From Pseudomonas putida (GTDB taxonomy: Bacteria; Pseudomonadota; Gammaproteobacteria; Pseudomonadales; Pseudomonadaceae): 64,000 nucleotides of DNA. The notes under the pieces are model-generated. The model did not search any database. It was not told the origin of the DNA and worked only from the letters and a program-made list of their open reading frames with translations. The stretch covers positions 2,175,501 to 2,239,500 of the forward strand of contig CP047152.1 of the NCBI GenBank assembly GCA_041879295.1. The letters are read 5' to 3'. Below, one piece after another: positions 1 to 64,000 of the stretch. Position 1 is the stretch's first letter. Every line of letters begins with the position of its first letter. A program made the translations under genes and the position numbers.

Positions 1-309
1 GATTTCGCCGCTGCCCAGGAGCGCTCCTGGCAAGTACGCTACGACTACGACTTCAAGGCGCTGGGTGTGCCCGGCCTGACCTTCTTCACCCGTTACATCA
101 ACGGCGACAATATCAAGGTGCCGGGCAGCCGTGCCGAAGGCAAGGAGTGGGAACGCGACACCGAGTTCAAGTACCAGGTACAAAGTGGCACTTTCAAGGA
201 TGTCAGCGTACGCCTGCGTAACTCCACCTACCGCAGTAACTATGAAAAGTGGGCGCGTGACATGGATGAGACGCGGGTCATTGTAAGTTACAATTTCTCG
301 CTGTTCTAG
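1..309 (+). CDS. OprD-family outer-membrane porin, C-terminal end (partial)
   Basis: The window opens inside this gene; the last 102 codons are present in frame 1 and end at a TAG. The alternating aromatic and polar residues and the closing strand (DETRVIVSYNFSLF, ending in Phe) are typical of the last beta-strands of OprD-type substrate-specific porins. It resembles the end of the complete OprD porin at 28614-29867 (both carry GKEWERD followed by VQSG or FQSG and a terminal IVSY strand). Substrate cannot be judged from this fragment. It would sit in the outer membrane. No terminator is obvious in the following 120 bases. Confidence 0.85.
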   Translation, partial: DFAAAQERSWQVRYDYDFKALGVPGLTFFTRYINGDNIKVPGSRAEGKEWERDTEFKYQVQSGTFKDVSVRLRNSTYRSNYEKWARDMDETRVIVSYNFSLF

Positions 310-433
310 ACATCCTAGGGCAACGCATTCAATACTGCTGGCGCGCGGGGATGCAGGTGAGGACACCACGTCGTGTGAAGAAGTGCCCGAGCCTGTATCC
401 TGTGCTGTGGTACTTTGCCATGTGGCGCAGTTT

Positions 434-2035
434 TTAATACCGGCAGCCCGACTTGAAAATATCCTTGCCTGCCAGTTGTGCCAAGGGGCTGTGCCCCTCG
501 CTCGAGCTCCAGTAATAGACGTTATAGTTCATCGCAAAGGGGTCTCGACCATAGAGGCCGAAGAAGATTGTCTGTGTAGTACTGCGGTTGTCGTCTGCCA
601 CGCTTCGCACGACCCACAACGGCTTGTCGGGTTCGGTCGCTTCCACCTGAATGTAATAAGGGATCCGGAAGTTAGGATTTGGGTCCTTCCATTTTAACGT
701 CATGGTGCCTGAGATTCCGTTGATGTTGTCTACGCACAAATCAGTAGGGGCTTTTTCAAGAGCAGGCGTTGTAAACGTTCCTTTGTCCTCGCGATCAGGT
801 GCCTGGCCTTCGCTTTGATATATCTTGATGGTGTACTCGTACCGTGTGTCAGGGCGCAGATCATAAAGCGGTGTGGCGTTATTGGACAGGTTGTGGCGAG
901 TGAAGGGTTGGCCATTCAAGGAGATTTCCACGAACGGTAGGCGAACGTCCCGCGGCCTGTTTTCGTACATAAGCAGTCCGCTGATTGCATTACCGCCTGG
1001 CTGGGTACTGAATTTGAATGTCGGCGGGGGCGGGAGCAGGTGCAAGGGAATCGTGGTCGGCGTGGCGTTATCGGTGTCGTTGTTGGTGACGACATTGACA
1101 ACCAAACGGCCTCGCCCCTCGTCCAGCTCGGCCGTGAGGAACCCTCGCCGGAAGCTTGCCCCAGCGTCATATACTGGCGTGTCGCCAATGGGTTGCTTGA
1201 CTCCGACGTTGTGGTGGTGGCCATGGAAGATGCTCAGGACCCGGTATTGTTTGACCAGGTTGTAAAACCGATTCCTGTCGGCTGCCGATCCGAATGTGGC
1301 ATCCCCGGGCGAGCGATGCATGTTGATGACAATATATTTGCCATTTTTGTTTGCCACCTCCATCTGCTGCTCAAGCCAGGCGAGTGAAGAGGTAATTTCG
1401 AAACGGACCTCTCTGGGGTGAAGTGGGCTGCTGTTGCTGGAAAAACTGTTGGTGTAGTTATAGTGGTCGTTAAGCTGGATGAACATGATGCTGCCAATGG
1501 TTTTGCTGTAACCGTAGCTTCCGGTCCAGCGTCTGTAGTCAGGCCGGTCTTCATCTGTTATGTGGAATGCGTCAACCTGCCATCCTCTCACCGCGGCCTC
1601 AAGGTGCTGGATGGAGTCTCGTGCGCAGCCGTTGTTGGCGCACTTGCCAACATTGTTCTGATAATCGTGGTTTCCCAAACTCCAGTAAGTGCCGGGCACC
1701 GTCGCCAGGTGTTGGAACATCACGCCCCATTCGCTGCCGTGGCCGAACTCCGTCACGTCACCATTCAGAAAAACAGGGATGGTACCGCCTGAGGCATTTC
1801 GCCAGTGGTTGATAGCGTTATCTTGTTCTGTCATTAACTGTTTCGACAGTACCGGTTCGTCGGAGGAGTTTGGCCCACGAGGGTATTGGGTGTCCGCGCG
1901 TATGATGAAGCGTTGAATAGAATCTTGAGGGCTTGATACGTTCAATGCTTTCGGTGGAGCAAGCGAAGCGCATGCGGCCGTCGACAGGCCGGCCACAATC
2001 AGGGCAGCGCGTATCGTGTGTGTTGTAAGGTGCAT
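434..2035 (-). CDS. Exported calcineurin-like metallophosphoesterase with C-terminal fibronectin-like region
   Basis: A 533-residue protein. The start at 2035 is chosen because it begins a hydrophobic export signal (MHLTTHTIRAALIVAGLS, then AAC at about residues 19-21, lipoprotein-like but not a perfect lipobox); the open frame runs further upstream without signal-like sequence. Metallophosphatase motifs appear in order: RADTQ, NGDVTEFGHG, GNHDY, NMHRS and FHGHHH, which would bind two metals. After about residue 330 come beta-rich segments resembling fibronectin type III repeats. Substrate is unknown; a periplasmic or surface phosphodiesterase or phosphatase is inferred. By eye the gene has clearly lower G+C and less biased codons than its neighbours, which suggests acquisition by transfer. 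It diverges from cobF. Confidence 0.75.
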   Translation of the reverse strand: MHLTTHTIRAALIVAGLSTAACASLAPPKALNVSSPQDSIQRFIIRADTQYPRGPNSSDEPVLSKQLMTEQDNAINHWRNASGGTIPVFLNGDVTEFGHGSEWGVMFQHLATVPGTYWSLGNHDYQNNVGKCANNGCARDSIQHLEAAVRGWQVDAFHITDEDRPDYRRWTGSYGYSKTIGSIMFIQLNDHYNYTNSFSSNSSPLHPREVRFEITSSLAWLEQQMEVANKNGKYIVINMHRSPGDATFGSAADRNRFYNLVKQYRVLSIFHGHHHNVGVKQPIGDTPVYDAGASFRRGFLTAELDEGRGRLVVNVVTNNDTDNATPTTIPLHLLPPPPTFKFSTQPGGNAISGLLMYENRPRDVRLPFVEISLNGQPFTRHNLSNNATPLYDLRPDTRYEYTIKIYQSEGQAPDREDKGTFTTPALEKAPTDLCVDNINGISGTMTLKWKDPNPNFRIPYYIQVEATEPDKPLWVVRSVADDNRSTTQTIFFGLYGRDPFAMNYNVYYWSSSEGHSPLAQLAGKDIFKSGCRY

Positions 2036-2143
2036 TACCGGGAACCTGCATTTCAGACAAGGTCCCCGAGCGTATGGTTTTCCTTTGTTTTGAAATACTA
2101 TCAGGTCCACCAGTTGCTGATGTACAAGGTATAAGGTAGATAA

Positions 2144-2896
2144 ATGAATGCCAACATACTGTTGATAGGCATTGGGCCAGGCGATCCACGCCAGGTTACC
2201 TACGAGGCGGTGGAGGCGCTGCGACGCGCCACGCTGTTCTTCGTCCTTGCCAAGGGCCCGGAAACGGATGAACTGGTGCGCTTGCGCAAGGTTATCCTTG
2301 AACGGTACCGACCCGAAGGCGGATATCGCTTGGTGCAGGTGGATGACCCACGTCGCGAGGCTCAGGCCGAGGACTATGTGGGGGCTGTGCATGATTGGCA
2401 CCGTCAGCGTGCAGCGCTTTATGCCCGGCTGATCGGCGAAGAAATGGCCCCTGATGATATTGGTGCCTTCCTGCTGTGGGGCGAGCCCACCCTGTACGAC
2501 AGCACCCTGCGTATCCTCGACCTGGTCCGCGAGCGCGGCGTGACGCTGCGTTTGCAGGTCATCCCTGGCATCAGCAGTGTGCAGGCGCTGGCGGCGCGGC
2601 ACCAGGTACCGCTCAACCGCATCGGCGAGCCCCTGACTGTGCTGCCGGGGCGGCGCCTGGCCGGGCAGGGGCCAATCGACAATGTGGTGGTGATGCTCGA
2701 CGGGCAGTGCGCTTTTGCCGGGCTCGATGACCCGGCGTTGAACATCTATTGGGGTGCGTACCTGGGGACGGAGGATGAAGTGCTGATTGCCGGGCCGTTG
2801 CAGGCGGTGAAGGCACAGATATTGGAAGTGCGTGCGCGAGAGCGGGCGCGCAAGGGGTGGATCATGGATACCTATCTGCTGCGCAGAGCGCTGTGA
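2144..2896 (+). CDS. cobF: Precorrin-6A synthase (deacetylating) CobF
   Basis: A 250-residue protein of the tetrapyrrole methylase family. The N-terminal ILLIGIGPGDP is the SAM-binding glycine-rich motif. Further on come LLWGEPTLYDSTLRI and IPGISSVQALAARH, motifs shared by cobalamin methyltransferases. In the aerobic cobalamin pathway CobF methylates C-1 of precorrin-5 with loss of acetate, giving precorrin-6A. Length fits the family (about 250). No other cob genes are in the window, so it is an isolated member of its pathway. It is divergent from the metallophosphoesterase across a 108-base gap. Confidence 0.9.
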   Translation: MNANILLIGIGPGDPRQVTYEAVEALRRATLFFVLAKGPETDELVRLRKVILERYRPEGGYRLVQVDDPRREAQAEDYVGAVHDWHRQRAALYARLIGEEMAPDDIGAFLLWGEPTLYDSTLRILDLVRERGVTLRLQVIPGISSVQALAARHQVPLNRIGEPLTVLPGRRLAGQGPIDNVVVMLDGQCAFAGLDDPALNIYWGAYLGTEDEVLIAGPLQAVKAQILEVRARERARKGWIMDTYLLRRAL

Positions 2897-2910
2897 GGTG
2901 GGTCGCCTGT

Positions 2911-2945
2911 GCCGGCCTCTTCGCGGGCAAGTCCGCTCCTGCAGG
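2911..2945. repeat. Single REP element
   Basis: A 35-base imperfect palindrome beginning GCCGGCCTCTTCGCGGG and ending CCGCTCCTGCAGG matches the P. putida REP form seen in the arrays at 13942 and 29865. It lies between cobF and a convergent response-regulator gene. Confidence 0.7.
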
Positions 2946-2965
2946 CGAAACAGGCGACACCGTGC

Positions 2966-3316
2966 TCAAGGGTTACCCAGAATACCTACTACCGTGTCCC
3001 GCAACTTGTCGATGCTGAAAGGTTTGCCGATCAGGTGCATGCCCTCCGGTACATTGAAGCTGTCGGCGTAGCCGCTGGCGAACAACACCGGTAATAGTGG
3101 CCGCAGTTCGCGCGCTTTTCCCGCCAGCTCTTCACCTCGCATGTCCGGCAGCCCCACATCGGTCATCATCAGTGCCAGCGCCTGGCTGGGGTCTTCAAGT
3201 ACACGCAGGGCGGCTGTGGCGTCTTCTGCCTCGATGACCTTGTAGCCCAACTCGTCGAGCACTTCGACCATCAGCATGCGTACGATGTCGTCGTCTTCGA
3301 CTACCAGAAGGTGCAT
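2966..3316 (-). CDS. Stand-alone CheY-type response regulator
   Basis: A 116-residue single receiver domain. The acidic pocket is at VVEDDD (residues 5-10), the phospho-acceptor is Asp53 in MMTDVGLP, the Ser/Thr switch is in LFASGYAD and the conserved Lys is in IGKPF. There is no output domain, so it probably passes phosphate on or acts by protein contact. It is encoded opposite the hybrid kinase at 3565, with a 248-base shared upstream region, and is likely part of the same signalling system. The start ATG has no strong Shine-Dalgarno sequence but begins directly at the first receiver strand. Confidence 0.85.
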   Translation of the reverse strand: MHLLVVEDDDIVRMLMVEVLDELGYKVIEAEDATAALRVLEDPSQALALMMTDVGLPDMRGEELAGKARELRPLLPVLFASGYADSFNVPEGMHLIGKPFSIDKLRDTVVGILGNP

Positions 3317-3564
3317 GGTTCAAATCCTGTACAAATGAGTGTCTTTAATCTGTGCACCGCGCGGCATCAGAAGTTCCCGAGGATACCGCTCCATGCAAAT
3401 AGATGGAACGATTGCCGAACGCAACCTTCAAATACTGGCTCAATGCCCTGCCAGACCTGTCAAAGCTGGTTAGACTCGCTTATCAGGACAGTGCAGTGGC
3501 AGATAACAATAACGACTGATCGGCCACTCTTTTCAATGGACTTTTCTAGCTCGGGCGTTTTCTC

Positions 3565-6500
3565 ATGATTCAAGCAGCCTCGATGGACCAGCGAAGCTTT
3601 CGCAAGCTGTTGAGCCGCAACATCGGCCTTCCCCTGGGGGTTGGCCTGCTGGGGGCCGTGGCCTTCGTCGCGGTGATCAACTATCTGCTTTCGGCCATGC
3701 AGTGGGTCGAGCACACCGACCGGGTGATCGGCAATGCCAACGATACGGTCAAGCTGTCGATCGACATGGAAACGGGCATGCGCGGCTTCCTGATCACAGG
3801 CGACGAGCGCTTCCTTGACCCCTACGAAGTGGCCAAGCCACGCATTTTCGGCAGCCTGCAGAGCCTGCGCGGCATGGTCGAGGACAACCCCCAACAGGTC
3901 GACCGCATCGATCGGCTGATCGCCTTGCAGCAGGCCTGGAACGACTTCGGCAACCAGATGATCAACCTGCGCCGCAGCCAGGGCGATTACCAGACCTTGA
4001 TCGGCAACGGCCGGGGCAAGCGCATCACTGATGAAATCCGCAAGGAATTCGACGACCTGATCAGTACCGAACAACAACTGCGCATGGCCCGCAACGAAAA
4101 AGTCAGTTCCGTCACTGTGATGGCGATCTCGTCTTTCGTGCTGTTCATTGTCGGCCTCAGCGCATTGCTGGCTTACCTGGGCCGTCGTGACCTGCTGGCA
4201 CTTTCGGCCAGCTATGACGAAAACCTGCAGGCCCAGCAACGCTCGGCGCAGCGTCTGGAGCACCAGGCCTGGTTGCGCACCGGCCAGACCCAGCTGGCGC
4301 AGCAGGTGCTCGGGCAGCTGACCTTGCCCATGCTTGGCGAGAACATCCTGCGCTTTTTTGCCTCTTATCTGGGCAGCGTGGTGGGCGCCGTGTACGTGCG
4401 CGACGAGCATGGCCGGCTGGTGCGCGTGGCCTGTTATGGCCTGGGTGCCGAAGAGCAGGCCCGCGAGCAAGTCGAGCCGGACCACCATGGCCTGTTGGCC
4501 CAGGCGGTCCGCGAAGGCCGCTTGCTGCGCCTGGACGACCTGCCCGAAGACTTCTATCGCCTCAGTTCCGGCCTGGGTAGTGGCTTGCCGCGCAGTGCGC
4601 TGCTGATGCCGGCGACCGAAGACGGGCAGATCAACGGGGTGATCGAGCTGGGTTTCCTGCGCCCCTTGCAAGAGCGGGATGAAGAGCTGCTGGAGCGGGT
4701 CGGCGGCAACCTGGGCATGTCGATCGAGAGTGCCCGTTATCGTCAGCGCCTGCAGGAAGTGCTGGCCGAAACCCAGCAACTCAACGAAGAGCTGCAGGTA
4801 CAGCAGGAAGAACTCAAGACTGCCAACGAAGAGCTCGAAGAGCAGTCACGGGTGCTCAAGGAGTCGCAGGCCCATCTGGAGACCCAACAGGCCGAACTCG
4901 AGCAGACCAACGAGCAGTTGTCAGAACGCACCGAAGCGCTGGACCGCAAGAACGATGAGCTGAGCCAGGCGCAACTGGAGCTGCAGGCCCGTGCCGACGA
5001 CCTGCAGCGATCGAGCAAGTACAAGTCCGAATTCCTCGCCAACATGTCCCATGAGCTGCGCACGCCGCTCAACAGCTCGCTGATCCTGGCCAAGTTGTTG
5101 GCTGAGAACGGTGAGGGCAACCTCAGCGAAGAGCAGGTCAAGTTCGCCGAATCCATCTACTCGGCTGGCAACGATCTGCTTAACCTTATCAACGACATTC
5201 TTGATATCGCCAAGGTCGAGGCCGGCAAGCTTGAAGTACGGCCCGAGACCACCCAGGTCGAGCGCCTGGTCGAAGGCTTGCGCGGCATGTTCCAGCCACT
5301 TGCCGGTCACAAGGGGCTGGCCTTCGAGGTCAAGGTCGAGCCGCAGGTACCGACCACGCTGTTCACCGACCGTCAGCGCCTGGAGCAGATCCTCAAGAAC
5401 CTGCTGTCCAACGCCATCAAGTTCACCGAGCGTGGCCAGGTCAGCATGAACGTCAGCTTCCAGGCTGGCAGCGGTATCGTGTTCGCGGTCCGTGACACCG
5501 GCATCGGCATTGCGGCCGATCAGCAGCAGGCGATCTTCGGCGCCTTCCACCAGGTCGATGGCACCAGCAATCGCCGCTATGGTGGCACTGGCCTGGGCCT
5601 GTCGATCTCCCGTGACCTGGCGCATTTGCTCGGTGGCCAGATCAATGTCGATAGCAGCCCTGGGCAGGGCAGTGTGTTCAGCCTGATTCTGCCGGAGCGC
5701 TATGCCGCCGAGGCCGAAGATGTCGAGCCGCAAAGCCTGCGCCCGGCTGTCGATGCGTTGCCGCCAGCACCGCAAGCGCCGCTGGCTGCCGCGGTCATGC
5801 GCCCGGCACCGGCCTTTGCCGACGACCGCGAGCGCGCACCTTTCGATACCCGTTGCATTCTGGTGGTCGAAGACGAGCCCAACTTTGCCCGCATCCTCTT
5901 CGACCTGGCCCATGAACTGGGCTATAGCTGCCTGGTGGCCCATGGCGCCGACGAAGGCTTCGAGCTGGCGGCCCAGTACATTCCGGATGCGATCCTGCTG
6001 GACATGCGCCTGCCCGACCACTCGGGCCTGACTGTCCTGCAGCGCCTCAAGGAGCAGGCCGGCACTCGCCATATCCCGGTGCATATCATTTCGGTGGAAG
6101 ACCGCGTCGAGGCGGCCATGCACATGGGGGCGGTGGGGTATGCGGTCAAACCCACCAGTCGCGAGGAGCTCAAGGAGGTGTTCGCTCGCCTGGAAGCCAA
6201 GCTTACGCAAAAGCTCAAGCACATCCTGCTGGTGGAAGACGACGACCTGCAGCGCGAGAGCATCGCCCGGCTGATCGGCGACGACGATGTCGAGATCACG
6301 GCCGTGGCCATGGCCCAGGATGCCCTGGCGCTGTTGCGCCAGAACATCTACGACTGCATGATTATCGACCTCAAACTGCCAGACATGCTCGGTAACGAGC
6401 TGCTCAAACGCATGACAGCCGAGGATATTCGCGCCTTCCCGCCGGTGATCGTGTATACCGGCCGCAACCTCACCCGCGAGGAAGAAGCCGACCTGCTCAA

Positions 6501-7032
6501 GTATTCACGCTCGATCATCATCAAGGGCGCACGTTCGCCGGAGCGCCTGCTCGACGAAGTAACGCTGTTCCTGCACAAGGTCGAATCGCAGTTGTCCAAC
6601 GAACGTCAACGCATGCTCAAGACCGCGCGCAGCCGCGACAAGGTGTTCGAGGGCCGCAAGGTGCTGCTGGTGGACGACGATGTGCGTAATATCTTCGCCC
6701 TGACCAGTGCCCTGGAGCACAAGGGCGCCATCGTCGAAATCGGCCGCAACGGGCGCGAAGCCATCGAGCGCCTGGAGCAGCACGACGACATCGACCTGGT
6801 GCTGATGGACGTGATGATGCCGGAGATGGACGGCTTCGAGGCCACCCGCCTGATCCGTCAGCAACCGCGCTGGCGCAAACTGCCCATCATCGCCGTGACC
6901 GCCAAGGCCATGAAGGATGACCAGCAGCGTTGCCTGCAAGCCGGTGCCAATGATTACCTGGCCAAGCCGATCGACCTGGACCGCCTGTTCTCGTTGATCC
7001 GTGTCTGGCTGCCGCAACTGGAGCGAATTTGA
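3565..7032 (+). CDS. Hybrid sensor histidine kinase, CHASE3-GAF-HisKA-HATPase-REC-REC-REC
   Basis: 1155 residues. A membrane segment lies near residues 20-42, then a periplasmic CHASE3 domain (TGMRGFLITGDERFL), a second membrane segment near 188-208, a GAF-like domain (about 245-395), a long Gln/Glu-rich coiled coil (about 395-480), and a HisKA box with phospho-acceptor His496 (SHELRTPLN). An ATPase domain with N, G1 and G2 boxes (NLLSNAIKF, DTGIGI, GGTGLGL) follows. Three receivers follow with Asp813, Asp935 and Asp1082. The start may instead be Met7 at 3583; neither has a clear ribosome site. Its stop overlaps the TTG start of cheR. The first receiver may be regulatory, since the set allows several phosphotransfer routes. 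The signal is unknown. Confidence 0.92.
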   Translation: MIQAASMDQRSFRKLLSRNIGLPLGVGLLGAVAFVAVINYLLSAMQWVEHTDRVIGNANDTVKLSIDMETGMRGFLITGDERFLDPYEVAKPRIFGSLQSLRGMVEDNPQQVDRIDRLIALQQAWNDFGNQMINLRRSQGDYQTLIGNGRGKRITDEIRKEFDDLISTEQQLRMARNEKVSSVTVMAISSFVLFIVGLSALLAYLGRRDLLALSASYDENLQAQQRSAQRLEHQAWLRTGQTQLAQQVLGQLTLPMLGENILRFFASYLGSVVGAVYVRDEHGRLVRVACYGLGAEEQAREQVEPDHHGLLAQAVREGRLLRLDDLPEDFYRLSSGLGSGLPRSALLMPATEDGQINGVIELGFLRPLQERDEELLERVGGNLGMSIESARYRQRLQEVLAETQQLNEELQVQQEELKTANEELEEQSRVLKESQAHLETQQAELEQTNEQLSERTEALDRKNDELSQAQLELQARADDLQRSSKYKSEFLANMSHELRTPLNSSLILAKLLAENGEGNLSEEQVKFAESIYSAGNDLLNLINDILDIAKVEAGKLEVRPETTQVERLVEGLRGMFQPLAGHKGLAFEVKVEPQVPTTLFTDRQRLEQILKNLLSNAIKFTERGQVSMNVSFQAGSGIVFAVRDTGIGIAADQQQAIFGAFHQVDGTSNRRYGGTGLGLSISRDLAHLLGGQINVDSSPGQGSVFSLILPERYAAEAEDVEPQSLRPAVDALPPAPQAPLAAAVMRPAPAFADDRERAPFDTRCILVVEDEPNFARILFDLAHELGYSCLVAHGADEGFELAAQYIPDAILLDMRLPDHSGLTVLQRLKEQAGTRHIPVHIISVEDRVEAAMHMGAVGYAVKPTSREELKEVFARLEAKLTQKLKHILLVEDDDLQRESIARLIGDDDVEITAVAMAQDALALLRQNIYDCMIIDLKLPDMLGNELLKRMTAEDIRAFPPVIVYTGRNLTREEEADLLKYSRSIIIKGARSPERLLDEVTLFLHKVESQLSNERQRMLKTARSRDKVFEGRKVLLVDDDVRNIFALTSALEHKGAIVEIGRNGREAIERLEQHDDIDLVLMDVMMPEMDGFEATRLIRQQPRWRKLPIIAVTAKAMKDDQQRCLQAGANDYLAKPIDLDRLFSLIRVWLPQLERI

Positions 7033-7850
7033 CTAGCGAACGCAACACCGACATCGAGATCCGGCTGCTGATCGAGGCGATCTACCTCAAGTACAGCTAC
7101 GATTTCCGCAATTATTCCGGTGCTTCGATCAAGCGCCGGATTCTCCACGCGCTGCGTCAGTTCGATTGCCTGACGGTGTCTGCGTTGCAGGAGCGCGTGC
7201 TGCACGACCCGGGCATGTTCATGCAGTTGCTGCAGTACCTGACGATCCCGGTCAGCGAGATGTTCCGTGACCCTGACCACTTCCTTGCCGTGCGCAACGA
7301 AGTGGTGCCGCTGCTGCGTACCTGGCCCTCGATCAAGGTCTGGATCGCGGGGTGCAGCACGGGGGAAGAGGTGTATTCCATGGCCATCCTGTTGCGTGAG
7401 GAAGGGCTGCTTGAACGCACCATCATCTACGCCACCGACATCAACCCGCATTCGCTGGACAAGGCCAAGCAGGGCATCTACTCGATGCAGAGCATGCGCG
7501 AATACGAGGAAAACTACCGTCTGGCCGGTGGCCGTCGTGACTTTGCCGAGTACTACACCGCCGCCTATGGCAACGCCATCATGGACAGCAGCCTGCGCGA
7601 CAACGTGACCTTCGCCGACCACAGCCTGGCCACCGACAGCGTGTTCTCCGAGACCCAACTGGTGTCGTGCCGCAATGTGCTGATCTACTTCAACAAGGAC
7701 CTGCAGGATCGGGCGCTGGGCCTGTTCCATGAATCGCTCTGCCACCGGGGTTTCCTGGTGTTGGGTAGCAAGGAGTCGGTGGACTTTTCGGCCTACAGCG
7801 AACGTTTCGAGCCGCTGGTCAAGCCCCAACGGATCTTCCGTAAATCATGA
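7029..7850 (+). CDS. CheR-type protein-glutamate methyltransferase
   Basis: 273 residues, TTG start overlapping the kinase stop (TTGA), with GGAG at 7020-7023 five bases upstream. The N-terminal all-helical CheR domain (ASIKRRILHAL, FRDPDHF) is followed by the SAM-binding domain with WIAGCSTGEEVYS and the CRNVLIYF motif. CheR enzymes methylate glutamates of chemoreceptors, but no chemoreceptor gene is nearby, so its target here is unknown and may be the membrane kinase coiled coil. It is translationally linked to kinase and CheB through 4-base overlaps. Confidence 0.92.
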   Translation: MTSERNTDIEIRLLIEAIYLKYSYDFRNYSGASIKRRILHALRQFDCLTVSALQERVLHDPGMFMQLLQYLTIPVSEMFRDPDHFLAVRNEVVPLLRTWPSIKVWIAGCSTGEEVYSMAILLREEGLLERTIIYATDINPHSLDKAKQGIYSMQSMREYEENYRLAGGRRDFAEYYTAAYGNAIMDSSLRDNVTFADHSLATDSVFSETQLVSCRNVLIYFNKDLQDRALGLFHESLCHRGFLVLGSKESVDFSAYSERFEPLVKPQRIFRKS

Positions 7851-8422
7851 ACGGCGTACGTGCAGTGGTGATCGGCGCCTCGGCGGGTGGCGTGGCGGCA
7901 TTGTTCCAGGTGCTCGGCACGTTGCCATCGGCGTTCGCCATACCGGTGCTCTGCGTGCTGCACCTGCCGGACGATCGCCAAAGCCAGCTGGCTGGCGTGA
8001 TGCAGCGGCGGCTGCATCGACCGGTGTGCGAGGCACGTGACAAGGAGAGGATCCGCAGCGGGCAGATCTATGTGGCGGGGCCGGGTTACCACTTGTCGGT
8101 GGAGCGCGACCTGACGCTGTCGCTGAGCCAGGAAGAACCGGTGCATTTCTCGCGCCCCGCGATTGACTTCCTGTTCATCTCGGCGGCCGATGCCTATGGC
8201 GACGGCTTGCTGGGTGTGCTGCTCACCGGGGCCAACGAAGACGGCGCCAGGGGCCTTGCCTACATCAAGAACAATGGGGGGCGCACGATCGTCCAGGACC
8301 CTCGTGACGCACAGGTTGCCCTGATGCCGGAGGCTGCTCTGGCCCTGCACCAGCCCGACCATATCCTTACTCTGAGCGGTATCGGGCAGTTGCTCGCGAC
8401 CTTGGAATACAGCGCATGCTAA
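7847..8422 (+). CDS. CheB-type protein-glutamate methylesterase without receiver domain
   Basis: 191 residues, starting in an ATGA overlap with cheR. Only the catalytic domain is present: Ser12 in GASAGG, His39 in VLHLP and Asp132 in TGANEDGARG form the usual triad. Canonical CheB is about 350 residues with an N-terminal receiver that inhibits the esterase; that part is missing, so activity is not gated by phosphorylation in cis. It lies between CheR and a receiver-kinase, so a modification/demodification pair acting on a kinase is inferred. Confidence 0.9.
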   Translation: MNGVRAVVIGASAGGVAALFQVLGTLPSAFAIPVLCVLHLPDDRQSQLAGVMQRRLHRPVCEARDKERIRSGQIYVAGPGYHLSVERDLTLSLSQEEPVHFSRPAIDFLFISAADAYGDGLLGVLLTGANEDGARGLAYIKNNGGRTIVQDPRDAQVALMPEAALALHQPDHILTLSGIGQLLATLEYSAC

Positions 8423-9642
8423 GCCACACCATCGCCAAACTGCTGATTGTCGACGACTTGCCGGAAAACCTGCTTGCGCTCGACGCCCTGATCCAGGGCG
8501 AGGACCGTGAGGTGCACCAGGCCCAGTCTGCCGAGGCTGCGTTGTCGTTGCTGCTCGAGCACGAGTTTGCCCTGGCCATTCTCGATGTGCAGATGCCGGG
8601 CATGAACGGTTTCGAACTGGCCGAGCTGATGCGCGGCACCGACAAGACCAAGCATATCCCGATCGTCTTCGTCAGTGCGGCGGGCCGCGAGATGAATTAT
8701 GCCTTCAAGGGCTACGAGAGCGGGGCCGTGGACTTTCTGCACAAGCCGCTCGATACCCTGGCAGTGAAAAGCAAGGTCTCGGTGTTCGTCGACCTGTTCC
8801 GCCAGCGCAAGGTACTTGGCCGGCAGTTGGAAGCCTTGGAGCAGAGCCGCCAGGAACAGGAGCTGCTGCTCAGCCAGCTGCAGGTGGCGCGGTGTGAGCT
8901 GGAGCATGCCGTGCGCATGCGTGACGACTTCATGTCGATCGTCTCCCACGAGGTGCGTACGCCGCTCAATGGCCTGATCCTGGAAACCCAGTTGCGCAAG
9001 ATGCACCTAGCACGGGGCAACCTGGACGCGTTCAGTGTCGACAAGCTGCAGGCCATGGTCGAGCGCGACGAACGGCAGATCAACAGTCTGATCCGGTTGG
9101 TCGAGGACATGCTTGATGTTTCGCGCATCCGTACCGGTAAATTGTCGCTGCGGCCCAAACTGTTTGACCTGGGCCAACTGGTGCGTGGGCTGGTGGAAAA
9201 CTTCACGGCGCAGGCCATGGCGCTGGACACCCACATCGAATTGCAGCGTTGCGAAGCGCTGAAGGGGGAGTGGGACGAATTCCGGATTGAACAAGTAGTG
9301 GCCAACCTGTTGTCCAATGCAATGCGTTACGGCGAGCGCAATCCGGTGCAGGTACGGGTGTTCGAGCAGGACGGCATGGCCTGGGTGCAGGTACAGGATC
9401 ACGGCATCGGTATCAGCGCCGTCAATCAGCAGCGGATCTTCCAGCAGTTCGAGCGGGTCGCTGCCCAGCAGGCCAGCGGAGGTCTGGGCCTGGGGTTGTA
9501 CATCTCCGAGCAGATCGTCCAGGCGCACGGTGGCCGGATACAGGTTGAAAGCGAGGAGGGCAAGGGTGCCACATTCACCCTGCAATTGCCGCTGGCAACA
9601 TTCAAAGAACAAAACGACCAGGCTCGGGCAACCTCTGTGTAA
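8416..9642 (+). CDS. Receiver-histidine kinase hybrid (REC-HisKA-HATPase)
   Basis: 408 residues, soluble, with an N-terminal receiver (acceptor Asp57 in ILDVQMPGMNG), a short coiled linker (about 130-165) and a kinase core with His178 (SHEVRTPLN), N box NLLSNAMRY, G1 DHGIGI and G2 GGLGLGLY. The start ATG overlaps the end of cheB (ATGCTAA). It has no sensor region, so it probably receives phosphate from the large hybrid kinase and relays it to a stand-alone receiver such as the one at 9687. Confidence 0.92.
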   Translation: MLSHTIAKLLIVDDLPENLLALDALIQGEDREVHQAQSAEAALSLLLEHEFALAILDVQMPGMNGFELAELMRGTDKTKHIPIVFVSAAGREMNYAFKGYESGAVDFLHKPLDTLAVKSKVSVFVDLFRQRKVLGRQLEALEQSRQEQELLLSQLQVARCELEHAVRMRDDFMSIVSHEVRTPLNGLILETQLRKMHLARGNLDAFSVDKLQAMVERDERQINSLIRLVEDMLDVSRIRTGKLSLRPKLFDLGQLVRGLVENFTAQAMALDTHIELQRCEALKGEWDEFRIEQVVANLLSNAMRYGERNPVQVRVFEQDGMAWVQVQDHGIGISAVNQQRIFQQFERVAAQQASGGLGLGLYISEQIVQAHGGRIQVESEEGKGATFTLQLPLATFKEQNDQARATSV

Positions 9643-9686
9643 GCCTGGGGTCTGATGGCCAACTGTAAGTATTTCAAGGCGTTAAC

Positions 9687-10064
9687 ATGAGTGAAGATGC
9701 ACAAGATGTGGTTCTGGTCGTCGAGGATGAACCGGCAATTCGCATGATTTTGCGCGATTACCTGGCGGGTGAGGGGTACCACGTCCTGGTGGCTGAAGAT
9801 GGCGAGCAGGCGTTTGCGATCCTGGCCAGCAAACCGCACCTGGACCTGATGGTGACGGACTTCCGTTTGCCGGGAGGGATCTCGGGCGTGGATATTGCCG
9901 AGCCCGCGGTGAAGTTGCGGCCAGACCTGAAGGTGATCTTCATCAGCGGCTACCCGGCGGAGATTCTCGAGTCTGGTAGCCCGATCACCCGCAAGGCACC
10001 TATCCTGGCCAAGCCGTTTGACCTGGATACCTTGCACGAGCAGATCCAGTCGCTGTTGCGCTGA
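9687..10064 (+). CDS. Stand-alone CheY-type response regulator
   Basis: 125 residues, one receiver domain: acidic pair in VVEDEP, acceptor Asp58 in MVTDFRLPGG, switch Ser in IFISGYP and Lys in LAKPFD. It has no output domain. It follows the receiver-kinase after 44 bases on the same strand and closes the signalling cluster. Its closest look-alike in the window is the divergently encoded receiver at 2966, so the two may bracket the same phosphorelay. Confidence 0.88.
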   Translation: MSEDAQDVVLVVEDEPAIRMILRDYLAGEGYHVLVAEDGEQAFAILASKPHLDLMVTDFRLPGGISGVDIAEPAVKLRPDLKVIFISGYPAEILESGSPITRKAPILAKPFDLDTLHEQIQSLLR

Positions 10065-10071
10065 GGCATCC

Positions 10072-10104
10072 GGCCTCTTCGCGGGGCAAGCCCGCGCAGA
10101 GGCC
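10072..10104. terminator. REP-derived hairpin between convergent genes
   Basis: GGCCTCT at 10072-10078 pairs with AGAGGCC at 10098-10104, with a nested GCGGG/CCCGC stem. It sits between the convergent receiver gene and the TetR gene. There is no T-run, so it is a REP-like hairpin that may act as a bidirectional transcript end. Confidence 0.5.
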
Positions 10105-10112
10105 ATGGCAGG

Positions 10113-10694
10113 CTATCGCAGCGTCCGCTCAATCCCGCCGACCAGCAAGTTTTCCATCAGCTCCAACCCCTGCTCTTCAGGCATTGCTTTAAGTAACCCC
10201 GGCAGTTGGTTGAGAAGCGTCGCCAGTACATGCGCTGTGGCGTCCAACGCTTGCCCCGGCAGTTTCGCTTGCGGTGCGATCAGGCGCAGCAATCCTGCCT
10301 CATAACGCTTGCGCAACGCTGCCAGGTGCGCCTGTTGCGCCTCACTCAAACAACACAAATCCCGCTCGGCCAGCCGAAACTGCAGCGGCCGCTCGGCATG
10401 CAGCTGCCAGTGCGCAGCAATCAGGCAGCTCAACGCCGATGCCCCACGGGCCATGGCCCGACGGGCCTGGTCCAGCGTGGCTTGCAGCTCTTCGTACAAC
10501 TCCTCGATCAAGTCGTACAGCAGGTCCTGCTTGCTGGAGAAGTGATGGTACAGCGAGCCGGCGGTCAGCCCCACATGGGCTGCCAGCTCGCGCATGCTGA
10601 CCTGGCCAAAGCCCTTTTCGGCAAACAATGCCAAGGCCCGGTCACGTCGCTCCTCAAAGTTGGCACAGCGCATTGCGGCATTGACCGGGGGCAT
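10113..10694 (-). CDS. TetR-family transcriptional regulator
   Basis: 193 residues. The N-terminal helix-turn-helix is clear (LFAEKGFGQVSMRELAAHVG, then GLTAGSLYHHFSSKQDLL). The ligand-binding half is unclassified. It is the last gene of a minus-strand operon with the 3-hydroxyacyl-CoA dehydrogenase and thiolase genes, 12 bases after the former, so it probably senses an acyl-CoA or related intermediate and controls this operon. Met8 at 10673 is an alternative start; the upstream ATG has GAGG about 10 bases before it. Confidence 0.88.
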   Translation of the reverse strand: MPPVNAAMRCANFEERRDRALALFAEKGFGQVSMRELAAHVGLTAGSLYHHFSSKQDLLYDLIEELYEELQATLDQARRAMARGASALSCLIAAHWQLHAERPLQFRLAERDLCCLSEAQQAHLAALRKRYEAGLLRLIAPQAKLPGQALDATAHVLATLLNQLPGLLKAMPEEQGLELMENLLVGGIERTLR

Positions 10695-10706
10695 GGCGCT
10701 TGGTCC

Positions 10707-11555
10707 TCAGTAGGTGAAGAAACCGCGACCGCTCTTGCGCCCCAGCCAGCCGGCCGCGACCATTTCCTTGAGCAGTGGAGCAGGGCGGTACTTGCTGTCG
10801 TTGAAGCCGTCATGGAAGGCCTCCATGATCGCCAGCAGGGTGTCCAGCCCAATCAGGTCGGCCAGGGCCAGCGGGCCGATCGGCTGGTTGCAGCCCAGGC
10901 GCATGCCGGTGTCGATGTCCTCTGCACTGGCCAGACCTTCCTGGCGTACGAAGATTGCCTCGTTGATCATCGGCACCAGGATGCGGTTGACCACGAAGCC
11001 CGGGCGATTGCCGGCGGTGATCGGGGTCTTGCCGACTTTTTCGGTCACCACCAGCGCTTGGGCGTAGGTGTGGTCGCTGGTCTGCAGGCCACGAATGATC
11101 TCCACCAGCGCCATCATCGGTACCGGGTTGAAGAAGTGCACACCAATGAAGCGTTCGGGGTGCTCGATGCTCGCGGCCAGTTGAGTCACTGACAGCGACG
11201 AGGTGTTGGTGGCGATCAGGCAGTCGGCGGCGACGTTGGCTGCCACCTGCTGCAGGATGCGTTGCTTGAGCTGCAGGTTCTCGGTAGCCGCCTCGATCAC
11301 CAGGTGGGCAGTGCTGAGCTGGGTGTAGTCGGTGCTGGTGCGGATGCGGGCTTTGGCGGCTGCGGCTTTGTCGGCGTCGAGGGTGCCTTTGCTGACCTGG
11401 CGCTCAAGGTTCTTGCTCAAGGTGGCCACGCCGCGCTCAAGCGCTGCATCGGAAACATCCACCAGCAGCACCTGGTAGCCGGCAATTGCGCACACTTGGG
11501 CAATGCCGTTGCCCATGGTGCCAGCGCCGATCACGGCGATCTGTTCAATGCTCAT
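10707..11555 (-). CDS. 3-hydroxybutyryl-CoA (3-hydroxyacyl-CoA) dehydrogenase
   Basis: 282 residues, the usual length of the single-function enzyme. The NAD-binding motif is at residues 7-12 (VIGAGTMGNGIA), the FFNP motif (VHFFNPVPMM) holds the catalytic His, and the C-terminal domain is of the 3HCDH type. It oxidises (S)-3-hydroxyacyl-CoA with NAD to 3-ketoacyl-CoA, the substrate of the thiolase encoded 13 bases upstream. A GGGAGG ribosome site lies seven bases before the ATG. It probably serves short-chain or branched acyl-CoA breakdown. Confidence 0.92.
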   Translation of the reverse strand: MSIEQIAVIGAGTMGNGIAQVCAIAGYQVLLVDVSDAALERGVATLSKNLERQVSKGTLDADKAAAAKARIRTSTDYTQLSTAHLVIEAATENLQLKQRILQQVAANVAADCLIATNTSSLSVTQLAASIEHPERFIGVHFFNPVPMMALVEIIRGLQTSDHTYAQALVVTEKVGKTPITAGNRPGFVVNRILVPMINEAIFVRQEGLASAEDIDTGMRLGCNQPIGPLALADLIGLDTLLAIMEAFHDGFNDSKYRPAPLLKEMVAAGWLGRKSGRGFFTY

Positions 11556-11568
11556 GTGTCAGCCTCCC

Positions 11569-12753
11569 TCAGACGCGCTCGAACACGACGGCGATACCTT
11601 GGCCACCGCCGATACACATCGTGGCCAGGGCGTAGCGGCCCTGGATGCGCTGCAGCTCATGGATGGCCTTGGTGGCGATGATCGCACCGGTGGCACCCAC
11701 CGGGTGGCCCAGGGAAATGCCCGAGCCGTTGGGGTTGACCTTTTCCGGGTCGAAGCCCAGCTCGCGGGCAACGGCACAGGCCTGGGCGGCGAAGGCCTCG
11801 TTGGACTCGATCACATCCAGGTCTTGTAGGTTCAGGCCGGTTTTTTCCAGCACTTTGCGGGTGGCGGGGATCGGCCCCAGGCCCATCAGCTCAGGTTCCA
11901 CCCCGGCGTGGGCATAGCCCACCAGGCGTGCCAGTGGCTTCAGGCCCAGGCGGCGTACCGCGTCACCTGTGGCCAACACCAGGCCGGCGGCGCCATCGTT
12001 GATACCGCTGGCGTTGCCGGCGGTGACGGTACCGTCTTTCTTGAATACCGGCTTCATACCGGCCAGTTGCTCGGCGGTTACATCAGCACGCACATGCTCG
12101 TCGACACTGAACTGCACGCTGCCCTTGCGGGTTTTCAGCTCCAACGCAACGATCTGGCTGGCGAAGCGGCCCTCGGCAATGGCCCGAGCAGCGCGGCGCT
12201 GGCTGGTCAGGGCCAATTCGTCCTGCATTTCGCGGGTAATACCGTGTTTGGCCGAAACGTTCTCGGCGGTAATGCCCATGTGGAAGTGCTGGAACGGGTC
12301 CTGCAGCACGCCGACGGTATAGTCGATGCCTTGCAGATCACCCATGCGTGCACCCCAGCGCGCTTGTGGCAGCAGGTAAGGGCCACGGCTCATGGATTCG
12401 GCGCCGGCCGCGACGGCCACGTCGGTGTCGCCCAGCAACAGGCCCTGGGCCGCAGAGACAATGGCCTGCAGGCCAGAGCCGCACAGGCGGTTGACGTTGA
12501 ATGCCGGCGTTTCCTTGGGGATGCCGGCGTTCATTGCCGCTACCCGTGCCAGATAGGCGTCACGCGGTTCGGTGGGGATTACCGTGCCCATCACCAGGTG
12601 GCCGACTTGCTCGGCGGCCAGGCCCGAACGCTCGATGGCGGCGCGGGTCACGGCGCTGGCCAGGTCGGCCAGTGGCAGGTCCTTGAGGGAACCGCCGAAG
12701 CCACCAATGGCTGAACGGACGGCACTGACGACGTAGATTTCTGCGCTGCTCAT
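11569..12753 (-). CDS. Acetyl-CoA acyltransferase (thiolase)
   Basis: 394 residues, a full-length thiolase. The start at 12753 is preceded by GGAG six bases away and begins MSSAEIYVVSAVRSAIG, the normal thiolase N-terminus; the frame stays open upstream but is not protein-like. Catalytic Cys91 is in NRLCGSGLQA, the His is in GISLGHPVGATGA, and the second Cys is in TMCIGGGQG. It cleaves 3-ketoacyl-CoA to acetyl-CoA plus a shortened acyl-CoA. First gene of the operon with dehydrogenase and TetR; divergent from an AraC-type regulator. Confidence 0.93.
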   Translation of the reverse strand: MSSAEIYVVSAVRSAIGGFGGSLKDLPLADLASAVTRAAIERSGLAAEQVGHLVMGTVIPTEPRDAYLARVAAMNAGIPKETPAFNVNRLCGSGLQAIVSAAQGLLLGDTDVAVAAGAESMSRGPYLLPQARWGARMGDLQGIDYTVGVLQDPFQHFHMGITAENVSAKHGITREMQDELALTSQRRAARAIAEGRFASQIVALELKTRKGSVQFSVDEHVRADVTAEQLAGMKPVFKKDGTVTAGNASGINDGAAGLVLATGDAVRRLGLKPLARLVGYAHAGVEPELMGLGPIPATRKVLEKTGLNLQDLDVIESNEAFAAQACAVARELGFDPEKVNPNGSGISLGHPVGATGAIIATKAIHELQRIQGRYALATMCIGGGQGIAVVFERV

Positions 12754-12881
12754 AAGGGCTCCGATTGCGAAGGCGTGGCGGGACCGGGCCAGGCTCTGCG
12801 AGAATGGTCGGCGGCCCCGAAGTGGGTTCGAGTCTAGGCAAAGGCTCTGTTGCAGCCTATGCCGGATCTGTTCAAAGAACC

Positions 12882-12896
12882 TGGCACTTTTTGCCA
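12882..12896. promoter_or_regulatory. Inverted repeat TGGCA-N5-TGCCA in the thiolase/AraC intergenic region
   Basis: A perfect 5-base inverted repeat with a T-rich spacer lies 26 bases before the AraC gene and about 130 bases before the thiolase gene. It could be an operator for one of the adjacent regulators, but with five-base arms chance is possible. Confidence 0.3.
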
Positions 12897-12921
12897 CTCA
12901 GCATAGACAGCGAAAACCGCC

Positions 12922-13932
12922 ATGCGCGAAAGCGATTCAGTCGCCGTGTACTTTCTCAACGCCATGCTCCACGCTTTGCGCGACACCCCCGCCGAGCGTG
13001 ATGCCCAGCTGCTTGCGGTGGGCATCGCCCCGCAGCTGCTCGATCAGCCTCAGGCACGGGTGCCGGCCAAGGCGTTCGCCCAGCTGTGGCTGGCGTTGAT
13101 CCAGCGCCTTGACGATGAGTTCTTTGGCCTCGACAGCCATGGCATGCCGCTGGGCAGTTTCGCCCTGATTTGTCGGGGTTTGATCCTCGAGCCGAACCTG
13201 GAAAAGGCCTTGCGCCAGTGCATGGGGGGCTTCGGCCTGTTCCTGCGTGACCTGCATGGCAGCCTGACGGTACGTGGCGGGCGGGCGCTGATCAGTGTGC
13301 AGTCGAACATTGCCGACCCCTTGACCCGGGTCTATGCCGAGGAAACCTACCTGGTGCTGATGATCGGCATGCTGTGCTGGCTGGCCGGGCGGCGGATTGC
13401 CATCGACCGCACGGAGCTCGCAGTGTCGCGCCCGGCCCAGGAGGACGACTTGCTGCTGTGGGGGCCGGACCTGCGCCTGGGCAGCGGACGCACCGAGGTG
13501 GAGTTCGACAGTGCTTACCTGCGCCTGCCGGTGGTGCAGGACCGGGCGGCTTTGAAGACCTTCCTGCGCAGCGCGCCGCAGGGCCTGGTGATCCGCTTTC
13601 GCAATCAGAATGGGCTGGTGGCTGAGGTGTATCGGCACCTGCGGGCATTGCGCTATGGGCAGTGGCCGACATTGGCCGCGCTGGCGCAGCAGCAGGGGAT
13701 CAGTGCCAGTACCTTTCGCCGGCAGCTGGAGCGGGAAGGGCGTTCGTACCAGCAGATCAAGGATGAAGTGCGCCGGGCCATGGCCTTCGAGCGGCTGCGC
13801 GAAGGCACGTTGAGCATTGCCGAAATTGCCGAGCAGGCGGGGTTTCAGGAACCGAGTGCCTTCCACCGGGCGTTCAAGAAGTGGACCGGGCAGAGCCCTG
13901 GGAGCTACCGGGCGCGGCTGGCCGGCCGTTGA
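12922..13932 (+). CDS. AraC-family transcriptional regulator
   Basis: 336 residues, with the arabinose-binding-like N-terminal domain of OruR/ArgR-type regulators (about residues 20-200) and a C-terminal double helix-turn-helix (LAQQQGISASTFRRQLEREG, then IAEIAEQAGFQEPSAFHRAF and GQSPGSYR). It is divergent from the thiolase operon across 168 bases and is likely to activate it. The effector is not evident. The 3' end runs directly into the REP array. Confidence 0.9.
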   Translation: MRESDSVAVYFLNAMLHALRDTPAERDAQLLAVGIAPQLLDQPQARVPAKAFAQLWLALIQRLDDEFFGLDSHGMPLGSFALICRGLILEPNLEKALRQCMGGFGLFLRDLHGSLTVRGGRALISVQSNIADPLTRVYAEETYLVLMIGMLCWLAGRRIAIDRTELAVSRPAQEDDLLLWGPDLRLGSGRTEVEFDSAYLRLPVVQDRAALKTFLRSAPQGLVIRFRNQNGLVAEVYRHLRALRYGQWPTLAALAQQQGISASTFRRQLEREGRSYQQIKDEVRRAMAFERLREGTLSIAEIAEQAGFQEPSAFHRAFKKWTGQSPGSYRARLAGR

Positions 13933-13941
13933 TGTGTCGTC

Positions 13942-14400
13942 TGTGCCGGCCCTTTCGCGGGTAAACCCGCTCCTACAGGTGCCGGGTGACCTTGAAACCT
14001 GCGCTGTCCCTGTAGGAGCGGGCTTGCCCGCGAAGCAACCAACGTGGTGGATGGCACCGGCTCTGCCGGTGTTCGCGGGTAAACCCGCTCCTACAGGTGC
14101 CGGGTGACCTTGAAACCTGCGCTGTCCCTGTAGGAGCGGGCTTGCCCGCGAAGCAACCAACGCGGTGGATGGCACCGGCTCTGCCGGTGTTCGCGGGTAA
14201 ACCCGCTCCTACAGGTGCCGAGTGACCTTGAAACCTGCGCTGTCCCTGTAGGAGCGGGCTTGCCCGCGAAGAAACCAACGCGGTGGATGGCACCGGCTCT
14301 GCCGGTGTTCGCGGGTAAACCCGCTCCTACAGGTAACGAGTGACCTTGACGGCTGCGCTGTACCTGTGGGAGCGGGCTTGCCCGCGAACAGGCCTGCACA
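13942..14400. repeat. Tandem REP (BIME-like) array, about four copies of a 118-bp unit
   Basis: The REP core CGCGGGTAAACCCGCTCC starts at 13956, 14074, 14192 and 14310, exactly 118 bases apart. Each unit carries one REP in each orientation (the second as GGAGCGGGCTTGCCCGCG) plus a spacer with ACCGGCTCTGCCGGT. Copies differ by only a few bases, so amplification is recent or conversion is active. It fills the gap between the convergent AraC and CMD-family genes. Open frames across it are low-complexity reads of the repeat. Confidence 0.93.
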
Positions 14401-14415
14401 GGCCACCCGAAAGGA

Positions 14416-14853
14416 TCAGGCCGGCACCATGGCAAAGCCGACGCCGAACCGGTTCCAGGCATTGATGGTGGCAATTGCCAAAGTCAGGTTGGCCACCTCG
14501 GCTGGCTCGAAGTGTTCCCGCAGGGCTTCATATTGCGCCTGCGGCGCGCCCTGCTCTGGCAAGCGGGTCAGGCTCTCGACCCAGGCCAGCGCAGCACGTT
14601 CACGCGGCGTGAAGTAGCTGGTTTCCTGCCACACGCACAGGGTCTGCAAGCGTGCTTCGGTCTCACCGGCCTTGCGTGCATCGTTGGCGTGCAGGTTGAC
14701 GCAGTAGGCGCAGCCGTTGATCTGCGACGCGCGCAGGCGTATCAGCTCCAGCAGCGAGTTTTCAAGGCCGCTGTTGGCCAGGGCCTGCTCCAGGCCGACC
14801 ATGGCTTTGTAGGCTTGCGGCGCGTGTCTGGCCCATTCGATACGGTTGTGCAT
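14416..14853 (-). CDS. Carboxymuconolactone decarboxylase/AhpD-family protein
   Basis: 145 residues. The start at 14853 has GGAG six bases upstream (an in-frame ATG further upstream is less likely). The AhpD-like motif Cys48-x2-Cys51-x3-His55 (NGCAYCVNLH) is intact, which favours a peroxidase or thiol-disulfide role over true lactone decarboxylation. Its position between a REP array and a divergent MFS gene gives no pathway. The family often handles peroxide or alkyl-hydroperoxide stress. Confidence 0.85.
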   Translation of the reverse strand: MHNRIEWARHAPQAYKAMVGLEQALANSGLENSLLELIRLRASQINGCAYCVNLHANDARKAGETEARLQTLCVWQETSYFTPRERAALAWVESLTRLPEQGAPQAQYEALREHFEPAEVANLTLAIATINAWNRFGVGFAMVPA

Positions 14854-15052
14854 GGCAGTCTCCAAAGTGCGGGGTGGGTATGGCGCTACTGTAGCGCCGC
14901 TCATTGGTCACCCCGATAGCCAATTTTGCGCATAAGCGGGAGGCCAATCGCCCATTCAGGTGGCCACTGACCTGCATCCAATCTCTTCATTTCTGCCAAG
15001 CCAGCCGAGCCGGGATAATGGCCAGTTCCTGCTTCAAGAGAACCGATTCACA

Positions 15053-16249
15053 ATGAGAGCTGCATTGAACCTGTTGCTGGTGATCCTGCTGGCGTTGAAC
15101 CTGCGGCCGATCCTGACCAGTATCGGCCCGTTACTCGAACCCATGCGCGCCAGCACCGGCCTGGGTTACCAGCAGGCCGCCCTGCTGACGGCGCTACCGG
15201 TGCTGTGCATGGGCCTGGTGCCCCTGTTGCAACCGTGGCTGCGACGCTGGGTCAGCGAGCATGGTGGCATGCTTGCAGGCCTGGCCGCGATTGCCTTGGC
15301 CTGCCTGTGGCGCCTGCAACTGGACAGTGCCTGGGCGCTGATCGCCAGTGCGCTGGTCGCCGGCCTGGGCGTGGCGGTGGTGCAGGGCATGATGCCGGGG
15401 CTGGTCAACCGCTGGTTCCCCGGGCGTCTGGCCGGGGCAATGGGGCTGTACTCGGCGGCGTTGATGAGCGGCGGCGGCTTGGCTGCAGTACTCGGTCCAC
15501 ACATCAGCGGCCATTTCGGTTACTGGCAGGCGGGCCTGGGCGTTTGGGCTGTCCCGGCCGTGCTGGCGGTGCTGGCCTGGGCCGTGCTGCGGCCAAGGCA
15601 GGAGGCGCCAAAGCTGTCTGGGGTCGCAGGCGGGCACTGGTTCGGCACCCGCCGGGCGTGGTTGCTGGCCTTGTACTTCGGCCTGATCAATGGCGGCTAT
15701 ACCAGCATGGTGGCCTGGTTGCCGGCTTACCACATCGAACACGGCGGCAGCGCCCAGGGCGGCGCCGACCTGGTGGGCTTGATGACCGTCTTCCAGGTGC
15801 TCGGTGCGCTCGGCTTGCCGCTGCTGCTGCGACGTTGGACAGACAGGCGTCCAGGGCTGTGGTTGGCGTTGACGATCCAGCTGGCGGGCTTCCTGGGGCT
15901 TCTGCTGATACCTACGGCGGCTTCCGGGTTTTGGGTAGCCATGATCGGCTTTGGCTTGGGTGCCTGTTTCAGCCAGTGCCTGACGTTGACCCTGGAACAC
16001 CTGAAAACGCCTGCCGAGGCCGGCAGCCTGGCGGCGTTCGTACAGGGCATCGGCTTTATCATCACCGGCATCGTGCCGTATATCACCGGTTGGTTGCGGG
16101 ATGTCAGTGGCGACTTCCAGGCTTCTTGGACGCTGTTGACCGTGACCGTGCTGGCAATGCTGCTGGTGACCGCGTGCTTCAACCCGCGCGGCTATACGGC
16201 AGCCATTGCCCGCCCGACTGCAACAGGCAAGGCCGCAGCAATCAACTGA
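15053..16249 (+). CDS. CynX/NimT-type MFS transporter
   Basis: 398 residues with about 12 hydrophobic segments. It resembles the cyanate/nitroimidazole transporter group (LNLRPILTSIGPLL near the N-terminus is the family signature; a second half begins near LLALYFGLINGGYTSMVAWLP). The start at 15053 is chosen because it opens the first membrane helix; the ribosome site is weak (AAGAGAA). Substrate unknown. It converges on the MocR gene with an 8-base overlap of coding ends. Confidence 0.85.
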   Translation: MRAALNLLLVILLALNLRPILTSIGPLLEPMRASTGLGYQQAALLTALPVLCMGLVPLLQPWLRRWVSEHGGMLAGLAAIALACLWRLQLDSAWALIASALVAGLGVAVVQGMMPGLVNRWFPGRLAGAMGLYSAALMSGGGLAAVLGPHISGHFGYWQAGLGVWAVPAVLAVLAWAVLRPRQEAPKLSGVAGGHWFGTRRAWLLALYFGLINGGYTSMVAWLPAYHIEHGGSAQGGADLVGLMTVFQVLGALGLPLLLRRWTDRRPGLWLALTIQLAGFLGLLLIPTAASGFWVAMIGFGLGACFSQCLTLTLEHLKTPAEAGSLAAFVQGIGFIITGIVPYITGWLRDVSGDFQASWTLLTVTVLAMLLVTACFNPRGYTAAIARPTATGKAAAIN

Positions 16250-17675
16250 GGCGTTGCAGGGTATCGCGCACCCGGTCCAGCGCCGGGTCGATATCCAGCA
16301 GTTCGATGGCGCCGAAGCCCATCAACAGCCCCGGCCGTACCGGCGCCTCGCTGAAGAATGGCGCCAGTGAATACAGGCCGACTTCTACCTTGCGCGCGAG
16401 ATTGGCCAGCAGCTCCACATCCACCCCAGGTGTAGCCAAGGCACTGAGGTGGAAGCCGGCGCTGGCCGGGATGGTGCGGAACCACGGTGCCAGATCGCCG
16501 CCCAGGCGCGCCAGGATGCGCTCGCGGCGTGCGCTGTAGACCTCGTGGCAGCGGCGGATGTGCTTGTTCAGGTGGCCTTCGCCAAGGAAGCGCGCGAGCG
16601 CCCACTGCAGCAGGGTAGGGCTGTGCCAATCGCTGAGGTGCTTGGCCACGCAAGCGGCCTGCAGTACGGCAGGCGGCAATACGGCATAACCCAGGCGCAG
16701 CTCGGGCAGCAAGGTCTTGGAGAAGGTCCCGACATAGGCGACCAGCCCATGCCGGTCCAGGCGCTGCAGCGCGTCCGAGGCTGGCCCGTGGTAGCGGAAT
16801 TCACAGTCGTAGTCGTCTTCGATGATCAGTGCACCCAGCTCGGCGGCCCGCGCCAGCAGGGCATGCCGGCGTGGCTCGCTCATCGGCATGCCCAGTGGGA
16901 ACTGGTGTGAGGGTGTTACGTAGATCAGCCGGGTGCCTTCGGCGATCTGTTCCACGCACAGGCCCTCATCATCCACTGGCACCGATTGCAGGCGTGCACC
17001 CAGGGCCAGGAACAATTGCCGTGCCGGCGGGTAGCCAGGATCTTCCATGGCCACCTGGCAGCCCGGTTCGACCAGCACCCGGGCGATCAGGTCCAGCGCT
17101 TGCTGGGCGCCGTTGCATACCAGCAGGTCGGCTGCGCTGCAGTGCACCCCGCGTGAGTAGGCGATGTGGTGGGCAATGGCTTCGCGCAGTTCCGGCAAGC
17201 CCTGGGCCGGGAATTGTCGCTCGGCGTGGCGCTGGCTACGGCGCAGGGCGTAGTTCAGGCAACTGCGCCATTGGTCGAACGGGAACTGTGCCTTGCTCGA
17301 AGCACCACCGACGAAGTCATAGCGCGATGGCGCCTGCAACTGGCGTTGGCTGAGCACGGTGGCGCGCTGCTGCCAGCGCTCGAGGGATGCGGCGCCGGCC
17401 AGGGGGATGGTGGCTGATTCGTTGCTGCGCAGCGGATGGCGTGGGGTGACGAATGTGCCACGGCCGACCACGCCGTTGAGCAGGTTATCGTAGGTCAGCC
17501 GCGAATAGGCCTCGGCCACTGTCTTGCGCGATACGCCCAGTTGTTCAGCCAGCAGACGGGTGGGCGGCAGTTGGGAGCCGGCGGCCAGGTGGCCGCTGTC
17601 GATACCGTCGCGCAGTTGCTGGTAAAGCTGATCGGCCAGGCCTTTGCGGCCCTCCAGGCGAATGTGCAGTTCCAT
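16242..17675 (-). CDS. MocR/PdxR-type regulator (GntR HTH fused to aminotransferase fold)
   Basis: 477 residues. The N-terminal winged helix (about residues 10-75: DQLYQQLRDGIDSGHLAAG, LPPTRLLAEQLGVSRKTVAEAY) is followed by a fold-type-I aminotransferase domain with the PLP lysine at about Lys320 (YVGTFSKTLLP) and YVTPSHQFPLG. MocR proteins use PLP or amine ligands to control nearby amino-acid, vitamin B6 or transport genes. The neighbouring MFS gene is convergent, so its target is not obvious; self-regulation from 17676-17766 is possible. Confidence 0.92.
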   Translation of the reverse strand: MELHIRLEGRKGLADQLYQQLRDGIDSGHLAAGSQLPPTRLLAEQLGVSRKTVAEAYSRLTYDNLLNGVVGRGTFVTPRHPLRSNESATIPLAGAASLERWQQRATVLSQRQLQAPSRYDFVGGASSKAQFPFDQWRSCLNYALRRSQRHAERQFPAQGLPELREAIAHHIAYSRGVHCSAADLLVCNGAQQALDLIARVLVEPGCQVAMEDPGYPPARQLFLALGARLQSVPVDDEGLCVEQIAEGTRLIYVTPSHQFPLGMPMSEPRRHALLARAAELGALIIEDDYDCEFRYHGPASDALQRLDRHGLVAYVGTFSKTLLPELRLGYAVLPPAVLQAACVAKHLSDWHSPTLLQWALARFLGEGHLNKHIRRCHEVYSARRERILARLGGDLAPWFRTIPASAGFHLSALATPGVDVELLANLARKVEVGLYSLAPFFSEAPVRPGLLMGFGAIELLDIDPALDRVRDTLQRLS

Positions 17676-17766
17676 GGGCGGGTCCGGAGCGGAGGATTGC
17701 TCAGGATAGCGGATTGGCTGCGACTCAGGTGCTTGTCACAGGCTGCGATGATGCCACGTCAACCGC

Positions 17767-18105
17767 TCAGAACCGGGCGGTACTGACAGTGATATAGCCT
17801 TTTTCTGCCAGGGAAATGCGTATCACGGTTTCATCTTCCGGCGCGTTGCGGTTGCGCTTGATGCGCACGCCTTCTACCGTCGAAGCCTTCATATGCTCTG
17901 AAATGGCCCGCCCGTTCGCGTCGAAGAACACCTCGCTGGCCAGCAACTCGATACGTTCGATCAATTGCCGTGAATGTTCATCGGTGGCGCAGAAGAACAT
18001 GACGCCCGACAAATGCGGGTCGTCGTCGGGGTTGGTCATGTCATGGGCCAACATTTCGCGCAGACTGCTGCGCAGTTCGGCGATGGGGCGGGCGTACGGG
18101 TGCAT
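17767..18105 (-). CDS. Conserved hypothetical protein
   Basis: 112 residues; not recognised. The start at 18105 is chosen because a strong GGAGG lies six bases upstream. The protein is soluble, acidic in the middle (NPDDDPH), has an ATDEHSRQLIERIELLASE helix and ends in beta-like ISLAEKGYITVSTARF. It is on the same strand as the glc operon, 140 bases after glcG, so it could be read through from it. No membrane segment or signal peptide. Confidence 0.7.
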   Translation of the reverse strand: MHPYARPIAELRSSLREMLAHDMTNPDDDPHLSGVMFFCATDEHSRQLIERIELLASEVFFDANGRAISEHMKASTVEGVRIKRNRNAPEDETVIRISLAEKGYITVSTARF

Positions 18106-18245
18106 GCGGAGCCTCCTCTGGATCGCGACCTTGCGTCCTCCAGCGCCGATCATGTTTTCTCTGGGTAGGGACATCAAGTAAGGCGCTTCTGAGGCTCGTG
18201 TAGGAAATGCCTTTAAGGTGCTGAGGCGGGGGCGAATCGCAGGAT

Positions 18246-18644
18246 CTACAAGGCGGTAGCCCCAGCCTTGGCCACTTGGGCATCCTGTTCGGATTTGACG
18301 CCTGATACACCGATGGCGCCCACCACCTGGCCTTTCACCCGCAGCGGTACGCCACCTTCCAGGCTGGTCAGCAGGGGCGCGGTCACGAATGCCGTACGGC
18401 CGCCATTGACCATCTCTTCATAATCCCGCGTCTCTTTGCGCCCCAGTGCGGCGGTGCGGGCCTTTTCCAGCGCGATGTAGGCACTGGCCGGTGCGCAGCC
18501 GTCCATACGTTCCAGGGCCAGTGGGTGGCCGCCGTCGTCGACCACGGCGATGGTCACGCTCCATTGCCGGGCCTGGGCTTCCTGGCGGGCGGCGCTCAGT
18601 ACGCGGGCGATTTCGGCCTGGCCGATAACGGATTTGCTAAGCAT
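18246..18644 (-). CDS. glcG: GlcG, DUF336/heme-degrading-like protein of the glycolate operon
   Basis: 132 residues of the GlcG/HbpS family (VVDDGGHPLALERMDG and VGAIGVSG are the family signatures). The start has GGAG seven bases upstream and overlaps the end of glcF by 8 bases. Its biochemical role is unsettled; in E. coli and Pseudomonas it is the last gene of the glycolate utilisation operon, as here. Confidence 0.9.
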   Translation of the reverse strand: MLSKSVIGQAEIARVLSAARQEAQARQWSVTIAVVDDGGHPLALERMDGCAPASAYIALEKARTAALGRKETRDYEEMVNGGRTAFVTAPLLTSLEGGVPLRVKGQVVGAIGVSGVKSEQDAQVAKAGATAL

Positions 18645-19872
18645 GGGCGGGCTCCGGGTTCAAGGCTGCTTCGACAATTTCGATCCAGTGGCGCACGGGC
18701 GTGCGTCCAGCCCCGTCGAGGTGGGCCTGGCAGCCTATGTTGGCTGTGGCAATGAGGTGCGGCTTACCGCTTTCCAGCGCATTCAGACGATTGTCGCGAA
18801 GTTGCAGTGACAGTTCAGGCTGGGTCAGCGAATAGGTCCCCGCCGAGCCGCAGCACAGGTGGCCATCGGGCACTGAGGTCAGGGTAAAGCCGAGCCGCGT
18901 CAGCAACGCTTCTATCGCACCGCCCAGCTTCAGGGCGTGCTGCAGGGTGCATGGGCAGTGGAAGGCCAGGCGCTGTTCGGCGCACAGGGCCAATTGTTCG
19001 ATCGGCTCATCGCGCAAGATTTCCACCAGATCGCGGGAAAGGGCGCTGACCCGGGCGGCCTTGACAGCGTAATGGGGGTCTTTTTCCAGCAGGTGCCCAT
19101 AGTCGCGGACAAACGCACCGCAGCCGCTGGCGGTCTGCACGATAGCCTCGGCACCCGCTTCGATGGCGGGCCACCAGGCGTCGATATTGCGCCGTGCCCG
19201 CTGCAGACCTTGCGCCTGAGCATTCAGGTGATAGTCCACCGCGCCACAGCATCCGGCTTGCCGGATCGGTTGCACGCTGATGCCCAGGCGGTCGAGCAGC
19301 CGCGCAGCAGCGGCATTGGTATTGGGTGACAGGGCCGGCTGCACGCAGCCTTCCAGCATCAGTACCCGGCGCGCGTGGCGCACTGCCGGACGCTGGCCGG
19401 GTGGGGTGACCTGCGCCGGCAACTTGCGTTTGACTGAGGCCGGTAGCAGCGGGCGCAGCGCCTGGCCGCTGCGGGTCAGGGCCTTGAACAGTGCCGGGCG
19501 CGGCACCACCGCACGCAGGCCCAGGCGCAACAGGCGCTGGCTGAGCGGGCGTGGCACTTGCTGCTCGACCACCGCGCGGCCGATGTCCAGCAGATCGTGG
19601 TACTTCACCCCGGATGGGCAGGTGGTTTCGCAATTGCGGCAGGTCAGGCAGCGGTCCAGGTGCAGTTGGGTGCTGGCGGTGACCGGCTCGCCTTCGAGCA
19701 TCTGCTTGATCAGGTAGATGCGCCCGCGCGGGCCGTCCAGCTCGTCGCCCAGCAACTGGTAAGTGGGGCAGGTGGCTGTGCAGAAACCGCAATGTACACA
19801 AGTGCGCAGGATGCGTTCTGCTTCGTCGGCGCGGGCCAGGCGGCGCGATGGTTCGCTAAGGTTGGTTTGCAT
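18637..19872 (-). CDS. glcF: Glycolate oxidase iron-sulfur subunit GlcF
   Basis: 411 residues. Two 4Fe-4S ferredoxin motifs lie near the N-terminus (CVHCGFCTATCP and CLTCRNCETTCP), followed by two cysteine-rich CCG domains (GCCGAVDYH and CCGSAGTYS). It carries electrons from the flavin subunits GlcD/GlcE to the respiratory chain while glycolate is oxidised to glyoxylate at the membrane. GAGG lies six bases before the ATG. Nine bases separate it from glcE. Confidence 0.95.
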   Translation of the reverse strand: MQTNLSEPSRRLARADEAERILRTCVHCGFCTATCPTYQLLGDELDGPRGRIYLIKQMLEGEPVTASTQLHLDRCLTCRNCETTCPSGVKYHDLLDIGRAVVEQQVPRPLSQRLLRLGLRAVVPRPALFKALTRSGQALRPLLPASVKRKLPAQVTPPGQRPAVRHARRVLMLEGCVQPALSPNTNAAAARLLDRLGISVQPIRQAGCCGAVDYHLNAQAQGLQRARRNIDAWWPAIEAGAEAIVQTASGCGAFVRDYGHLLEKDPHYAVKAARVSALSRDLVEILRDEPIEQLALCAEQRLAFHCPCTLQHALKLGGAIEALLTRLGFTLTSVPDGHLCCGSAGTYSLTQPELSLQLRDNRLNALESGKPHLIATANIGCQAHLDGAGRTPVRHWIEIVEAALNPEPAHA

Positions 19873-19881
19873 GGTCTGGCC

Positions 19882-20934
19882 TCACAGGTCCGGGTACAGG
19901 CGGCCAGGGTTGAACACCCCCTGGGGATCGAGTTGCTGCTTGAGGGCGCGGTGGTAGCGCATCAGTGCAACCGGCAGTGGCGGGCTGCTGGTTGCACCGG
20001 GGGCGTAGCAGGTGGCGTGGCCACCCACCTTGGCCACCTGGTCGCGAATGGCCTGCGCTGGTGCGCGGGTCTTGAGCCAGCGCTGGGCACCACCCCAGTC
20101 GATCAGTTGCTGGCCGGGCAGTTTCAGCTCGCCGGTGATGGTGGGTACGGACAGGCGCCACAGGGGGGCGGCGTCGGTAAAGAACGCCAGGCGCTGCTCG
20201 CGCAGGTCGCTCCAGAAGCGGTTATCGAGTGTTTCGCCCCCCAGCCGCTGGCGTGCCGACTGCACCGACCCTTCGCCGCCTTCCAGGCGCAGGTACAGCG
20301 TTTCGCCGTCATGGCAGGCGGCGCTGATCGGCAGCGGTTGCTGGCCCCATTCGGCCAGCTCGGCCAGCGCTTCATTGCGGCCCATCGGCAGGCGCAGGCT
20401 CAGGCACAGGCGTGGCCGTGGCAGCACTTTCAACGAAACTTCGGTCAGCAGCCCCAGGCATCCGAAGCTGCCCGCCATCAGGCGTGACACATCGTAGCCG
20501 GCGACGTTCTTCATCACCTCGCCACCAAAGCGCAGCAGCTTGCCGTGGCCGGTGATCACCCGTGTACCCAGTACAAAGTCGCGCACCGACCCGGCCCACG
20601 GCCGTCGCGGGCCAGACAACCCGACCGCGACCATGCCGCCCAAGGTGGCCTCGGGGCCCAGGTGGGGCGGCTCGCAGGGCAGCATCTGGCCAGCCTCGTG
20701 CAGGGCTGCCTCGATGTCGCGCAGGGGGGTACCGGCGCGAGCCGTGAGTACCAGCTCGGTAGGGTCGTAGCTGACAATGCCGCGATGGTTGCGGGTGTCG
20801 AGTACTTCGCCGGCCACCGGGTTGCCGAGCATCGCTTTGCTGTTGCTGCCCTGGATACGCAGCGGCGTACCTTCGTTCAGCGCCTGGTTGACCTGCTCCA
20901 ACAGCGTCTGGCTCATGTCGCGGTCCATGCTCAT
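19882..20934 (-). CDS. glcE: Glycolate oxidase FAD-binding subunit GlcE
   Basis: 350 residues, the same length as E. coli GlcE. The start at 20934 overlaps the glcD stop (TGATG), so the two are translationally coupled. A PCMH-type FAD domain is visible (LTARAGTPLRDIEAAL, GGMVAVGLSGP, GRLYPDL at the end). With GlcD and GlcF it forms membrane-associated glycolate dehydrogenase. Met3 and Met7 are possible alternative starts. Confidence 0.95.
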   Translation of the reverse strand: MSMDRDMSQTLLEQVNQALNEGTPLRIQGSNSKAMLGNPVAGEVLDTRNHRGIVSYDPTELVLTARAGTPLRDIEAALHEAGQMLPCEPPHLGPEATLGGMVAVGLSGPRRPWAGSVRDFVLGTRVITGHGKLLRFGGEVMKNVAGYDVSRLMAGSFGCLGLLTEVSLKVLPRPRLCLSLRLPMGRNEALAELAEWGQQPLPISAACHDGETLYLRLEGGEGSVQSARQRLGGETLDNRFWSDLREQRLAFFTDAAPLWRLSVPTITGELKLPGQQLIDWGGAQRWLKTRAPAQAIRDQVAKVGGHATCYAPGATSSPPLPVALMRYHRALKQQLDPQGVFNPGRLYPDL

Positions 20935-22433
20935 CAGAAGCGCTCCAGCTCGGGGAAGGGCAGTTGCCCATGGTGCACATGCAGGGCGCCGAATTCGGCG
21001 CAGCGGTGCAGGGTGGGAATGTTCTTGCCGGGGTTGAGCAGGCCCTGAGGGTCGAAGGCGGCCTTCACCGCGTGGAACAGGGTGATTTCGTCGCTGTTGA
21101 ACTGCGCGCACATCTGGTTGATCTTCTCGCGCCCCACACCGTGTTCACCGGTGATGCTGCCGCCCACCTTCACACACAGCTCCAGAATCTTGCCGCCGAT
21201 CGCTTCGGCACGCTCCAGCTCGCCGGGCAGGTTGGCATCGAAGAGGATCAAAGGGTGCATGTTGCCGTCGCCGGCATGGAACACGTTGGCCACCCGCAGT
21301 CCATACTTCGCGGACAGGTCGCTGATGCCCTTGAGCACCCGTGGTAACTCGCGGCGCGGAATGGTGCCGTCCATGCAGTAGTAGTCCGGCGAGATGCGCC
21401 CCACGGCCGGAAAGGCGTTCTTGCGTCCGGCCCAGAAGCGAACACGCTCGGCTTCGTCGCAGGCCTGGCGCACCTCGCGGGCCCCGGCTTGCGTCAGCAC
21501 GGCGGCGACGCGCTGGCAGTCGTCGTGTACATCGGCTTCCACGCCATCCAGTTCGCACAGCAGGATCGCCGCCGCGTCCACCGGGTAACCGGCATGGATG
21601 AAGTCTTCAGCGGCGCGGATCGCCAGGTTGTCCATCATCTCCAGGCCACCGGGAATGATGCCGGCAGCGATGATGTCGGCGACTGCCCGGCCGGCGTCCT
21701 CGACGCTGTCGAAACTGGCCAGTATCACCCGCGCCACCTGGGGCTTGGGCAGCAGCTTGACGGTGACTTCGGTGACGATACCGAGCATGCCTTCGGAGCC
21801 GGTGAACAATGCCAGCAGGTCGAAGCCGGGGCTGTCCAAGGCATCGCTGCCCAGGCTCAGGCGTTCGCCCTCGACTGTGAGAATCTCCACCTTGAGCACA
21901 TTGTGTACGGTCAGGCCGTACTTGAGGCAGTGCACGCCACCGGCGTTTTCGGCGACGTTGCCCCCGATCGAGCAGGCAATTTGCGAGGAAGGGTCTGGTG
22001 CGTAGTACATGCCATGGGGGGCGACGGCCTGGGAAATGGCCAGGTTGCGTACGCCCGGCTGCACGCGGGCGTAACGCCCCTGAGGGTTTACCTCGAGGAT
22101 ACGGTTGAAGCGCGCCATCACCAGCAGGATGCCCTTGGCCAGTGGCAGGGCACCACCCGACAGGCCGGTACCGGCACCACGCGCAACCACCGGGACGCCG
22201 CGCTGGTGGCAGAGCTTCAGCAGCGTCTGCACCTGCTCCAGGCGCTCGGGGAGCACCACCAGCAGTGGCACTGTGCGGTAGGCCGACAGGCCGTCGCATT
22301 CGTACGGTTTGAGGTCTTCATCGCGGTGCAGGATTTCAAGATCCGGCAGGGCATCGCGCAGCGCTTGCAACAGGGCGGCCCGGTCCACGTTGGGCAGCGC
22401 GCCATCGACGCGTTCGTCGTACAGGATATTCAT
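20934..22433 (-). CDS. glcD: Glycolate oxidase catalytic flavoprotein subunit GlcD
   Basis: 499 residues, matching E. coli GlcD in length when started at MNILYDERVDGALP (22433). FAD-binding PCMH domain (VARGAGTGLSGGALPLAKG, DPSSQIACSIGGNVAENAG) and C-terminal FAD-oxidase domain with HAGDGNMHPL and GEHGVGREK. Oxidises glycolate (and D-lactate in some species) to glyoxylate. First gene of glcDEFG, divergent from glcC, with a candidate GlcC operator about 95 bases upstream. Confidence 0.96.
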   Translation of the reverse strand: MNILYDERVDGALPNVDRAALLQALRDALPDLEILHRDEDLKPYECDGLSAYRTVPLLVVLPERLEQVQTLLKLCHQRGVPVVARGAGTGLSGGALPLAKGILLVMARFNRILEVNPQGRYARVQPGVRNLAISQAVAPHGMYYAPDPSSQIACSIGGNVAENAGGVHCLKYGLTVHNVLKVEILTVEGERLSLGSDALDSPGFDLLALFTGSEGMLGIVTEVTVKLLPKPQVARVILASFDSVEDAGRAVADIIAAGIIPGGLEMMDNLAIRAAEDFIHAGYPVDAAAILLCELDGVEADVHDDCQRVAAVLTQAGAREVRQACDEAERVRFWAGRKNAFPAVGRISPDYYCMDGTIPRRELPRVLKGISDLSAKYGLRVANVFHAGDGNMHPLILFDANLPGELERAEAIGGKILELCVKVGGSITGEHGVGREKINQMCAQFNSDEITLFHAVKAAFDPQGLLNPGKNIPTLHRCAEFGALHVHHGQLPFPELERF

Positions 22434-22526
22434 CGGCTCACTCGGCAACGGTTTTTATTGTTGTTGGCAAAGCGGTCACCGATGCAGCGTGCGCGTGCTA
22501 GCGGCCGGGGTCGAGTGAGATTTTGA

Positions 22527-22539
22527 CTGGTCCTACCAG
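22527..22539. promoter_or_regulatory. Candidate GlcC operator 1 (CTGGTCCTACCAG)
   Basis: A 13-base palindrome with TGGT-N3-ACCA core, the pattern bound by FadR/PdhR/LldR-type GntR regulators. It repeats as an identical 11-base core at 22603, 75 bases away. It lies between glcD and glcC, placed to act on glcD. Confidence 0.7.
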
Positions 22540-22602
22540 TTTCTTCTGCCAGTGCTGTTTACTCACGGCTCTGTCCGGCTAGATTGGCGCTATAAGTCAA
22601 AG

Positions 22603-22613
22603 TGGTCCTACCA
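22603..22613. promoter_or_regulatory. Candidate GlcC operator 2 (TGGTCCTACCA)
   Basis: An identical 11-base core to operator 1. It ends two bases before the glcC ribosome site (AGGAG, 22616-22620), a position suited to autorepression of glcC. Confidence 0.7.
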
Positions 22614-22628
22614 GCAGGAGTGTGTGCA

Positions 22629-23393
22629 GTGGGTACTGAAGGCAAGGTCAAGGTCGCCGACCAGGTGGCCGAACGGGTCGAGCGGCTTATCGTCGAGGGC
22701 GTGCTCAAGGTGGGGCAGGCGCTGCCATCGGAGCGGCGGCTGGTGGAGAAGCTTGGCTGTTCACGTTCGGCGTTACGGGAGGGACTGCGCGTTTTGCGCG
22801 GGCGCGGCATCATCGACACCGAACAGGGGCGGGGTTCGTTTGTCGCCGATCTCACCGGGCAGGCGGGTGCTACGCCTTTGATGCACCTGTTCAGTTCGCA
22901 ACCGCGTACGCTGTTCGACCTGCTGGAGGTCCGGGCGTTGCTGGAGGCTGAGTCGGCGCGGTTGGCTGCGTTGCGCGCTACCGACGTCGACCGCCTGCTG
23001 ATCCGCCGGCGCTATGAAGAAATGCTGGCTGCGCACGAGGCTGCGCCGGCGCTCGATGCCCGTGAGCATGCCCGTCGTGACCATGCCTTTCACCGGGCAA
23101 TCAGTGAGGCGTCGCATAACCCGGTGCTGGTGCATACCCTGCAATCGCTCAGTGACCTGACGTTGAGCACTGTGTTTGCTTCGGTCAACAATTTGTACTG
23201 CCGGCCAGCGCAGAAACGCCAGATTGATCGGCAGCATGCGCGGTTGTATCGCGCGGTGATGGAGCAAATGCCCGAGCAGGCGCAGCGGGCGGCGCGTGAG
23301 CATATCTACGGCATACGCGACAGTTTGCAGGAGATCGAGCAGGAAGAGCAGCGCCTGGTCAGGGCGACCATGCGCATGGATGGCTGGGGGTGA
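22629..23393 (+). CDS. glcC: Glycolate operon regulator GlcC (FadR-type GntR family)
   Basis: 254 residues from the GTG at 22629, which has AGGAG eight bases upstream and gives the same length as E. coli GlcC. The winged helix (VADQVAERVERLI, LPSERRLVEKLGCSRSALRE) is followed by an FCD effector domain (LHLFSSQPRT-type region, EHARRDHAFHRAISEASHN, HARLYRAVMEQMP). It activates the glc operon in response to glycolate in E. coli. Divergent from glcD with two candidate operators between. Confidence 0.95.
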   Translation: MGTEGKVKVADQVAERVERLIVEGVLKVGQALPSERRLVEKLGCSRSALREGLRVLRGRGIIDTEQGRGSFVADLTGQAGATPLMHLFSSQPRTLFDLLEVRALLEAESARLAALRATDVDRLLIRRRYEEMLAAHEAAPALDAREHARRDHAFHRAISEASHNPVLVHTLQSLSDLTLSTVFASVNNLYCRPAQKRQIDRQHARLYRAVMEQMPEQAQRAAREHIYGIRDSLQEIEQEEQRLVRATMRMDGWG

Positions 23394-23400
23394 AGCGGCA

Positions 23401-23447
23401 CTGTACCGGCCCTTTCGCGTCGAACCGCCGCGAAAGGGCCGGTACAG
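23401..23447. terminator. Perfect 19-bp hairpin between convergent glcC and DUF2388 gene
   Basis: The arm at 23401-23419 (CTGTACCGGCCCTTTCGCG) pairs exactly with 23429-23447 around a nine-base loop. It contains REP-like CCGGCCCTTTCGCG. It has no T-run on the plus strand but its symmetric position suits a bidirectional transcript end. Confidence 0.65.
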
Positions 23448-23453
23448 GTTTAC

Positions 23454-23771
23454 TCAATGGTCAGCCAGAGGGTCATCCTGCGACAGGATGGCCCGGGCCA
23501 GCTCCTCATCATTGGCCTGCAGCCCTGGATGGTCCTTGCGGGCCTGTTCAAGCGCCGACTCCACATAGGCGCCGCGGATGGCACCGCCGCTGGCGACGAA
23601 CGCTGAAAGTTCGTCACGGGCCGGGATGATCCGTTTGTCATCCTTGAAGGTCGAATACAGCGAAGCGGAAATACCGGCCGAGGTGGCGACGTCGCCCGCA
23701 TCGACGCGGGCCAGGGCAGCGCCGGCAGGCATCAGGAGCAGCAGCGCAGGGGCGAGCAGTAGGTGGCGCAT
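23454..23771 (-). CDS. Small secreted DUF2388-family protein
   Basis: 105 residues. The start at 23771 opens a signal peptide (MRHLLLAPALLLLMPAGAALA). The mature part carries SAGISASLYSTFKDDK, ARDELSAFVASGGAIRGAY and LEQARKDHP, which I recognise as the Pseudomonas-restricted DUF2388 group. Function unknown; periplasmic or secreted. Stands alone between convergent glcC and divergent GST. Confidence 0.75.
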   Translation of the reverse strand: MRHLLLAPALLLLMPAGAALARVDAGDVATSAGISASLYSTFKDDKRIIPARDELSAFVASGGAIRGAYVESALEQARKDHPGLQANDEELARAILSQDDPLADH

Positions 23772-24053
23772 GTCGTGTTCTCCAGTAGCGTGAAGCACAG
23801 GGAAATAAACCACTCAGTGTCTAAGACGGCCGGGGCGTTCAGGTAGTTCCCTGCTCTTGGGTGGAGCGTGTCGAGAGGGAAAGTGCACCTGCCGCTGACG
23901 AGGCGGCTGAACTCACGGTTTTCAAGGTGCCGGCGGAGTGCGTCATGGATTGACCGCGTCGGGATGCGCGTGATTTGCTTGGGTGGATGGCACTTCACGG
24001 GCAAGCCCGCACAGGGCCCTGCCGATCATTCAAAGGAAACTGAAGGTTCGCCC

Positions 24054-24680
24054 ATGTCCGACTACAAGCTGCATTGCTTCGCCGAATCCGGCAACGCCTA
24101 CAAGGTTGCGCTCATGCTTGAACTCACCGGCCAGAACTGGCAGCCGGTGTTCGTCGACTTTTTCCATGGCCAGACCCGTGAGCAAGCCTGGCGCGATGAG
24201 GTGAACGAGCAAGGCGAGGTGCCGGTGATGGAACACTCTGGCAAGCGCTTCACCCAATCTGCGCTGATCCTGGAATACCTTGCCGAACTGACCGGCCAGT
24301 TCGGGCCCCGCGATGAAGACGAAAAACGCGAGATCTGGCGCTGGATGCTGTTCGACAACCATAAGTTCACCAGCTACTACGCTATGCTGCGCTTTCTGTT
24401 CTGCCTGAAGAACACCGGTGAAACCGATGTCACGAGGTTCCTGCGCGAGCGTGCCAAGGCGGCTTACCGTATTGTCGACGCGCACCTGGCGAAGACGCCA
24501 TTCATGGTCGGTGGCCGGTTGACCATTGCCGACCTGTCGTTGGCGGGGTATATGTTCATGCCAGAAGACACCGGTATCCCGCTGGCAGAGTTCACCCACA
24601 TCGAGGCCTGGAAAGCCCGCATCCAGGCGCTGCCGGGGTGGAAGCACCCGTATGAGCTGATGCCGCGCACGGCATCCTGA
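24054..24680 (+). CDS. Glutathione S-transferase family protein
   Basis: 208 residues. N-terminal thioredoxin-like domain (LHCFAESGNAYKVALMLEL, EVPVMEHSGKRFTQSALILEYL) with the Ser/Asn pair in the glutathione-binding region, and an all-helical C-terminal domain (GGRLTIADLSLAGYM is the capping motif). GAAGG lies seven bases before the ATG. Probable cytosolic detoxification; no linked pathway. Confidence 0.88.
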   Translation: MSDYKLHCFAESGNAYKVALMLELTGQNWQPVFVDFFHGQTREQAWRDEVNEQGEVPVMEHSGKRFTQSALILEYLAELTGQFGPRDEDEKREIWRWMLFDNHKFTSYYAMLRFLFCLKNTGETDVTRFLRERAKAAYRIVDAHLAKTPFMVGGRLTIADLSLAGYMFMPEDTGIPLAEFTHIEAWKARIQALPGWKHPYELMPRTAS

Positions 24681-24722
24681 CTCGTTCGCGACCAAGGCCG
24701 TCTCTACTGCGGCCCCGCAAAA

Positions 24723-26618
24723 TCAGGTGTGTGGCACACCCCGAGTGGGTGCGCCACCCGCATACTCCGGCTTCAGGTGCCCTTGCTCATCCAGCAGATA
24801 GGCGTCCATCACCTCCCGCACCACCGGCCCTGCGACTCGGCCCCCAGCCTCGCCGTTCTCGATCATCACCGCCACTACCACGCTGGGATGCTCGGCCGGA
24901 GCAAAGCCGACAAACAGGGCGTTGTCGCGGTGGCGCTCCAGGGTCTTGTTGCGGTTGTAACGCTCACCCTGCTTGATCGCCACCACCTGCGCGGTACCGC
25001 TTTTGCCGGCAATTCGGTACTGGGCACCGGCGGCCGCGGCGCGGGCAATACCGCGCGGGTCGTGCATGACCATCTGCATGCCCTGGTTGACCTGGTCCCA
25101 GGCATGCTTGTCGTGCAGAACGATGTCGGGCATGGGGTGGGGGTCGATCGGCGTGTCGCCGCCCACGGTCATGGCCAGGTGCGGGCGGTGCCATACGCCC
25201 TTGCTTGCCAACAGGCTGGTAGCCTGGGCCAGCTGCAGGGGGGTGACCTGCATATAGCCTTGGCCAATGCCCAGGATCAGTGTCTCGCCCGGGAACCAGG
25301 CCTGGCGTCGCGTAGCGCGCTTCCACTCGGGCGAGGGCATCAGCCCGGAGGCCTCCTCGAACATGTCCAGCGACACCTTCTGGCCCAGGCCGAACTCGGC
25401 CATGTAGTCGTGCAGGCGGTCGATGCCCAGCTTGTGCGCCAGGTCGTAGAAGTAGGTGTCGTTGGAACGCATGATGGCGGTGTACATGTCCACCCAGCCG
25501 TCGCCGCTGCGGTTCCAGTTGCGGTACTTGTGGTGATAGTTGGGCAGCTCGTAATAGCCCGGGTCGAATACCCGGCTGCCAGGGGTGATCACCCCGCTGT
25601 CGAGACCAGCGATGGCCACTTCAGGCTTCACGGTCGAGCCGGGCGCATACAGGCCGCGCAGGACGCGGTTGAACAGTGGGCGGTCGATGGAGTCGCGCAG
25701 CGCAGCATACTGCTTGAAGCTGATGCCCTTGACGAACAGGTTGGGGTCGAAGCTGGGGTTGCTGACCATCGCCAGTACGTCACCATTGGCCGGGTCCAGC
25801 ACCACCACCGAGCCACGGCGGTCACCCAGCGCTTTTTCTGCGGCTACCTGCAAATGGGCGTCCAGGGTTAAAACTATGTCCTGCCCTGGGGTTGGGTCCT
25901 TGTGGTTGAGCACGCGCATCACCCGCCCTTGAGCGTTGGTCTCGACCTCTTCGTAGCCCACGTGGCCATGCAGTTGGCTTTCGTAGAAGCGCTCGATGCC
26001 GGTCTTGCCAATCGATTGGGTGCCGCGGTACTCCGTGCTGTCGAGCGTCTTGGCTTCTTTCTCGTTGATGCGCCCCACATAGCCCACTGAATGAGCGAAA
26101 TGCTCGGCCAGTGGGTACTCGCGGATGAATTGCGGCTCTACATCCAGGCCTGGCAGGCGGAACTGGTTCACGGCGACCAGGGCGATCTGTTCCTCGCTCA
26201 AGCCCACCATAAGGGTCACGGGCTCGAACGGTTTGCGGCCGCGGCGCAGGTCCTTGTCGAACTGCTTACGGTCGTCTTCGGTCAGGCCCAGCACCTGCGT
26301 CAGGGTGTCGAGCACTTTGGCCGAATCGCCGCCGGCCCGCTCGCGGGTCATGGTCAGGTCGAAGCTGGGCTTGTTGTCGGCCAGTACCACGCCGTTGCGG
26401 TCGTAGATCAACCCGCGTTCGGGGGCGATGGGCAACACGTGCACGCGGTTGTTTTCCGACACGGCCGTTTGTTGGTCGTGCTGCAGCACCTGCAGCACAT
26501 AGAGCCGGCCAACCAGGACGGCACACAGGCTGAACACCATGGCGGCGCAGGCCAGAAGCCGACGGTTGACCAGGTGTCTTTCCTTTTCGTGGTCCTTTAG
26601 AGGGATAGGTTGCGGCAT
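24723..26618 (-). CDS. mrdA: Penicillin-binding protein 2 paralogue (MrdA-type transpeptidase)
   Basis: 631 residues from Met at 26618; a membrane anchor lies at about 18-40 (LLACAAMVFSLCAVLVGRLYVL), then the PBP dimerisation region (IAPERGLIYDRNGVVLADN) and the transpeptidase domain with Ser328 in GSTVK, SND and KSGTAQ. PBP2 makes side-wall peptidoglycan together with RodA, but no rodA or mre gene lies here, so this is likely a second, non-cluster copy. It shares its 5' region with the vanillate transporter promoter area. Confidence 0.92.
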   Translation of the reverse strand: MPQPIPLKDHEKERHLVNRRLLACAAMVFSLCAVLVGRLYVLQVLQHDQQTAVSENNRVHVLPIAPERGLIYDRNGVVLADNKPSFDLTMTRERAGGDSAKVLDTLTQVLGLTEDDRKQFDKDLRRGRKPFEPVTLMVGLSEEQIALVAVNQFRLPGLDVEPQFIREYPLAEHFAHSVGYVGRINEKEAKTLDSTEYRGTQSIGKTGIERFYESQLHGHVGYEEVETNAQGRVMRVLNHKDPTPGQDIVLTLDAHLQVAAEKALGDRRGSVVVLDPANGDVLAMVSNPSFDPNLFVKGISFKQYAALRDSIDRPLFNRVLRGLYAPGSTVKPEVAIAGLDSGVITPGSRVFDPGYYELPNYHHKYRNWNRSGDGWVDMYTAIMRSNDTYFYDLAHKLGIDRLHDYMAEFGLGQKVSLDMFEEASGLMPSPEWKRATRRQAWFPGETLILGIGQGYMQVTPLQLAQATSLLASKGVWHRPHLAMTVGGDTPIDPHPMPDIVLHDKHAWDQVNQGMQMVMHDPRGIARAAAAGAQYRIAGKSGTAQVVAIKQGERYNRNKTLERHRDNALFVGFAPAEHPSVVVAVMIENGEAGGRVAGPVVREVMDAYLLDEQGHLKPEYAGGAPTRGVPHT

Positions 26619-26825
26619 CAGTGAATCGATCCTGAGGGGTAGCAGTACGCGCGCGATCGGGCCGCGGATGCTACGCAACCCGTACTGCCCCCTCAAGACG
26701 AGCCCCGGCTGCCCGCTGGCTGGCATCGGCTGTGTGCCCCATGATCAGGGCGCTGAGGGGGAACATGAAGATTTGTTCATTGCGCATTGATGAGGGTGGC
26801 ACAAGTCTGGTTTGCGATGACTTTG

Positions 26826-26833
26826 TGGATCCA
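26826..26833. promoter_or_regulatory. Candidate VanR operator (TGGATCCA), distal transporter site
   Basis: The 8-base palindrome TGGATCCA (context GTGGATCCATAA) matches the core of the VanR operator known from Caulobacter (ATTGGATCCAAT). It recurs at 26986, 33067 and 33153. Confidence 0.6.
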
Positions 26834-26845
26834 TAATTGGATTTT

Positions 26846-26860
26846 GTGCGATAACCGAAC
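26846..26860. promoter_or_regulatory. PcaR-like box (GTGCGATAACCGAAC)
   Basis: Its reverse complement, GTTCGGTTATCGCAC, matches the remembered P. putida PcaR box GTTCGATAATCGCAC at 13 of 15 positions. It lies 13 bases after a TGGATCCA palindrome, an arrangement mirrored upstream of vanA. Confidence 0.5.
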
Positions 26861-26985
26861 ATCAAGTTTCTAATGTTGCTATAGATTAAATCGTTGATTT
26901 AAATGGAAAAAATTATTGTGCTCACAGCTATTTACTGAAATTGGCCGCGGAAAAATTGAGATTCAGTGCTTTCGTCATGTTGTCT

Positions 26986-26995
26986 ATGGATCCAT
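26986..26995. promoter_or_regulatory. Candidate VanR operator (ATGGATCCAT), proximal transporter site
   Basis: A perfect 10-base palindrome between a possible -35 and -10 of the transporter promoter, fitting repression by VanR that vanillate relieves. Confidence 0.65.
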
Positions 26996-27072
26996 TATCT
27001 GGTTGATTAGCGCCTGACAACGGCCGGAGCCCTCCTGCCGTATGCGATAACAATTACAAAAAGGGTCCAGTC

Positions 27073-27174
27073 ATGAATGGCTATCCAACGGCACTGAACC
27101 GTCAGGGTTCCGCCTGCGCGTGCGCATCTTTCCTCTCGCCTGTGGCCAAGCCTGGCCGACAGGTGACCCCATGA
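27073..27174 (+). CDS. Possible 33-codon leader ORF coupled to the vanillate transporter
   Basis: ATG at 27073 is preceded by AAAGGG eight bases away and reads 33 codons to a TGA whose first two bases are the last two of the transporter ATG (ATGA at 27171-27174). This geometry is that of translationally coupled genes. The peptide (starts MNGYPTALNRQ, contains ACACAS) has no recognisable domain. Chance cannot be excluded in such a short high-G+C frame. Confidence 0.35.
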   Translation: MNGYPTALNRQGSACACASFLSPVAKPGRQVTP

Positions 27175-28511
27175 ATACCGATCTCAAGCAACGTCTGGAC
27201 AACGACCCGATGGGCCGCTTTCAGTGCCTGGCCATTGGTATTTGCATCATCCTCAACATGATCGATGGCTTCGACGTGCTGGTCATGGCCTTTACCGCCG
27301 CCTCTGTGTCTGCCGAGTGGAACCTGAACGGGGCGCAGGTAGGGCTTCTGCTAAGTGCCGGCTTGTTCGGTATGGCGGCCGGGTCATTGTTCATCGCGCC
27401 GTGGGCTGACCGCTTTGGCCGACGCCCGCTGATCCTGCTGTGTCTGGCGCTGTCCGGTATCGGCATGCTGCTCTCGGCACTGAGTCAGAGCCCGTTGCAA
27501 CTGGCGCTGCTGCGTGGCCTGACCGGGCTGGGCATCGGTGGCATCCTGGCCAGCAGCAATGTGATTGCCAGCGAATATGCCAGCAAACGCTGGCGCGGCT
27601 TGGCGGTGAGCCTGCAGTCCACTGGCTATGCGCTGGGCGCGACCCTGGGCGGTTTGCTGGCGGTATGGCTGCTGGGGCATTGGGGCTGGCGTTCGGTATT
27701 TCTGTTTGGCGGCATCGTCACCGTACTGGTGATCCCGCTGGTACTGCTGTGGCTGCCAGAGTCGCTGGACTTTCTGCTGGCGCGCCAGCCGGCCAATGCT
27801 CTGGCCCGGGTCAACCGTCTGGCCGTGCGCCTCGGTCAACCGGCATTGGCGCAACTGCCGGCCGTTGCCGCAAGGGCAGAGGGTGCCAGCAGCGGTTTCA
27901 GGCAACTGCTGGCGCCGGCCATGCGCCGCACCACGTTGGTGATCTGGTTGCTGTTCTTCCTGGTCATGTTCGGCTTCTACTTCGTCATGAGCTGGACGCC
28001 AAAACTGTTGGTGGCCGCCGGCTTGTCGGCCCAGCAAGGCATCACCGGCGGCGTGCTGTTGAGCGTGGGCGGCATCCTTGGCGCGGCGCTGATCGGCGGC
28101 CTGGCTTCGCGCTGGCCACTGACTCGCGTGCTGGCGTTGTTCATGCTCATTACCGCTGCGCTGCTGGTGCTGTTTGTGGCCAATGGTGCCTCGGTCACTG
28201 CGGCGCTGGCGTTGGGGCTGCTGATCGGGCTGTTTTCCAACGGCTGCGTGGCTGGGCTGTATGCCTTGTCGCCGGTGGTCTACGACGCCTCGGTACGCGC
28301 CACCGGCGTGGGCTGGGGTATCGGCATCGGTCGCATGGGCGCGATCCTGTCGCCGACCGTGGCTGGCGTGCTGCTCGATGGCGGCTGGCAACCCCTGCAT
28401 CTGTATGGCGTGTTCGCCATCGTGTTCGTGCTTGCCGCGGGTTGCCTGCTGTTGCTGCGCCCGATGAACAAGCCGGCGTCCACCCTGCCTGCTGATGCAC
28501 TGAGTCACTGA
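27171..28511 (+). CDS. vanK: MFS aromatic-acid:H+ symporter (VanK/PcaK type)
   Basis: 446 residues with 12 predicted membrane segments. The start at 27171 has AGGTG five bases upstream. Signatures of the aromatic acid:H+ symporter family are present: NMIDGFDVLVMAF in helix 1 (DGFD motif) and DRFGRRP between helices 2 and 3. It probably imports vanillate or protocatechuate across the inner membrane, working with the OprD porin encoded next. The name follows the Acinetobacter gene by context; a pcaK-like specificity is possible. Confidence 0.85.
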   Translation: MNTDLKQRLDNDPMGRFQCLAIGICIILNMIDGFDVLVMAFTAASVSAEWNLNGAQVGLLLSAGLFGMAAGSLFIAPWADRFGRRPLILLCLALSGIGMLLSALSQSPLQLALLRGLTGLGIGGILASSNVIASEYASKRWRGLAVSLQSTGYALGATLGGLLAVWLLGHWGWRSVFLFGGIVTVLVIPLVLLWLPESLDFLLARQPANALARVNRLAVRLGQPALAQLPAVAARAEGASSGFRQLLAPAMRRTTLVIWLLFFLVMFGFYFVMSWTPKLLVAAGLSAQQGITGGVLLSVGGILGAALIGGLASRWPLTRVLALFMLITAALLVLFVANGASVTAALALGLLIGLFSNGCVAGLYALSPVVYDASVRATGVGWGIGIGRMGAILSPTVAGVLLDGGWQPLHLYGVFAIVFVLAAGCLLLLRPMNKPASTLPADALSH

Positions 28512-28517
28512 GTGCAA

Positions 28518-28532
28518 CCCGGCCTGGCCGGG
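28518..28532 (+). terminator. Short GC hairpin between transporter and porin genes
   Basis: CCCGGCC-T-GGCCGGG just after the transporter stop. There is no T-run, so it may stabilise or attenuate the transcript rather than end it. Confidence 0.35.
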
Positions 28533-28613
28533 TATCTGAATGCAACTTCCTGCTCCGGGTCAAGCTGGCCTGGGGCGGCCTGCTGCGCCTATTGAAAGCG
28601 GAGAACAATAATA

Positions 28614-29867
28614 ATGATGGATACAACTTGCACGCTGGCCCGTTCGGCCTTGGCAGTTTCGCTGGCGTTTGGTCTCGGTTTGCCGGCCTGGGCCGATGAA
28701 GGGGGCTTCTTTGAAGGAGCCAAGGGCGGGCTGACACTACGCAACTACTATTTCAATCGTGATTTCCGCGACCCGGGGGCCGCCAAGGGCAAGGTTGAAG
28801 AGTGGGCCCAGGGTTTTATCTTCAAGTTCAGCTCGGGCTACACCCCAGGGCTGATCGGGTTTGGCCTGGACGGTATCGCCCTGTTCGGCGTGAAACTGGA
28901 CAGCGGCCGCGGTACCAGCGGCTCAGAACTGCTGCCGGTGCACGATGACGGGCGTGCGGCCGACGACTACGGTCGGGCAGGGCTGGCGGCGAAGTTGCGT
29001 ATTTCCGCGACCGAGCTGAAAGTGGGGGAGTTGTTGCCGGATATTCCACTGCTGCGCTACGACGATGGTCGCCTGCTACCGCAGACCTTCCGTGGCGCGA
29101 TGCTCGACTCGCGAGAAATCGAAGGCCTGAGCCTGCAGGCCGGCCAGTACCGCGAGGTGAGCCTGCGCCACTCTTCGGACATGCAGGACCTATCTGCCTG
29201 GGCCGCGCCCGGGGTCACCTCGGACGGCTTCAACTACGCCGGCGCCGAGTACAGCTTCAACCAGCAGCGAACACTGATCGGCGCCTGGCACTCGCAGTTG
29301 GAGGACATCTACCAGCAAAGCTACTTCAACCTGCTGCACAGTCAGCGGGTAGGGGAGTGGACGTTGGGGGCCAACCTTGGCTACTTCATCGACCGGGATG
29401 ACGGACAGGCGCGCATCGGCGACATCCAGAGCCGCACCGGTTACGCTTTGCTGTCAGCTTCGCACATTGGCCACACGCTGTACCTGGGGTTGCAGAAGGT
29501 CAGTGGCGACAGTCAGTGGATGTCGGTTTACGGCAGCAGTGGGCGAACCCTGGGCAACGACATGTTCAACGGCAACTTCAGCAATGCTGACGAGCGTTCG
29601 TGGCAAGTGCGTTATGACTACAACTTCGCCGCGCTCGGTGTGCCAGGGCTGCTGGCCATGGTGCGGTACGGGCATGGCGAGAACGCCACCACGGCGGCGG
29701 GCAGCAATGGCAAGGAGTGGGAGCGCGATGCCGAGGTGAACTACACCTTCCAGAGCGGGGCTTTGAAGAACCTCAACATCCGGCTGAACAACGCGACCAA
29801 CCGGCGCAGCTTCAACAGTGATCTCGACCAGACACGCCTGATCGTCAGCTATCCGCTGACCTTGTAG
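28614..29867 (+). CDS. OprD-family porin of the vanillate cluster (OpdK/VanP-like)
   Basis: 417 residues. A signal peptide (about residues 1-26, ending GLPAWA) is followed by the OprD motif GGFFEGAKGGLTLRNYYFNRDFR and alternating strands to the terminal LIVSYPLTL. GGAG lies ten bases before the ATG. OprD-type porins admit small carboxylates; P. aeruginosa OpdK takes vanillate, and the position between transporter and vanR supports that substrate. Its TAG stop (29865-29867) lies inside the first unit of the REP array. Confidence 0.9.
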   Translation: MMDTTCTLARSALAVSLAFGLGLPAWADEGGFFEGAKGGLTLRNYYFNRDFRDPGAAKGKVEEWAQGFIFKFSSGYTPGLIGFGLDGIALFGVKLDSGRGTSGSELLPVHDDGRAADDYGRAGLAAKLRISATELKVGELLPDIPLLRYDDGRLLPQTFRGAMLDSREIEGLSLQAGQYREVSLRHSSDMQDLSAWAAPGVTSDGFNYAGAEYSFNQQRTLIGAWHSQLEDIYQQSYFNLLHSQRVGEWTLGANLGYFIDRDDGQARIGDIQSRTGYALLSASHIGHTLYLGLQKVSGDSQWMSVYGSSGRTLGNDMFNGNFSNADERSWQVRYDYNFAALGVPGLLAMVRYGHGENATTAAGSNGKEWERDAEVNYTFQSGALKNLNIRLNNATNRRSFNSDLDQTRLIVSYPLTL

Positions 29868-30222
29868 GGGCGGGTTCACCCGCGAACACCGGCGCAGCCG
29901 GTGCCATGTTCCGCGTTGCCTGCTTCGCGGGTAAACCCGCTCCTACATTTACGGCGCGTGTCTTGAGACAGGTTGGTTTCTTGGCGCGCGCCTCCCCCCG
30001 TAGGAGCGGGTTCACCCGCGAACACCGGCAAAGCCGGTGCCATGTTCCGCGTCGCCTGCTTCGCGGGTAAACCCGCTCCTACATTTACGGCGCATGTCTT
30101 GAGACAGGTTGGTTTCTTGGCGCGCGCCTCCCCCCGTAGGAGCGGGTTCACCCGCGAACACCGGCAAAGCCGGTGCCATGCCCCGCGTTGCCTGCTTCGC
30201 GGGTAAACCCGCTCCTACAACA
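29865..30222. repeat. Tandem REP array with 136-bp period
   Basis: The unit start TAGGGGCGGG or TAGGAGCGGG occurs at 29865, 30001 and 30137, exactly 136 bases apart. Each unit has paired REPs (GCGGGTTCACCCGC and GCGGGTAAACCCGC) around ACCGGCAAAGCCGGT, with a 60-base non-palindromic spacer. The third unit is cut after its second REP. It separates the porin gene from vanR and holds no real gene. Confidence 0.92.
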
Positions 30223-30284
30223 GGCCTGCAGCAACCCCTCGGCTTGCGCTAAGATGCCCGTTCACGTCTTTGGAAGTCGCCTGG

Positions 30285-30998
30285 ATGAGCAAACCCGGTC
30301 AGATGGTGCTGGTTGCGTTGCGCAAGATGATCGCTTCGGGCGAGCTGGCGGCCGGCGAGCGCTTGATGGAAGTCCCAACCGCTGAACTGTTCGGCGTTTC
30401 ACGCATGCCGGTGCGCATGGCATTTCGCACCCTCGAACAGGAAGGCCTGCTGGTGCGCTTTGGTGGCCGGGGGTTTCAGGTGCGCTCGGTCAGCGCCGAT
30501 GACATCGCGGGTGCGGTCGAGGTGCGCGGTGTGCTGGAGGGGTTGGCGGCGCGTCAGGCTGCAGAACGTGGCTTGTCGGTGCAAGCACGCGCTGCGTTGC
30601 AACAGTGCCTGGTCGACGGCGATCAGCTGTTCGACAAGGGCTTTGTGAGCGAAGACGACTTGCAGGTCTATCACGACCTGAACATGCGCTTTCATCAGGT
30701 GATCATCGACGCCAGCCACAACCCGGCCATTGCCGTTGCCCTGGCGCGCAACGACCACCTGCCATTCGCCTCGGTCACCGCACTGGCGGTGGACCGCCAT
30801 GATCTGGCTCGCGAATACCGGCGCTTCAACTTCGCCCACATGCAGCACCACGCCGTGTTCGACGCCCTGGTCAACCGCCAGGGTGCCCGCGCCGAAGCGA
30901 TCATGCGCGAGCACGCCAATGCCACCTTGCGCTATGCCGAAACCTTTGGTGGACCAGCGGCAGACGCGGGCATGAAAGTCATCCTGCCCTCGTCGTAA
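30285..30998 (+). CDS. vanR: Vanillate regulator VanR (GntR family, FCD domain)
   Basis: 237 residues from the ATG at 30285 (a TTG five codons upstream is less likely). Winged helix at about residues 10-70 (MVLVALRKMIASGELAAG, ELFGVSRMPVRMAFRTLEQEG) and FCD ligand domain (EVRGVLEGLAARQAAERG, HDLNMRFHQVIIDASHN). It would repress vanAB and the transporter until vanillate binds. It is convergent with vanB, 6 bases apart, and its probable operators are the TGGATCCA sites at 26826, 26986, 33067 and 33153. Confidence 0.9.
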   Translation: MSKPGQMVLVALRKMIASGELAAGERLMEVPTAELFGVSRMPVRMAFRTLEQEGLLVRFGGRGFQVRSVSADDIAGAVEVRGVLEGLAARQAAERGLSVQARAALQQCLVDGDQLFDKGFVSEDDLQVYHDLNMRFHQVIIDASHNPAIAVALARNDHLPFASVTALAVDRHDLAREYRRFNFAHMQHHAVFDALVNRQGARAEAIMREHANATLRYAETFGGPAADAGMKVILPSS

Positions 30999-31004
30999 GC
31001 CGAG

Positions 31005-31955
31005 TCAGATATCCAGCACCAGCAGCGGCGTCTTCGAGCGCGAGCAGCAGGGCGTGAACTGATCGTTCAAGGCCTGCTCCTGTTCGGTGAGAAACAGATC
31101 GCGATGGTCCGGTGTACCCTGCAGCACGCGTGTCAGGCAGGTGCCGCAAATACCCTGCTCGCACGACAGGGCGATCTCGATACCGTTCTCTTCCAGCACC
31201 TGCACCACGGTCCGGTCGGCTGGCACCTCGAACACCTGGCCCGTGCTGCCCACCTGCACCGAGAAACTGCCGTCGTTGCTGGCATCCACCGGCGCTGCGG
31301 CGAAGTACTCGCGGTGCAGGTTGGCCTCCTGCCAGCCCAGCCCCTTCGCACTGTCCAGCACATGCTGCATGAAGCCGCCTGGCCCGCATACATACAGGTG
31401 CACATCATCTTGCGGGTTGCCCAGCACCTGGGCGATGTCCAGCGCTGTTTCCGGCTGCTCGTCAAAATGCACGAACAGCCGATCAGCGAACGGCGCACTG
31501 CGAATCCGCTCGACAAACGCTGCACGCTCGCTGGAGCGGGCACAGTAGTGCAGCTCGAAGGCATGGCCGCTGTGGGACAGTTGCTCGGCCATGCACAGGA
31601 TCGGGGTAATGCCGATGCCGCCAGCAAACAGCAAACTGCGCTGCGCCCTCTCGGCCAGCGGGAACAGGTTGCGCGGCGCACTGATACGCAGCCGGGTGCC
31701 GGCCTGCACCTGCTCGTGCAGGCTACGTGAACCGCCCCGCGAAGCCGGGTCGTTGAGCACGCCAATCAGGTAGCGATGGCGTTCTGCGGGGTGATTGCAC
31801 AGCGAGTACTGGCGCACCAGCCCGTCGGGCAGGTGCACGTCGATATGGGCGCCGGCGCTGAACGCCGGCAGCAGGCTGCCATCTGCCGCTGCCAGCTCGA
31901 AGCTGCAGATACCCTGAGCTTCATCGTTACGGGATACCACTACGGCATCGATCAT
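31005..31955 (-). CDS. vanB: Vanillate O-demethylase reductase subunit VanB
   Basis: 316 residues. An N-terminal flavin and NAD domain of the phthalate dioxygenase reductase type (RQYSLCN for FMN, LLFAGGIGITPILCM and VCGPGGFM for NAD) is followed by a C-terminal plant-type 2Fe-2S ferredoxin (CEQGICGTCLTRV and a final Cys near the end). It passes electrons from NADH to VanA. AGGAA is eight bases upstream; 12 bases separate it from vanA. Confidence 0.95.
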   Translation of the reverse strand: MIDAVVVSRNDEAQGICSFELAAADGSLLPAFSAGAHIDVHLPDGLVRQYSLCNHPAERHRYLIGVLNDPASRGGSRSLHEQVQAGTRLRISAPRNLFPLAERAQRSLLFAGGIGITPILCMAEQLSHSGHAFELHYCARSSERAAFVERIRSAPFADRLFVHFDEQPETALDIAQVLGNPQDDVHLYVCGPGGFMQHVLDSAKGLGWQEANLHREYFAAAPVDASNDGSFSVQVGSTGQVFEVPADRTVVQVLEENGIEIALSCEQGICGTCLTRVLQGTPDHRDLFLTEQEQALNDQFTPCCSRSKTPLLVLDI

Positions 31956-31967
31956 GTCGGCTGTTCC

Positions 31968-33035
31968 TCAGGCAGGGGTGGCGCTGGTGGCGATCAGTTG
32001 CGGCTGCGGCGCCCGCTCTTTGGCGATGATCCGCTCCAGCACCTTGCGTGACTGCACGCCGCCGGCATCGATGTTCAGCTTCAGCAAGTTGCGCTCGGGG
32101 TAGGCCAGCAGGTTTTGCTGCTGACGTTCGAGCATTTCCAGGTCTTCGCTGAAAATCTTGCCCTGGCCCTCCCGGATGTTGTCGGTCAGGGCCTGGTCGT
32201 GCGCAGCGAAGTTGCGCGCCATGCCCCAGAAGTACCAGATCGAGGTATCGCTTTCCGGGGTGATGAAGTCGACCACGATGCTCGACGCCTTGTGCTGCGC
32301 ATCGGCGTGGTAGCCACCCTTGCCGGCATGCGCCACACCCACTTCGATCAGTACGTGGCTGGGTGGGGTGAAACGGCAGATCTGCCAGCGGTCCACCGGT
32401 ACATCATCGGCCAGGCCGTTGCCACGCAAGGCCATGCGCCAGAAGGGCGGCGCCATGATGTTTTCCATGTGCCGGGCGGTGACCACTTCGTCGCCGGTGA
32501 CGGTGGTGACCGGCGGTGCTTCGTCGATCTCCTTCTGGCCAATGCTGGACGCGTGCACGTAGGTTTCATGGGTGAGGTCCATGAGGTTGTCGATCATCAG
32601 GCGGTAGTCGCAACCGATGTGGAACAGCCCGCCGCCGTAGGCCCACTCATCATTCACCGCCCATTCCAGATGCGGAATCAGCGCCGGGTCGGCCTGCGCC
32701 TGGTCGCCGGGCCAGACCCAGATGAAGCCATAGCGCTCGACAGCCGCAAAGGTCTTGTTGCAGGGGAAACCACGCACCCGCTGCCCCGGCATCGACACGG
32801 TCTTGCCGTCGCAACCCATGACCAGACCGTGGTAGCCGCACACCAGGTTGCCGTCCTCGACATAGCCCAACGACAACGGTGCGCCGCGGTGCGGGCAGAA
32901 GTCCTCGACGGCGGCCACTTGGTTTTCTTGGGCGCGGTAGAACACGATTTTTTCCCCGCAGATCTGCCGGCCCAGAGGTTTGGTGGCGATCTCATCGGGG
33001 GTGCAGGCGACGTACCAGGTGTTTTTGGGGTACAT
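31968..33035 (-). CDS. vanA: Vanillate O-demethylase oxygenase subunit VanA
   Basis: 355 residues. Rieske 2Fe-2S motif Cys47-x-His49 and Cys66-x2-His69 (FCPHRG, VCGYHG), followed by the non-heme iron domain (NLMDLTHETYVHASSIG with the His ligands). With VanB it demethylates vanillate to protocatechuate, releasing formaldehyde. GGAGAG lies six bases before the ATG. First gene of vanAB, with two TGGATCCA sites upstream. Confidence 0.96.
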   Translation of the reverse strand: MYPKNTWYVACTPDEIATKPLGRQICGEKIVFYRAQENQVAAVEDFCPHRGAPLSLGYVEDGNLVCGYHGLVMGCDGKTVSMPGQRVRGFPCNKTFAAVERYGFIWVWPGDQAQADPALIPHLEWAVNDEWAYGGGLFHIGCDYRLMIDNLMDLTHETYVHASSIGQKEIDEAPPVTTVTGDEVVTARHMENIMAPPFWRMALRGNGLADDVPVDRWQICRFTPPSHVLIEVGVAHAGKGGYHADAQHKASSIVVDFITPESDTSIWYFWGMARNFAAHDQALTDNIREGQGKIFSEDLEMLERQQQNLLAYPERNLLKLNIDAGGVQSRKVLERIIAKERAPQPQLIATSATPA

Positions 33036-33066
33036 GGAAGGCTCTCCGGGGTTTTGTTTTTATTTA

Positions 33067-33076
33067 ATGGATCCAT
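33067..33076. promoter_or_regulatory. Candidate VanR operator (ATGGATCCAT) at the vanA promoter
   Basis: The core of a 14-base palindrome TAATGGATCCATTA (33065-33078), overlapping the -10 of a candidate minus-strand promoter (33075-33104). Position fits direct repression of vanAB. Confidence 0.7.
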
Positions 33077-33104
33077 TAGGGCTGCGCATGTAGTGAATGG
33101 TCAA
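33075..33104 (-). promoter_or_regulatory. Candidate sigma-70 promoter for vanAB
   Basis: On the minus strand TTGACC (33104-33099), an 18-base spacer, then CCTAAT (33080-33075). The -10 overlaps the ATGGATCCAT palindrome, and the vanA ATG lies about 40 bases downstream. Confidence 0.45.
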
Positions 33105-33132
33105 TGATTTTTGCTCGTATTAAGTTAATTCT

Positions 33133-33147
33133 GTGCGATTATCGGTT
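33133..33147. promoter_or_regulatory. PcaR-like box upstream of vanAB
   Basis: The minus strand reads AACCGATAATCGCAC, identical over 12 bases (CGATAATCGCAC) to the remembered PcaR box GTTCGATAATCGCAC. GATAAT could itself serve as a -10 for vanAB. Confidence 0.5.
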
Positions 33148-33152
33148 TTTAG

Positions 33153-33160
33153 TGGATCCA
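33153..33160. promoter_or_regulatory. Candidate VanR operator (TGGATCCA), distal vanAB site
   Basis: Same 8-base palindrome as the other three sites, 86 bases from the proximal site and next to a PcaR-like box. Confidence 0.6.
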
Positions 33161-33304
33161 TTGATGGGTGTCTCCAGCGATTCGAGGGGGCGGCTACAGC
33201 AGCACGTCGTCTGACCAGAAGAGCGTTGGCGAGCGCCGGTGCAGAAGCAGGCCTGGCCGAACCTGCTATGCCTAAAGGGACACCCAACCCATCAAGGCCA
33301 CTCG

Positions 33305-33970
33305 ATGCTAGCCATCGAAAAACTCTACAAATCATTCCCCACCCCCCAGGGCCCGCTCCCCATATTGCAGGGGGTCGATGTGCGCCTGGCGCGGGGCAGC
33401 AGCCTGGCGCTGATGGGCGAGTCGGGAAGCGGCAAGAGTACTTTGCTGCACCTGGTGGCTGGCCTGGACCGAGCTGACAGCGGCCAGATTCTGATCGACG
33501 ACGTTCCGCTCGACGGCCGTTCGGAAGCTTCCTTGGCGCAGTGGCGGCGGGAAGGGATCGGCCTGGTATTTCAGCAGTACAACCTGATCAGTAGCCTGGA
33601 CGTAGGCCTGAACCTCACTTTCCAGGCTCGCCTGGCCGGGCGGCATGACCCGCATTGGGCGGCTTACCTGGCGCAGCGCCTGGGCCTGGCGGACCTGCTT
33701 GAGCGTTACCCGGAACAACTGTCTGGCGGCCAGCAGCAGCGGGTCGCCATCGGCCGTGCGCTCGCAGGGCGCCCGGCCTGGCTGCTGGCTGACGAACCGA
33801 CCGGCAGCCTCGATGAAGCCAGCAGTGACGAGGTGCTGAGTTTGTTGTTGCAGTTGGTCGCCGAAGCCGGCAGCGGGGTACTGATGGTGACCCACAGCCC
33901 GCGGCTGGCGGCGCGTTTGCAGCACCGTTGCTACCTGCAGGCCGGCCGTGTGCGGCCCGAGCAAGGGTGA
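33305..33970 (+). CDS. ABC transporter ATP-binding protein (LolD/MacB-type)
   Basis: 221 residues from Met at 33305 (AAGG seven bases upstream). Walker A GESGSGKS, signature LSGGQQQRVAIGRAL and Walker B LLADEPTGS are intact, with the short length of the MacB/LolD/FtsE group. It pairs with the FtsX-like permease that starts in its stop codon (TGATG) and the lipoprotein after it. Substrate unknown; lipoprotein or peptide movement or mechanotransmission across the envelope is inferred. Confidence 0.9.
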   Translation: MLAIEKLYKSFPTPQGPLPILQGVDVRLARGSSLALMGESGSGKSTLLHLVAGLDRADSGQILIDDVPLDGRSEASLAQWRREGIGLVFQQYNLISSLDVGLNLTFQARLAGRHDPHWAAYLAQRLGLADLLERYPEQLSGGQQQRVAIGRALAGRPAWLLADEPTGSLDEASSDEVLSLLLQLVAEAGSGVLMVTHSPRLAARLQHRCYLQAGRVRPEQG

Positions 33971-36429
33971 TGAAGCTTTTGTCGCTGGCGCTGTTGGCGC
34001 TGCTCAGCCACTGGCGGCGCCATCGTGTGCAGTGCTTCAGCATCTTCACTGGCCTGTGGCTGGCCACGGCGTTGTGGACCGGTGTGCAGGCGTTGAACAG
34101 CCAGGCACGCAGCGACTATGCCCGGGCCAGCGCGGTATTGACCGGGCCGCTGCAGGCGCAACTGATCGCGCGCAATGGCGAGCGCTTCGATCAGGCGTTG
34201 TACGTGCAACTGCGCAGGCAGGGCTGGGCTGTTTCGCCGGTACTGGAAGGGCGCTTGCGCTTGCCGGGCGAGCCCGCACGCAGTGTGCGGCTGATCGGCA
34301 TCGAGCCGTTGAGCCTGCCGCCTGCCAGCAGCATTGCCGGGGTGCAGGTGCAGGCATTCGACCTGCAAGCGTTCATCGGCACGCCCGGGCAAGCCTGGGT
34401 TGGGCCAGATACCTTGCGTCAGCTGGACACAAGCCCCGGGCAGCCGACCCGCGACAGTGAAGGGCAGTTGCTGCCGCCTTTGGTTTTGCAGCCTGCGCTG
34501 GCACCTGGGGTCATCGTGGTGGACATCGGCCACGCGCAGACGTTGCTGAACGCACCGGGGCAGTTGTCCCGTCTGCTGCTGGCCGATACGTCCAGGCCGT
34601 TGCCTGCGGATATCGCCCGCTACCTTGAACTGCAGCCGCAGCAGGACGATGGCGGTTTGCAGCGCCTGACCGACAGTTTCCACCTCAACCTGACCGCGCT
34701 CGGCCTGCTGGCGTTCTTCGTCGGCTTGTTCATCGCCCACGCCGCGATCGGTCTGGCGCTGGAGCAGCGCCGTGGGCTGATCCGCAACCTGCGCGCGTGC
34801 GGCGTCAGCCTGAAGACCCTGCTGGGTGCTCTGGTGCTGGAGCTGGGCCTGTTCGCGGCATTGGGTGGGCTGGCCGGGGTGGCCAGTGGTTACGCATTGG
34901 CCGCGTGGCTGTTGCCCGACGTGGCCGCCAGCCTGCGTGGTCTGTATGGCGCCCAGGTCGCCGGCACGTTGAGCCTGCCGGCGGGGTGGTGGCTGCTGGG
35001 TGTGCTGGTGAGTGTACTCGGGGCATTGCTGGCGGGGCTGGAGAGTGTAATGCGTGCTGCCCGATTGCCTTTGCTGGCGCTGGCGCAACCCCAGGCCTGG
35101 CGAATGGCGCAGGGGCCGTGGTTGCAACGTCAGGCTCTGATAGCGGGCCTGCTGCTGTTGCTGGCCTTGGGCTGTGGTGTCTTCGGGGCTGGCTTGCTTA
35201 GCGCGTTCGGCATGCTGGCAGGGTTGCTGCTGGCGGCGGCGCTGCTGTTGCCGGCGTTGCTCGATCGGGTACTGGCCTGGCTGGCGCGTCGTTGCCACCG
35301 GCCCTTGGCGCAATGGTTCGTGGCTGACAGCCGCCAGCAGCTGCCAGCCCTGAGCCTTGCGTTGGTCGCCCTCTTGCTGGCGCTGGCTGCCAGTGTTGGC
35401 GTGGGCAGCATGACCGAGGGTTTTCGCAAGACCTTTGTCGGTTGGCTTGACCTGCGCCTCTCCGCCGACTTGTATGTCACTCCACGGGATACGGCCCAAG
35501 GCTTGCAGATAGTCGAGTGGCTCAAGCAGCAACCTGTGGCCAGCGTGGTCCTGCCCGGCTGGCGCGCAGACATGCAGCTGCAAGGTTGGCCGGTGCAAGT
35601 GCAGGGCATTGTCGATCACCCCGCCTATCGAACGCGCTGGCCATTGCTGGAACAGCATTCGCGCGCCTGGCAGCGACTGGCCAGCGGACAAGCCGTAATG
35701 CTCAGTGAGCAGTTGGCCAGGCGACTGAACCTGCAACTGGACGACAGCCTGCAACTGCCCCCAGACACGCCAGCCTTGCCCGTGGTGGGGATCTATGCCG
35801 ATTACGGCAACCCCAAGGGGCATGTACTGGTCAATGCCGGCTGGTTGCGCGCCCACTGGCCACAGGCAACCCTGGCCGGCTTGAGTGTCGACCTGAGCGC
35901 TGAACGGGTGCCGGTGCTCAAGGCCGCGTTGCAACAGCACTTTGCCCTGGATGACAGCCGGGTGGTCGAGCAGGCGCGCCTGAAACGCTGGTCGACCGAC
36001 GTGTTCAACCGCACCTTTGCCGCCACCGCAGCCCTCAACAGCCTTACCCTTGGCGTGGCCGGTGTGGCGTTGTTCATCAACCTGCTGACCCTGAGCCAGG
36101 CCCGGCTGGGCCAGTTGGCGCCGCTGTGGGCGTTGGGGGTGCGGCGCATGCAACTGGTCTGGCTGAGCCTCGGGCAGACACTCATGCTTAGCAGCTTCAC
36201 CGTGTTGCTGGCAATCCCGCTTGGGCTGTTGCTGGCCTGGTGCCTGGTCGCGGTGGTGAATGTGCAGGCCTTCGGCTGGCGCTTACCGCTGTATGTGTTC
36301 CCTGTGCAACTGCTGCAGCTGACCGTGCTGGGCATGCTCACCAGCCTGCTGGCTTGCGCCTGGCCGCTGTGGCAACTGGCGCGCCGCCAGCCGCGCGAAC
36401 TGTTGAGGCCGCTGGCCGATGAAGCTTAA
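33970..36429 (+). CDS. FtsX-type ABC permease (fused double domain)
   Basis: 819 residues. Membrane segments occur near the N-terminus (LLSHWRRHRVQCFSIFTGLWL), in a central block (about 240-460) and at the C-terminal end (about 690-805), with large periplasmic domains between, the layout of two FtsX modules joined in one chain. It overlaps the ATPase gene by one base and the lipoprotein gene by 11 bases, so the three are one operon. The set resembles AttE/F/G-type systems. Confidence 0.88.
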   Translation: MKLLSLALLALLSHWRRHRVQCFSIFTGLWLATALWTGVQALNSQARSDYARASAVLTGPLQAQLIARNGERFDQALYVQLRRQGWAVSPVLEGRLRLPGEPARSVRLIGIEPLSLPPASSIAGVQVQAFDLQAFIGTPGQAWVGPDTLRQLDTSPGQPTRDSEGQLLPPLVLQPALAPGVIVVDIGHAQTLLNAPGQLSRLLLADTSRPLPADIARYLELQPQQDDGGLQRLTDSFHLNLTALGLLAFFVGLFIAHAAIGLALEQRRGLIRNLRACGVSLKTLLGALVLELGLFAALGGLAGVASGYALAAWLLPDVAASLRGLYGAQVAGTLSLPAGWWLLGVLVSVLGALLAGLESVMRAARLPLLALAQPQAWRMAQGPWLQRQALIAGLLLLLALGCGVFGAGLLSAFGMLAGLLLAAALLLPALLDRVLAWLARRCHRPLAQWFVADSRQQLPALSLALVALLLALAASVGVGSMTEGFRKTFVGWLDLRLSADLYVTPRDTAQGLQIVEWLKQQPVASVVLPGWRADMQLQGWPVQVQGIVDHPAYRTRWPLLEQHSRAWQRLASGQAVMLSEQLARRLNLQLDDSLQLPPDTPALPVVGIYADYGNPKGHVLVNAGWLRAHWPQATLAGLSVDLSAERVPVLKAALQQHFALDDSRVVEQARLKRWSTDVFNRTFAATAALNSLTLGVAGVALFINLLTLSQARLGQLAPLWALGVRRMQLVWLSLGQTLMLSSFTVLLAIPLGLLLAWCLVAVVNVQAFGWRLPLYVFPVQLLQLTVLGMLTSLLACAWPLWQLARRQPRELLRPLADEA

Positions 36430-37477
36430 TGCGTGGCTGTTGCTGACCGGGTTGTTGTTGTGCGGCTGTGATCAGCCAGCACCGCAAAGCTATGCCGGGC
36501 TCGGGCAGCAGGCTGGCGAATTCAGCCAGGTGACCCGCGATCATCGTCTGGTCTTCCCGCATGACCACGGCCCCCACGATGGCTTTCATATCGAGTGGTG
36601 GTATGTCACCGCCAACCTCAAGGACGCCCAGGGCCGAGATTGGGGCGCCCAGTGGACACTGTTCCGCTCAGCCCTGCGCCCCGGCCCGGAGACCACCGGC
36701 TGGAACAGCCCGAACCTGTGGATGGGGCATGCAGCACTGACCGGGCCGGGTGGCCATCAGGCTGCGGAAACCCTGGCGCGGGGTGGTGTCGGCCAGGCCG
36801 GCGTGCAGGCCCAGCCGTTTCGGGCATGGATCAATGACTGGGTGTTACAAGGCCAGGGCGGTATTGAACAGCTGCAGATGGCCGCAAGTGGCGACGGTTT
36901 TCGCTATGACTTGCAGTTGCACAGCGATCTTCCCTTGGTGCTGCATGGGGAGCAGGGCTACAGCGAAAAATCAGGCAAGGGCCAGGCTTCGTACTATTAC
37001 AGCCAGCCGTTCTACCACGTCCAGGGGCAGGTCCAGCGTGGCAGCCTGTGCATCGCGGTTACCGGGCAGGCCTGGCTGGACCGGGAATGGAGCAGCCAGC
37101 CGTTGGCGCCCGGGCAGACCGGCTGGGACTGGTTTTCCCTGCACCTGGACAGTGGCGCCAAGCTGATGCTGTTCCAGGTACGGGAGACCCACGGGGAACC
37201 GTATCGCGCCGGGACCTGGGTAGAGCCACAAGGGGACGTGGTGGCACTGGACGCCGCACAGATCAAGCTGCAGGCGCTAGCCTGGTCTGCGCAGAAAAAC
37301 GGCAAGCAGGTACCGACGCGCTGGCGGGTGCAAGTGCCGGAGCATGGGGTGGATGTGCAGGTCGATGCCGTTGAGCCGCAGGCGTGGATGCAGACACGGT
37401 TCCCGTATTGGGAAGGGCCGGTACGCTTGAACGGGAGTGCGGGCGGGCGCGGGTATCTGGAGATGACCGGGTACTAG
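36419..37477 (+). CDS. AttH/CrtC-like lipoprotein (lipocalin-like hydratase fold)
   Basis: 352 residues. Lipoprotein signal with lipobox LCGC (Cys17), then the AttH/CrtC signature PHDGFHIEWWYVTANL and later DREWSSQPL and GWDWFSLHLD, which are hallmarks of the family of carotenoid 1,2-hydratase-like proteins. No carotenoid genes are present, so the AttH role (a lipoprotein partner of an ABC exporter) is more likely. Located at the periplasmic face of a membrane. Confidence 0.88.
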   Translation: MKLNAWLLLTGLLLCGCDQPAPQSYAGLGQQAGEFSQVTRDHRLVFPHDHGPHDGFHIEWWYVTANLKDAQGRDWGAQWTLFRSALRPGPETTGWNSPNLWMGHAALTGPGGHQAAETLARGGVGQAGVQAQPFRAWINDWVLQGQGGIEQLQMAASGDGFRYDLQLHSDLPLVLHGEQGYSEKSGKGQASYYYSQPFYHVQGQVQRGSLCIAVTGQAWLDREWSSQPLAPGQTGWDWFSLHLDSGAKLMLFQVRETHGEPYRAGTWVEPQGDVVALDAAQIKLQALAWSAQKNGKQVPTRWRVQVPEHGVDVQVDAVEPQAWMQTRFPYWEGPVRLNGSAGGRGYLEMTGY

Positions 37478-37530
37478 TGCAACAACGTTCAAGCAAGACA
37501 GTTGCGCCCATGAAGATCGCACCAGCCCCT

Positions 37531-38277
37531 TCAATCCTTGATCATCCCTCGGAGCACTGCCCGCGCTTCTTCAGTACGCAAGCATTCGATGAACAGTCGG
37601 CTTTCCCGCGCCACCGTGGCCTCCAGCTCCGCCCGCTGGCTGTCCTTGAGCAGCCGCTTGCTGATCCGCAGTGCCGCCTGCGGGTAGCCTTGCAGCTGCC
37701 GCGCCAGCGTGCGGGCAGCGTCCAGGCACTGTTCGCCGTTTTCATGCAGCTCATTGGCCAGCCCCCAGGCCAGCATCTGTTCGCCATCCAGCAATGCATT
37801 GGTCAACAGCAAGCGTGCCGCCCGGGCCTGGCCAAGCACACGCGGCAGCAGCAGGCTGGAACCAAACTCCGGGCACACACCCAGCGGCGCGAAAGGCATG
37901 CGCAGCTTGGTCGAACGGCTGACCAGCACCTGGTCGCAGTGCAGCAACAGGGTGGCCCCGATGCCGATCGCCGCACCACTGACCGCTGCGATCAGCGGCT
38001 TGTCCAGGCCCATGACCACGTGCATCAGGCGGAACACCGGGCTGTCCAGGTCGCTGGGCGGGTTGTCGAGGAAGTCGCGAAGGTCGTTGCCAGCGCTGAA
38101 GCAGTGCGGCCCACCGGTGATGATGATGGCATCGACAGCGGGGTCTTCACCTGCTGCCAGCAACAGGTCACCCAGCAACTGGTACATGGCAGTGTTCAGG
38201 GCATTGAGCTTGTCGGGGCGGTTGAAGGTCAGGGTCAGCAGGCCTTGGTCCAGCTCGCGTGTGATCAGGTCGTTCAT
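37531..38277 (-). CDS. Enoyl-CoA hydratase/isomerase family protein, isomerase-like active site
   Basis: 248 residues, crotonase fold: CFSAGNDLRDF (oxyanion region), AVSGAAIGIGATLLLHCD and PLGVCPEFGSSLLLP. The two hydratase glutamates are not at their usual places (GIGATL and PFAPLG instead), whereas Glu in CPEFG fits the catalytic acid of delta3,delta2-enoyl-CoA isomerases. The substrate is unknown. Divergent from a TetR gene, which probably controls it. Confidence 0.85.
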   Translation of the reverse strand: MNDLITRELDQGLLTLTFNRPDKLNALNTAMYQLLGDLLLAAGEDPAVDAIIITGGPHCFSAGNDLRDFLDNPPSDLDSPVFRLMHVVMGLDKPLIAAVSGAAIGIGATLLLHCDQVLVSRSTKLRMPFAPLGVCPEFGSSLLLPRVLGQARAARLLLTNALLDGEQMLAWGLANELHENGEQCLDAARTLARQLQGYPQAALRISKRLLKDSQRAELEATVARESRLFIECLRTEEARAVLRGMIKD

Positions 38278-38393
38278 GGCAGCCGCTTTTGTTGTTGTGA
38301 GGGGGCCCTGCCGGGCAGTGGCGCTTAGGGTTTATCACGCAGTCCGGCTTGTTGTACAGTCGTTCAGCCCAGCCCCTAACCAGAGACCCACTG

Positions 38394-39038
38394 ATGACTC
38401 AGGAAGCCCGCTACCACCGCATGCTGCCGGAATTGCGCAAAGCCAACCTGGTCGAGGCGACCCTGGTGTGCCTCAAACGCCATGGTTTCCAGGGGGCTTC
38501 GATCCGCAAGATCTCGGCCGAGGCCGGGGTCTCGGTCGGGCTGATCAGCCACCATTACGCGGGCAAGGACGAACTGGTTGCAGAGGCTTACATGGCCGTC
38601 ACCGGTAGGGTGATGGGCCTGTTGCGTGAGGCCATGGCCCAGGCCGCGCCCAATGCCCGCGAGCGGCTGTCCGCGTTCTTTCGTGCCTCGTTCTGCGCCG
38701 AGCTGCTCGACCCGCAATTGCTCGATGCCTGGCTGGCCTTCTGGGGCGCGGTGAAGACCGCCGACGCGATCAACCAGGTGCACGACCACTCCTATGGCGA
38801 GTACCGCAACGAGCTTGGCCAGCTACTGGCCAGACTGGCCGAAGAGGAGGGCTGGCAGGGCTTCGATGCCGACCTGGCGGCCATCAGCCTGAGCGCCTTG
38901 CTCGACGGCCTGTGGCTGGAGTCGGGCCTGAACCCCGGCACCTTCAGCCCCGAGCAGGGCGTGATCATCTGCGAGGCCTGGGTCGACGGCCTGCAGGCCG
39001 GTGGCCGGAGGCGCTTCAGCCTGCCCGAGGGCTGTTGA
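38394..39038 (+). CDS. TetR-family regulator (BetI-like)
   Basis: 214 residues. Helix-turn-helix GFQGASIRKISAEAGVSVG then LISHHYAGKDELV, the BetI style; C-terminal region with FWGAVKTADAINQVHDHSYG. The start at 38394 is the ATG directly before TQEARYHR; an upstream in-frame start is less likely. Divergent from the enoyl-CoA isomerase-like gene across 116 bases. Effector not evident. Confidence 0.85.
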   Translation: MTQEARYHRMLPELRKANLVEATLVCLKRHGFQGASIRKISAEAGVSVGLISHHYAGKDELVAEAYMAVTGRVMGLLREAMAQAAPNARERLSAFFRASFCAELLDPQLLDAWLAFWGAVKTADAINQVHDHSYGEYRNELGQLLARLAEEEGWQGFDADLAAISLSALLDGLWLESGLNPGTFSPEQGVIICEAWVDGLQAGGRRRFSLPEGC

Positions 39039-39112
39039 TCGCCTGTTCAGTAACGAGTACGCTGCTGTCGCGAGTGTGTAGAACAACACCAATAAAAAAG
39101 AGACAACACGCA

Positions 39113-39829
39113 ATGACGCCTCGGGTATTGATCGTCGATGACGATCCGCTTATTCGTGACTTGCTGCAGGCTTACCTGTCCCAGGAAGGCTACGACGTAC
39201 ACTGCGCCGACACTGCCGAAGGGGCCGAAGCCCTGCTTGCCAGCCAGGATGTCGACCTCGTGCTGCTGGACATCCGACTGCCCGGCAAGGATGGCCTCAC
39301 CCTGACCCGCGAACTGCGGGTGCGCTCGGAGGTTGGCATCATCCTCGTCACCGGGCGCAATGACGACATCGACCGCATCGTTGGCCTGGAATGCGGGGCA
39401 GATGACTACGTGATCAAACCGCTCAACCCCCGCGAGCTGGTGTCCCGGGCGAAAAACCTGATCCGCCGCGTGCGCCATGCCCGCGAGGCGCACCCCACCC
39501 CGGCCTGTGCGCAATCACTGAAGCAGTTCGCCGACTGGGCACTGGACACCGACCGCCGGCGCCTGATCGACGCCCGTGGCGGGCAAACCCTGCTGACCCA
39601 CGGCGAGTTCCAGTTGCTCAGCGTGTTCCTGCGCAACAGTGGCCACACTCTCAGCCGCGACCAACTGATGGACCAGATTCGCAACCGCGAGTGGGTGCCC
39701 AACGACCGCTCCATCGACGTGCTGGTCGGCCGCCTGCGGCGCAAGCTGCATGACGACCCGGCCGAACCGCAGTTGATCATCACCATTCACGGCACCGGCT
39801 ACCTGTTCACCGCCAGCGTGGCAGCATGA
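39113..39829 (+). CDS. TorR-like OmpR-family response regulator
   Basis: 238 residues. Receiver with Asp53 (LLDIRLPGKDGLTLTREL) and the run GIILVTGRNDDIDRIVGLE, which closely recalls E. coli TorR, then an OmpR winged helix (LTHGEFQLLSVFLRNSG, RSIDVLVGRLRRKL, GTGYLFT). First gene of a three-gene operon with a periplasmic binding protein and a BvgS-like kinase, joined by ATGA overlaps. Likely targets are the operon itself and the permease gene at 43054. Confidence 0.9.
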   Translation: MTPRVLIVDDDPLIRDLLQAYLSQEGYDVHCADTAEGAEALLASQDVDLVLLDIRLPGKDGLTLTRELRVRSEVGIILVTGRNDDIDRIVGLECGADDYVIKPLNPRELVSRAKNLIRRVRHAREAHPTPACAQSLKQFADWALDTDRRRLIDARGGQTLLTHGEFQLLSVFLRNSGHTLSRDQLMDQIRNREWVPNDRSIDVLVGRLRRKLHDDPAEPQLIITIHGTGYLFTASVAA

Positions 39830-40608
39830 TTCCTCGCGCCTGGCGGTTGGCGCTGGCCTTGACGTTGCCCACCCTGCACGCCAGTGCCAGTGAACCGGTG
39901 CGTTACTGTGACTACCCGGTGTACCCACCCATTTCCTGGAGCGATGGCCACCAGGTGCGTGGCCTGGCCCCGACCGTGGTGCGCGAACTGTTCGCGCGCC
40001 TGGGCTACGAGGTGCAAACCGTGGTGCTGGGCAACTGGAAGCGCTGCCTGATGGACGCCGCCGCCGGGCGGGTGGACGTGGTGCTGGCCTACAACAGTGA
40101 CCAGCGTGACCAGCGCATGCGTTTTTCCACAGAGCCGGTGGTGCGCGAGGAAGTGGCCGTGTTCTACAACCGCAAGCGGCCGGTGCAGTTCCAGCAGCTG
40201 GAGGACCTGGCGGGTTACCGCGGCGGCCTGCTGTACGGTGAAAGCTATGGCGCCGAGTTCGATCGCTTCGTCGCCCGCCACCAGAACATCGAGCGGGTAT
40301 CGTCCAGCCAGCAGAACTTCGGCAAGCTGATCCGCGGGCGCATCGACTATGTGATTCAGGAGCGGCGCACCGGGCTGCTGTTCATCGAACACCTGCCCGG
40401 GGCGCAGGATATTCGCGCATTGCCCACGGCACTGAGCGTGGACTACCTGCGGGTGGCGGTATCGCGACAGTCACCCTTGAGCCAGCGCATGGCTGAAATT
40501 GATGCGCAGTTGCAGCGGATGAACCAGGCGGGTGAGATCGCGCGTTGGCTGGAGCAAAGTGAGGTCACTTACCGCGACATGATCAACCTGCCGGCGGATG
40601 CACGATGA
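39826..40608 (+). CDS. Periplasmic solute-binding protein (family 3 type), sensor partner
   Basis: 260 residues. Signal peptide (about 1-20, ending LHASA), then a family 3 binding fold (YCDYPVYPPISW, GLAPTVVRELFARLGY, DVVLAYNSDQRDQRMRFS). No ABC permease genes accompany it; it is coupled by overlapping ATGA to the regulator before and the kinase after. It probably presents a small ligand to the kinase periplasmic domain, as TorT does for TorS. Confidence 0.85.
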   Translation: MIPRAWRLALALTLPTLHASASEPVRYCDYPVYPPISWSDGHQVRGLAPTVVRELFARLGYEVQTVVLGNWKRCLMDAAAGRVDVVLAYNSDQRDQRMRFSTEPVVREEVAVFYNRKRPVQFQQLEDLAGYRGGLLYGESYGAEFDRFVARHQNIERVSSSQQNFGKLIRGRIDYVIQERRTGLLFIEHLPGAQDIRALPTALSVDYLRVAVSRQSPLSQRMAEIDAQLQRMNQAGEIARWLEQSEVTYRDMINLPADAR

Positions 40609-42857
40609 TCCACCTGCGCACCGATGGCCTGCTGCGTCGCCTGCTGCTGTTCATCCTGCTGTTCAGCTTGTGCTTCACGGTGCTGGCCAGCGGCGTGCAG
40701 TTGTACTTCGAGTACCGTCGCGAAATGCGGGATATAGAGGCACGCATGGCGTTGATCCGTGCCGGCTACCTGGCCAGCCTGGAACGCAGCCTGTGGGACC
40801 TCGACGAGGCGCAGCTGGATGTTCAGTTGCGCGGCCTGGTGGACTTTTCCGATGTGGCGCGGGTGCGTCTGCTCAGTGATGATTTCCCGCTGTTGCGCGG
40901 TGAGCCCGACCCCCAAGGGCCGCTGCGCATCGAGCGCTTTCCCCTCGACTACCAGCCGCCCTCAGGGCCGGTCAGGCATCTGGGGGAGCTGGAAGTCAGC
41001 ATCGACCTTGGTGCGGTACACCGGCGGCTTTACGCCACGGGCCTTGCCAGCCTGCTATGGATGGGCGTGTTTCTGTGCGGCCTGGCAGTGGCGTTGTCAG
41101 GGCTGTTCTACCGTCTGGTCACCCGCCACCTGCAAGTGATGGCCGAGTTCGCCCGCCGCATTGGCGCCGGCCAGTGGCAGGAGCCCTTGCGCCTTGGCCG
41201 CCGCCGCTCATCGCGCCCCGACGAAATCGACACTGTGGCCAACGCCCTGGACGATATGCGCCGCGCCATCCTCAGCGATATCGAGCGCCGTGAGCGTGAC
41301 CGCCTGGAACTGCAGGACAAACGCGACGAATTGCAGGCCATGGTCGAGCGGCGTACGGCCAGCCTGGCTCGGGCCAAGGACGAGGCCGAGGCTGCCAACC
41401 TGGCCAAGTCGCGCTTCTTGGCGACCATGAGCCATGAACTGCGCACGCCGCTCAACGGTATTCTGGGCATGGCCGAACTGCTGCGCGGCGGGCGCCTGGA
41501 GGTCGCCGACCGCCAGCGTGTCGAGGCCTTGTACAAGGCCGGCGAAGGGCTGTTGGCGATTCTCAACGAAGTGCTGTATTTCGCCCGGCTCGAAGAAGGC
41601 GAGAGCCGCGCCGAACGGGTGGTGTTTTCCTTGCGTCAGTTGTGCCAGGAAGTGCTGGCGTTGCTCGAACCCATGGCCATGGAGAATGCCGACACCCTGC
41701 AACTGCAGGTCGATGAGCAACTGGCCGCGTACCAGTACGGCGCAGAGCAGTACCTGCGACAGGTGCTGAGCAATCTGCTGGCCAATGCCATCAAGTTCAC
41801 TGAGCACGGCCAGGTACAGCTTACAGTGCAGGTGCTTGCCGGTAACGAATGCTCGCAGCGCTTGCGGCTGTCGGTCTGTGACAACGGTATCGGCATCGAG
41901 CCCGCCGTTCAGGCGAAGATCTTCGACCGTTTCGTCCAGGCCAGCGAAGCGGTGACGCAGCGCTATGGCGGCACTGGCCTGGGCCTGGCGATCTGCAAGC
42001 ACCTGGTGGAGAAACTGGGCGGTAGCATCGGCCTTGAGAGCGTTCAAGGGCAGGGCAGCAGCTTTTGGTTCGAACTCGACATGGCTCGCGGGCAGCCTGT
42101 CTCGGCGGGTTTACCAGCCCCTTCGCCCTTGCCCAGCCTGGATATCCTGGTGGTCGAAGACGTTGCGCTGAACCGTGAGGTTGCCGGTGGCCTGCTGATG
42201 CGCGACGGTCACCGGGTAAGCTTTGCCGAAGACGCCGGGCAAGCCCTGCAGGCATGCGCGCAGCGGCGCTTCGACCTGGTTCTGCTGGACGTGCACTTGC
42301 CGGGCATGAGCGGGGTGGCGTTGTGCCGACAGTTGCGTACCTCGCCTGGGCCGAACCGCCACAGTCGGATCCTGGCGCTGACGGCCGGTGTGCAACCGGG
42401 CCAGGTAGCGGGTTATCTGGACGCTGGCATGCAGGGCGTACTGGCCAAGCCTTTGCGGCTGGACAACCTGCGCAGGGCGTTGGCTGACGTAGCGCCCGCT
42501 GAAGTGGCCAGCGCTGGCGCAGACATGGACTGGTCATTGCTCGACACCCACCGTTCACTGCTGGGGGAGCAGAAGTTGCAAGGCCTGCTGAAGGTCCTGC
42601 GCCAGTCACTGCAGCAGCACGCCACGGCGCTGGCCGAGGCGCTGCCAGCCCAGGACTTCACCGAAGTGCTGCACCTGGCCCACCGCCTTGCTGGCAGTTG
42701 CGATTCCCTGGGGTTTAGCGGGCTGGCTACGGTGTTGCGTGGTCTGGAGGAGGCGGCCCGGCAGCATGACCTACAGGCCATGCAAGCCCTCGGCAAGCCG
42801 CTGACCACCCAGCTAGGTCAGGCCAGTGCCACGCTGGAACAGTTGATCCAGAGGTGA
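40605..42857 (+). CDS. BvgS/TorS-type hybrid sensor kinase (HAMP-HisKA-HATPase-REC-Hpt)
   Basis: 750 residues. Membrane segments at about 10-32 and 145-168 bracket a periplasmic domain; then HAMP, a coiled coil, HisKA with His277 (SHELRTPLN), ATPase (NLLANAIKF, DNGIGI, GGTGLGLAI), a receiver with Asp562 (LLDVHLPGMSG) and a C-terminal Hpt with His693 (LAHRLAGSCDSLG). Phosphate would pass His-Asp-His-Asp to the TorR-like regulator. The upstream binding protein likely supplies the signal. Confidence 0.92.
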   Translation: MIHLRTDGLLRRLLLFILLFSLCFTVLASGVQLYFEYRREMRDIEARMALIRAGYLASLERSLWDLDEAQLDVQLRGLVDFSDVARVRLLSDDFPLLRGEPDPQGPLRIERFPLDYQPPSGPVRHLGELEVSIDLGAVHRRLYATGLASLLWMGVFLCGLAVALSGLFYRLVTRHLQVMAEFARRIGAGQWQEPLRLGRRRSSRPDEIDTVANALDDMRRAILSDIERRERDRLELQDKRDELQAMVERRTASLARAKDEAEAANLAKSRFLATMSHELRTPLNGILGMAELLRGGRLEVADRQRVEALYKAGEGLLAILNEVLYFARLEEGESRAERVVFSLRQLCQEVLALLEPMAMENADTLQLQVDEQLAAYQYGAEQYLRQVLSNLLANAIKFTEHGQVQLTVQVLAGNECSQRLRLSVCDNGIGIEPAVQAKIFDRFVQASEAVTQRYGGTGLGLAICKHLVEKLGGSIGLESVQGQGSSFWFELDMARGQPVSAGLPAPSPLPSLDILVVEDVALNREVAGGLLMRDGHRVSFAEDAGQALQACAQRRFDLVLLDVHLPGMSGVALCRQLRTSPGPNRHSRILALTAGVQPGQVAGYLDAGMQGVLAKPLRLDNLRRALADVAPAEVASAGADMDWSLLDTHRSLLGEQKLQGLLKVLRQSLQQHATALAEALPAQDFTEVLHLAHRLAGSCDSLGFSGLATVLRGLEEAARQHDLQAMQALGKPLTTQLGQASATLEQLIQR

Positions 42858-42869
42858 CGTACAAAAAAC

Positions 42870-42918
42870 TTACGACTTTTTACATCTTCGATCCGTTCGT
42901 ACAACGGCGCCTTACATC
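42870..42918. promoter_or_regulatory. Direct repeats TTACGAC/TTACATC upstream of the permease gene
   Basis: TTACGAC at 42870, TTACATC at 42880 and TTACATC at 42912. Heptamers ten bases apart on one face of the helix are the usual pattern for OmpR-family regulators; the third copy is about three turns further on. A candidate site for the adjacent TorR-like regulator. Confidence 0.35.
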
Positions 42919-42934
42919 CGTTTCCAATAATCCA

Positions 42935-42950
42935 TGGCAACCGTGTTGCA
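42935..42950 (+). promoter_or_regulatory. Sigma-54-type promoter (TGGCAACCGTGTTGCA)
   Basis: Matches TGGCACG-N4-TTGCA at ten of the twelve fixed positions, with the invariant GG-N10-GC spacing. Transcription would start near 42961, just before the leader ORF and the amino-acid permease. Sigma-54 use is common for nitrogen-source transport genes. Confidence 0.6.
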
Positions 42951-42983
42951 CGCGGTCCATGAGGCTTATTGGAGACAAGAATA

Positions 42984-43061
42984 ATGACATGCCGTAGCGC
43001 TCATCCCCTCATTCGAACCCTCCCACGCACCGGCCGCAAAGGCGAGGTGTGCCATGACTGA
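42984..43061 (+). CDS. Possible 25-codon leader ORF upstream of the amino-acid permease
   Basis: ATG at 42984 follows a strong GGAGA (42971-42975) by eight bases and is the first start codon after the sigma-54-type promoter. It reads MTCRSAHPLIRTLPRTGRK and six further residues, ending at a TGA (43059-43061) inside the permease coding start, so it overlaps the permease by 8 bases. Such geometry suggests translational coupling. No domain; two Cys and several Arg. Confidence 0.4.
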   Translation: MTCRSAHPLIRTLPRTGRKGEVCHD

Positions 43062-44460
43062 CAGCGTTGAAAAGATCCAGCTCACCCGCGCCCTGAAAAG
43101 CCGACACATCTTCATGCTGTCGCTGGGTGGGGTTATTGGCACCGGCCTGTTCATGGGCTCGGGCGTAACCATCAATCAGGGGGGGCCGGTGGGCGCGATC
43201 CTGGCTTACCTGGTCGCGGGCTTGCTGATGTACCTGGTGATGGTCTGCCTGGGTGAGCTGTCGGTGCAGATGCCGGTGTCCGGTTCGTTCCAGGCCCACG
43301 CCACCAAGTACATTGGCCCGGCCACCGGCTTCATGATCGGCTGGGTGTACTGGATGAGCTGGGCCACCACCGTAGGCCTGGAGTTCACCGCTGCCGGCAT
43401 GTTGATGACCCGCTGGTTCCCGGAGGTGCCGATCTGGTACTGGTCGGCACTGTTCGTGGTGGTGCTGTTCGGCCTCAACGCCCTGGCCACGCGTGCCTTT
43501 GGCGAGGCCGAGTACTGGTTCTCGGGCATCAAGGTGGCAACTATCCTCGGCTTCATCGTCATTGGCCTGCTGGTGATCTTCGGTGCCATCCCTCTGAGCA
43601 GTGGGGCACACGCACCGATGCTGAACAATCTGGTGGGCGAGTCGCTGTTCCCCCACGGCCTGTCGGCAGTGTTCGCGGTGATGATGACCGTGGTCTATGC
43701 CTTCCAGGGCTGCGAAATCATGGGGGTGGCTGCCGGTGAGACCGAGCACCCGGAAAAGAGCATCCCGCGGGCGGTGCGCAACGTGGTGTTCCGCGTGCTG
43801 ATCTTCTATGTGCTGGCGATTGCCGTGCTGTCGGCCATTGTGCCGCACGAGCAGGCCGGGCTGATGGAAAGCCCGTTCGTGCAGGTGTTCGACATGGTCG
43901 GCATCCCTTACGCCGCCGACTTGATGAACTTCGTCATCCTCACGGCCATCCTCTCGGTGGGTAACTCCGGGTTGTATGCTTCCACGCGTATCCTCTGGGC
44001 CATGTCCAAGACTGGCATGGCACCGAAAAGCCTGTCGCCGCTGAGCAAGCGTGGCGTGCCGCTGCGGGCGCTGAGCATCACCCTGTGCTTTGCGCTGATC
44101 TCGCTGATGACCAGCTTCGTTGCGGCTGACACGCTGTTCATGGTGCTGATGGCGGTGAGCGGTATGTCCGGCACCGTGACCTGGATCGTCATCGCCCTGG
44201 CGCAGTACCGCTTCCGCAAGGCCTGGCTGCGCGACGGCGGGCAAGTGCAGGACCTGAAGTACAAGGCGCCGCTGTACCCACTGGTGCCGCTGCTGTGCAT
44301 CACCCTGTGCAGTTCGCTGTTCGTGTTCCTGGCGCTGGATGAAACCCAGCGGCCGTCACTGTACTGGGGATTTGGCTTCATTGCCCTGTGCTATGCGGCG
44401 TACTTCTTCGTCAACCGCCGCCGGCAGGGGGCCTTCGAGCCCAGCGCACCAAGGGTTTGA
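43054..44460 (+). CDS. APC-superfamily amino-acid permease
   Basis: 468 residues with 12 membrane segments, of the amino acid transporter (AAT) group: LKSRHIFMLSLGGVIGTGLF at the N-terminus, GWVYWMSW in the third helix region, EIMGVAAGETEHPEKSIP in the conserved cytoplasmic loop. GAGGTG precedes the ATG. A basic amino acid is a plausible substrate because of the catabolic operon downstream, but the sequence does not fix this. Likely driven by the sigma-54-type promoter. Confidence 0.88.
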   Translation: MTDSVEKIQLTRALKSRHIFMLSLGGVIGTGLFMGSGVTINQGGPVGAILAYLVAGLLMYLVMVCLGELSVQMPVSGSFQAHATKYIGPATGFMIGWVYWMSWATTVGLEFTAAGMLMTRWFPEVPIWYWSALFVVVLFGLNALATRAFGEAEYWFSGIKVATILGFIVIGLLVIFGAIPLSSGAHAPMLNNLVGESLFPHGLSAVFAVMMTVVYAFQGCEIMGVAAGETEHPEKSIPRAVRNVVFRVLIFYVLAIAVLSAIVPHEQAGLMESPFVQVFDMVGIPYAADLMNFVILTAILSVGNSGLYASTRILWAMSKTGMAPKSLSPLSKRGVPLRALSITLCFALISLMTSFVAADTLFMVLMAVSGMSGTVTWIVIALAQYRFRKAWLRDGGQVQDLKYKAPLYPLVPLLCITLCSSLFVFLALDETQRPSLYWGFGFIALCYAAYFFVNRRRQGAFEPSAPRV

Positions 44461-44506
44461 TGCCGTAGCTCGTCGGCGGCAGGTGTTGGTCGCTGCATTT
44501 TCAGTA

Positions 44507-44550
44507 CCTGTGAGGTCTTGCGCCGCCTGTGCGGCGCGCGATCTCACAGG
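44507..44550. terminator. Interrupted inverted repeat after the permease gene
   Basis: CCTGTGAG...GCGCCGC and GCGGCGC...CTCACAGG pair in two stem blocks (44507-44550) with an internal mismatch. There is no T-run, so it is a possible transcript end or processing hairpin separating permease and operon. Confidence 0.45.
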
Positions 44551-44699
44551 CCATAAAGCCGTCATGACGAACACCCTTGTGTAACGCCAAACACCGAGTT
44601 GTGCGAAGTTGTAACAGCCCATCCCGCCTTGCTGAACACTCGTTTAGTATCTCTCTCGTCAAGCCCTCCAAAACCATCACAACAACACCGAGGCCCCCC

Positions 44700-45494
44700 A
44701 TGACCACCCCGTCGTCGTCACTGTTGAGCAAGGTCGAAGCCGGCGTTGCCTGGATCACCCTCAACCGCCCCGAGCAACGCAACGCGCTGGACATTCCCAC
44801 CCTCAAGCAACTGCACGCCTTGCTCGACAGCCATGCCAGCGACCCCACCGTTCGCGTGGTGGTGCTGACCGGCAGCGGCCGCAGCTTCTGCGCTGGCGCC
44901 GACCTGGCCGAATGGGCAGCCGCCGAAGCGGCGGGCACCCTGGAGAGCTACGGCTGGACCGAAACTGCCCATGCCCTGATGTTGCGCCTGCACAGCCTCG
45001 ACAAACCCACCATCGCCGCCATCAACGGCACCGCTGTGGGTGGTGGCATGGACCTCAGCCTGTGCTGCGACCTGCGCATCGCCGCCGCCTCGGCGCGCTT
45101 CAAGGCCGGCTACACCAGCATGGGCTACAGCCCCGATGCTGGCGCCAGCTGGCACCTGCCACGGCTGATCGGTAGCGAGCAGGCCAAGCGCCTGCTGTTC
45201 CTCGACGAGTTGTGGGGCGCCGATCGCGCCCTGGCCGCCGGGTTGGTCAGCGAAGTCTGTGCCGACGAGCAGTTGCCTGCCGTCGTCGCCGAGCTGGCCG
45301 GGCGCCTGGCCAACGGCCCGACCTTCGCCTATGCGCAAACCAAGCGGCTGATACGCGACGGTGCCCGGCGCACGCTGGCTGAACAGCTGGAAGCCGAGCG
45401 CCACGCCGGCCTGTTGTGTGGCCGCAGCCAGGATGGCGCCGAGGCCCTGCAAGCCTCGGTGGAACGTCGCGCCCCCCGTTTTATCGGCCAGTAA
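44700..45494 (+). CDS. Enoyl-CoA hydratase/isomerase family protein (crotonase fold)
   Basis: 264 residues from the ATG at 44700. Crotonase motifs: SFCAGADLAEW, GTAVGGGMDLSLCCD and SMGYSPDAGASWHLPRLIG. The first hydratase Glu is replaced by Asp (GGGMD) and the second lies where Tyr is found, while Asp in SPDAG matches the acid of PaaG/isomerase-type members. Hydration is therefore uncertain; isomerisation or ring/double-bond chemistry is possible. First gene of a six-gene operon with acyl-CoA and amino-acid enzymes. Confidence 0.87.
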   Translation: MTTPSSSLLSKVEAGVAWITLNRPEQRNALDIPTLKQLHALLDSHASDPTVRVVVLTGSGRSFCAGADLAEWAAAEAAGTLESYGWTETAHALMLRLHSLDKPTIAAINGTAVGGGMDLSLCCDLRIAAASARFKAGYTSMGYSPDAGASWHLPRLIGSEQAKRLLFLDELWGADRALAAGLVSEVCADEQLPAVVAELAGRLANGPTFAYAQTKRLIRDGARRTLAEQLEAERHAGLLCGRSQDGAEALQASVERRAPRFIGQ

Positions 45495-45527
45495 TCCGAT
45501 ACCCGACCCTCATCAGGACCTTCGCAG

Positions 45528-46688
45528 ATGAATTTCCAACTGACCCAAGAACAAGAAATGTTGGTGGAAGCGGTACGCAGCTTTGTTGCCAAAGAGCTGC
45601 TGCCCCATGAGGAAGCAGTGGACCGCGCCGACGCCGTGTCACCCGAGCTGGCAGCGCAGATCCGTGGCAAGGCCATCGCTGCCGGGTTCTATGCCTTCAA
45701 CATGCCCGAGGAAGTGGGAGGGGGCGGCCTGGACTACCTGTCCCAGGCGCTGATCGAACGTGAGCTGTCCAAGGTGTCCTGGGCGCTGCATGTCTTCGTT
45801 GCGCGGCCGTCGAAAATCCTCATGGCCTGCAAGGACGAGCAGATCAACGACTACCTGTTGCCGTGTGTACAGGGCGAGAAGATCGACTGCTTCGCCCTCA
45901 CCGAACCGGGCGCCGGCTCTGATGCCAACGCCATCAAGACCCGCGCCGTGCGCCAGGGCGATGACTTTGTCATCAACGGTAGCAAGCACTTCATCAGCCA
46001 CGCGGGCCACGCCGATTTCGCCATTGTCTTCGCTGTCACCGACACCTACGAGCACAACGGGCGCAAGCGCAATGCGGTCACCGCCTTGCTGGTCGACCGG
46101 GGTACGCCGGGCATGACCATCCGCCGTGGTCCCAAGTGCGTGAGCAACCGTGGTTATCACACCTACGAGCTGTTCTTCGACGACTGCCGGGTGCCGGCCA
46201 GCAAGGTGCTGGGCGAAGTCGGCAAGGGCTGGGAAGTGGCCAACGCCTGGCTTACCGCCGGCCGGGTGATGGTCGCCGCCAACTGCGTGGGCCAGGCCCA
46301 GCGCGCCCTCGACCTGTCACTGCAATGGGCCGCCGACCGCAAGCAGTTCGGCCAGGCCATCGGCAGCTATCAGGGGGTGTCGTTCAAGCTGGCCGACATG
46401 GCCACGCAGATCCGCGCGGCCGAGATGCTCACCCTGCACACCGCCTGGAAGATGGACCAAGGCAACATGACCGACGGTGAGGCCGGTATGGCCAAGCTGT
46501 TTGCCAGCGAAGTGCTGGGTAAGGTCGCCGACGAAGCGGTGCAGATCTTCGGTGGCATGGGCCTGATGGATGAAGGGCCGGTTGAGCGCATCTGGCGCAA
46601 CGCGCGTATCGAGCGCATCTGGGAGGGCACCTCGGAAATCCAGCGGCATATCATCGCCCGCGAACTGCTGCGCCCGCTGCTGCGCTGA
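45528..46688 (+). CDS. Acyl-CoA dehydrogenase
   Basis: 386 residues, full length. FALTEPGAGSDA is the FAD-binding signature, IRRGPKCVSNRGYHTYELFFDDCRVP the middle domain, and ERIWEGTSEIQRHIIAREL the C-terminal motif. It introduces a 2,3-double bond into an acyl-CoA, giving electrons to ETF. Substrate not evident. Its neighbours suggest an acyl-CoA made by the synthetase encoded 17 bases downstream. Confidence 0.92.
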   Translation: MNFQLTQEQEMLVEAVRSFVAKELLPHEEAVDRADAVSPELAAQIRGKAIAAGFYAFNMPEEVGGGGLDYLSQALIERELSKVSWALHVFVARPSKILMACKDEQINDYLLPCVQGEKIDCFALTEPGAGSDANAIKTRAVRQGDDFVINGSKHFISHAGHADFAIVFAVTDTYEHNGRKRNAVTALLVDRGTPGMTIRRGPKCVSNRGYHTYELFFDDCRVPASKVLGEVGKGWEVANAWLTAGRVMVAANCVGQAQRALDLSLQWAADRKQFGQAIGSYQGVSFKLADMATQIRAAEMLTLHTAWKMDQGNMTDGEAGMAKLFASEVLGKVADEAVQIFGGMGLMDEGPVERIWRNARIERIWEGTSEIQRHIIARELLRPLLR

Positions 46689-46705
46689 GCGCCAGGAGAA
46701 CACCC

Positions 46706-48823
46706 ATGTCGCAATCGATTCGTGACAACCTCAAGCGCCTGCTGGCGCCCCGGCATCTGGCTTTTATCGGCGGGCGCAGCATGGCGCGGGCGCTCAAGCG
46801 ATGCGTCGAAGGTGGCTTTGCCGGTGAGCTGTGGCTGGTCAACCCGCAGCATGAAAGCCTCGAAGGCATCCCCTGCGTGGCACGGGTGGCCGACTTGCCC
46901 TACGCCCCGGACGCAGTGTTCATCGCCACCAACCGTGAGCTGACCCTGCAGTGTGTTGCCGAGCTGGCTGCTCGCGGGGCCGGCGGCGCCATCTGCTATG
47001 CCTCTGGCTTTGCCGAAAGCGGGGAGGAGGGCTACCAGTTGCAGCAACGCCTGCTCGACGTCGCCGGCAACATGGCCTTGCTCGGCCCCAACTGCTATGG
47101 CTTGCTCGACTATCTGCACGGTGCCGCCCTGTGGCCGGTGGCGCATGGTGGCCAGCAGGTGGAGAAGGGGGTGGCGATCCTCACGCAAAGTGGCAACTTC
47201 GCCTATAACCTGTCCATGAGCGACCGCTCCCTGCCGGTGGCCTACATGGCCTCGGTCGGCAACCAGGCGCAACTGGGTGTGGCCGAGCTGATGGATGTAC
47301 TGCTCGACGACCCACGGGTAACCGCCATCGGCCTGCACCTGGAGGGCCTGAAGAACGTGCCGGGCTTCGCCCGCGCCGCGTGCAAGGCGCTGCAGCAGGG
47401 CACGCCGATCATTGCATTGAAGACGGGCGTTTCGCAGATCGGCGCTGAACTGGCGCTCAGCCACACCAGCTCGTTGTCTGGCTCCGATGCGTTGTACGAC
47501 AGCCTGTTCCAGCGCCTGGGGGTGATCCGCGTCAGCGGCCCGGTGAGCTTTGTCGAAACGCTCAAGGCCGCAGCTTGCGGACGCTTGCCGGCAGATGGCG
47601 AGCTGGTTGCGCTGGCCTGCTCAGGCGGCGATGCCGGGCTGATTGCCGACTATGCCGAACGCAACCAGTTGCAACTGCCGAAGCTCGAGCAAGGGCAGGT
47701 GGCGGCACTGGCGGAGGTGTTGCCGCGCTATGCCAACCTGGTCAACCCACTGGACTTCACCACTGCCATCTGGGGCGATGAGGCCGCCCTGCAACGCATG
47801 CTCGACAGCACCCTGAGCGGCGCCGCGGGCGCGGCGATGCTGGTGCTGGACTACCCGGCGGCGTTCACTGGCGAGCGCAAGGAATGCGACCTGCTGCTGG
47901 GGTTGTACTGCGATGCCGTTGAACGCCACGGCAAGATCGGCTTCGTCACTTCGGCTTTCCCGGAACTGTTGCCTGCCAGTGCGCGTGAGCGCCTGCATGC
48001 ACGGGGCATCGCTGCCCTGCAGGGCGTGGAAGACGGACTGGCGGCCTGGGGCCGTATCGTCGCTTACCAAAGGAGCCGCCAGCGGTTGCTGGACCAGGGC
48101 GAGGCTGCGCGGGTACCGCTGTGCCCCCAGGCCCTCACGGGCGAAAGCCGACTGTTGGACGAATGGCAATCCAAGCAGGCCCTGCGCGCCTTCGGCCTGC
48201 CCGTGCCTGCGGGCGTGCTGAGTACACCCGAATGCGCCGTGGCAGACGCCGCCCGCGTGGGTTACCCGCTGGTACTGAAGGCTGTCAGCGCGCAGCTGCC
48301 GCACAAGACCGAAGCTGGCGCCGTGGCGTTGAACCTGCGCGATGCCCGCGCCCTGGAAGCTGCACTGGTGCAGATGCGCCAGCGCATCGCTACCTACGCC
48401 CCGCACGTCGCGTTCGACCAGGTGCTGCTCGAGCCCATGGCCGAGCCGCCCTTGGCCGAGCTCATAGTGGGCATCAAGCGTGAACACGACTTTGCCCTGG
48501 CCCTGGTGATCGGTGCCGGCGGCGTGCTGGTCGAACTGCTCAAGGACAGTGTCAGCCTGTTGCTGCCCACTACCGACAGCGCCATCCGGGCGGCGCTGCT
48601 TAGCCTGCGCAGTGCCGGCCTGCTGCAAGGCTTCCGTGGCCGTCCGGCCGCCAACCTTGATGCCTTGGTCTCGGCCATCCGCGCAGTCGCCGATTACGCC
48701 TGCGAAAACGCCGGGCAGTTGCTGGAGCTGGATGTGAACCCATTGATGGTCGGTGCCAATGGCACCACCGCGGTCGACGCGCTGATCCGCCTCGGCCAGG
48801 CGCAAGGAGAACGACATGAATGA
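46706..48823 (+). CDS. Acyl-CoA synthetase, NDP-forming type
   Basis: 705 residues. A CoA-binding Rossmann domain (about 10-130), two succinyl-CoA-synthetase-like domains and a C-terminal ATP-grasp domain (YPLVLKAVSAQLPHKTEAG, ELIVGIKREHDFALALVIG). This is the ADP-forming architecture used for feruloyl, pimeloyl or short-chain acids. AGGAGA lies six bases before the ATG. It would activate an acid derived from the decarboxylase product. It overlaps the next gene by 8 bases. Confidence 0.9.
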   Translation: MSQSIRDNLKRLLAPRHLAFIGGRSMARALKRCVEGGFAGELWLVNPQHESLEGIPCVARVADLPYAPDAVFIATNRELTLQCVAELAARGAGGAICYASGFAESGEEGYQLQQRLLDVAGNMALLGPNCYGLLDYLHGAALWPVAHGGQQVEKGVAILTQSGNFAYNLSMSDRSLPVAYMASVGNQAQLGVAELMDVLLDDPRVTAIGLHLEGLKNVPGFARAACKALQQGTPIIALKTGVSQIGAELALSHTSSLSGSDALYDSLFQRLGVIRVSGPVSFVETLKAAACGRLPADGELVALACSGGDAGLIADYAERNQLQLPKLEQGQVAALAEVLPRYANLVNPLDFTTAIWGDEAALQRMLDSTLSGAAGAAMLVLDYPAAFTGERKECDLLLGLYCDAVERHGKIGFVTSAFPELLPASARERLHARGIAALQGVEDGLAAWGRIVAYQRSRQRLLDQGEAARVPLCPQALTGESRLLDEWQSKQALRAFGLPVPAGVLSTPECAVADAARVGYPLVLKAVSAQLPHKTEAGAVALNLRDARALEAALVQMRQRIATYAPHVAFDQVLLEPMAEPPLAELIVGIKREHDFALALVIGAGGVLVELLKDSVSLLLPTTDSAIRAALLSLRSAGLLQGFRGRPAANLDALVSAIRAVADYACENAGQLLELDVNPLMVGANGTTAVDALIRLGQAQGERHE

Positions 48824-50423
48824 CCTTACCCTGACTGCCGGCCAGGCGCTGGTGCGGTTGTTGGCCAACTACGGCGTGGAGACCGTGTTCGGCATCCCCG
48901 GGGTACACACTCTTGAGCTGTACCGTGGTCTGCCGGGCAGCGGCATTCGCCATGTGTTGACCCGCCACGAGCAGGGCGCCGGTTTCATGGCCGATGGCTA
49001 TGCGCGGGTCAGTGGCAAGCCGGGGGTGTGCTTCGTCATTACCGGCCCCGGCGTGACCAACGTCGCCACCCCCATCGGCCAAGCCTATGCCGACTCGGTG
49101 CCGATGCTGGTGATTTCCAGCGTCAACCACACCGCCAGCCTGGGCAAGGGCTGGGGCTGCCTGCATGAAACCCAGGACCAGCGCGCGATGACTGCGCCCA
49201 TCACTGCGTTTTCTGCGGTGGCCCTGCGGGGCGACGACTTGCCCGAGCTGATCGCGCGTGCCTGGGCAGTGTTCGATAGCGAACGACCGCGCCCGGTGCA
49301 TATTTCGGTGCCCCTGGACGTGCTGGCGGCATCGGTCAGCCGGGACTGGAGCGATGAGGTGGTACGCCGGCCGGGGCTTGGCCAGCCGTGCCGCGAAACC
49401 CTCGAACAGGCTGCCCTGAAGCTCGCCGCCGCCAAGCGGCCAATGATCATTGCCGGTGGGGGCGCGTTGCACGCGGCTGAACAGTTGCAGCAACTCAGTG
49501 CACGGCTGGCGGCGCCTCTGTTCACCAGCGTGGCCGGCAAGGGCTTGCTGCCGCCAGACGCGCCACTCAATGCCGGCGCCAGCCTGTGCGTCGAACCCGG
49601 CTGGCAGTTGATCAGCCAGGCTGATGTGGTGCTTGCCGTAGGCACCGAAATGGCCGACACCGACTTCTGGCGCGAGCGCCTGCCGATCCGCGGCGAGCTG
49701 CTGCGCGTCGACATCGACCCGCGCAAGTTCAACGATTTCTACCCCTGTGCCATTGCCCTGCAGGGCGATGCCCGGCAAACCGTGGACGGTTTGCTCGAAC
49801 ACCTGCCCGCACTTCAGCGTGACCCGGCTCAGTCCAGTGAGGCGGTGGCCAACCTGCGCCAGGCCATCCGCAGTGGGCATGCCCCGTTGCAGGCCACGCA
49901 CCAGGCCATTCTGGACCGTATCGCCGCCGTACTGCCCGACGATGCCTTCATCAGTAGCGACATGACCCAGCTGGCCTATACCGGCAACTACGCCTTCGCC
50001 AGCCGGGCACCACGTAGCTGGCTACACCCCACCGGCTACGGCACCCTCGGCTACGGCCTGCCGGCCGGCATTGGTGGCATGTTCGCCAGCGACCACCGCC
50101 CCGGCCTGGTACTGGTGGGTGATGGCGGCTTCCTGTACACCGCGCAGGAACTGGCCACTGCCGTCGAGGAGCTGCACCGGCCGCTGGTGGTACTGCTTTG
50201 GAACAATGACGCCCTCGGCCAGATCCGCGACGATATGCTCGGCCTGGATATCGAGCCGGTCGGCGTGCTACCGCGCAACCCGGATTTCATCGGCCTGGCC
50301 CGCGCCTTCGGTTGCACAACGCACCAGCCACGCGACCTGGACGCGTTGCAGGCCGACCTGGCCAGCGGCTTCGCCACACCCGGCGTGACGTTCATCGAAC
50401 TCAAACACACCTGCGTCTGTTAA
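48816..50423 (+). CDS. Thiamine-diphosphate 2-oxoacid decarboxylase (AruI-like)
   Basis: 535 residues, acetolactate-synthase superfamily. Catalytic Glu52 in TRHEQGAG, central domain, and the ThDP motif GDGG...NN at the C-terminal half (VGDGGFLYTAQELATA to LLWNND). FGIPGVHTLELYRGLPGSG recalls the 5-guanidino-2-oxopentanoate decarboxylase AruI of the arginine transaminase route. With the aminotransferase and racemase that follow, it would decarboxylate a 2-oxo acid from arginine or lysine to an aldehyde. Acetolactate synthesis is unlikely as no small subunit is present. Confidence 0.85.
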   Translation: MNDLTLTAGQALVRLLANYGVETVFGIPGVHTLELYRGLPGSGIRHVLTRHEQGAGFMADGYARVSGKPGVCFVITGPGVTNVATPIGQAYADSVPMLVISSVNHTASLGKGWGCLHETQDQRAMTAPITAFSAVALRGDDLPELIARAWAVFDSERPRPVHISVPLDVLAASVSRDWSDEVVRRPGLGQPCRETLEQAALKLAAAKRPMIIAGGGALHAAEQLQQLSARLAAPLFTSVAGKGLLPPDAPLNAGASLCVEPGWQLISQADVVLAVGTEMADTDFWRERLPIRGELLRVDIDPRKFNDFYPCAIALQGDARQTVDGLLEHLPALQRDPAQSSEAVANLRQAIRSGHAPLQATHQAILDRIAAVLPDDAFISSDMTQLAYTGNYAFASRAPRSWLHPTGYGTLGYGLPAGIGGMFASDHRPGLVLVGDGGFLYTAQELATAVEELHRPLVVLLWNNDALGQIRDDMLGLDIEPVGVLPRNPDFIGLARAFGCTTHQPRDLDALQADLASGFATPGVTFIELKHTCVC

Positions 50424-50457
50424 GGCGCGCACAACGACAAGAACACGAGTAACCACC

Positions 50458-51687
50458 ATGCCCTTTCGCCGTACCCTTCTGGCTGCATCCCTGGTACTTC
50501 TGATCACCGGCCAGGCCCCCCTGTATGCGGCACCCCCGTTGTCGATGGACAACGGCACCAACGCCCTGACCGTGCAAAACAGCAACGCCTGGGTCGAGGT
50601 CAGTGCCAGCGCCCTGCAACACAACATCCGCACCCTGCAGGCTGAATTGGCTGGCAAGTCCAGGCTGTGCGCCGTGCTCAAGGCCGATGCCTATGGCCAT
50701 GGTATCGGTCTGGTGATGCCGTCGATCATCGCCCAGGGCGTGCCCTGCGTAGCGGTGGCCAGCAACGAGGAGGCCCGGGTGGTCCGCGCCAGCGGCTTCA
50801 CCGGGCAACTGGTGCGGGTCCGTGCGGCCAGCCTGAGCGAGCTGGAAGATGCCTTGCAGTACGACATGGAAGAGCTGGTGGGCAGCGCTGAGTTCGCCCG
50901 CCAGGCTGATGCCATCGCCGCGCGCCATGGCAAGACCCTGCGCATCCATCTGGCCTTCAACTCCAGCGGCATGAGCCGTAACGGGGTGGAGATGGCTACC
51001 TGGTCCGGCCGCGGTGAAGCGCTGCAGATCACCGACCAGAAGCACCTCGAACTGGTTGCGCTTATGACCCACTTCGCCGTGGAAGACAAGGACGATGTAC
51101 GCAGGGGCCTGGCGGCATTCAACGAGCAGACCGACTGGTTGATCAAGCACGCCAGGCTAGACCGCAACAAGCTCACCCTGCACGCTGCCAACTCGTTCGC
51201 TACGCTGGAAGTGCCGGAAGCGCGCCTGGACATGGTACGAACGGGGGGCGCGTTGTTCGGCGACACCGTGCCGGGGCGTACCGAGTACAAACGTGCAATG
51301 CAGTTCAAATCGCGCGTGGCGGCGGTGCACAGCTATCCGGCCGGCAACACCGTGGGCTATGACCGCACCTTCACCCTGGCCCGTGATTCGCGCCTGGCCA
51401 ACATTACGGTCGGGTACTCCGACGGCTACCGCCGGGTATTCACCAACAAGGGCCATGTGCTGATCAACGGCCACCGTGTGCCGGTCGTGGGCAAGGTGTC
51501 GATGAACACGTTGATGGTCGATGTCACGGACTTCCCTGATGTGAAGGGGGGTAACGAAGTGGTGCTGTTCGGCAAGCAGGCCGGGGGCGAAATCACCCAG
51601 GCCGAGATGGAAGAAATCAACGGCGCGTTGCTCGCCGATTTGTACACCGTATGGGGCAGTTCCAACCCGAAGATGCTCGTCGACTGA
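50458..51687 (+). CDS. alr: Periplasmic broad-specificity amino-acid racemase (Alr-like)
   Basis: 409 residues. An export signal (MPFRRTLLAASLVLLITGQ, cut near residue 23), then an alanine-racemase fold with PLP Lys75 (VLKADAYGHG) and the second catalytic Tyr in VGYDRTF. Broad-specificity racemases of P. putida convert D- and L-lysine, arginine and others in the periplasm. Placed between decarboxylase and aminotransferase, it probably supplies one enantiomer for catabolism. The gene name is widely used but the enzyme is not the cell-wall alanine racemase. Confidence 0.93.
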   Translation: MPFRRTLLAASLVLLITGQAPLYAAPPLSMDNGTNALTVQNSNAWVEVSASALQHNIRTLQAELAGKSRLCAVLKADAYGHGIGLVMPSIIAQGVPCVAVASNEEARVVRASGFTGQLVRVRAASLSELEDALQYDMEELVGSAEFARQADAIAARHGKTLRIHLAFNSSGMSRNGVEMATWSGRGEALQITDQKHLELVALMTHFAVEDKDDVRRGLAAFNEQTDWLIKHARLDRNKLTLHAANSFATLEVPEARLDMVRTGGALFGDTVPGRTEYKRAMQFKSRVAAVHSYPAGNTVGYDRTFTLARDSRLANITVGYSDGYRRVFTNKGHVLINGHRVPVVGKVSMNTLMVDVTDFPDVKGGNEVVLFGKQAGGEITQAEMEEINGALLADLYTVWGSSNPKMLVD

Positions 51688-51711
51688 AATTGCCATTGAA
51701 AGGAGATTGCC

Positions 51712-52902
51712 ATGCGCTACGCCAAGCTCACCCAACGCATCGCCGGCGACGGGGCCGCGGCCTGGGACATCCACTACCGCGCCCTGGCGCTGCAGGCCGA
51801 GGGTAAGGACATCCTGCTGCTGTCGGTGGGTGACCCGGACTTCGACACGCCCGCGCCTATCGTCGAGGCGGCCATCGACAGCCTGCGCGCTGGCCATACC
51901 CATTACGCCGATGTACGCGGCAAGCTGGCGCTGCGCGAGGCCATCGCCAACCGTCACCGGCAACGCAGCGGCCAGGCGGTGAGCGCCGACCAGGTGACGG
52001 TGCTGGCGGGTGCCCAGTGCGCGTTGTTCTGCGTGGCCCAGTGCATACTCGACCCAGGCGACGAGGTGATCGTTGCCGAACCGATGTATGTCACTTACGA
52101 GGCCGTGTTCGGTGCCTGCGGCGCCAAGGTGGTGCCGGTACCGGTCAAGCCCGAGAATGGCTTTCGCGTGTGCCCGCGTGACGTCGCCGAGTGCATTACC
52201 CCGCGCACCCGCGCCCTGGCCCTGAACAGCCCGCACAACCCTTCAGGGGCGAGCCTGCCGCGTGCCACCTGGGAAGCGCTGGCCGAACTGTGCGTTGCCC
52301 ATGATCTGTGGCTGATCTCTGACGAGGTCTACAGCGAGCTGCTGTATGAAGGCGAGCATGTCAGCCCCGGCAGCCTGCCGGGTATGGCCGAGCGCACCGC
52401 AACGCTGAACAGCCTGTCGAAATCGCATGCCATGACCGGCTGGCGCATGGGGTGGGTGGTTGGTTCGACAGCGCTGGCCACGCATCTGGAAAACCTCGCC
52501 CTGTGCATGCTCTACGGTTTGCCGGACTTCATCCAGGATGCCGCCATGGTGGCGCTGGAGCACCCGTTGCCCGAACTGGACGCCATGCGCGAAGCCTACC
52601 GCCAGCGGCGCGACCTGGTGTGCGAGCAGTTGGCCGGCTGCCCGGGCCTGAAGGCGTTGAAGCCTGATGGTGGCATGTTCGTGATGGTCGACATCCGTGA
52701 AACCGGCGTTAGCGCCCAGGCCTTCGCCGACTACCTGTTGGACAGCCAGGGCGTGTCGGTGCTCGCCGGCGAGGCATTCGGCCCTAGCGCTGCCGGGCAT
52801 ATTCGCCTGGGCCTGGTGCTGAGCAACGAGGCGCTGGTCGATGCCTGCCAGCGCATTGCCCGCTGCGCCGGCGAACTGATGCACGGGCAGAATGATGCGT
52901 GA
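51712..52902 (+). CDS. Class I/II aminotransferase (AruH-like)
   Basis: 396 residues. PLP Lys237 in NSLSKSHAMTGWRMGW, with NSPHNPSGA and SVGDPDFDTPAPI. This fold-type-I group includes AruH, the arginine:pyruvate transaminase, which fits the AruI-like neighbour. It would turn the L-amino acid from the racemase step into a 2-oxo acid. AGGAGA precedes the ATG, 24 bases after the racemase gene. Confidence 0.9.
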   Translation: MRYAKLTQRIAGDGAAAWDIHYRALALQAEGKDILLLSVGDPDFDTPAPIVEAAIDSLRAGHTHYADVRGKLALREAIANRHRQRSGQAVSADQVTVLAGAQCALFCVAQCILDPGDEVIVAEPMYVTYEAVFGACGAKVVPVPVKPENGFRVCPRDVAECITPRTRALALNSPHNPSGASLPRATWEALAELCVAHDLWLISDEVYSELLYEGEHVSPGSLPGMAERTATLNSLSKSHAMTGWRMGWVVGSTALATHLENLALCMLYGLPDFIQDAAMVALEHPLPELDAMREAYRQRRDLVCEQLAGCPGLKALKPDGGMFVMVDIRETGVSAQAFADYLLDSQGVSVLAGEAFGPSAAGHIRLGLVLSNEALVDACQRIARCAGELMHGQNDA

Positions 52903-53000
52903 GCACACTGTCCAGCGTACGCGCCGCCTGGGTCTGGAGGAAGGCGCGTGCTGCTGAACCACTGCGGCAAGATAACCTGTTTTGTGTGAGGAGAATGCTT

Positions 53001-53702
53001 GTGAATGTACTGATCGTCCATGCTCACCCCGAGCCGCAATCGTTCACGGCTGCCCTGCGTGATCAGGCGGTGGAAACCTTTCGCGCCCAAGGCCATCAGG
53101 TGCAGGTCAGCGACTTGTACTCGATGGGCTGGAACCCGGTGGCCAGTGCCGATGACTTTACCCAGCGCGAGAACCCCGAGTACCTCGTGTATGCGCTGGA
53201 GCAGCGTCAGGGCGTCAAGCGCGGTGCCCTTGCCGCAGACATCCAGCAGGAGCTGGACAAACTGTTGTGGGCCGATTTGCTGGTGTTGAACTTCCCGATT
53301 TTCTGGTTCTCGGCACCGGCCATGCTCAAGGGCTGGATCGACCGGGTGCTGGTGTCGGGGGTGTGCTATGGCGGCAAGCGCTTCTACGACCAGGGCGGGT
53401 TGGCCGGCAAGAGGGCGCTGGTGACCGTGACCCTGGGCGGGCGCGAGCACATGTTTGGCGACGGCGCGATTCACGGGCCGCTGGAAGACATGCTGCGGCC
53501 GATTCTGCGTGGCACGCTGGCCTATGTCGGGTTCGAGGTGCTGCCGCCGTTCGTGGCGTGGCATGTGCCGTACATCAGTGCTGATGCGCGGCAGGACTTT
53601 CTGCAGCAATACCGGCAGCGTCTGGAGCAGCTCTCGGACGACCAACCTCTGGTGTTCCCGCGCCTGGCACAGTTCGATGAAGCGTTGTACCCCCTCAGCT
53701 GA
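53001..53702 (+). CDS. NAD(P)H:quinone oxidoreductase (flavodoxin-like, NQO/KefF type)
   Basis: 233 residues from the GTG at 53001. AGGAG at 52989-52993 is too close to the ATG at 52995 (one base) but seven bases from the GTG, so the GTG decides the start (MNVLIVHAHPEPQSF). A longer upstream frame overlaps the aminotransferase stop. FMN-binding flavodoxin-like fold (NFPIFWFSAPAMLKGWIDRVL, LVTVTLGGREHMFG). It probably detoxifies quinones; link to the upstream operon uncertain. Confidence 0.82.
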   Translation: MNVLIVHAHPEPQSFTAALRDQAVETFRAQGHQVQVSDLYSMGWNPVASADDFTQRENPEYLVYALEQRQGVKRGALAADIQQELDKLLWADLLVLNFPIFWFSAPAMLKGWIDRVLVSGVCYGGKRFYDQGGLAGKRALVTVTLGGREHMFGDGAIHGPLEDMLRPILRGTLAYVGFEVLPPFVAWHVPYISADARQDFLQQYRQRLEQLSDDQPLVFPRLAQFDEALYPLS

Positions 53703-53724
53703 CACCCCACGCTGCTCTCAAGGC

Positions 53725-53740
53725 TGGCGGTAAGCCTGCA
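53725..53740 (+). promoter_or_regulatory. Weak sigma-54-like element (TGGCGGTAAGCCTGCA)
   Basis: Has the GG-N10-GC spacing but only TGGC and TGCA match the consensus. It lies 171 bases before the binding-protein gene. Low confidence. Confidence 0.25.
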
Positions 53741-53910
53741 GAAGGTTGCCCAGCCTTTGGAGCCCTCGCTAAGTCAACGCATTAGCGGTTGTTCCCTGAG
53801 AGCAGCACTAAATACGGCTACCCACACATTCGGGGTATGTCACCCTTGGGCGAATCCACCGATAGTGAACTCATCGGCTCGATCCGGAGCACTCACACGA
53901 TGGAGTTGCC

Positions 53911-55014
53911 ATGCGCAAGGTACTGAAGGTGATGGGCGGTCTGCTGCTGGCGTCTGGCGCCAGCCTGGCCCAGGCGGCAGAGGTGGACAGCGGTAACACG
54001 TTACGGTTGTACAACTGGACCGACTACATCGGCGAAACCACCCTGGCCGACTTCGAGAAGGCCACCGGCATCAAGGTCATCTACGACACCTTTGATGGCT
54101 ACGAAACGGTACAGACCAAACTGCTCACCGGCCGTTCCGGCTACGATCTGGTCATGCTCAATGCCGCGCTGGTACCCCCGCTGATCAGCGCCGGCGTGTT
54201 CCAGGCACTGGACAAGCAGCAACTGCCTAGCTGGCAAAACCTCGATCAGCAGGTGGTCAACAACCTGCAGGGCTACGACCCTGGCCTGAAGTACTCGGCG
54301 CCCTATACCTGGGGCAGCTCGGGGGTAACCTACAACGTCGACAAGATCACCGCGCGCATGCCCGACGCGCCGATCGGTTCGCTGGCCATGCTGTTCGACC
54401 CCAAGATCGTCTCGCGCTTCGCCGACTGCGGCGTCACCCTGATGGACGCGCCCACCGAGGTCATTCCGCTGGCCCTGCAGTACCTGGGCAAGGACCCACG
54501 CAGCGCGTCGCCTGCCGACCTCAAGGCGGCCGAGCAACTGCTGCTGGGCATCCGCCCCTACATTCGCAAGTTCGATTCGGTGAATTACCTCACCAGCCTG
54601 CCCAACGGCGATGTCTGCCTGGCGCTGACCTGGTCCGGTGACTATGCCACCGCCCAGGCCCGCGCGGTGGAAGCGAAGAAGGACATCAAACTGTCGTTCT
54701 TCATCCCCCAGGAAGGTTCGCTGATCTGGTTCGACAACCTGTACATCCCCAAGGATGCGCCGCACGCGGCCAACGCGCACCGCTTCATCGAGTTCTTGTT
54801 GCAGCCGCAGACCATGGCCAAGGTCACCAACTACATCCACTACGCCAACAGCAACGCTGCCGCTACCGCGCTGGTGCGTGATGACATTCGCCAGGACCCG
54901 GTCATCTACCCCGACGCACCCACCCGCGAACGGCTGTTCGCACAGAAAACCCAGAGCCCGAAGGACATGCGCGCCATCACCCGGGTCTGGAGCACGGTCA
55001 AGACCGGTTTCTGA
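53911..55014 (+). CDS. Periplasmic polyamine-type solute-binding protein (PotF/SpuD-like)
   Basis: 367 residues. Signal peptide (about 1-23, ending LAQAA), then the polyamine-binding signature LRLYNWTDYIG and DTFDGYETVQTKLLTGRSGYDLV, VNYLTSLPNGDVCLALTWSGD. GGAG is five bases before the ATG (an out-of-frame ATG at 53900 is not used). No ATPase or permease genes follow, so it is an orphan; it is followed by an omega-aminotransferase of the kind that acts on putrescine-like amines. Confidence 0.88.
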   Translation: MRKVLKVMGGLLLASGASLAQAAEVDSGNTLRLYNWTDYIGETTLADFEKATGIKVIYDTFDGYETVQTKLLTGRSGYDLVMLNAALVPPLISAGVFQALDKQQLPSWQNLDQQVVNNLQGYDPGLKYSAPYTWGSSGVTYNVDKITARMPDAPIGSLAMLFDPKIVSRFADCGVTLMDAPTEVIPLALQYLGKDPRSASPADLKAAEQLLLGIRPYIRKFDSVNYLTSLPNGDVCLALTWSGDYATAQARAVEAKKDIKLSFFIPQEGSLIWFDNLYIPKDAPHAANAHRFIEFLLQPQTMAKVTNYIHYANSNAAATALVRDDIRQDPVIYPDAPTRERLFAQKTQSPKDMRAITRVWSTVKTGF

Positions 55015-55048
55015 ACACCGCCCAACGATTCCCGCCAAGGAGCTGCCC

Positions 55049-56461
55049 ATGGCCACCCCAAGCAAAGCATTCGCCATTGCCCACGACCCGCTGGTGGACG
55101 CCGACAAGGCCCACTACATGCACGGCTACCATGTGTTCGACGAGCACCGCGAGCAAGGTGCATTGAACATCGTCGCCGGTGAGGGCGCCTACATTCGCGA
55201 CACCCATGGCAACCGTTTCCTCGATGCCGTCGGCGGCATGTGGTGCACCAACATTGGCCTGGGCCGTGAGGAAATGGCCGTGGCCATCGCTGACCAGGTG
55301 CGCCAGCTGGCCTATTCCAACCCGTTCTCCGACATGGCCAACGACGTCGCCATCGAACTGTGCCAGAAGCTCGCGCAGCTGGCGCCGGGTGACTTGAACC
55401 ATGTGTTCCTCACCACGGGCGGCTCGACCGCGGTCGATACGGCCTACCGGCTGATCCAGTACTACCAGAACTGCCGCGGCAAGCCGCACAAGAAGCACAT
55501 CATCGCCCGTTACAACGCCTACCATGGCTCCACCACCCTGACCATGTCGATTGGCAACAAGGCCGCCGACCGGGTGCCGGAGTTCGATTACCACCACGAC
55601 CTGATCCACCACGTCTCCAACCCCAACCCGTACCGCGCGCCAGACGACATGGACGAGGCGGAGTTCCTCGACTTTCTGGTAGCGGAGTTCGAGGACAAGA
55701 TCCTTTCGCTGGGTGCCGACAACGTGGCGGCGTTCTTCGCCGAGCCGATCATGGGCTCGGGCGGGGTGATCATTCCGCCCGAGGGCTACTTCCAGCGCAT
55801 GTGGCAGCTGTGCCAGACCTACGACATCCTGTTCGTCGCCGACGAAGTGGTGACCTCGTTCGGGCGTCTGGGCACCTTCTTCGCCAGCGAGGAACTGTTT
55901 GGCGTCACCCCAGACATCATCACCACCGCCAAAGGCCTGACCTCGGCGTACCTGCCGCTGGGCGCGTGTATTTTTTCCGAGCGCATCTGGCAAGTGATTG
56001 CCGAGCCGGGCAAGGGCCGTTGCTTCACCCACGGTTTCACCTACAGCGGCCACCCGGTGTGTTGCACGGCGGCGCTGAAGAACATCGAGATCATCGAGCG
56101 CGAGCAACTGCTCGATCATGTCAAGGACGTGGGGGGATACCTTGAGCAACGTTTGCAGAGCCTGCGCGAGCTGCCGCTGGTGGGGGATGTGCGCTGCATG
56201 AAGCTGATGGCCTGTGTCGAGTTCGTCGCCAACAAGGCCAGCAAGGCACTGTTCGCCGATGAGGTGAACATCGGCGAGCGGATCCACAGCAAGGCGCAGG
56301 GAAAAGGCTTGCTGGTGCGTCCGATCATGCACCTGAACGTGATGTCGCCTCCGTTGATCATCACCCATGCACAGGTGGACGAGATCGTCGAGACCCTGCG
56401 CCAGTGCATCATCGAAACCGCGCGTGAACTCACGGCACTTGGCCTGTACCAAGGCCGATGA
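55049..56461 (+). CDS. Class III omega-aminotransferase
   Basis: 470 residues. The PLP lysine is Lys295 (TTAKGLTSAYLPLG), with DAVGGMWCTNIGLGREE and FHGS-like YHGSTTL motifs. AAGGAG lies six bases before the ATG. Similar enzymes (SpuC-type) transaminate putrescine, cadaverine or beta-amino acids with pyruvate. Its binding-protein neighbour supports a polyamine or related amine. It overlaps the LuxR gene by ATGA. Confidence 0.9.
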   Translation: MATPSKAFAIAHDPLVDADKAHYMHGYHVFDEHREQGALNIVAGEGAYIRDTHGNRFLDAVGGMWCTNIGLGREEMAVAIADQVRQLAYSNPFSDMANDVAIELCQKLAQLAPGDLNHVFLTTGGSTAVDTAYRLIQYYQNCRGKPHKKHIIARYNAYHGSTTLTMSIGNKAADRVPEFDYHHDLIHHVSNPNPYRAPDDMDEAEFLDFLVAEFEDKILSLGADNVAAFFAEPIMGSGGVIIPPEGYFQRMWQLCQTYDILFVADEVVTSFGRLGTFFASEELFGVTPDIITTAKGLTSAYLPLGACIFSERIWQVIAEPGKGRCFTHGFTYSGHPVCCTAALKNIEIIEREQLLDHVKDVGGYLEQRLQSLRELPLVGDVRCMKLMACVEFVANKASKALFADEVNIGERIHSKAQGKGLLVRPIMHLNVMSPPLIITHAQVDEIVETLRQCIIETARELTALGLYQGR

Positions 56462-57363
56462 ACCTGGCGCAAAGGGCTGTGCGCGGGCGTGCCTGGCAGG
56501 CTAGACTGCCGGGCATGACCCAGGCCTCTCCCGACACCCCGCTTACCCTCACAATGGGCGCGCTGCAGCAGTGGCACGCGGCGTTGCAACGCGCCCTGGC
56601 CCATGGCGAAACCCCCGAGGCGCTGGAGTATGTGGCCGCTGCCATCGGCCAGTTGGTGCAGGTGGAGTCGATGATGATCAGCCTTGAGTGCCAGGGGCGG
56701 GCACCGCAGTTGCTGTACCAGCAAGGCATCCCCGAACGGCACCGGGCCGCCGTGCTGGAGCGCTATTTCAGTGCCGGCTACCTGCTGGACCCTTTCTGCC
56801 TTGCCGTGCAAAGCGGCCTGGCCGAAGGTTTCTACCACCTGCAGGAAATCGCCCCCGACAACTTCTTCGAAAGCGACTACTACAAGGCCTATTACCTGGG
56901 TACAGGTTGCAGTGAAGACAGCTACTACATCGTCGACCTCAGCCCAGGCCGCAAGCTGTCGCTGAGCCTGTTCCAAGGCTGCAGCGGCAAGCGCCTGAAT
57001 GCCGGGCAGGTCGACCTGTTGCGTGCGCTGGAGCCGATGGTGCGCGAACTGCTGGGGCGTTATGCCCGGCACAACCTGGAACCGGGCGCTGCATCAACCG
57101 AGCGTGGCAGCCTGCAGGCAGCGTTCGACAGCTTTGGCTGCCAGGTGCTGACCGACCGCGAGCGGGAAGTGGCGCACATGATCTTGCGCGGGCACTCGGT
57201 GAAATCTACCGCGCTGGAGCTGGGTATCTCGCCGGAGACCGTGCGCATGCACCGCAAGAACCTGTACATGAAACTTGAGATCAACTCGCAATCGGAGTTG
57301 TTTGCACGATTTATCGACTGGTTACGCGGTGATCAGCTGGAAATCCTTAGCGTAACGCGGTGA
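56458..57363 (+). CDS. LuxR-family transcriptional regulator 1
   Basis: 301 residues, ATGA overlap with the aminotransferase stop. An N-terminal sensory region (YFSAGYLLDPFCLA, EIAPDNFFESDYY) is followed by a LuxR helix-turn-helix (LTDREREVAHMILRGHSVKS to GISPETVRMHRKNLY). It shares the central sensory motif with the LuxR protein at 58865, so the two are paralogues or partners. No AHL-synthase gene is nearby, so this is probably not quorum sensing. An internal Met at 56515 is an alternative start. Likely acts at TATACC-N4-GGTATA sites. Confidence 0.87.
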   Translation: MNLAQRAVRGRAWQARLPGMTQASPDTPLTLTMGALQQWHAALQRALAHGETPEALEYVAAAIGQLVQVESMMISLECQGRAPQLLYQQGIPERHRAAVLERYFSAGYLLDPFCLAVQSGLAEGFYHLQEIAPDNFFESDYYKAYYLGTGCSEDSYYIVDLSPGRKLSLSLFQGCSGKRLNAGQVDLLRALEPMVRELLGRYARHNLEPGAASTERGSLQAAFDSFGCQVLTDREREVAHMILRGHSVKSTALELGISPETVRMHRKNLYMKLEINSQSELFARFIDWLRGDQLEILSVTR

Positions 57364-57372
57364 TCAATTTTC

Positions 57373-57388
57373 TATACCTCCCGGTATA
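57373..57388. promoter_or_regulatory. Inverted repeat TATACCTCCCGGTATA upstream of eutH
   Basis: A perfect 6-4-6 palindrome, followed by TGGA, at 128 bases before the eutH-like start. The same repeat with the same flank occurs at 61872-61887 before the SDR gene. Candidate LuxR-type operator. Confidence 0.65.
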
Positions 57389-57516
57389 TGGACAGCCCTG
57401 CACCTTGCCGCATAGCTTAACCCTCGACGGGGCGCGCCATGCTCAAGCCATAACAACAACGATGCCCCGTTACATTTCAGTCCTGCCAACCCAAAACTCT
57501 AAAAATGAGGCGGCAA

Positions 57517-58749
57517 ATGGAAAGCATCGGCACCTATGTCATCTACGTCATCATGGTGTGCGCGGTACTGGGTGCCCTGGCATCCATCTACAACCCCGAA
57601 GGCGAACTGGGCCAGGAGTTCATCGCCGGCCTGCACAGCATCGGCCCCATCTTTATCCCGGTAGCCGGCATCATGGCGGCGATCCCGTACATTTCAGCTG
57701 GTATCAGTCATGTGATCGCGCCACTGTTCCAGGCCATCGGGGCCGACCCTGGCATCGCCGGTCCCATCTTCATCGCCTCGGACATGGGCGGCTACCAGTT
57801 AGCCAAAGCGCTGGCGCAAAGCCAGGAAGGCTGGATCCTAGGCCTGATCACCGGCTTTCAGTGCGGCGCCACCATCATCTTCGTCATTCCGGTCGGGTTG
57901 GCCATGCTGCGCAAGGCCGACCACAAGTACATGGCACTGGGGATCATGGCCGGGCTGCTGACCATTCCGCTGAGCATCATGATCATTGCCATGACCATGC
58001 AGGCGCTTGGCCTGAGCGTGCGTCCGGACATCGCTACCACTGGCGCCGCTACCCAGGCACTGCACTTCACCTGGGCAATGCTGCTGCGCAACCTGATGCC
58101 GTTGATCCTGTTTTGCATTGCCCTGGCAGCAGCATTGCGCTACTTCCCCACACTGATGGTGTACCTGTTCCTCAAGCTCGGCCAGTTCATGTACATCGCC
58201 GTGGTTCTGGTGCTGGTAGCGTCCATCGTGCAGTACTTCACCGGCCTGTTCAGCCACCTGTTCGGCAGCTGGGGTTTTGCGCCGATCATCGCCGATGCCG
58301 ATGATCAGTTTCGCGCCTTGGAAATTGCTGGCTACATCGGCCTGATGCTGTGCGGGGCGTTCCCCATGGTGCACTTGCTCAAGCGCTTCCTGGCGCGGCC
58401 AATCGAACGGGTTGCCTCGCGCTTTGGCATGTCTGGTGTCGGTGCGGCCGGGGTATTGGCGGCCTCGGCGAATATCCTGGCCATGTTTCGCTTGGTCAGC
58501 GAAATGCCGCCCAAGGACAAGGTATTGGTGATCGCTTTCTCTGTGTGCGCCGCGTTCACCTTTGGCGACCACATGGCCTTCTCCGCCAACTTCCAGCCCT
58601 CGCTGATACTGCCGTTGATGATAGGCAAACTCAGTGGCGGCCTGATCGCCATGCTGCTGGCCAGTTGGCTGGCGGTGCCCAAGGCGCAGGAGTTGGGGCG
58701 TCAGGACGCTGCCGCAGGTGTCTGCAAGGGGGTGGCCGAGCCGTCCTGA
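57517..58749 (+). CDS. EutH-family transporter (ethanolamine transport protein-like)
   Basis: 410 residues and about ten membrane segments. Motifs of the EutH family are plain: GPIFIASDMGGYQLAKALA, PVGLAMLRKADHKYMALGI, GAFPMVHLLKRF and TFGDHMAFSANF. The start at 57517 is preferred because AGGCGG lies six bases upstream (the earlier ATG at 57505 supplies the Shine-Dalgarno). EutH moves ethanolamine in enterics, but eutBC are absent here, so the substrate may be another amino alcohol or amine. It is followed by a strong terminator. Confidence 0.85.
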   Translation: MESIGTYVIYVIMVCAVLGALASIYNPEGELGQEFIAGLHSIGPIFIPVAGIMAAIPYISAGISHVIAPLFQAIGADPGIAGPIFIASDMGGYQLAKALAQSQEGWILGLITGFQCGATIIFVIPVGLAMLRKADHKYMALGIMAGLLTIPLSIMIIAMTMQALGLSVRPDIATTGAATQALHFTWAMLLRNLMPLILFCIALAAALRYFPTLMVYLFLKLGQFMYIAVVLVLVASIVQYFTGLFSHLFGSWGFAPIIADADDQFRALEIAGYIGLMLCGAFPMVHLLKRFLARPIERVASRFGMSGVGAAGVLAASANILAMFRLVSEMPPKDKVLVIAFSVCAAFTFGDHMAFSANFQPSLILPLMIGKLSGGLIAMLLASWLAVPKAQELGRQDAAAGVCKGVAEPS

Positions 58750-58768
58750 GCAAAAGCGTCATGCGCAT

Positions 58769-58807
58769 AATCCGGAGCGTCCTGGGCGCTCCGGATTTTG
58801 TGTTTTT
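58769..58807 (+). terminator. Rho-independent terminator after the EutH-like gene
   Basis: Stem AATCCGGAGCG (58769-58779) with CGCTCCGGATT (58787-58797), seven-base loop, then a T-rich tail (TTGTGTTTTT). Confidence 0.85.
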
Positions 58808-58864
58808 AACCGATCAAGGCGGTAAGGTCATGCAGGCCTTCGGTGCATGAGCGTGTGGTGAACA

Positions 58865-59662
58865 ATGACAAAAGATGAGGCAAACGAGTTGGCAGCGGTG
58901 ATCGAGGCGATCGGCAGCGAACAGCTGGGACCGGCGCTGGATGCGTGGCTGCGCAGCAAGCTGACGTTCGACATGAGTTGCGCCTACCTGTTCCAGTTCA
59001 ATCAACCAGCACTGCTGGTGCATAACGGGTACAACCGTACGGTCACGGAGCGTACGTTGAACGCCTACGTGCGCGGCGGCTACCTGCTTGACCCGTTCTA
59101 CGTTGCTTGCGTCAACGAGCACCCAGCCGGGCTATGGCGCATGAGCGAACTGGCACCTGACTGCTTCTTCTCTTCAGGGTTTGCCATTTCCAAGGACATC
59201 CACCCCTGCGTGTCGTCCGACTATGGGACGGCGGTGGATGAGGTGGGCTTCATCATTCCCCTTCGGCCCCGGTTGGCGATCGTCTATTCGCTGATGCGCA
59301 ACCACGGCAGCGGGGATTTCGGTGCAGGAGAAATGGACCTGTTGGCTGCAATGTCGCCGCTGCTGGCTTCGGTTTTTGGTCAGCACTGTCGATTGCGTTA
59401 CGCTGATATCCTGCGCGCAGCACCAGAGGGGGTGGTGCTGGAGGACGCCTTCGTAGAGATCTTGCAAGGGCAACTGACTGAAACGCAGCGCCTTATCGCC
59501 AAGTTGTTGTTACAGGGGCACAGCAATGCGTCGATTGCGCGGCAGCTGAATATTTCCGATGGGACGGTAAAGGTGCACAAGCACAACATCTATCAGCGCC
59601 TGGAAATTTCATCCAACGCCGAACTGTTTCGCCTGTTTATCGATTATCTGGCCAAGGGCTGA
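58865..59662 (+). CDS. LuxR-family transcriptional regulator 2
   Basis: 265 residues. Sensory half with YVRGGYLLDPFYVAC, ELAPDCFFSSGF, then LuxR helix-turn-helix (LTETQRLIAKLLLQGHSNAS to NISDGTVKVHKHNIYQRL). The GYLLDPF and ELAPD-type motifs match LuxR regulator 1. Separate transcript after the eutH terminator. Its stop codon forms the first bases of a long perfect hairpin. Convergent with the FAD oxidase gene. Confidence 0.87.
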   Translation: MTKDEANELAAVIEAIGSEQLGPALDAWLRSKLTFDMSCAYLFQFNQPALLVHNGYNRTVTERTLNAYVRGGYLLDPFYVACVNEHPAGLWRMSELAPDCFFSSGFAISKDIHPCVSSDYGTAVDEVGFIIPLRPRLAIVYSLMRNHGSGDFGAGEMDLLAAMSPLLASVFGQHCRLRYADILRAAPEGVVLEDAFVEILQGQLTETQRLIAKLLLQGHSNASIARQLNISDGTVKVHKHNIYQRLEISSNAELFRLFIDYLAKG

Positions 59663-59700
59663 TACAGCAAGGGGCTGCAAAGCAGCCCCTTGCTGTATCA
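59660..59700. terminator. 18-bp perfect hairpin between convergent luxR 2 and FAD-oxidase genes
   Basis: TGATACAGCAAGGGGCTG at 59660-59677 pairs exactly with 59683-59700; the first TGA is the luxR stop. A bidirectional terminator is likely, though the T-run is short. Confidence 0.75.
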
Positions 59701-59708
59701 GGTACAGG

Positions 59709-60980
59709 TCACCTGAACAGCGGACTCAGGTGCTCGCTGAGGTAGATCCCTTGCGGATCGAGCTGGCGGCGCAGCTTACGGAAGTCCTCGGCACGCGGGT
59801 ATATTGCACTCACATCTTCACCCGTCAGGAAATGCAGCTTGCCCCAGTGCGGTCTGGCGCCATAGGAACGCAGGATCTGATCCACCGCCCGCAGATAGTC
59901 CCAGTAGTCGGTACCCGGCTGGCCGGACACTGAAATGGTCACGCTGTCCTGCTCGAAGAATGGGCTCATCCACGCCCCGTCACCGGCAGTAAAGCGGTAC
60001 TCGATGGGGTAGATGGCCTTGGGGAAGTCCTCCAGCATCAGCTTGCGCACGGCCCGCAACGCTTCCTTGCTGTGGCGCAACGGCACAGCGTATTCCAGCT
60101 CGTGAAAGTTGGGCAGGTACTCGATCGGGTACACATCCGAGCTGTAGGCCACTTTCTCGAACTCGCTTTCCCAGATCGGGTGGCCGGTGATGTCCATGAC
60201 CTTCACTTCGCAGACATCGGTGGTGCGCCCGCTTGTAGAGGTGGCGGCGGTATCGGGTAGGCAATAGCAATGCCGGCTTTGCTCGTAGGGGCACCAGAAG
60301 AAGCTGAAGTGGCGGTGTTTGCGTGCCAGTTCGTCGTGCTTTTCCATCACGCTTTCGAAGTCTTCGCGCCAGATGCGCTCGTGCAGGTTGAAGCTGTCGG
60401 TCACCTGCAAGGTCAGTTCGGAAACAATGCCCAGTACGCCCAGCGACACCCGACCCGCTTGTAGCAGGTCAGGGGTGCTTTCGTCGACCACGAGTATTTC
60501 GCCATTGGGTTGCACCAGCTTCATGCCGACAATCGACGAGGCCAGGTTGCCGAGGGTCAGACCGGTGCCGTGGGTACCGGTAGTCAATGCGCCTGCAATC
60601 GACTGGCTGTCGATGTCGCCCTGGTTGACCATTGATAACCCGGCGGCACGCAATGTCTTGCCCAAGGCATTGATGGTGGTGCCGGCGGCAGCGGTGACGC
60701 GCTTCCTCTCGTGGTCGATATGGCGTACGCCGCTCATGTTGGCCAGGGTCAGGTGCAGGCCATTGGTCAGTGCCACTGGGGTGAAGGAATGCCCCGAGCC
60801 GGCCACGCGCACGTTCATGCCATTGCTGCTGGCCTGGCTGACCATTGAGCACAGTTCGTCCTCGCTGGCCGGTGCCCCGCGTGCTGTACGGATGCAGGAC
60901 TGGTTACCGGCCCAGTTGCGCCAGTGCGCGTGTTCAAGGCCGAATTCGTTGATATGCATGTTGTTGGAAGAGGTGCTCAC
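59709..60980 (-). CDS. FAD-linked oxidase, D-arabinono-1,4-lactone oxidase/alditol oxidase family
   Basis: 423 residues from a GTG at 60980 that has AGGAGA five bases upstream; the frame upstream is unlikely. N-terminal FAD domain with RVAGSGHSFTP (the His position used for covalent FAD in this family) and THGTGLTLGNLASSIVGM; C-terminal ALO domain with PHWGKLHF near the end. Members oxidise sugar lactones, alditols or polyols with O2. 28 bases downstream of the SDR gene in one operon. Confidence 0.87.
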   Translation of the reverse strand: MSTSSNNMHINEFGLEHAHWRNWAGNQSCIRTARGAPASEDELCSMVSQASSNGMNVRVAGSGHSFTPVALTNGLHLTLANMSGVRHIDHERKRVTAAAGTTINALGKTLRAAGLSMVNQGDIDSQSIAGALTTGTHGTGLTLGNLASSIVGMKLVQPNGEILVVDESTPDLLQAGRVSLGVLGIVSELTLQVTDSFNLHERIWREDFESVMEKHDELARKHRHFSFFWCPYEQSRHCYCLPDTAATSTSGRTTDVCEVKVMDITGHPIWESEFEKVAYSSDVYPIEYLPNFHELEYAVPLRHSKEALRAVRKLMLEDFPKAIYPIEYRFTAGDGAWMSPFFEQDSVTISVSGQPGTDYWDYLRAVDQILRSYGARPHWGKLHFLTGEDVSAIYPRAEDFRKLRRQLDPQGIYLSEHLSPLFR

Positions 60981-61008
60981 ATCGTTCTCCTGCCGGTTGT
61001 TCTTGTAA

Positions 61009-61776
61009 TCAGAGGGCGGTGTAGCCATTGTCGGCAAACAGGTGCGCACCGTTTACGAAACTGGCGTCGTCACTGGCCAGGAACAAGGCTGCGCTGGCGA
61101 CTTCCGAGGGTTGGCACAAGCGCCCCTGGGCGGCAGCGATGGCCTGTTCGCTGACGTCCACGCCATGTTTGCGCAACATATCGATCTCGCGCAGGCCGTG
61201 GGCGGTGGCGATGAAGCCCGGGCAGATGGCATTGGCGCGAATGCCTCGGTCGCGAAACTCCACAGCGATAGCCCGGGCGAACATATGGGTGGCACCCTTG
61301 CTGGTGCAATACAGCACCTCCATCGGCGTGCCCACCACTGCCGAGATGGATGAAGTGCAGACGATACTGCCGCCGCCGGCCGCGAGCATGCCCGGCAACA
61401 CCGCGCCGGTGACCAGGAACATGCTCTTCACGTTCACGGCCATGATCCGGTCCCATTCTTCTTCACTGGTTTCCAGGAAGGGCATGGCCGACAGGATGCC
61501 CGCGTGGTTCATCAGCACGGTGATGTGGCCGAAGGCCTCTTCTACGGCCGCCACCGCGGCCTTCACTTGTTGTGCGTCCGAGACATCGGCGGCGGCGAAG
61601 ATGGCCTGGTAACCTGCATCACGCAATCGCCTTGCAACTTCGGCGCCCTTGCTGCCGGGCAGGTCGACAATGCCTACCCTTGCCCCTTCTACCGCGAACA
61701 GCTCCGATGCGGCTAGCCCGCAGCCACCCGCACCGCCAGTGATCAGCGCCACCTTGCCGTTAAGACGTCCAGCCAT
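61009..61776 (-). CDS. Short-chain dehydrogenase/reductase
   Basis: 255 residues. Coenzyme motif TGGAGGCGLA near residue 14, NHAG in the central strand, the catalytic Tyr-x3-Lys in LYCTSKGATH and the Ser before it in SSISAVVG. GGGAG lies seven bases before the ATG. Substrate could be an alcohol or polyol linked to the FAD oxidase; first gene of the two-gene operon. The TATACC repeat at 61872 lies 95 bases upstream. Confidence 0.88.
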   Translation of the reverse strand: MAGRLNGKVALITGGAGGCGLAASELFAVEGARVGIVDLPGSKGAEVARRLRDAGYQAIFAAADVSDAQQVKAAVAAVEEAFGHITVLMNHAGILSAMPFLETSEEEWDRIMAVNVKSMFLVTGAVLPGMLAAGGGSIVCTSSISAVVGTPMEVLYCTSKGATHMFARAIAVEFRDRGIRANAICPGFIATAHGLREIDMLRKHGVDVSEQAIAAAQGRLCQPSEVASAALFLASDDASFVNGAHLFADNGYTAL

Positions 61777-61871
61777 GTTCGACTCCCGATGATTTTTGAT
61801 TGACTGTCTTGAGCCCGGGCGTTTCGCGATTCGCGTGCCGGAGCATGAAACAGATCATCGGGAACATCCAT

Positions 61872-61887
61872 ATACCGATGGGTATAC
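61872..61887. promoter_or_regulatory. Inverted repeat TATACCGATGGGTATA upstream of the SDR operon
   Basis: Read on the SDR strand: TATACC-CATC-GGTATATGGA, identical in arms and flank to the eutH-side site at 57373. Same orientation relative to the downstream gene. Confidence 0.65.
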
Positions 61888-61924
61888 GGGGCACGCATAG
61901 GCAATGGGGCAGGGCTATAGAGTC

Positions 61925-62010
61925 CCTGTGGGGCCTGCCCGCGAAGCAGGAGAACCGGTGCATAGCACGGGCTTTGCCCGTGTTCGCCGGCGCGCCCGCT
62001 CCCCACAAGG
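61925..62010. repeat. Degenerate REP-like paired palindrome between SDR and catR
   Basis: CCTGTGGGG at the left end matches CCCCACAAGG at the right end, with GCCCGCGAAG and TTCGCCGGCGCGCCCGC inside and a small ACGGGC/GCCCGT stem in the centre. It has the layout of a REP pair but with diverged sequence. Confidence 0.5.
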
Positions 62011-62022
62011 TGCATGGTGTGT

Positions 62023-62895
62023 TCATATTGCCTGTTGCTCGATCAACGCCAGGCACCGCTTCACGATCGGGCTTACATCACCCTTGCGCCGGCTGAGGAT
62101 GATGGGGCTGACGGCGCCGCTATCAAGCAGGCCGACATACTCGATATCGGGACGGTGCTGCTGCTGTACCGATGCTGGCACCAGGGTCACACCGACGCCA
62201 ACCGCTACCAGGCCGATGGCGGTCTGCAGTTCGTTGGCCCACTGGCTGACACGAATGCTCATGCCGTGGTGGGCGAACAGCGCCAGCACGTGGTCGGCAT
62301 AGCTGGGCCGGGGATTGGCCGGGTAGAGGATGAACGCTTCGCCAGCCAGCTGGGCCAGACTGAGCGGGCTGCCCGCCAGGGGGTGGCCCTTGGGCAGCAC
62401 GGCCACCAGCGGGTCCTCGCACAGCACCTGCTGGTGAATCACCGGGTCGTCGATGCGAATGCGCCCGAAGCCAATGTCGATACGCCCGCTTTTCAGCGCC
62501 TCCACCTGTTGCAGTGTGGTCATCTCGTTCAGGCCCAGTTCCAGCTCGCTGTCCTGGCGAAGTTCGCGGATCAGCTCCGGCAGCACGGTGTACAGGGTAG
62601 AGGGCGCAAAACCGATGCCCAGCCACTGGCGCTGGCCCTGGCCGATGCGGCGGGTGTTGTCGCTGATGTTCTGCAACTGCTGCAGCACGGTGCAGGTCTG
62701 TTCGTAGAAGAAACGGCCGGCCTCGGTCAGCCGCAGCGGACGTTCGCGTACCACCAGCAGGGTGCCGAGCTGGTCCTCCAGTTGGCTGATCTGCCGGCTC
62801 AGTGGTGGCTGGGCGATGTGCAGCAGCTCGGCGGCGCGGGTGAAGTTCAAGGTCTCGGCCAAGACTTTGAAGTAACGCAGGTGGCGCAGCTCCAT
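62023..62895 (-). CDS. catR: Catechol operon regulator CatR (LysR family)
   Basis: 290 residues from Met at 62895 (the conserved LysR start MELRHLRYFKVLAE; longer frames upstream are rejected). Helix-turn-helix NFTRAAELLHIAQPPLSRQISQLE and an effector domain of the CatR/BenM class. Activates catBCA with cis,cis-muconate. Divergent from catB; the operator at 62897 lies directly before its start, so it also represses itself. Confidence 0.93.
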   Translation of the reverse strand: MELRHLRYFKVLAETLNFTRAAELLHIAQPPLSRQISQLEDQLGTLLVVRERPLRLTEAGRFFYEQTCTVLQQLQNISDNTRRIGQGQRQWLGIGFAPSTLYTVLPELIRELRQDSELELGLNEMTTLQQVEALKSGRIDIGFGRIRIDDPVIHQQVLCEDPLVAVLPKGHPLAGSPLSLAQLAGEAFILYPANPRPSYADHVLALFAHHGMSIRVSQWANELQTAIGLVAVGVGVTLVPASVQQQHRPDIEYVGLLDSGAVSPIILSRRKGDVSPIVKRCLALIEQQAI

Positions 62896-62896
62896 C

Positions 62897-62913
62897 AGAC
62901 CTCCAGGGTATGG
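62897..62913. promoter_or_regulatory. CatR recognition-binding site (AGACCTCCAGGGTATGG)
   Basis: The sequence carries the G-N11-A form and matches the site described for CatR on the P. putida catBC promoter as I remember it. It sits two bases from the catR start codon in the 135-base catR-catB gap. Confidence 0.75.
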
Positions 62914-63030
62914 TGGGAGATTCATTTGATATTGGACGGTCGTCAGGGTCTCGCGCAATCCTTCAACAATCAAGTAAACGCATCACTCGGGCCTGCAACT
63001 GAAAGCCCGACCTGACGGGACCTGGCAACA

Positions 63031-64000
63031 ATGACAAGCGCGCTGATTGAACACATAGAGGCAATTATCGTCGACCTGCCGACCATTCGCCCGCACAAGC
63101 TGGCGATGCACACCATGCAGCAGCAGACCCTGGTGGTATTGCGCCTGCGCTGCAGCGATGGCGTGGAAGGCATCGGCGAAGCCACCACCATCGGTGGTCT
63201 GGCTTATGGCTACGAAAGCCCCGAAGGCATCAAGGCCAATATCGACACGTACCTCGCCCCGGCGCTGATCGGCCTGCCAGCAGACAACATCAATGCCGCC
63301 ATGCTCAAGCTGGACAAGCTGGCCAAGGGCAATACCTTCGCCAAGTCTGGCATCGAAAGCGCCTTGCTCGACGCCCACGGCAAACGCCTGGGTCTGCCGG
63401 TCAGCGAACTGCTGGGGGGCCGCGTGCGTGACAGCCTGGAGGTGGCCTGGACCCTGGCCAGCGGCGACACCGCCCGCGACATCGCCGAAGCACAGCACAT
63501 GCTGGAAATTCGCCGGCACCGCGTGTTCAAGCTGAAAATCGGCGCCAACCCGGTGGCGCAGGACCTCAAGCATGTGATCGCGATCAAGCGCGAGCTGGGT
63601 GACAGCGCCAGCGTGCGGGTCGACGTCAATCAGTACTGGGACGAGTCCCAGGCCATCCGCGCCTGCCAGGTATTGGGCGACAATGGTATCGACCTGATCG
63701 AGCAGCCGATTTCGCGCATCAACCGCGGTGGCCAGGTGCGCCTGAACCAGCGCAGCCCGGCACCGATCATGGCCGATGAGTCGATCGAAAGCGTCGAGGA
63801 CGCCTTCAGCCTGGCCGCCGACGGCGCCGCCAGCATCTTCGCCCTGAAAATCGCCAAGAATGGCGGCCCGCGCGCGGTGCTGCGCACTGCACAGATCGCC
63901 GAAGCTGCCGGCATCGCCTTGTACGGCGGCACCATGCTCGAAGGTTCGATCGGCACCCTGGCGTCGGCCCATGCATTCCTCACCCTGCGCCAGCTCACCT
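63031..64000 (+). CDS. catB: Muconate cycloisomerase CatB (5' part, runs off the window)
   Basis: 323 complete codons are present. The catalytic residues keep P. putida numbering: Lys167 and Lys169 (FKLKIG), metal ligands Asp198, Glu224 and Asp249, and Lys273. CatB converts cis,cis-muconate to muconolactone in the catechol branch of the beta-ketoadipate pathway. The family is about 370 residues, so roughly 50 codons lie beyond the end; catC and catA would be expected after it. Confidence 0.96.
   Translation, partial: MTSALIEHIEAIIVDLPTIRPHKLAMHTMQQQTLVVLRLRCSDGVEGIGEATTIGGLAYGYESPEGIKANIDTYLAPALIGLPADNINAAMLKLDKLAKGNTFAKSGIESALLDAHGKRLGLPVSELLGGRVRDSLEVAWTLASGDTARDIAEAQHMLEIRRHRVFKLKIGANPVAQDLKHVIAIKRELGDSASVRVDVNQYWDESQAIRACQVLGDNGIDLIEQPISRINRGGQVRLNQRSPAPIMADESIESVEDAFSLAADGAASIFALKIAKNGGPRAVLRTAQIAEAAGIALYGGTMLEGSIGTLASAHAFLTLRQLT

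Follow-up and report, generated by a model that had tools for sequence, protein, structure and literature searches.

Two perfect copies of the inverted repeat TATACC-N4-GGTATA, at 57373-57388 and at 61871-61886 of the 64,000-nucleotide stretch of Pseudomonas putida DNA analysed here (the window), raise the question of whether they are operators and, if so, which of two neighbouring LuxR-type genes acts through them. According to the first-pass annotation, the sites are probably bound by a LuxR-type regulator whose gene lies between them, which would tie a EutH-family transporter to a dehydrogenase and an oxidase; our sequence comparisons indicate that this is very probably so. We can propose with good confidence that both palindromes serve LuxR2 as operators in a small catabolic regulon, with class II activation of eutH and of the SDR-ALO operon. 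The genes, terminators and putative operators of the cluster are the following.

56515..57363, + strand: LuxR1, LuxR-type paralogue, 34% identical to LuxR2 (locus comparison)
57373..57388, + strand: putative operator 1, TATACCTCCCGGTATA, preceding eutH (pattern search; upstream conservation where eutH is the first gene)
57505..58749, + strand: EutH-family transporter gene (Pfam EutH, 4.5e-118; NCBIfam NF011668 above cut-off)
58769..58797, + strand: intrinsic terminator between eutH and luxR2 (z -5.6)
58865..59662, + strand: LuxR2, VqsR-like LuxR-type regulator, probable binder of both operators (GerE; locus comparison; modelled sensor)
59659..59701, no strand assigned: perfect 20-bp inverted repeat with a 3-nt loop between the convergent luxR2 and ALO genes, probable bidirectional terminator
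59709..60980, - strand: ALO, FAD-linked oxidase of the alditol/aldonolactone oxidase family (Pfam, NCBIfam, alignment)
61009..61776, - strand: SDR, short-chain dehydrogenase, found with LuxR2 more constantly than any other partner (domain matches and comparison of 54 loci)
61871..61886, - strand: putative operator 2, TATACCCATCGGTATA on this strand, preceding SDR-ALO (pattern search; conserved upstream)

The first-pass annotation had placed site 1 correctly and had recognised site 2 as a perfect palindrome, although its coordinates for the latter (61872-61887) lie one base too far to the right. As it had also reported, both sites read toward their downstream gene extend to TATACC-N3-CGGTATATGGA, and there is no third copy in the window even when two mismatches are allowed; at up to two mismatches the chance expectation for the window is 0.16, and two matches were reached in 2 of 100 shuffles. 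Across the 6.05 Mb genome the palindrome occurs, at one mismatch or fewer, in exactly two places, both of them here, so that the crowd of unlinked copies that would have spoken against a regulon was not found. The reversed control pattern gave three places in the same genome and, in 149 Pseudomonas genomes, 14 places in 13 genomes, compared with 12 exact palindromes in 9 genomes. The genome-wide number of palindromes is thus not above chance; we dropped these counts as evidence, since the control equals or exceeds them, and took location and conservation as the whole of the case. What goes beyond chance is that two perfect copies lie 4.5 kb apart, that each precedes one operon of the same cluster, and that they are kept in relatives.

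This conservation was seen in several comparisons. An orthologous eutH lies within 6 kb of 10 of the 12 exact palindromes (the exceptions being G003:2458809 and G084), and, of the 10 genomes with a EutH orthologue of at least 75% identity, 8 carry an exact palindrome, compared with 1 of the 139 others (Fisher 8e-11). The longer motif, which was derived partly from genomes on which it was later tested, occurs in 9 of 11 genomes with a LuxR2 orthologue versus 4 of 138 without one. The repeat is also conserved upstream of orthologues, where the first-pass annotation had suggested looking for it: the operator is kept ahead of eutH orthologues where eutH comes first in the gene order, other Pseudomonas have conserved sites in front of the same genes, and Brucella/Ochrobactrum-type loci and Gordonia carry degenerate sites upstream of the same genes. 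Among 54 loci with a LuxR2 relative, a site was scored in 53 and reached at least 11 in 50, a few of the best scores falling within coding region (e.g. L102). The comparison of SDR upstream regions covered 56 regions from 52 of the 54 loci plus the window, none being from L081 or L094, the latter a short Halomonas contig with neither SDR nor site. Scores below 11 were found upstream of SDR in L082 (10), L107 (10) and L102 (Gemmobacter, 9), and in L085, L100 and L101 the best match is more than 320 bp from the SDR start. The locus set and the 149-genome set overlap (L062/G024, L063/G134, L074/G072, L077/G067, L070/G051, L099/G130, L100/G060), and their counts are not independent. Copies outside the clusters include, besides G003:2458809 and G084, those at G138:144915 and G130:C165.

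The position of the sites relative to the predicted promoters bears on how they could work. For this comparison, 52 promoters were picked for having a site less than 250 bp from the start, with score cut-offs of at least 10 (at least 12 for eutH and at least 11 for ALO) below which rows were left out, and 49 remained after removal of duplicates. In the window the probable promoter elements are as follows.

57389..57394, + strand: TGGACA, probable -35 element for eutH, directly next to the operator (predicted; position-specific conservation in the 49 promoters)
57413..57418, + strand: TAGCTT, probable -10 element for eutH, after an 18-nt spacer (49-promoter comparison; letters checked)
61865..61870, - strand: TGGATG, probable -35 element for SDR-ALO (49-promoter comparison; letters checked)
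61842..61847, - strand: CATGCT, probable -10 element for SDR-ALO (49-promoter comparison; letters checked)

The arrangement shared by the 49 promoters runs from the palindrome through TGGACN and some 17 nt to TAnnnT. In 34 of them the -10-like sequence that matches best is 31 or 32 nt away from the dyad, which is the usual spacing, and in the other 15 it is found elsewhere. The shared TGGA tail therefore fits a -35 element better than it fits operator sequence, and on this comparison we rejected the idea that TATGGA belongs to the operator. G072 and G134 have LuxR2 and an exact palindrome and lack the TGGAC tail, TTTA replacing TGGA. With the predicted start site, the dyad would be centred at about -43 (-43.5 by its spacing to the -10-like element), which fits the geometry of a class II activator. 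A repressor could also act from an operator at -43, and a LuxR2 that represses until freed by its ligand would be in keeping with the 11 loci (Brucella/Ochrobactrum-type and Gordonia) in which a degenerate site begins 30-63 bp upstream of the luxR2 start codon, a position that would permit autorepression. We consider this unlikely, since the Pseudomonas dyad directly adjoins the -35 element, its distance from the -10 element hardly varies, and both elements are poor, as is typical of activator-dependent promoters; a consensus promoter scan of 56400-62100 returned none, against 1.6 expected from shuffles.

Activation by LuxR2 in particular is suggested by the company that this gene keeps. Candidates were found by two peptide patterns, one being the recognition helix GTVKVH[KR]H, and the best 80 of 150 relatives were kept (77 loci). 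The 54 loci with a LuxR2 relative (L056-L109, which include close relatives and some short loci) have SDR nearby in 53 cases, EutH in 42, ALO in 27 and LuxR1 in none, a nearby gene being a tblastn match of at least 55% (SDR, ALO), 45% (EutH) or 60% (AT3, SBP), and LuxR1 being called absent where its matches, if any, fell within the LuxR2 gene. Binding by LuxR1, alone or together with LuxR2, might be expected from their 34% identity and from the end of the LuxR1 gene 9 bp ahead of operator 1. However, LuxR1 is missing from all 54 LuxR2 loci, though most retain a site, and the recognition helices of the two proteins differ. Furthermore, LuxR1 relatives follow the SBP-aminotransferase operon (SBP-AT3) in the 13 loci fetched, and the SBP upstream region carries a different conserved box, ending in GGGTATG, in all 14 cases, of which the window is one. 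We therefore rejected LuxR1 as the operator binder, which is very improbable, and judge it to lie outside this regulon; because only LuxR2 is conserved with the sites, the proposal that one or both regulators bind them is supported for LuxR2 and not for LuxR1. That the palindromes serve another, unlinked regulator with LuxR2 a mere neighbour is the least probable reading, since the few palindromes outside clusters, the longer motif in genomes lacking a LuxR2 orthologue and the abundance of weaker LuxR2 relatives (E <= 1e-15 in 106 of 149 genomes) are outweighed by the motif following that orthologue and by half-site letters that vary between groups with different recognition helices. Gordonia has the helix GTAKLHRHN yet keeps TATGCC/TATACC half-sites, so this correspondence is not strict.

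LuxR2 matches the GerE helix-turn-helix (Pfam PF00196, 2.5e-16) over residues 203-257 and has no Autoind_bind match (PF03472) at E<=0.001; the sole PF03472 match in the genome at this threshold, C1:4835974, is away from the cluster. The luxI synthase profile PF00765 had no match in the genome, yet control genomes gave none either. Modelling gave the N-terminal domain a LuxR-type ligand-binding fold that appears nearer to VqsR than to AHL receptors, the VIA list of structural matches being a second look at those of Foldseek. The LLDPF stretch common to both LuxR proteins, annotated earlier as a sensory motif, indeed falls in the sensor domain, whose LuxR/VqsR ligand-binding fold was modelled for LuxR2. 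The closest solved DNA-binding domain by sequence is that of StyR (1yio, E 1.5e-10), which has TVKVHRHN in its recognition helix and whose operator we take to be ATAAACC/GGTTTAT, resembling TATACC/GGTATA; StyR is a response regulator (FixJ/NarL-type), whereas LuxR2 has a VqsR-like ligand-binding domain in place of the receiver.

VqsR itself, an orphan LuxR-type regulator of Pseudomonas aeruginosa (sensor structure 5xhx), is 20% identical to LuxR2 over the domain and is reported to bind the qscR promoter and to regulate qscR negatively (PMC4211393). Unlike VqsR, LuxR2 is located in a transporter-dehydrogenase cluster where its putative operator is conserved. The response to a non-AHL small molecule that we propose for LuxR2 has a parallel in PipR and the plant-associated (PAB) LuxR solos: a LuxR solo survey, whose members were gathered by their Autoind_bind domain, describes PipR as responding to an ethanolamine derivative and PAB solos as adjoining pip genes (PMC10134790). 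In contrast to these, LuxR2 lacks the Pfam Autoind_bind match and adjoins SDR, EutH and ALO. Our proposal ties a VqsR-like sensor, known from quorum sensing, to a probable nutrient-sensing role. More speculatively, the fold might mark a broad family of nutrient-sensing LuxR proteins (Pseudomonas, Brucella/Ochrobactrum-type and other alphaproteobacteria, Gordonia), each switching on the uptake-and-oxidation operon beside it from a dyad of the TATAYC type at about -43, with VqsR having branched off into quorum sensing from such a metabolite sensor; if true, which we doubt somewhat, the ligand of LuxR2 would hint at the kind of molecule sensed by VqsR.

Taking LuxR2 as a one-component activator that combines a VqsR-like ligand-binding domain with a GerE helix-turn-helix, we infer that its ligand-bound dimer would occupy TATACC-N4-GGTATA, some 43 bp ahead of the start site, sit against the weak -35 element (TGGAC) and recruit RNA polymerase. 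eutH and the SDR-ALO operon would then be turned on jointly, and uptake and two oxidation steps would be induced at once for one small hydroxylated compound, perhaps amino-alcohol or polyol-like. This provides a precise candidate operator and regulator for a catabolic regulon present in many Pseudomonas and some other genera, assigns it to one of two adjacent paralogous LuxR genes, and offers an operator-promoter pattern usable for finding regulon members in other genomes.

Lastly, a EutH-family permease is common to this cluster and to ethanolamine utilisation operons, and Pseudomonas loci such as L048 and L051 have a EutH (about 57% identical) together with EutB, EutC and an aldehyde dehydrogenase. 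With Pfam-confirmed queries from L048, EutB/EutC relatives were found in none of 64 sources (63 loci plus the window) at E<=1e-10, the controls L048 and L051 being positive, and some loci have an NCS1 or APC permease in the place of EutH; on these grounds we rejected the known ethanolamine pathway. Eight of the 64 sources do have distant aldehyde dehydrogenases (31-40%), in no case an orthologue of the eut-linked enzyme. The gene set for TRIS degradation, as given in PMC10848231, differs from that of this cluster. A literature search, with most subscription journals outside its coverage, found no paper on this regulon or its substrate. ALO has the FAD_binding_4 and ALO domains (Pfam) and aligned with xylitol oxidase 2vfr and with 8ot8; its GSGHSF, ExR and WGK stretches are present and presumably have a catalytic role.

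Our search found two perfect copies of the inverted repeat TATACC-N4-GGTATA in the window, as the first-pass annotation had claimed, and no third copy there even at up to two mismatches; the first site lies where that annotation had put it, and the second had been misplaced by one base. The elements concerned are:

53817-53867: box (at 53833) upstream of the SBP-AT3-LuxR1 operon, ending GGGTATG, then ATAGTG; 13 further Pseudomonas loci have a similar one
56515-57363, forward: luxR1, LuxR-type paralogue
57373-57388: palindrome before eutH
57505-58749, forward: eutH, transporter
58865-59662, forward: luxR2, LuxR-type gene
59709-60980, reverse: ALO, FAD-linked alditol/aldonolactone oxidase family
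61009-61776, reverse: SDR, short-chain dehydrogenase
61871-61886: palindrome before SDR-ALO

In the 6.05-Mb home genome (window C1:2175501-2239500) the palindrome at up to one mismatch occurs at just those two places, a copy number that is no proof by itself because a reversed control pattern matches three; the signal is that both perfect copies front operons, two of them, of one cluster. Across 149 Pseudomonas genomes the exact palindrome was found at 12 places in nine genomes, against 14 in 13 genomes for the reversed control, with an orthologous eutH within 6 kb at 10 of the 12. Genomes with a ≥75% EutH orthologue carry it in 8 of 10 cases, those without in 1 of 139 (Fisher, 8e-11). In ten eutH neighbourhoods, the window and nine fetched loci, the sites, some with one to three mismatches, front probable transcription units regardless of gene order (site-eutH-luxR2, site-SDR-ALO and site-SDR-eutH-luxR2).

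A LuxR2 profile scan of named genomes yielded 77 loci from the best of 150 relatives, 54 of which (L056-L109) encode a LuxR2 relative at ≥41% identity. Taking tblastn matches of ≥55% (SDR, ALO) or ≥45% (EutH) as presence, the partners were SDR in 53/54, EutH in 42/54 and ALO in 27/54. One such locus, L073 (P. vlassakiae), has three site-bearing operons within 3537-13182: SDR-NCS1-ALO2, SDR-EutH-LuxR2 and SDR-ALO. In locus L044 a short SDR-like ORF of 176 aa (8043-8573), possibly a decayed SDR gene, lies between site and ALO, and a similar partial SDR match is present in L042 and L100 (same contig). Locus L063, titled Pantoea sp. Ap-967, carries a Pseudomonas-type cluster and is probably mislabelled.

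We scored upstream regions against ATATACC-N4-GGTATAT. The SDR set comprised 56 regions, drawn from the window and from 52 of the 54 loci, with two or three SDR genes in some of these; 53/56 score at least 11/14 within 400 bp and 51/56 within 200 bp. When the 200-bp regions were resampled under a first-order Markov model, 0.45% of 1120 resamples attained a score of 11. Three regions score below 11 (L082, L102, L107), and the distance between SDR and the best match exceeds 320 bp in L085, L100 and L101. Operon-internal genes score like background, with 17/19 ALO upstream regions at 7-9; in the two exceptions (L084, L085) no other recognised gene lies between a site and ALO. For luxR2 itself, 42/54 regions score 7-9 and 12/54 at least 10; in 11 of these 12 luxR2 is divergent from SDR and the site starts 30-63 bp before it, the twelfth (L107) being a weak match at 382 bp.

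LuxR2 orthologues (≥60% identity) occur in 11/149 genomes, the next match being 36%; weaker relatives (E ≤ 1e-15) occur in 106/149. With one mismatch allowed, the longer pattern TATAYCNNNNGRTATATRGAC was found in 9 of the 11 LuxR2-orthologue genomes versus 4 of 138 others (Fisher, 4.8e-10), a test not fully independent because the pattern derives partly from the tested genomes. All 14 matches in the nine lie within about 7 kb of luxR2; the four genomes lacking the orthologue hold five matches, and the reversed control gave two. The two LuxR2 genomes without the pattern, G072 and G134, have the exact palindrome with a different tail. The first-pass annotation had the sites probably bound by one or both LuxR proteins; our data point to LuxR2 as the probable binder and speak against LuxR1, which is 34% identical to LuxR2. 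LuxR1 (no match beyond the LuxR2 gene), AT3 and SBP (both at ≥60% by tblastn) were found in 0/54 LuxR2 loci each. In 13 named Pseudomonas loci LuxR1 instead follows SBP and the aminotransferase AT3, and in 14/14 cases (these and the window) SBP is preceded by a box distinct from the palindrome, ending GGGTATG and followed by a conserved ATAGT, probably LuxR1's own operator.

Furthermore, the recognition helices appear to differ in line with the half-sites, a correspondence judged by comparison. Pseudomonas LuxR2 has GTVKVHKHN or GTVKVHRHN; GTAKLHRSN (L095, L096, L098) and GTTKLHRSN (L097) go with TATAAC/TATACT, and GTAKIHRHN (L090, L092, L093) with TATAAC/TATGCC, LuxR1 having ETVRMHRKN. The correspondence is not strict because Gordonia combines GTAKLHRHN with TATGCC/TATACC. 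Among ten more distant alphaproteobacterial relatives, of which the six aligned carry GTVKVHRHH or GTVKVHRHN, 8/10 have a palindrome of the same type beside luxR, seven exact to TATAYC-N4-GRTATA, and L110 and L114 have none of this type there. These palindromes (L111, L112, L113, L115, L124, L126, L127, L129) lie in the gap from which luxR and an SBP gene diverge, and in 8/10 loci a CATA element stands toward SBP at a near-constant distance.

Alignment of 49 distinct Pseudomonas promoters on the palindrome alone, whose own conservation is partly due to the rows having been chosen for it, revealed a second conserved block at near-fixed distance; row choice used neither part of this block. TGGACN abuts the right arm (G 40/49, G 41/49, A 42/49, C 35/49) and TAnnnT begins 17 nt past it (T 28/49, A 41/49, final T 46/49). 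For the best TAG[CT]TT match the distance to the dyad is 31 or 32 nt in 34/49 and different in 15/49. Read as -35 and -10, these motifs would place the dyad near -43.5; in the window eutH promoter the spacer is 18 nt and the dyad would be near -44.5. The TGGA tail that had been described as an extension of the shared repeat is present, and its geometry thus fits a promoter element (-35) and not an operator. A scan of 56400-62100 in the window revealed no consensus sigma-70 promoter, the outcome to be expected of promoters that depend on an activator. Because eutH and luxR2 are separated there by a strong terminator, luxR2 is probably transcribed either from a promoter of its own or by read-through. 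Between the convergent luxR2 and ALO lies a perfect inverted repeat (59659-59701; 20-bp arms, 3-nt loop), a probable bidirectional terminator.

LuxR2 would then be a VqsR-like, ligand-responsive putative activator that controls a regulon of its own for uptake and oxidation, a prediction that explains the sites, their position, the partners and the helix-site correspondence. The substrate would most likely be of the class of small polyols or amino alcohols. ALO aligns with xylitol oxidase, including the GSGHSF, ExR and WGK stretches, and with galactonolactone dehydrogenase; SDR matches are generic, the best four including 2-hydroxypropyl-CoM and galactitol dehydrogenases. EutB and EutC were found in 0 of the 64 sources tested (63 loci and the window). 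The transporter is EutH in the 42 loci already counted. L086 and L089 carry an NCS1 permease, L073 has EutH and NCS1, each in an operon of its own, and Gordonia (L105) has an APC permease. In addition, the EutH proteins of L053, L054 and L055 form a third group (about 48-50% identity) that lies beside FAD-dependent oxidoreductases and a DeoR regulator, with an FGGY kinase also in L053 and L055 (by Pfam for L053 and one L054 protein, by similarity for the others); these neighbours suggest that EutH-family proteins also carry non-ethanolamine substrates.
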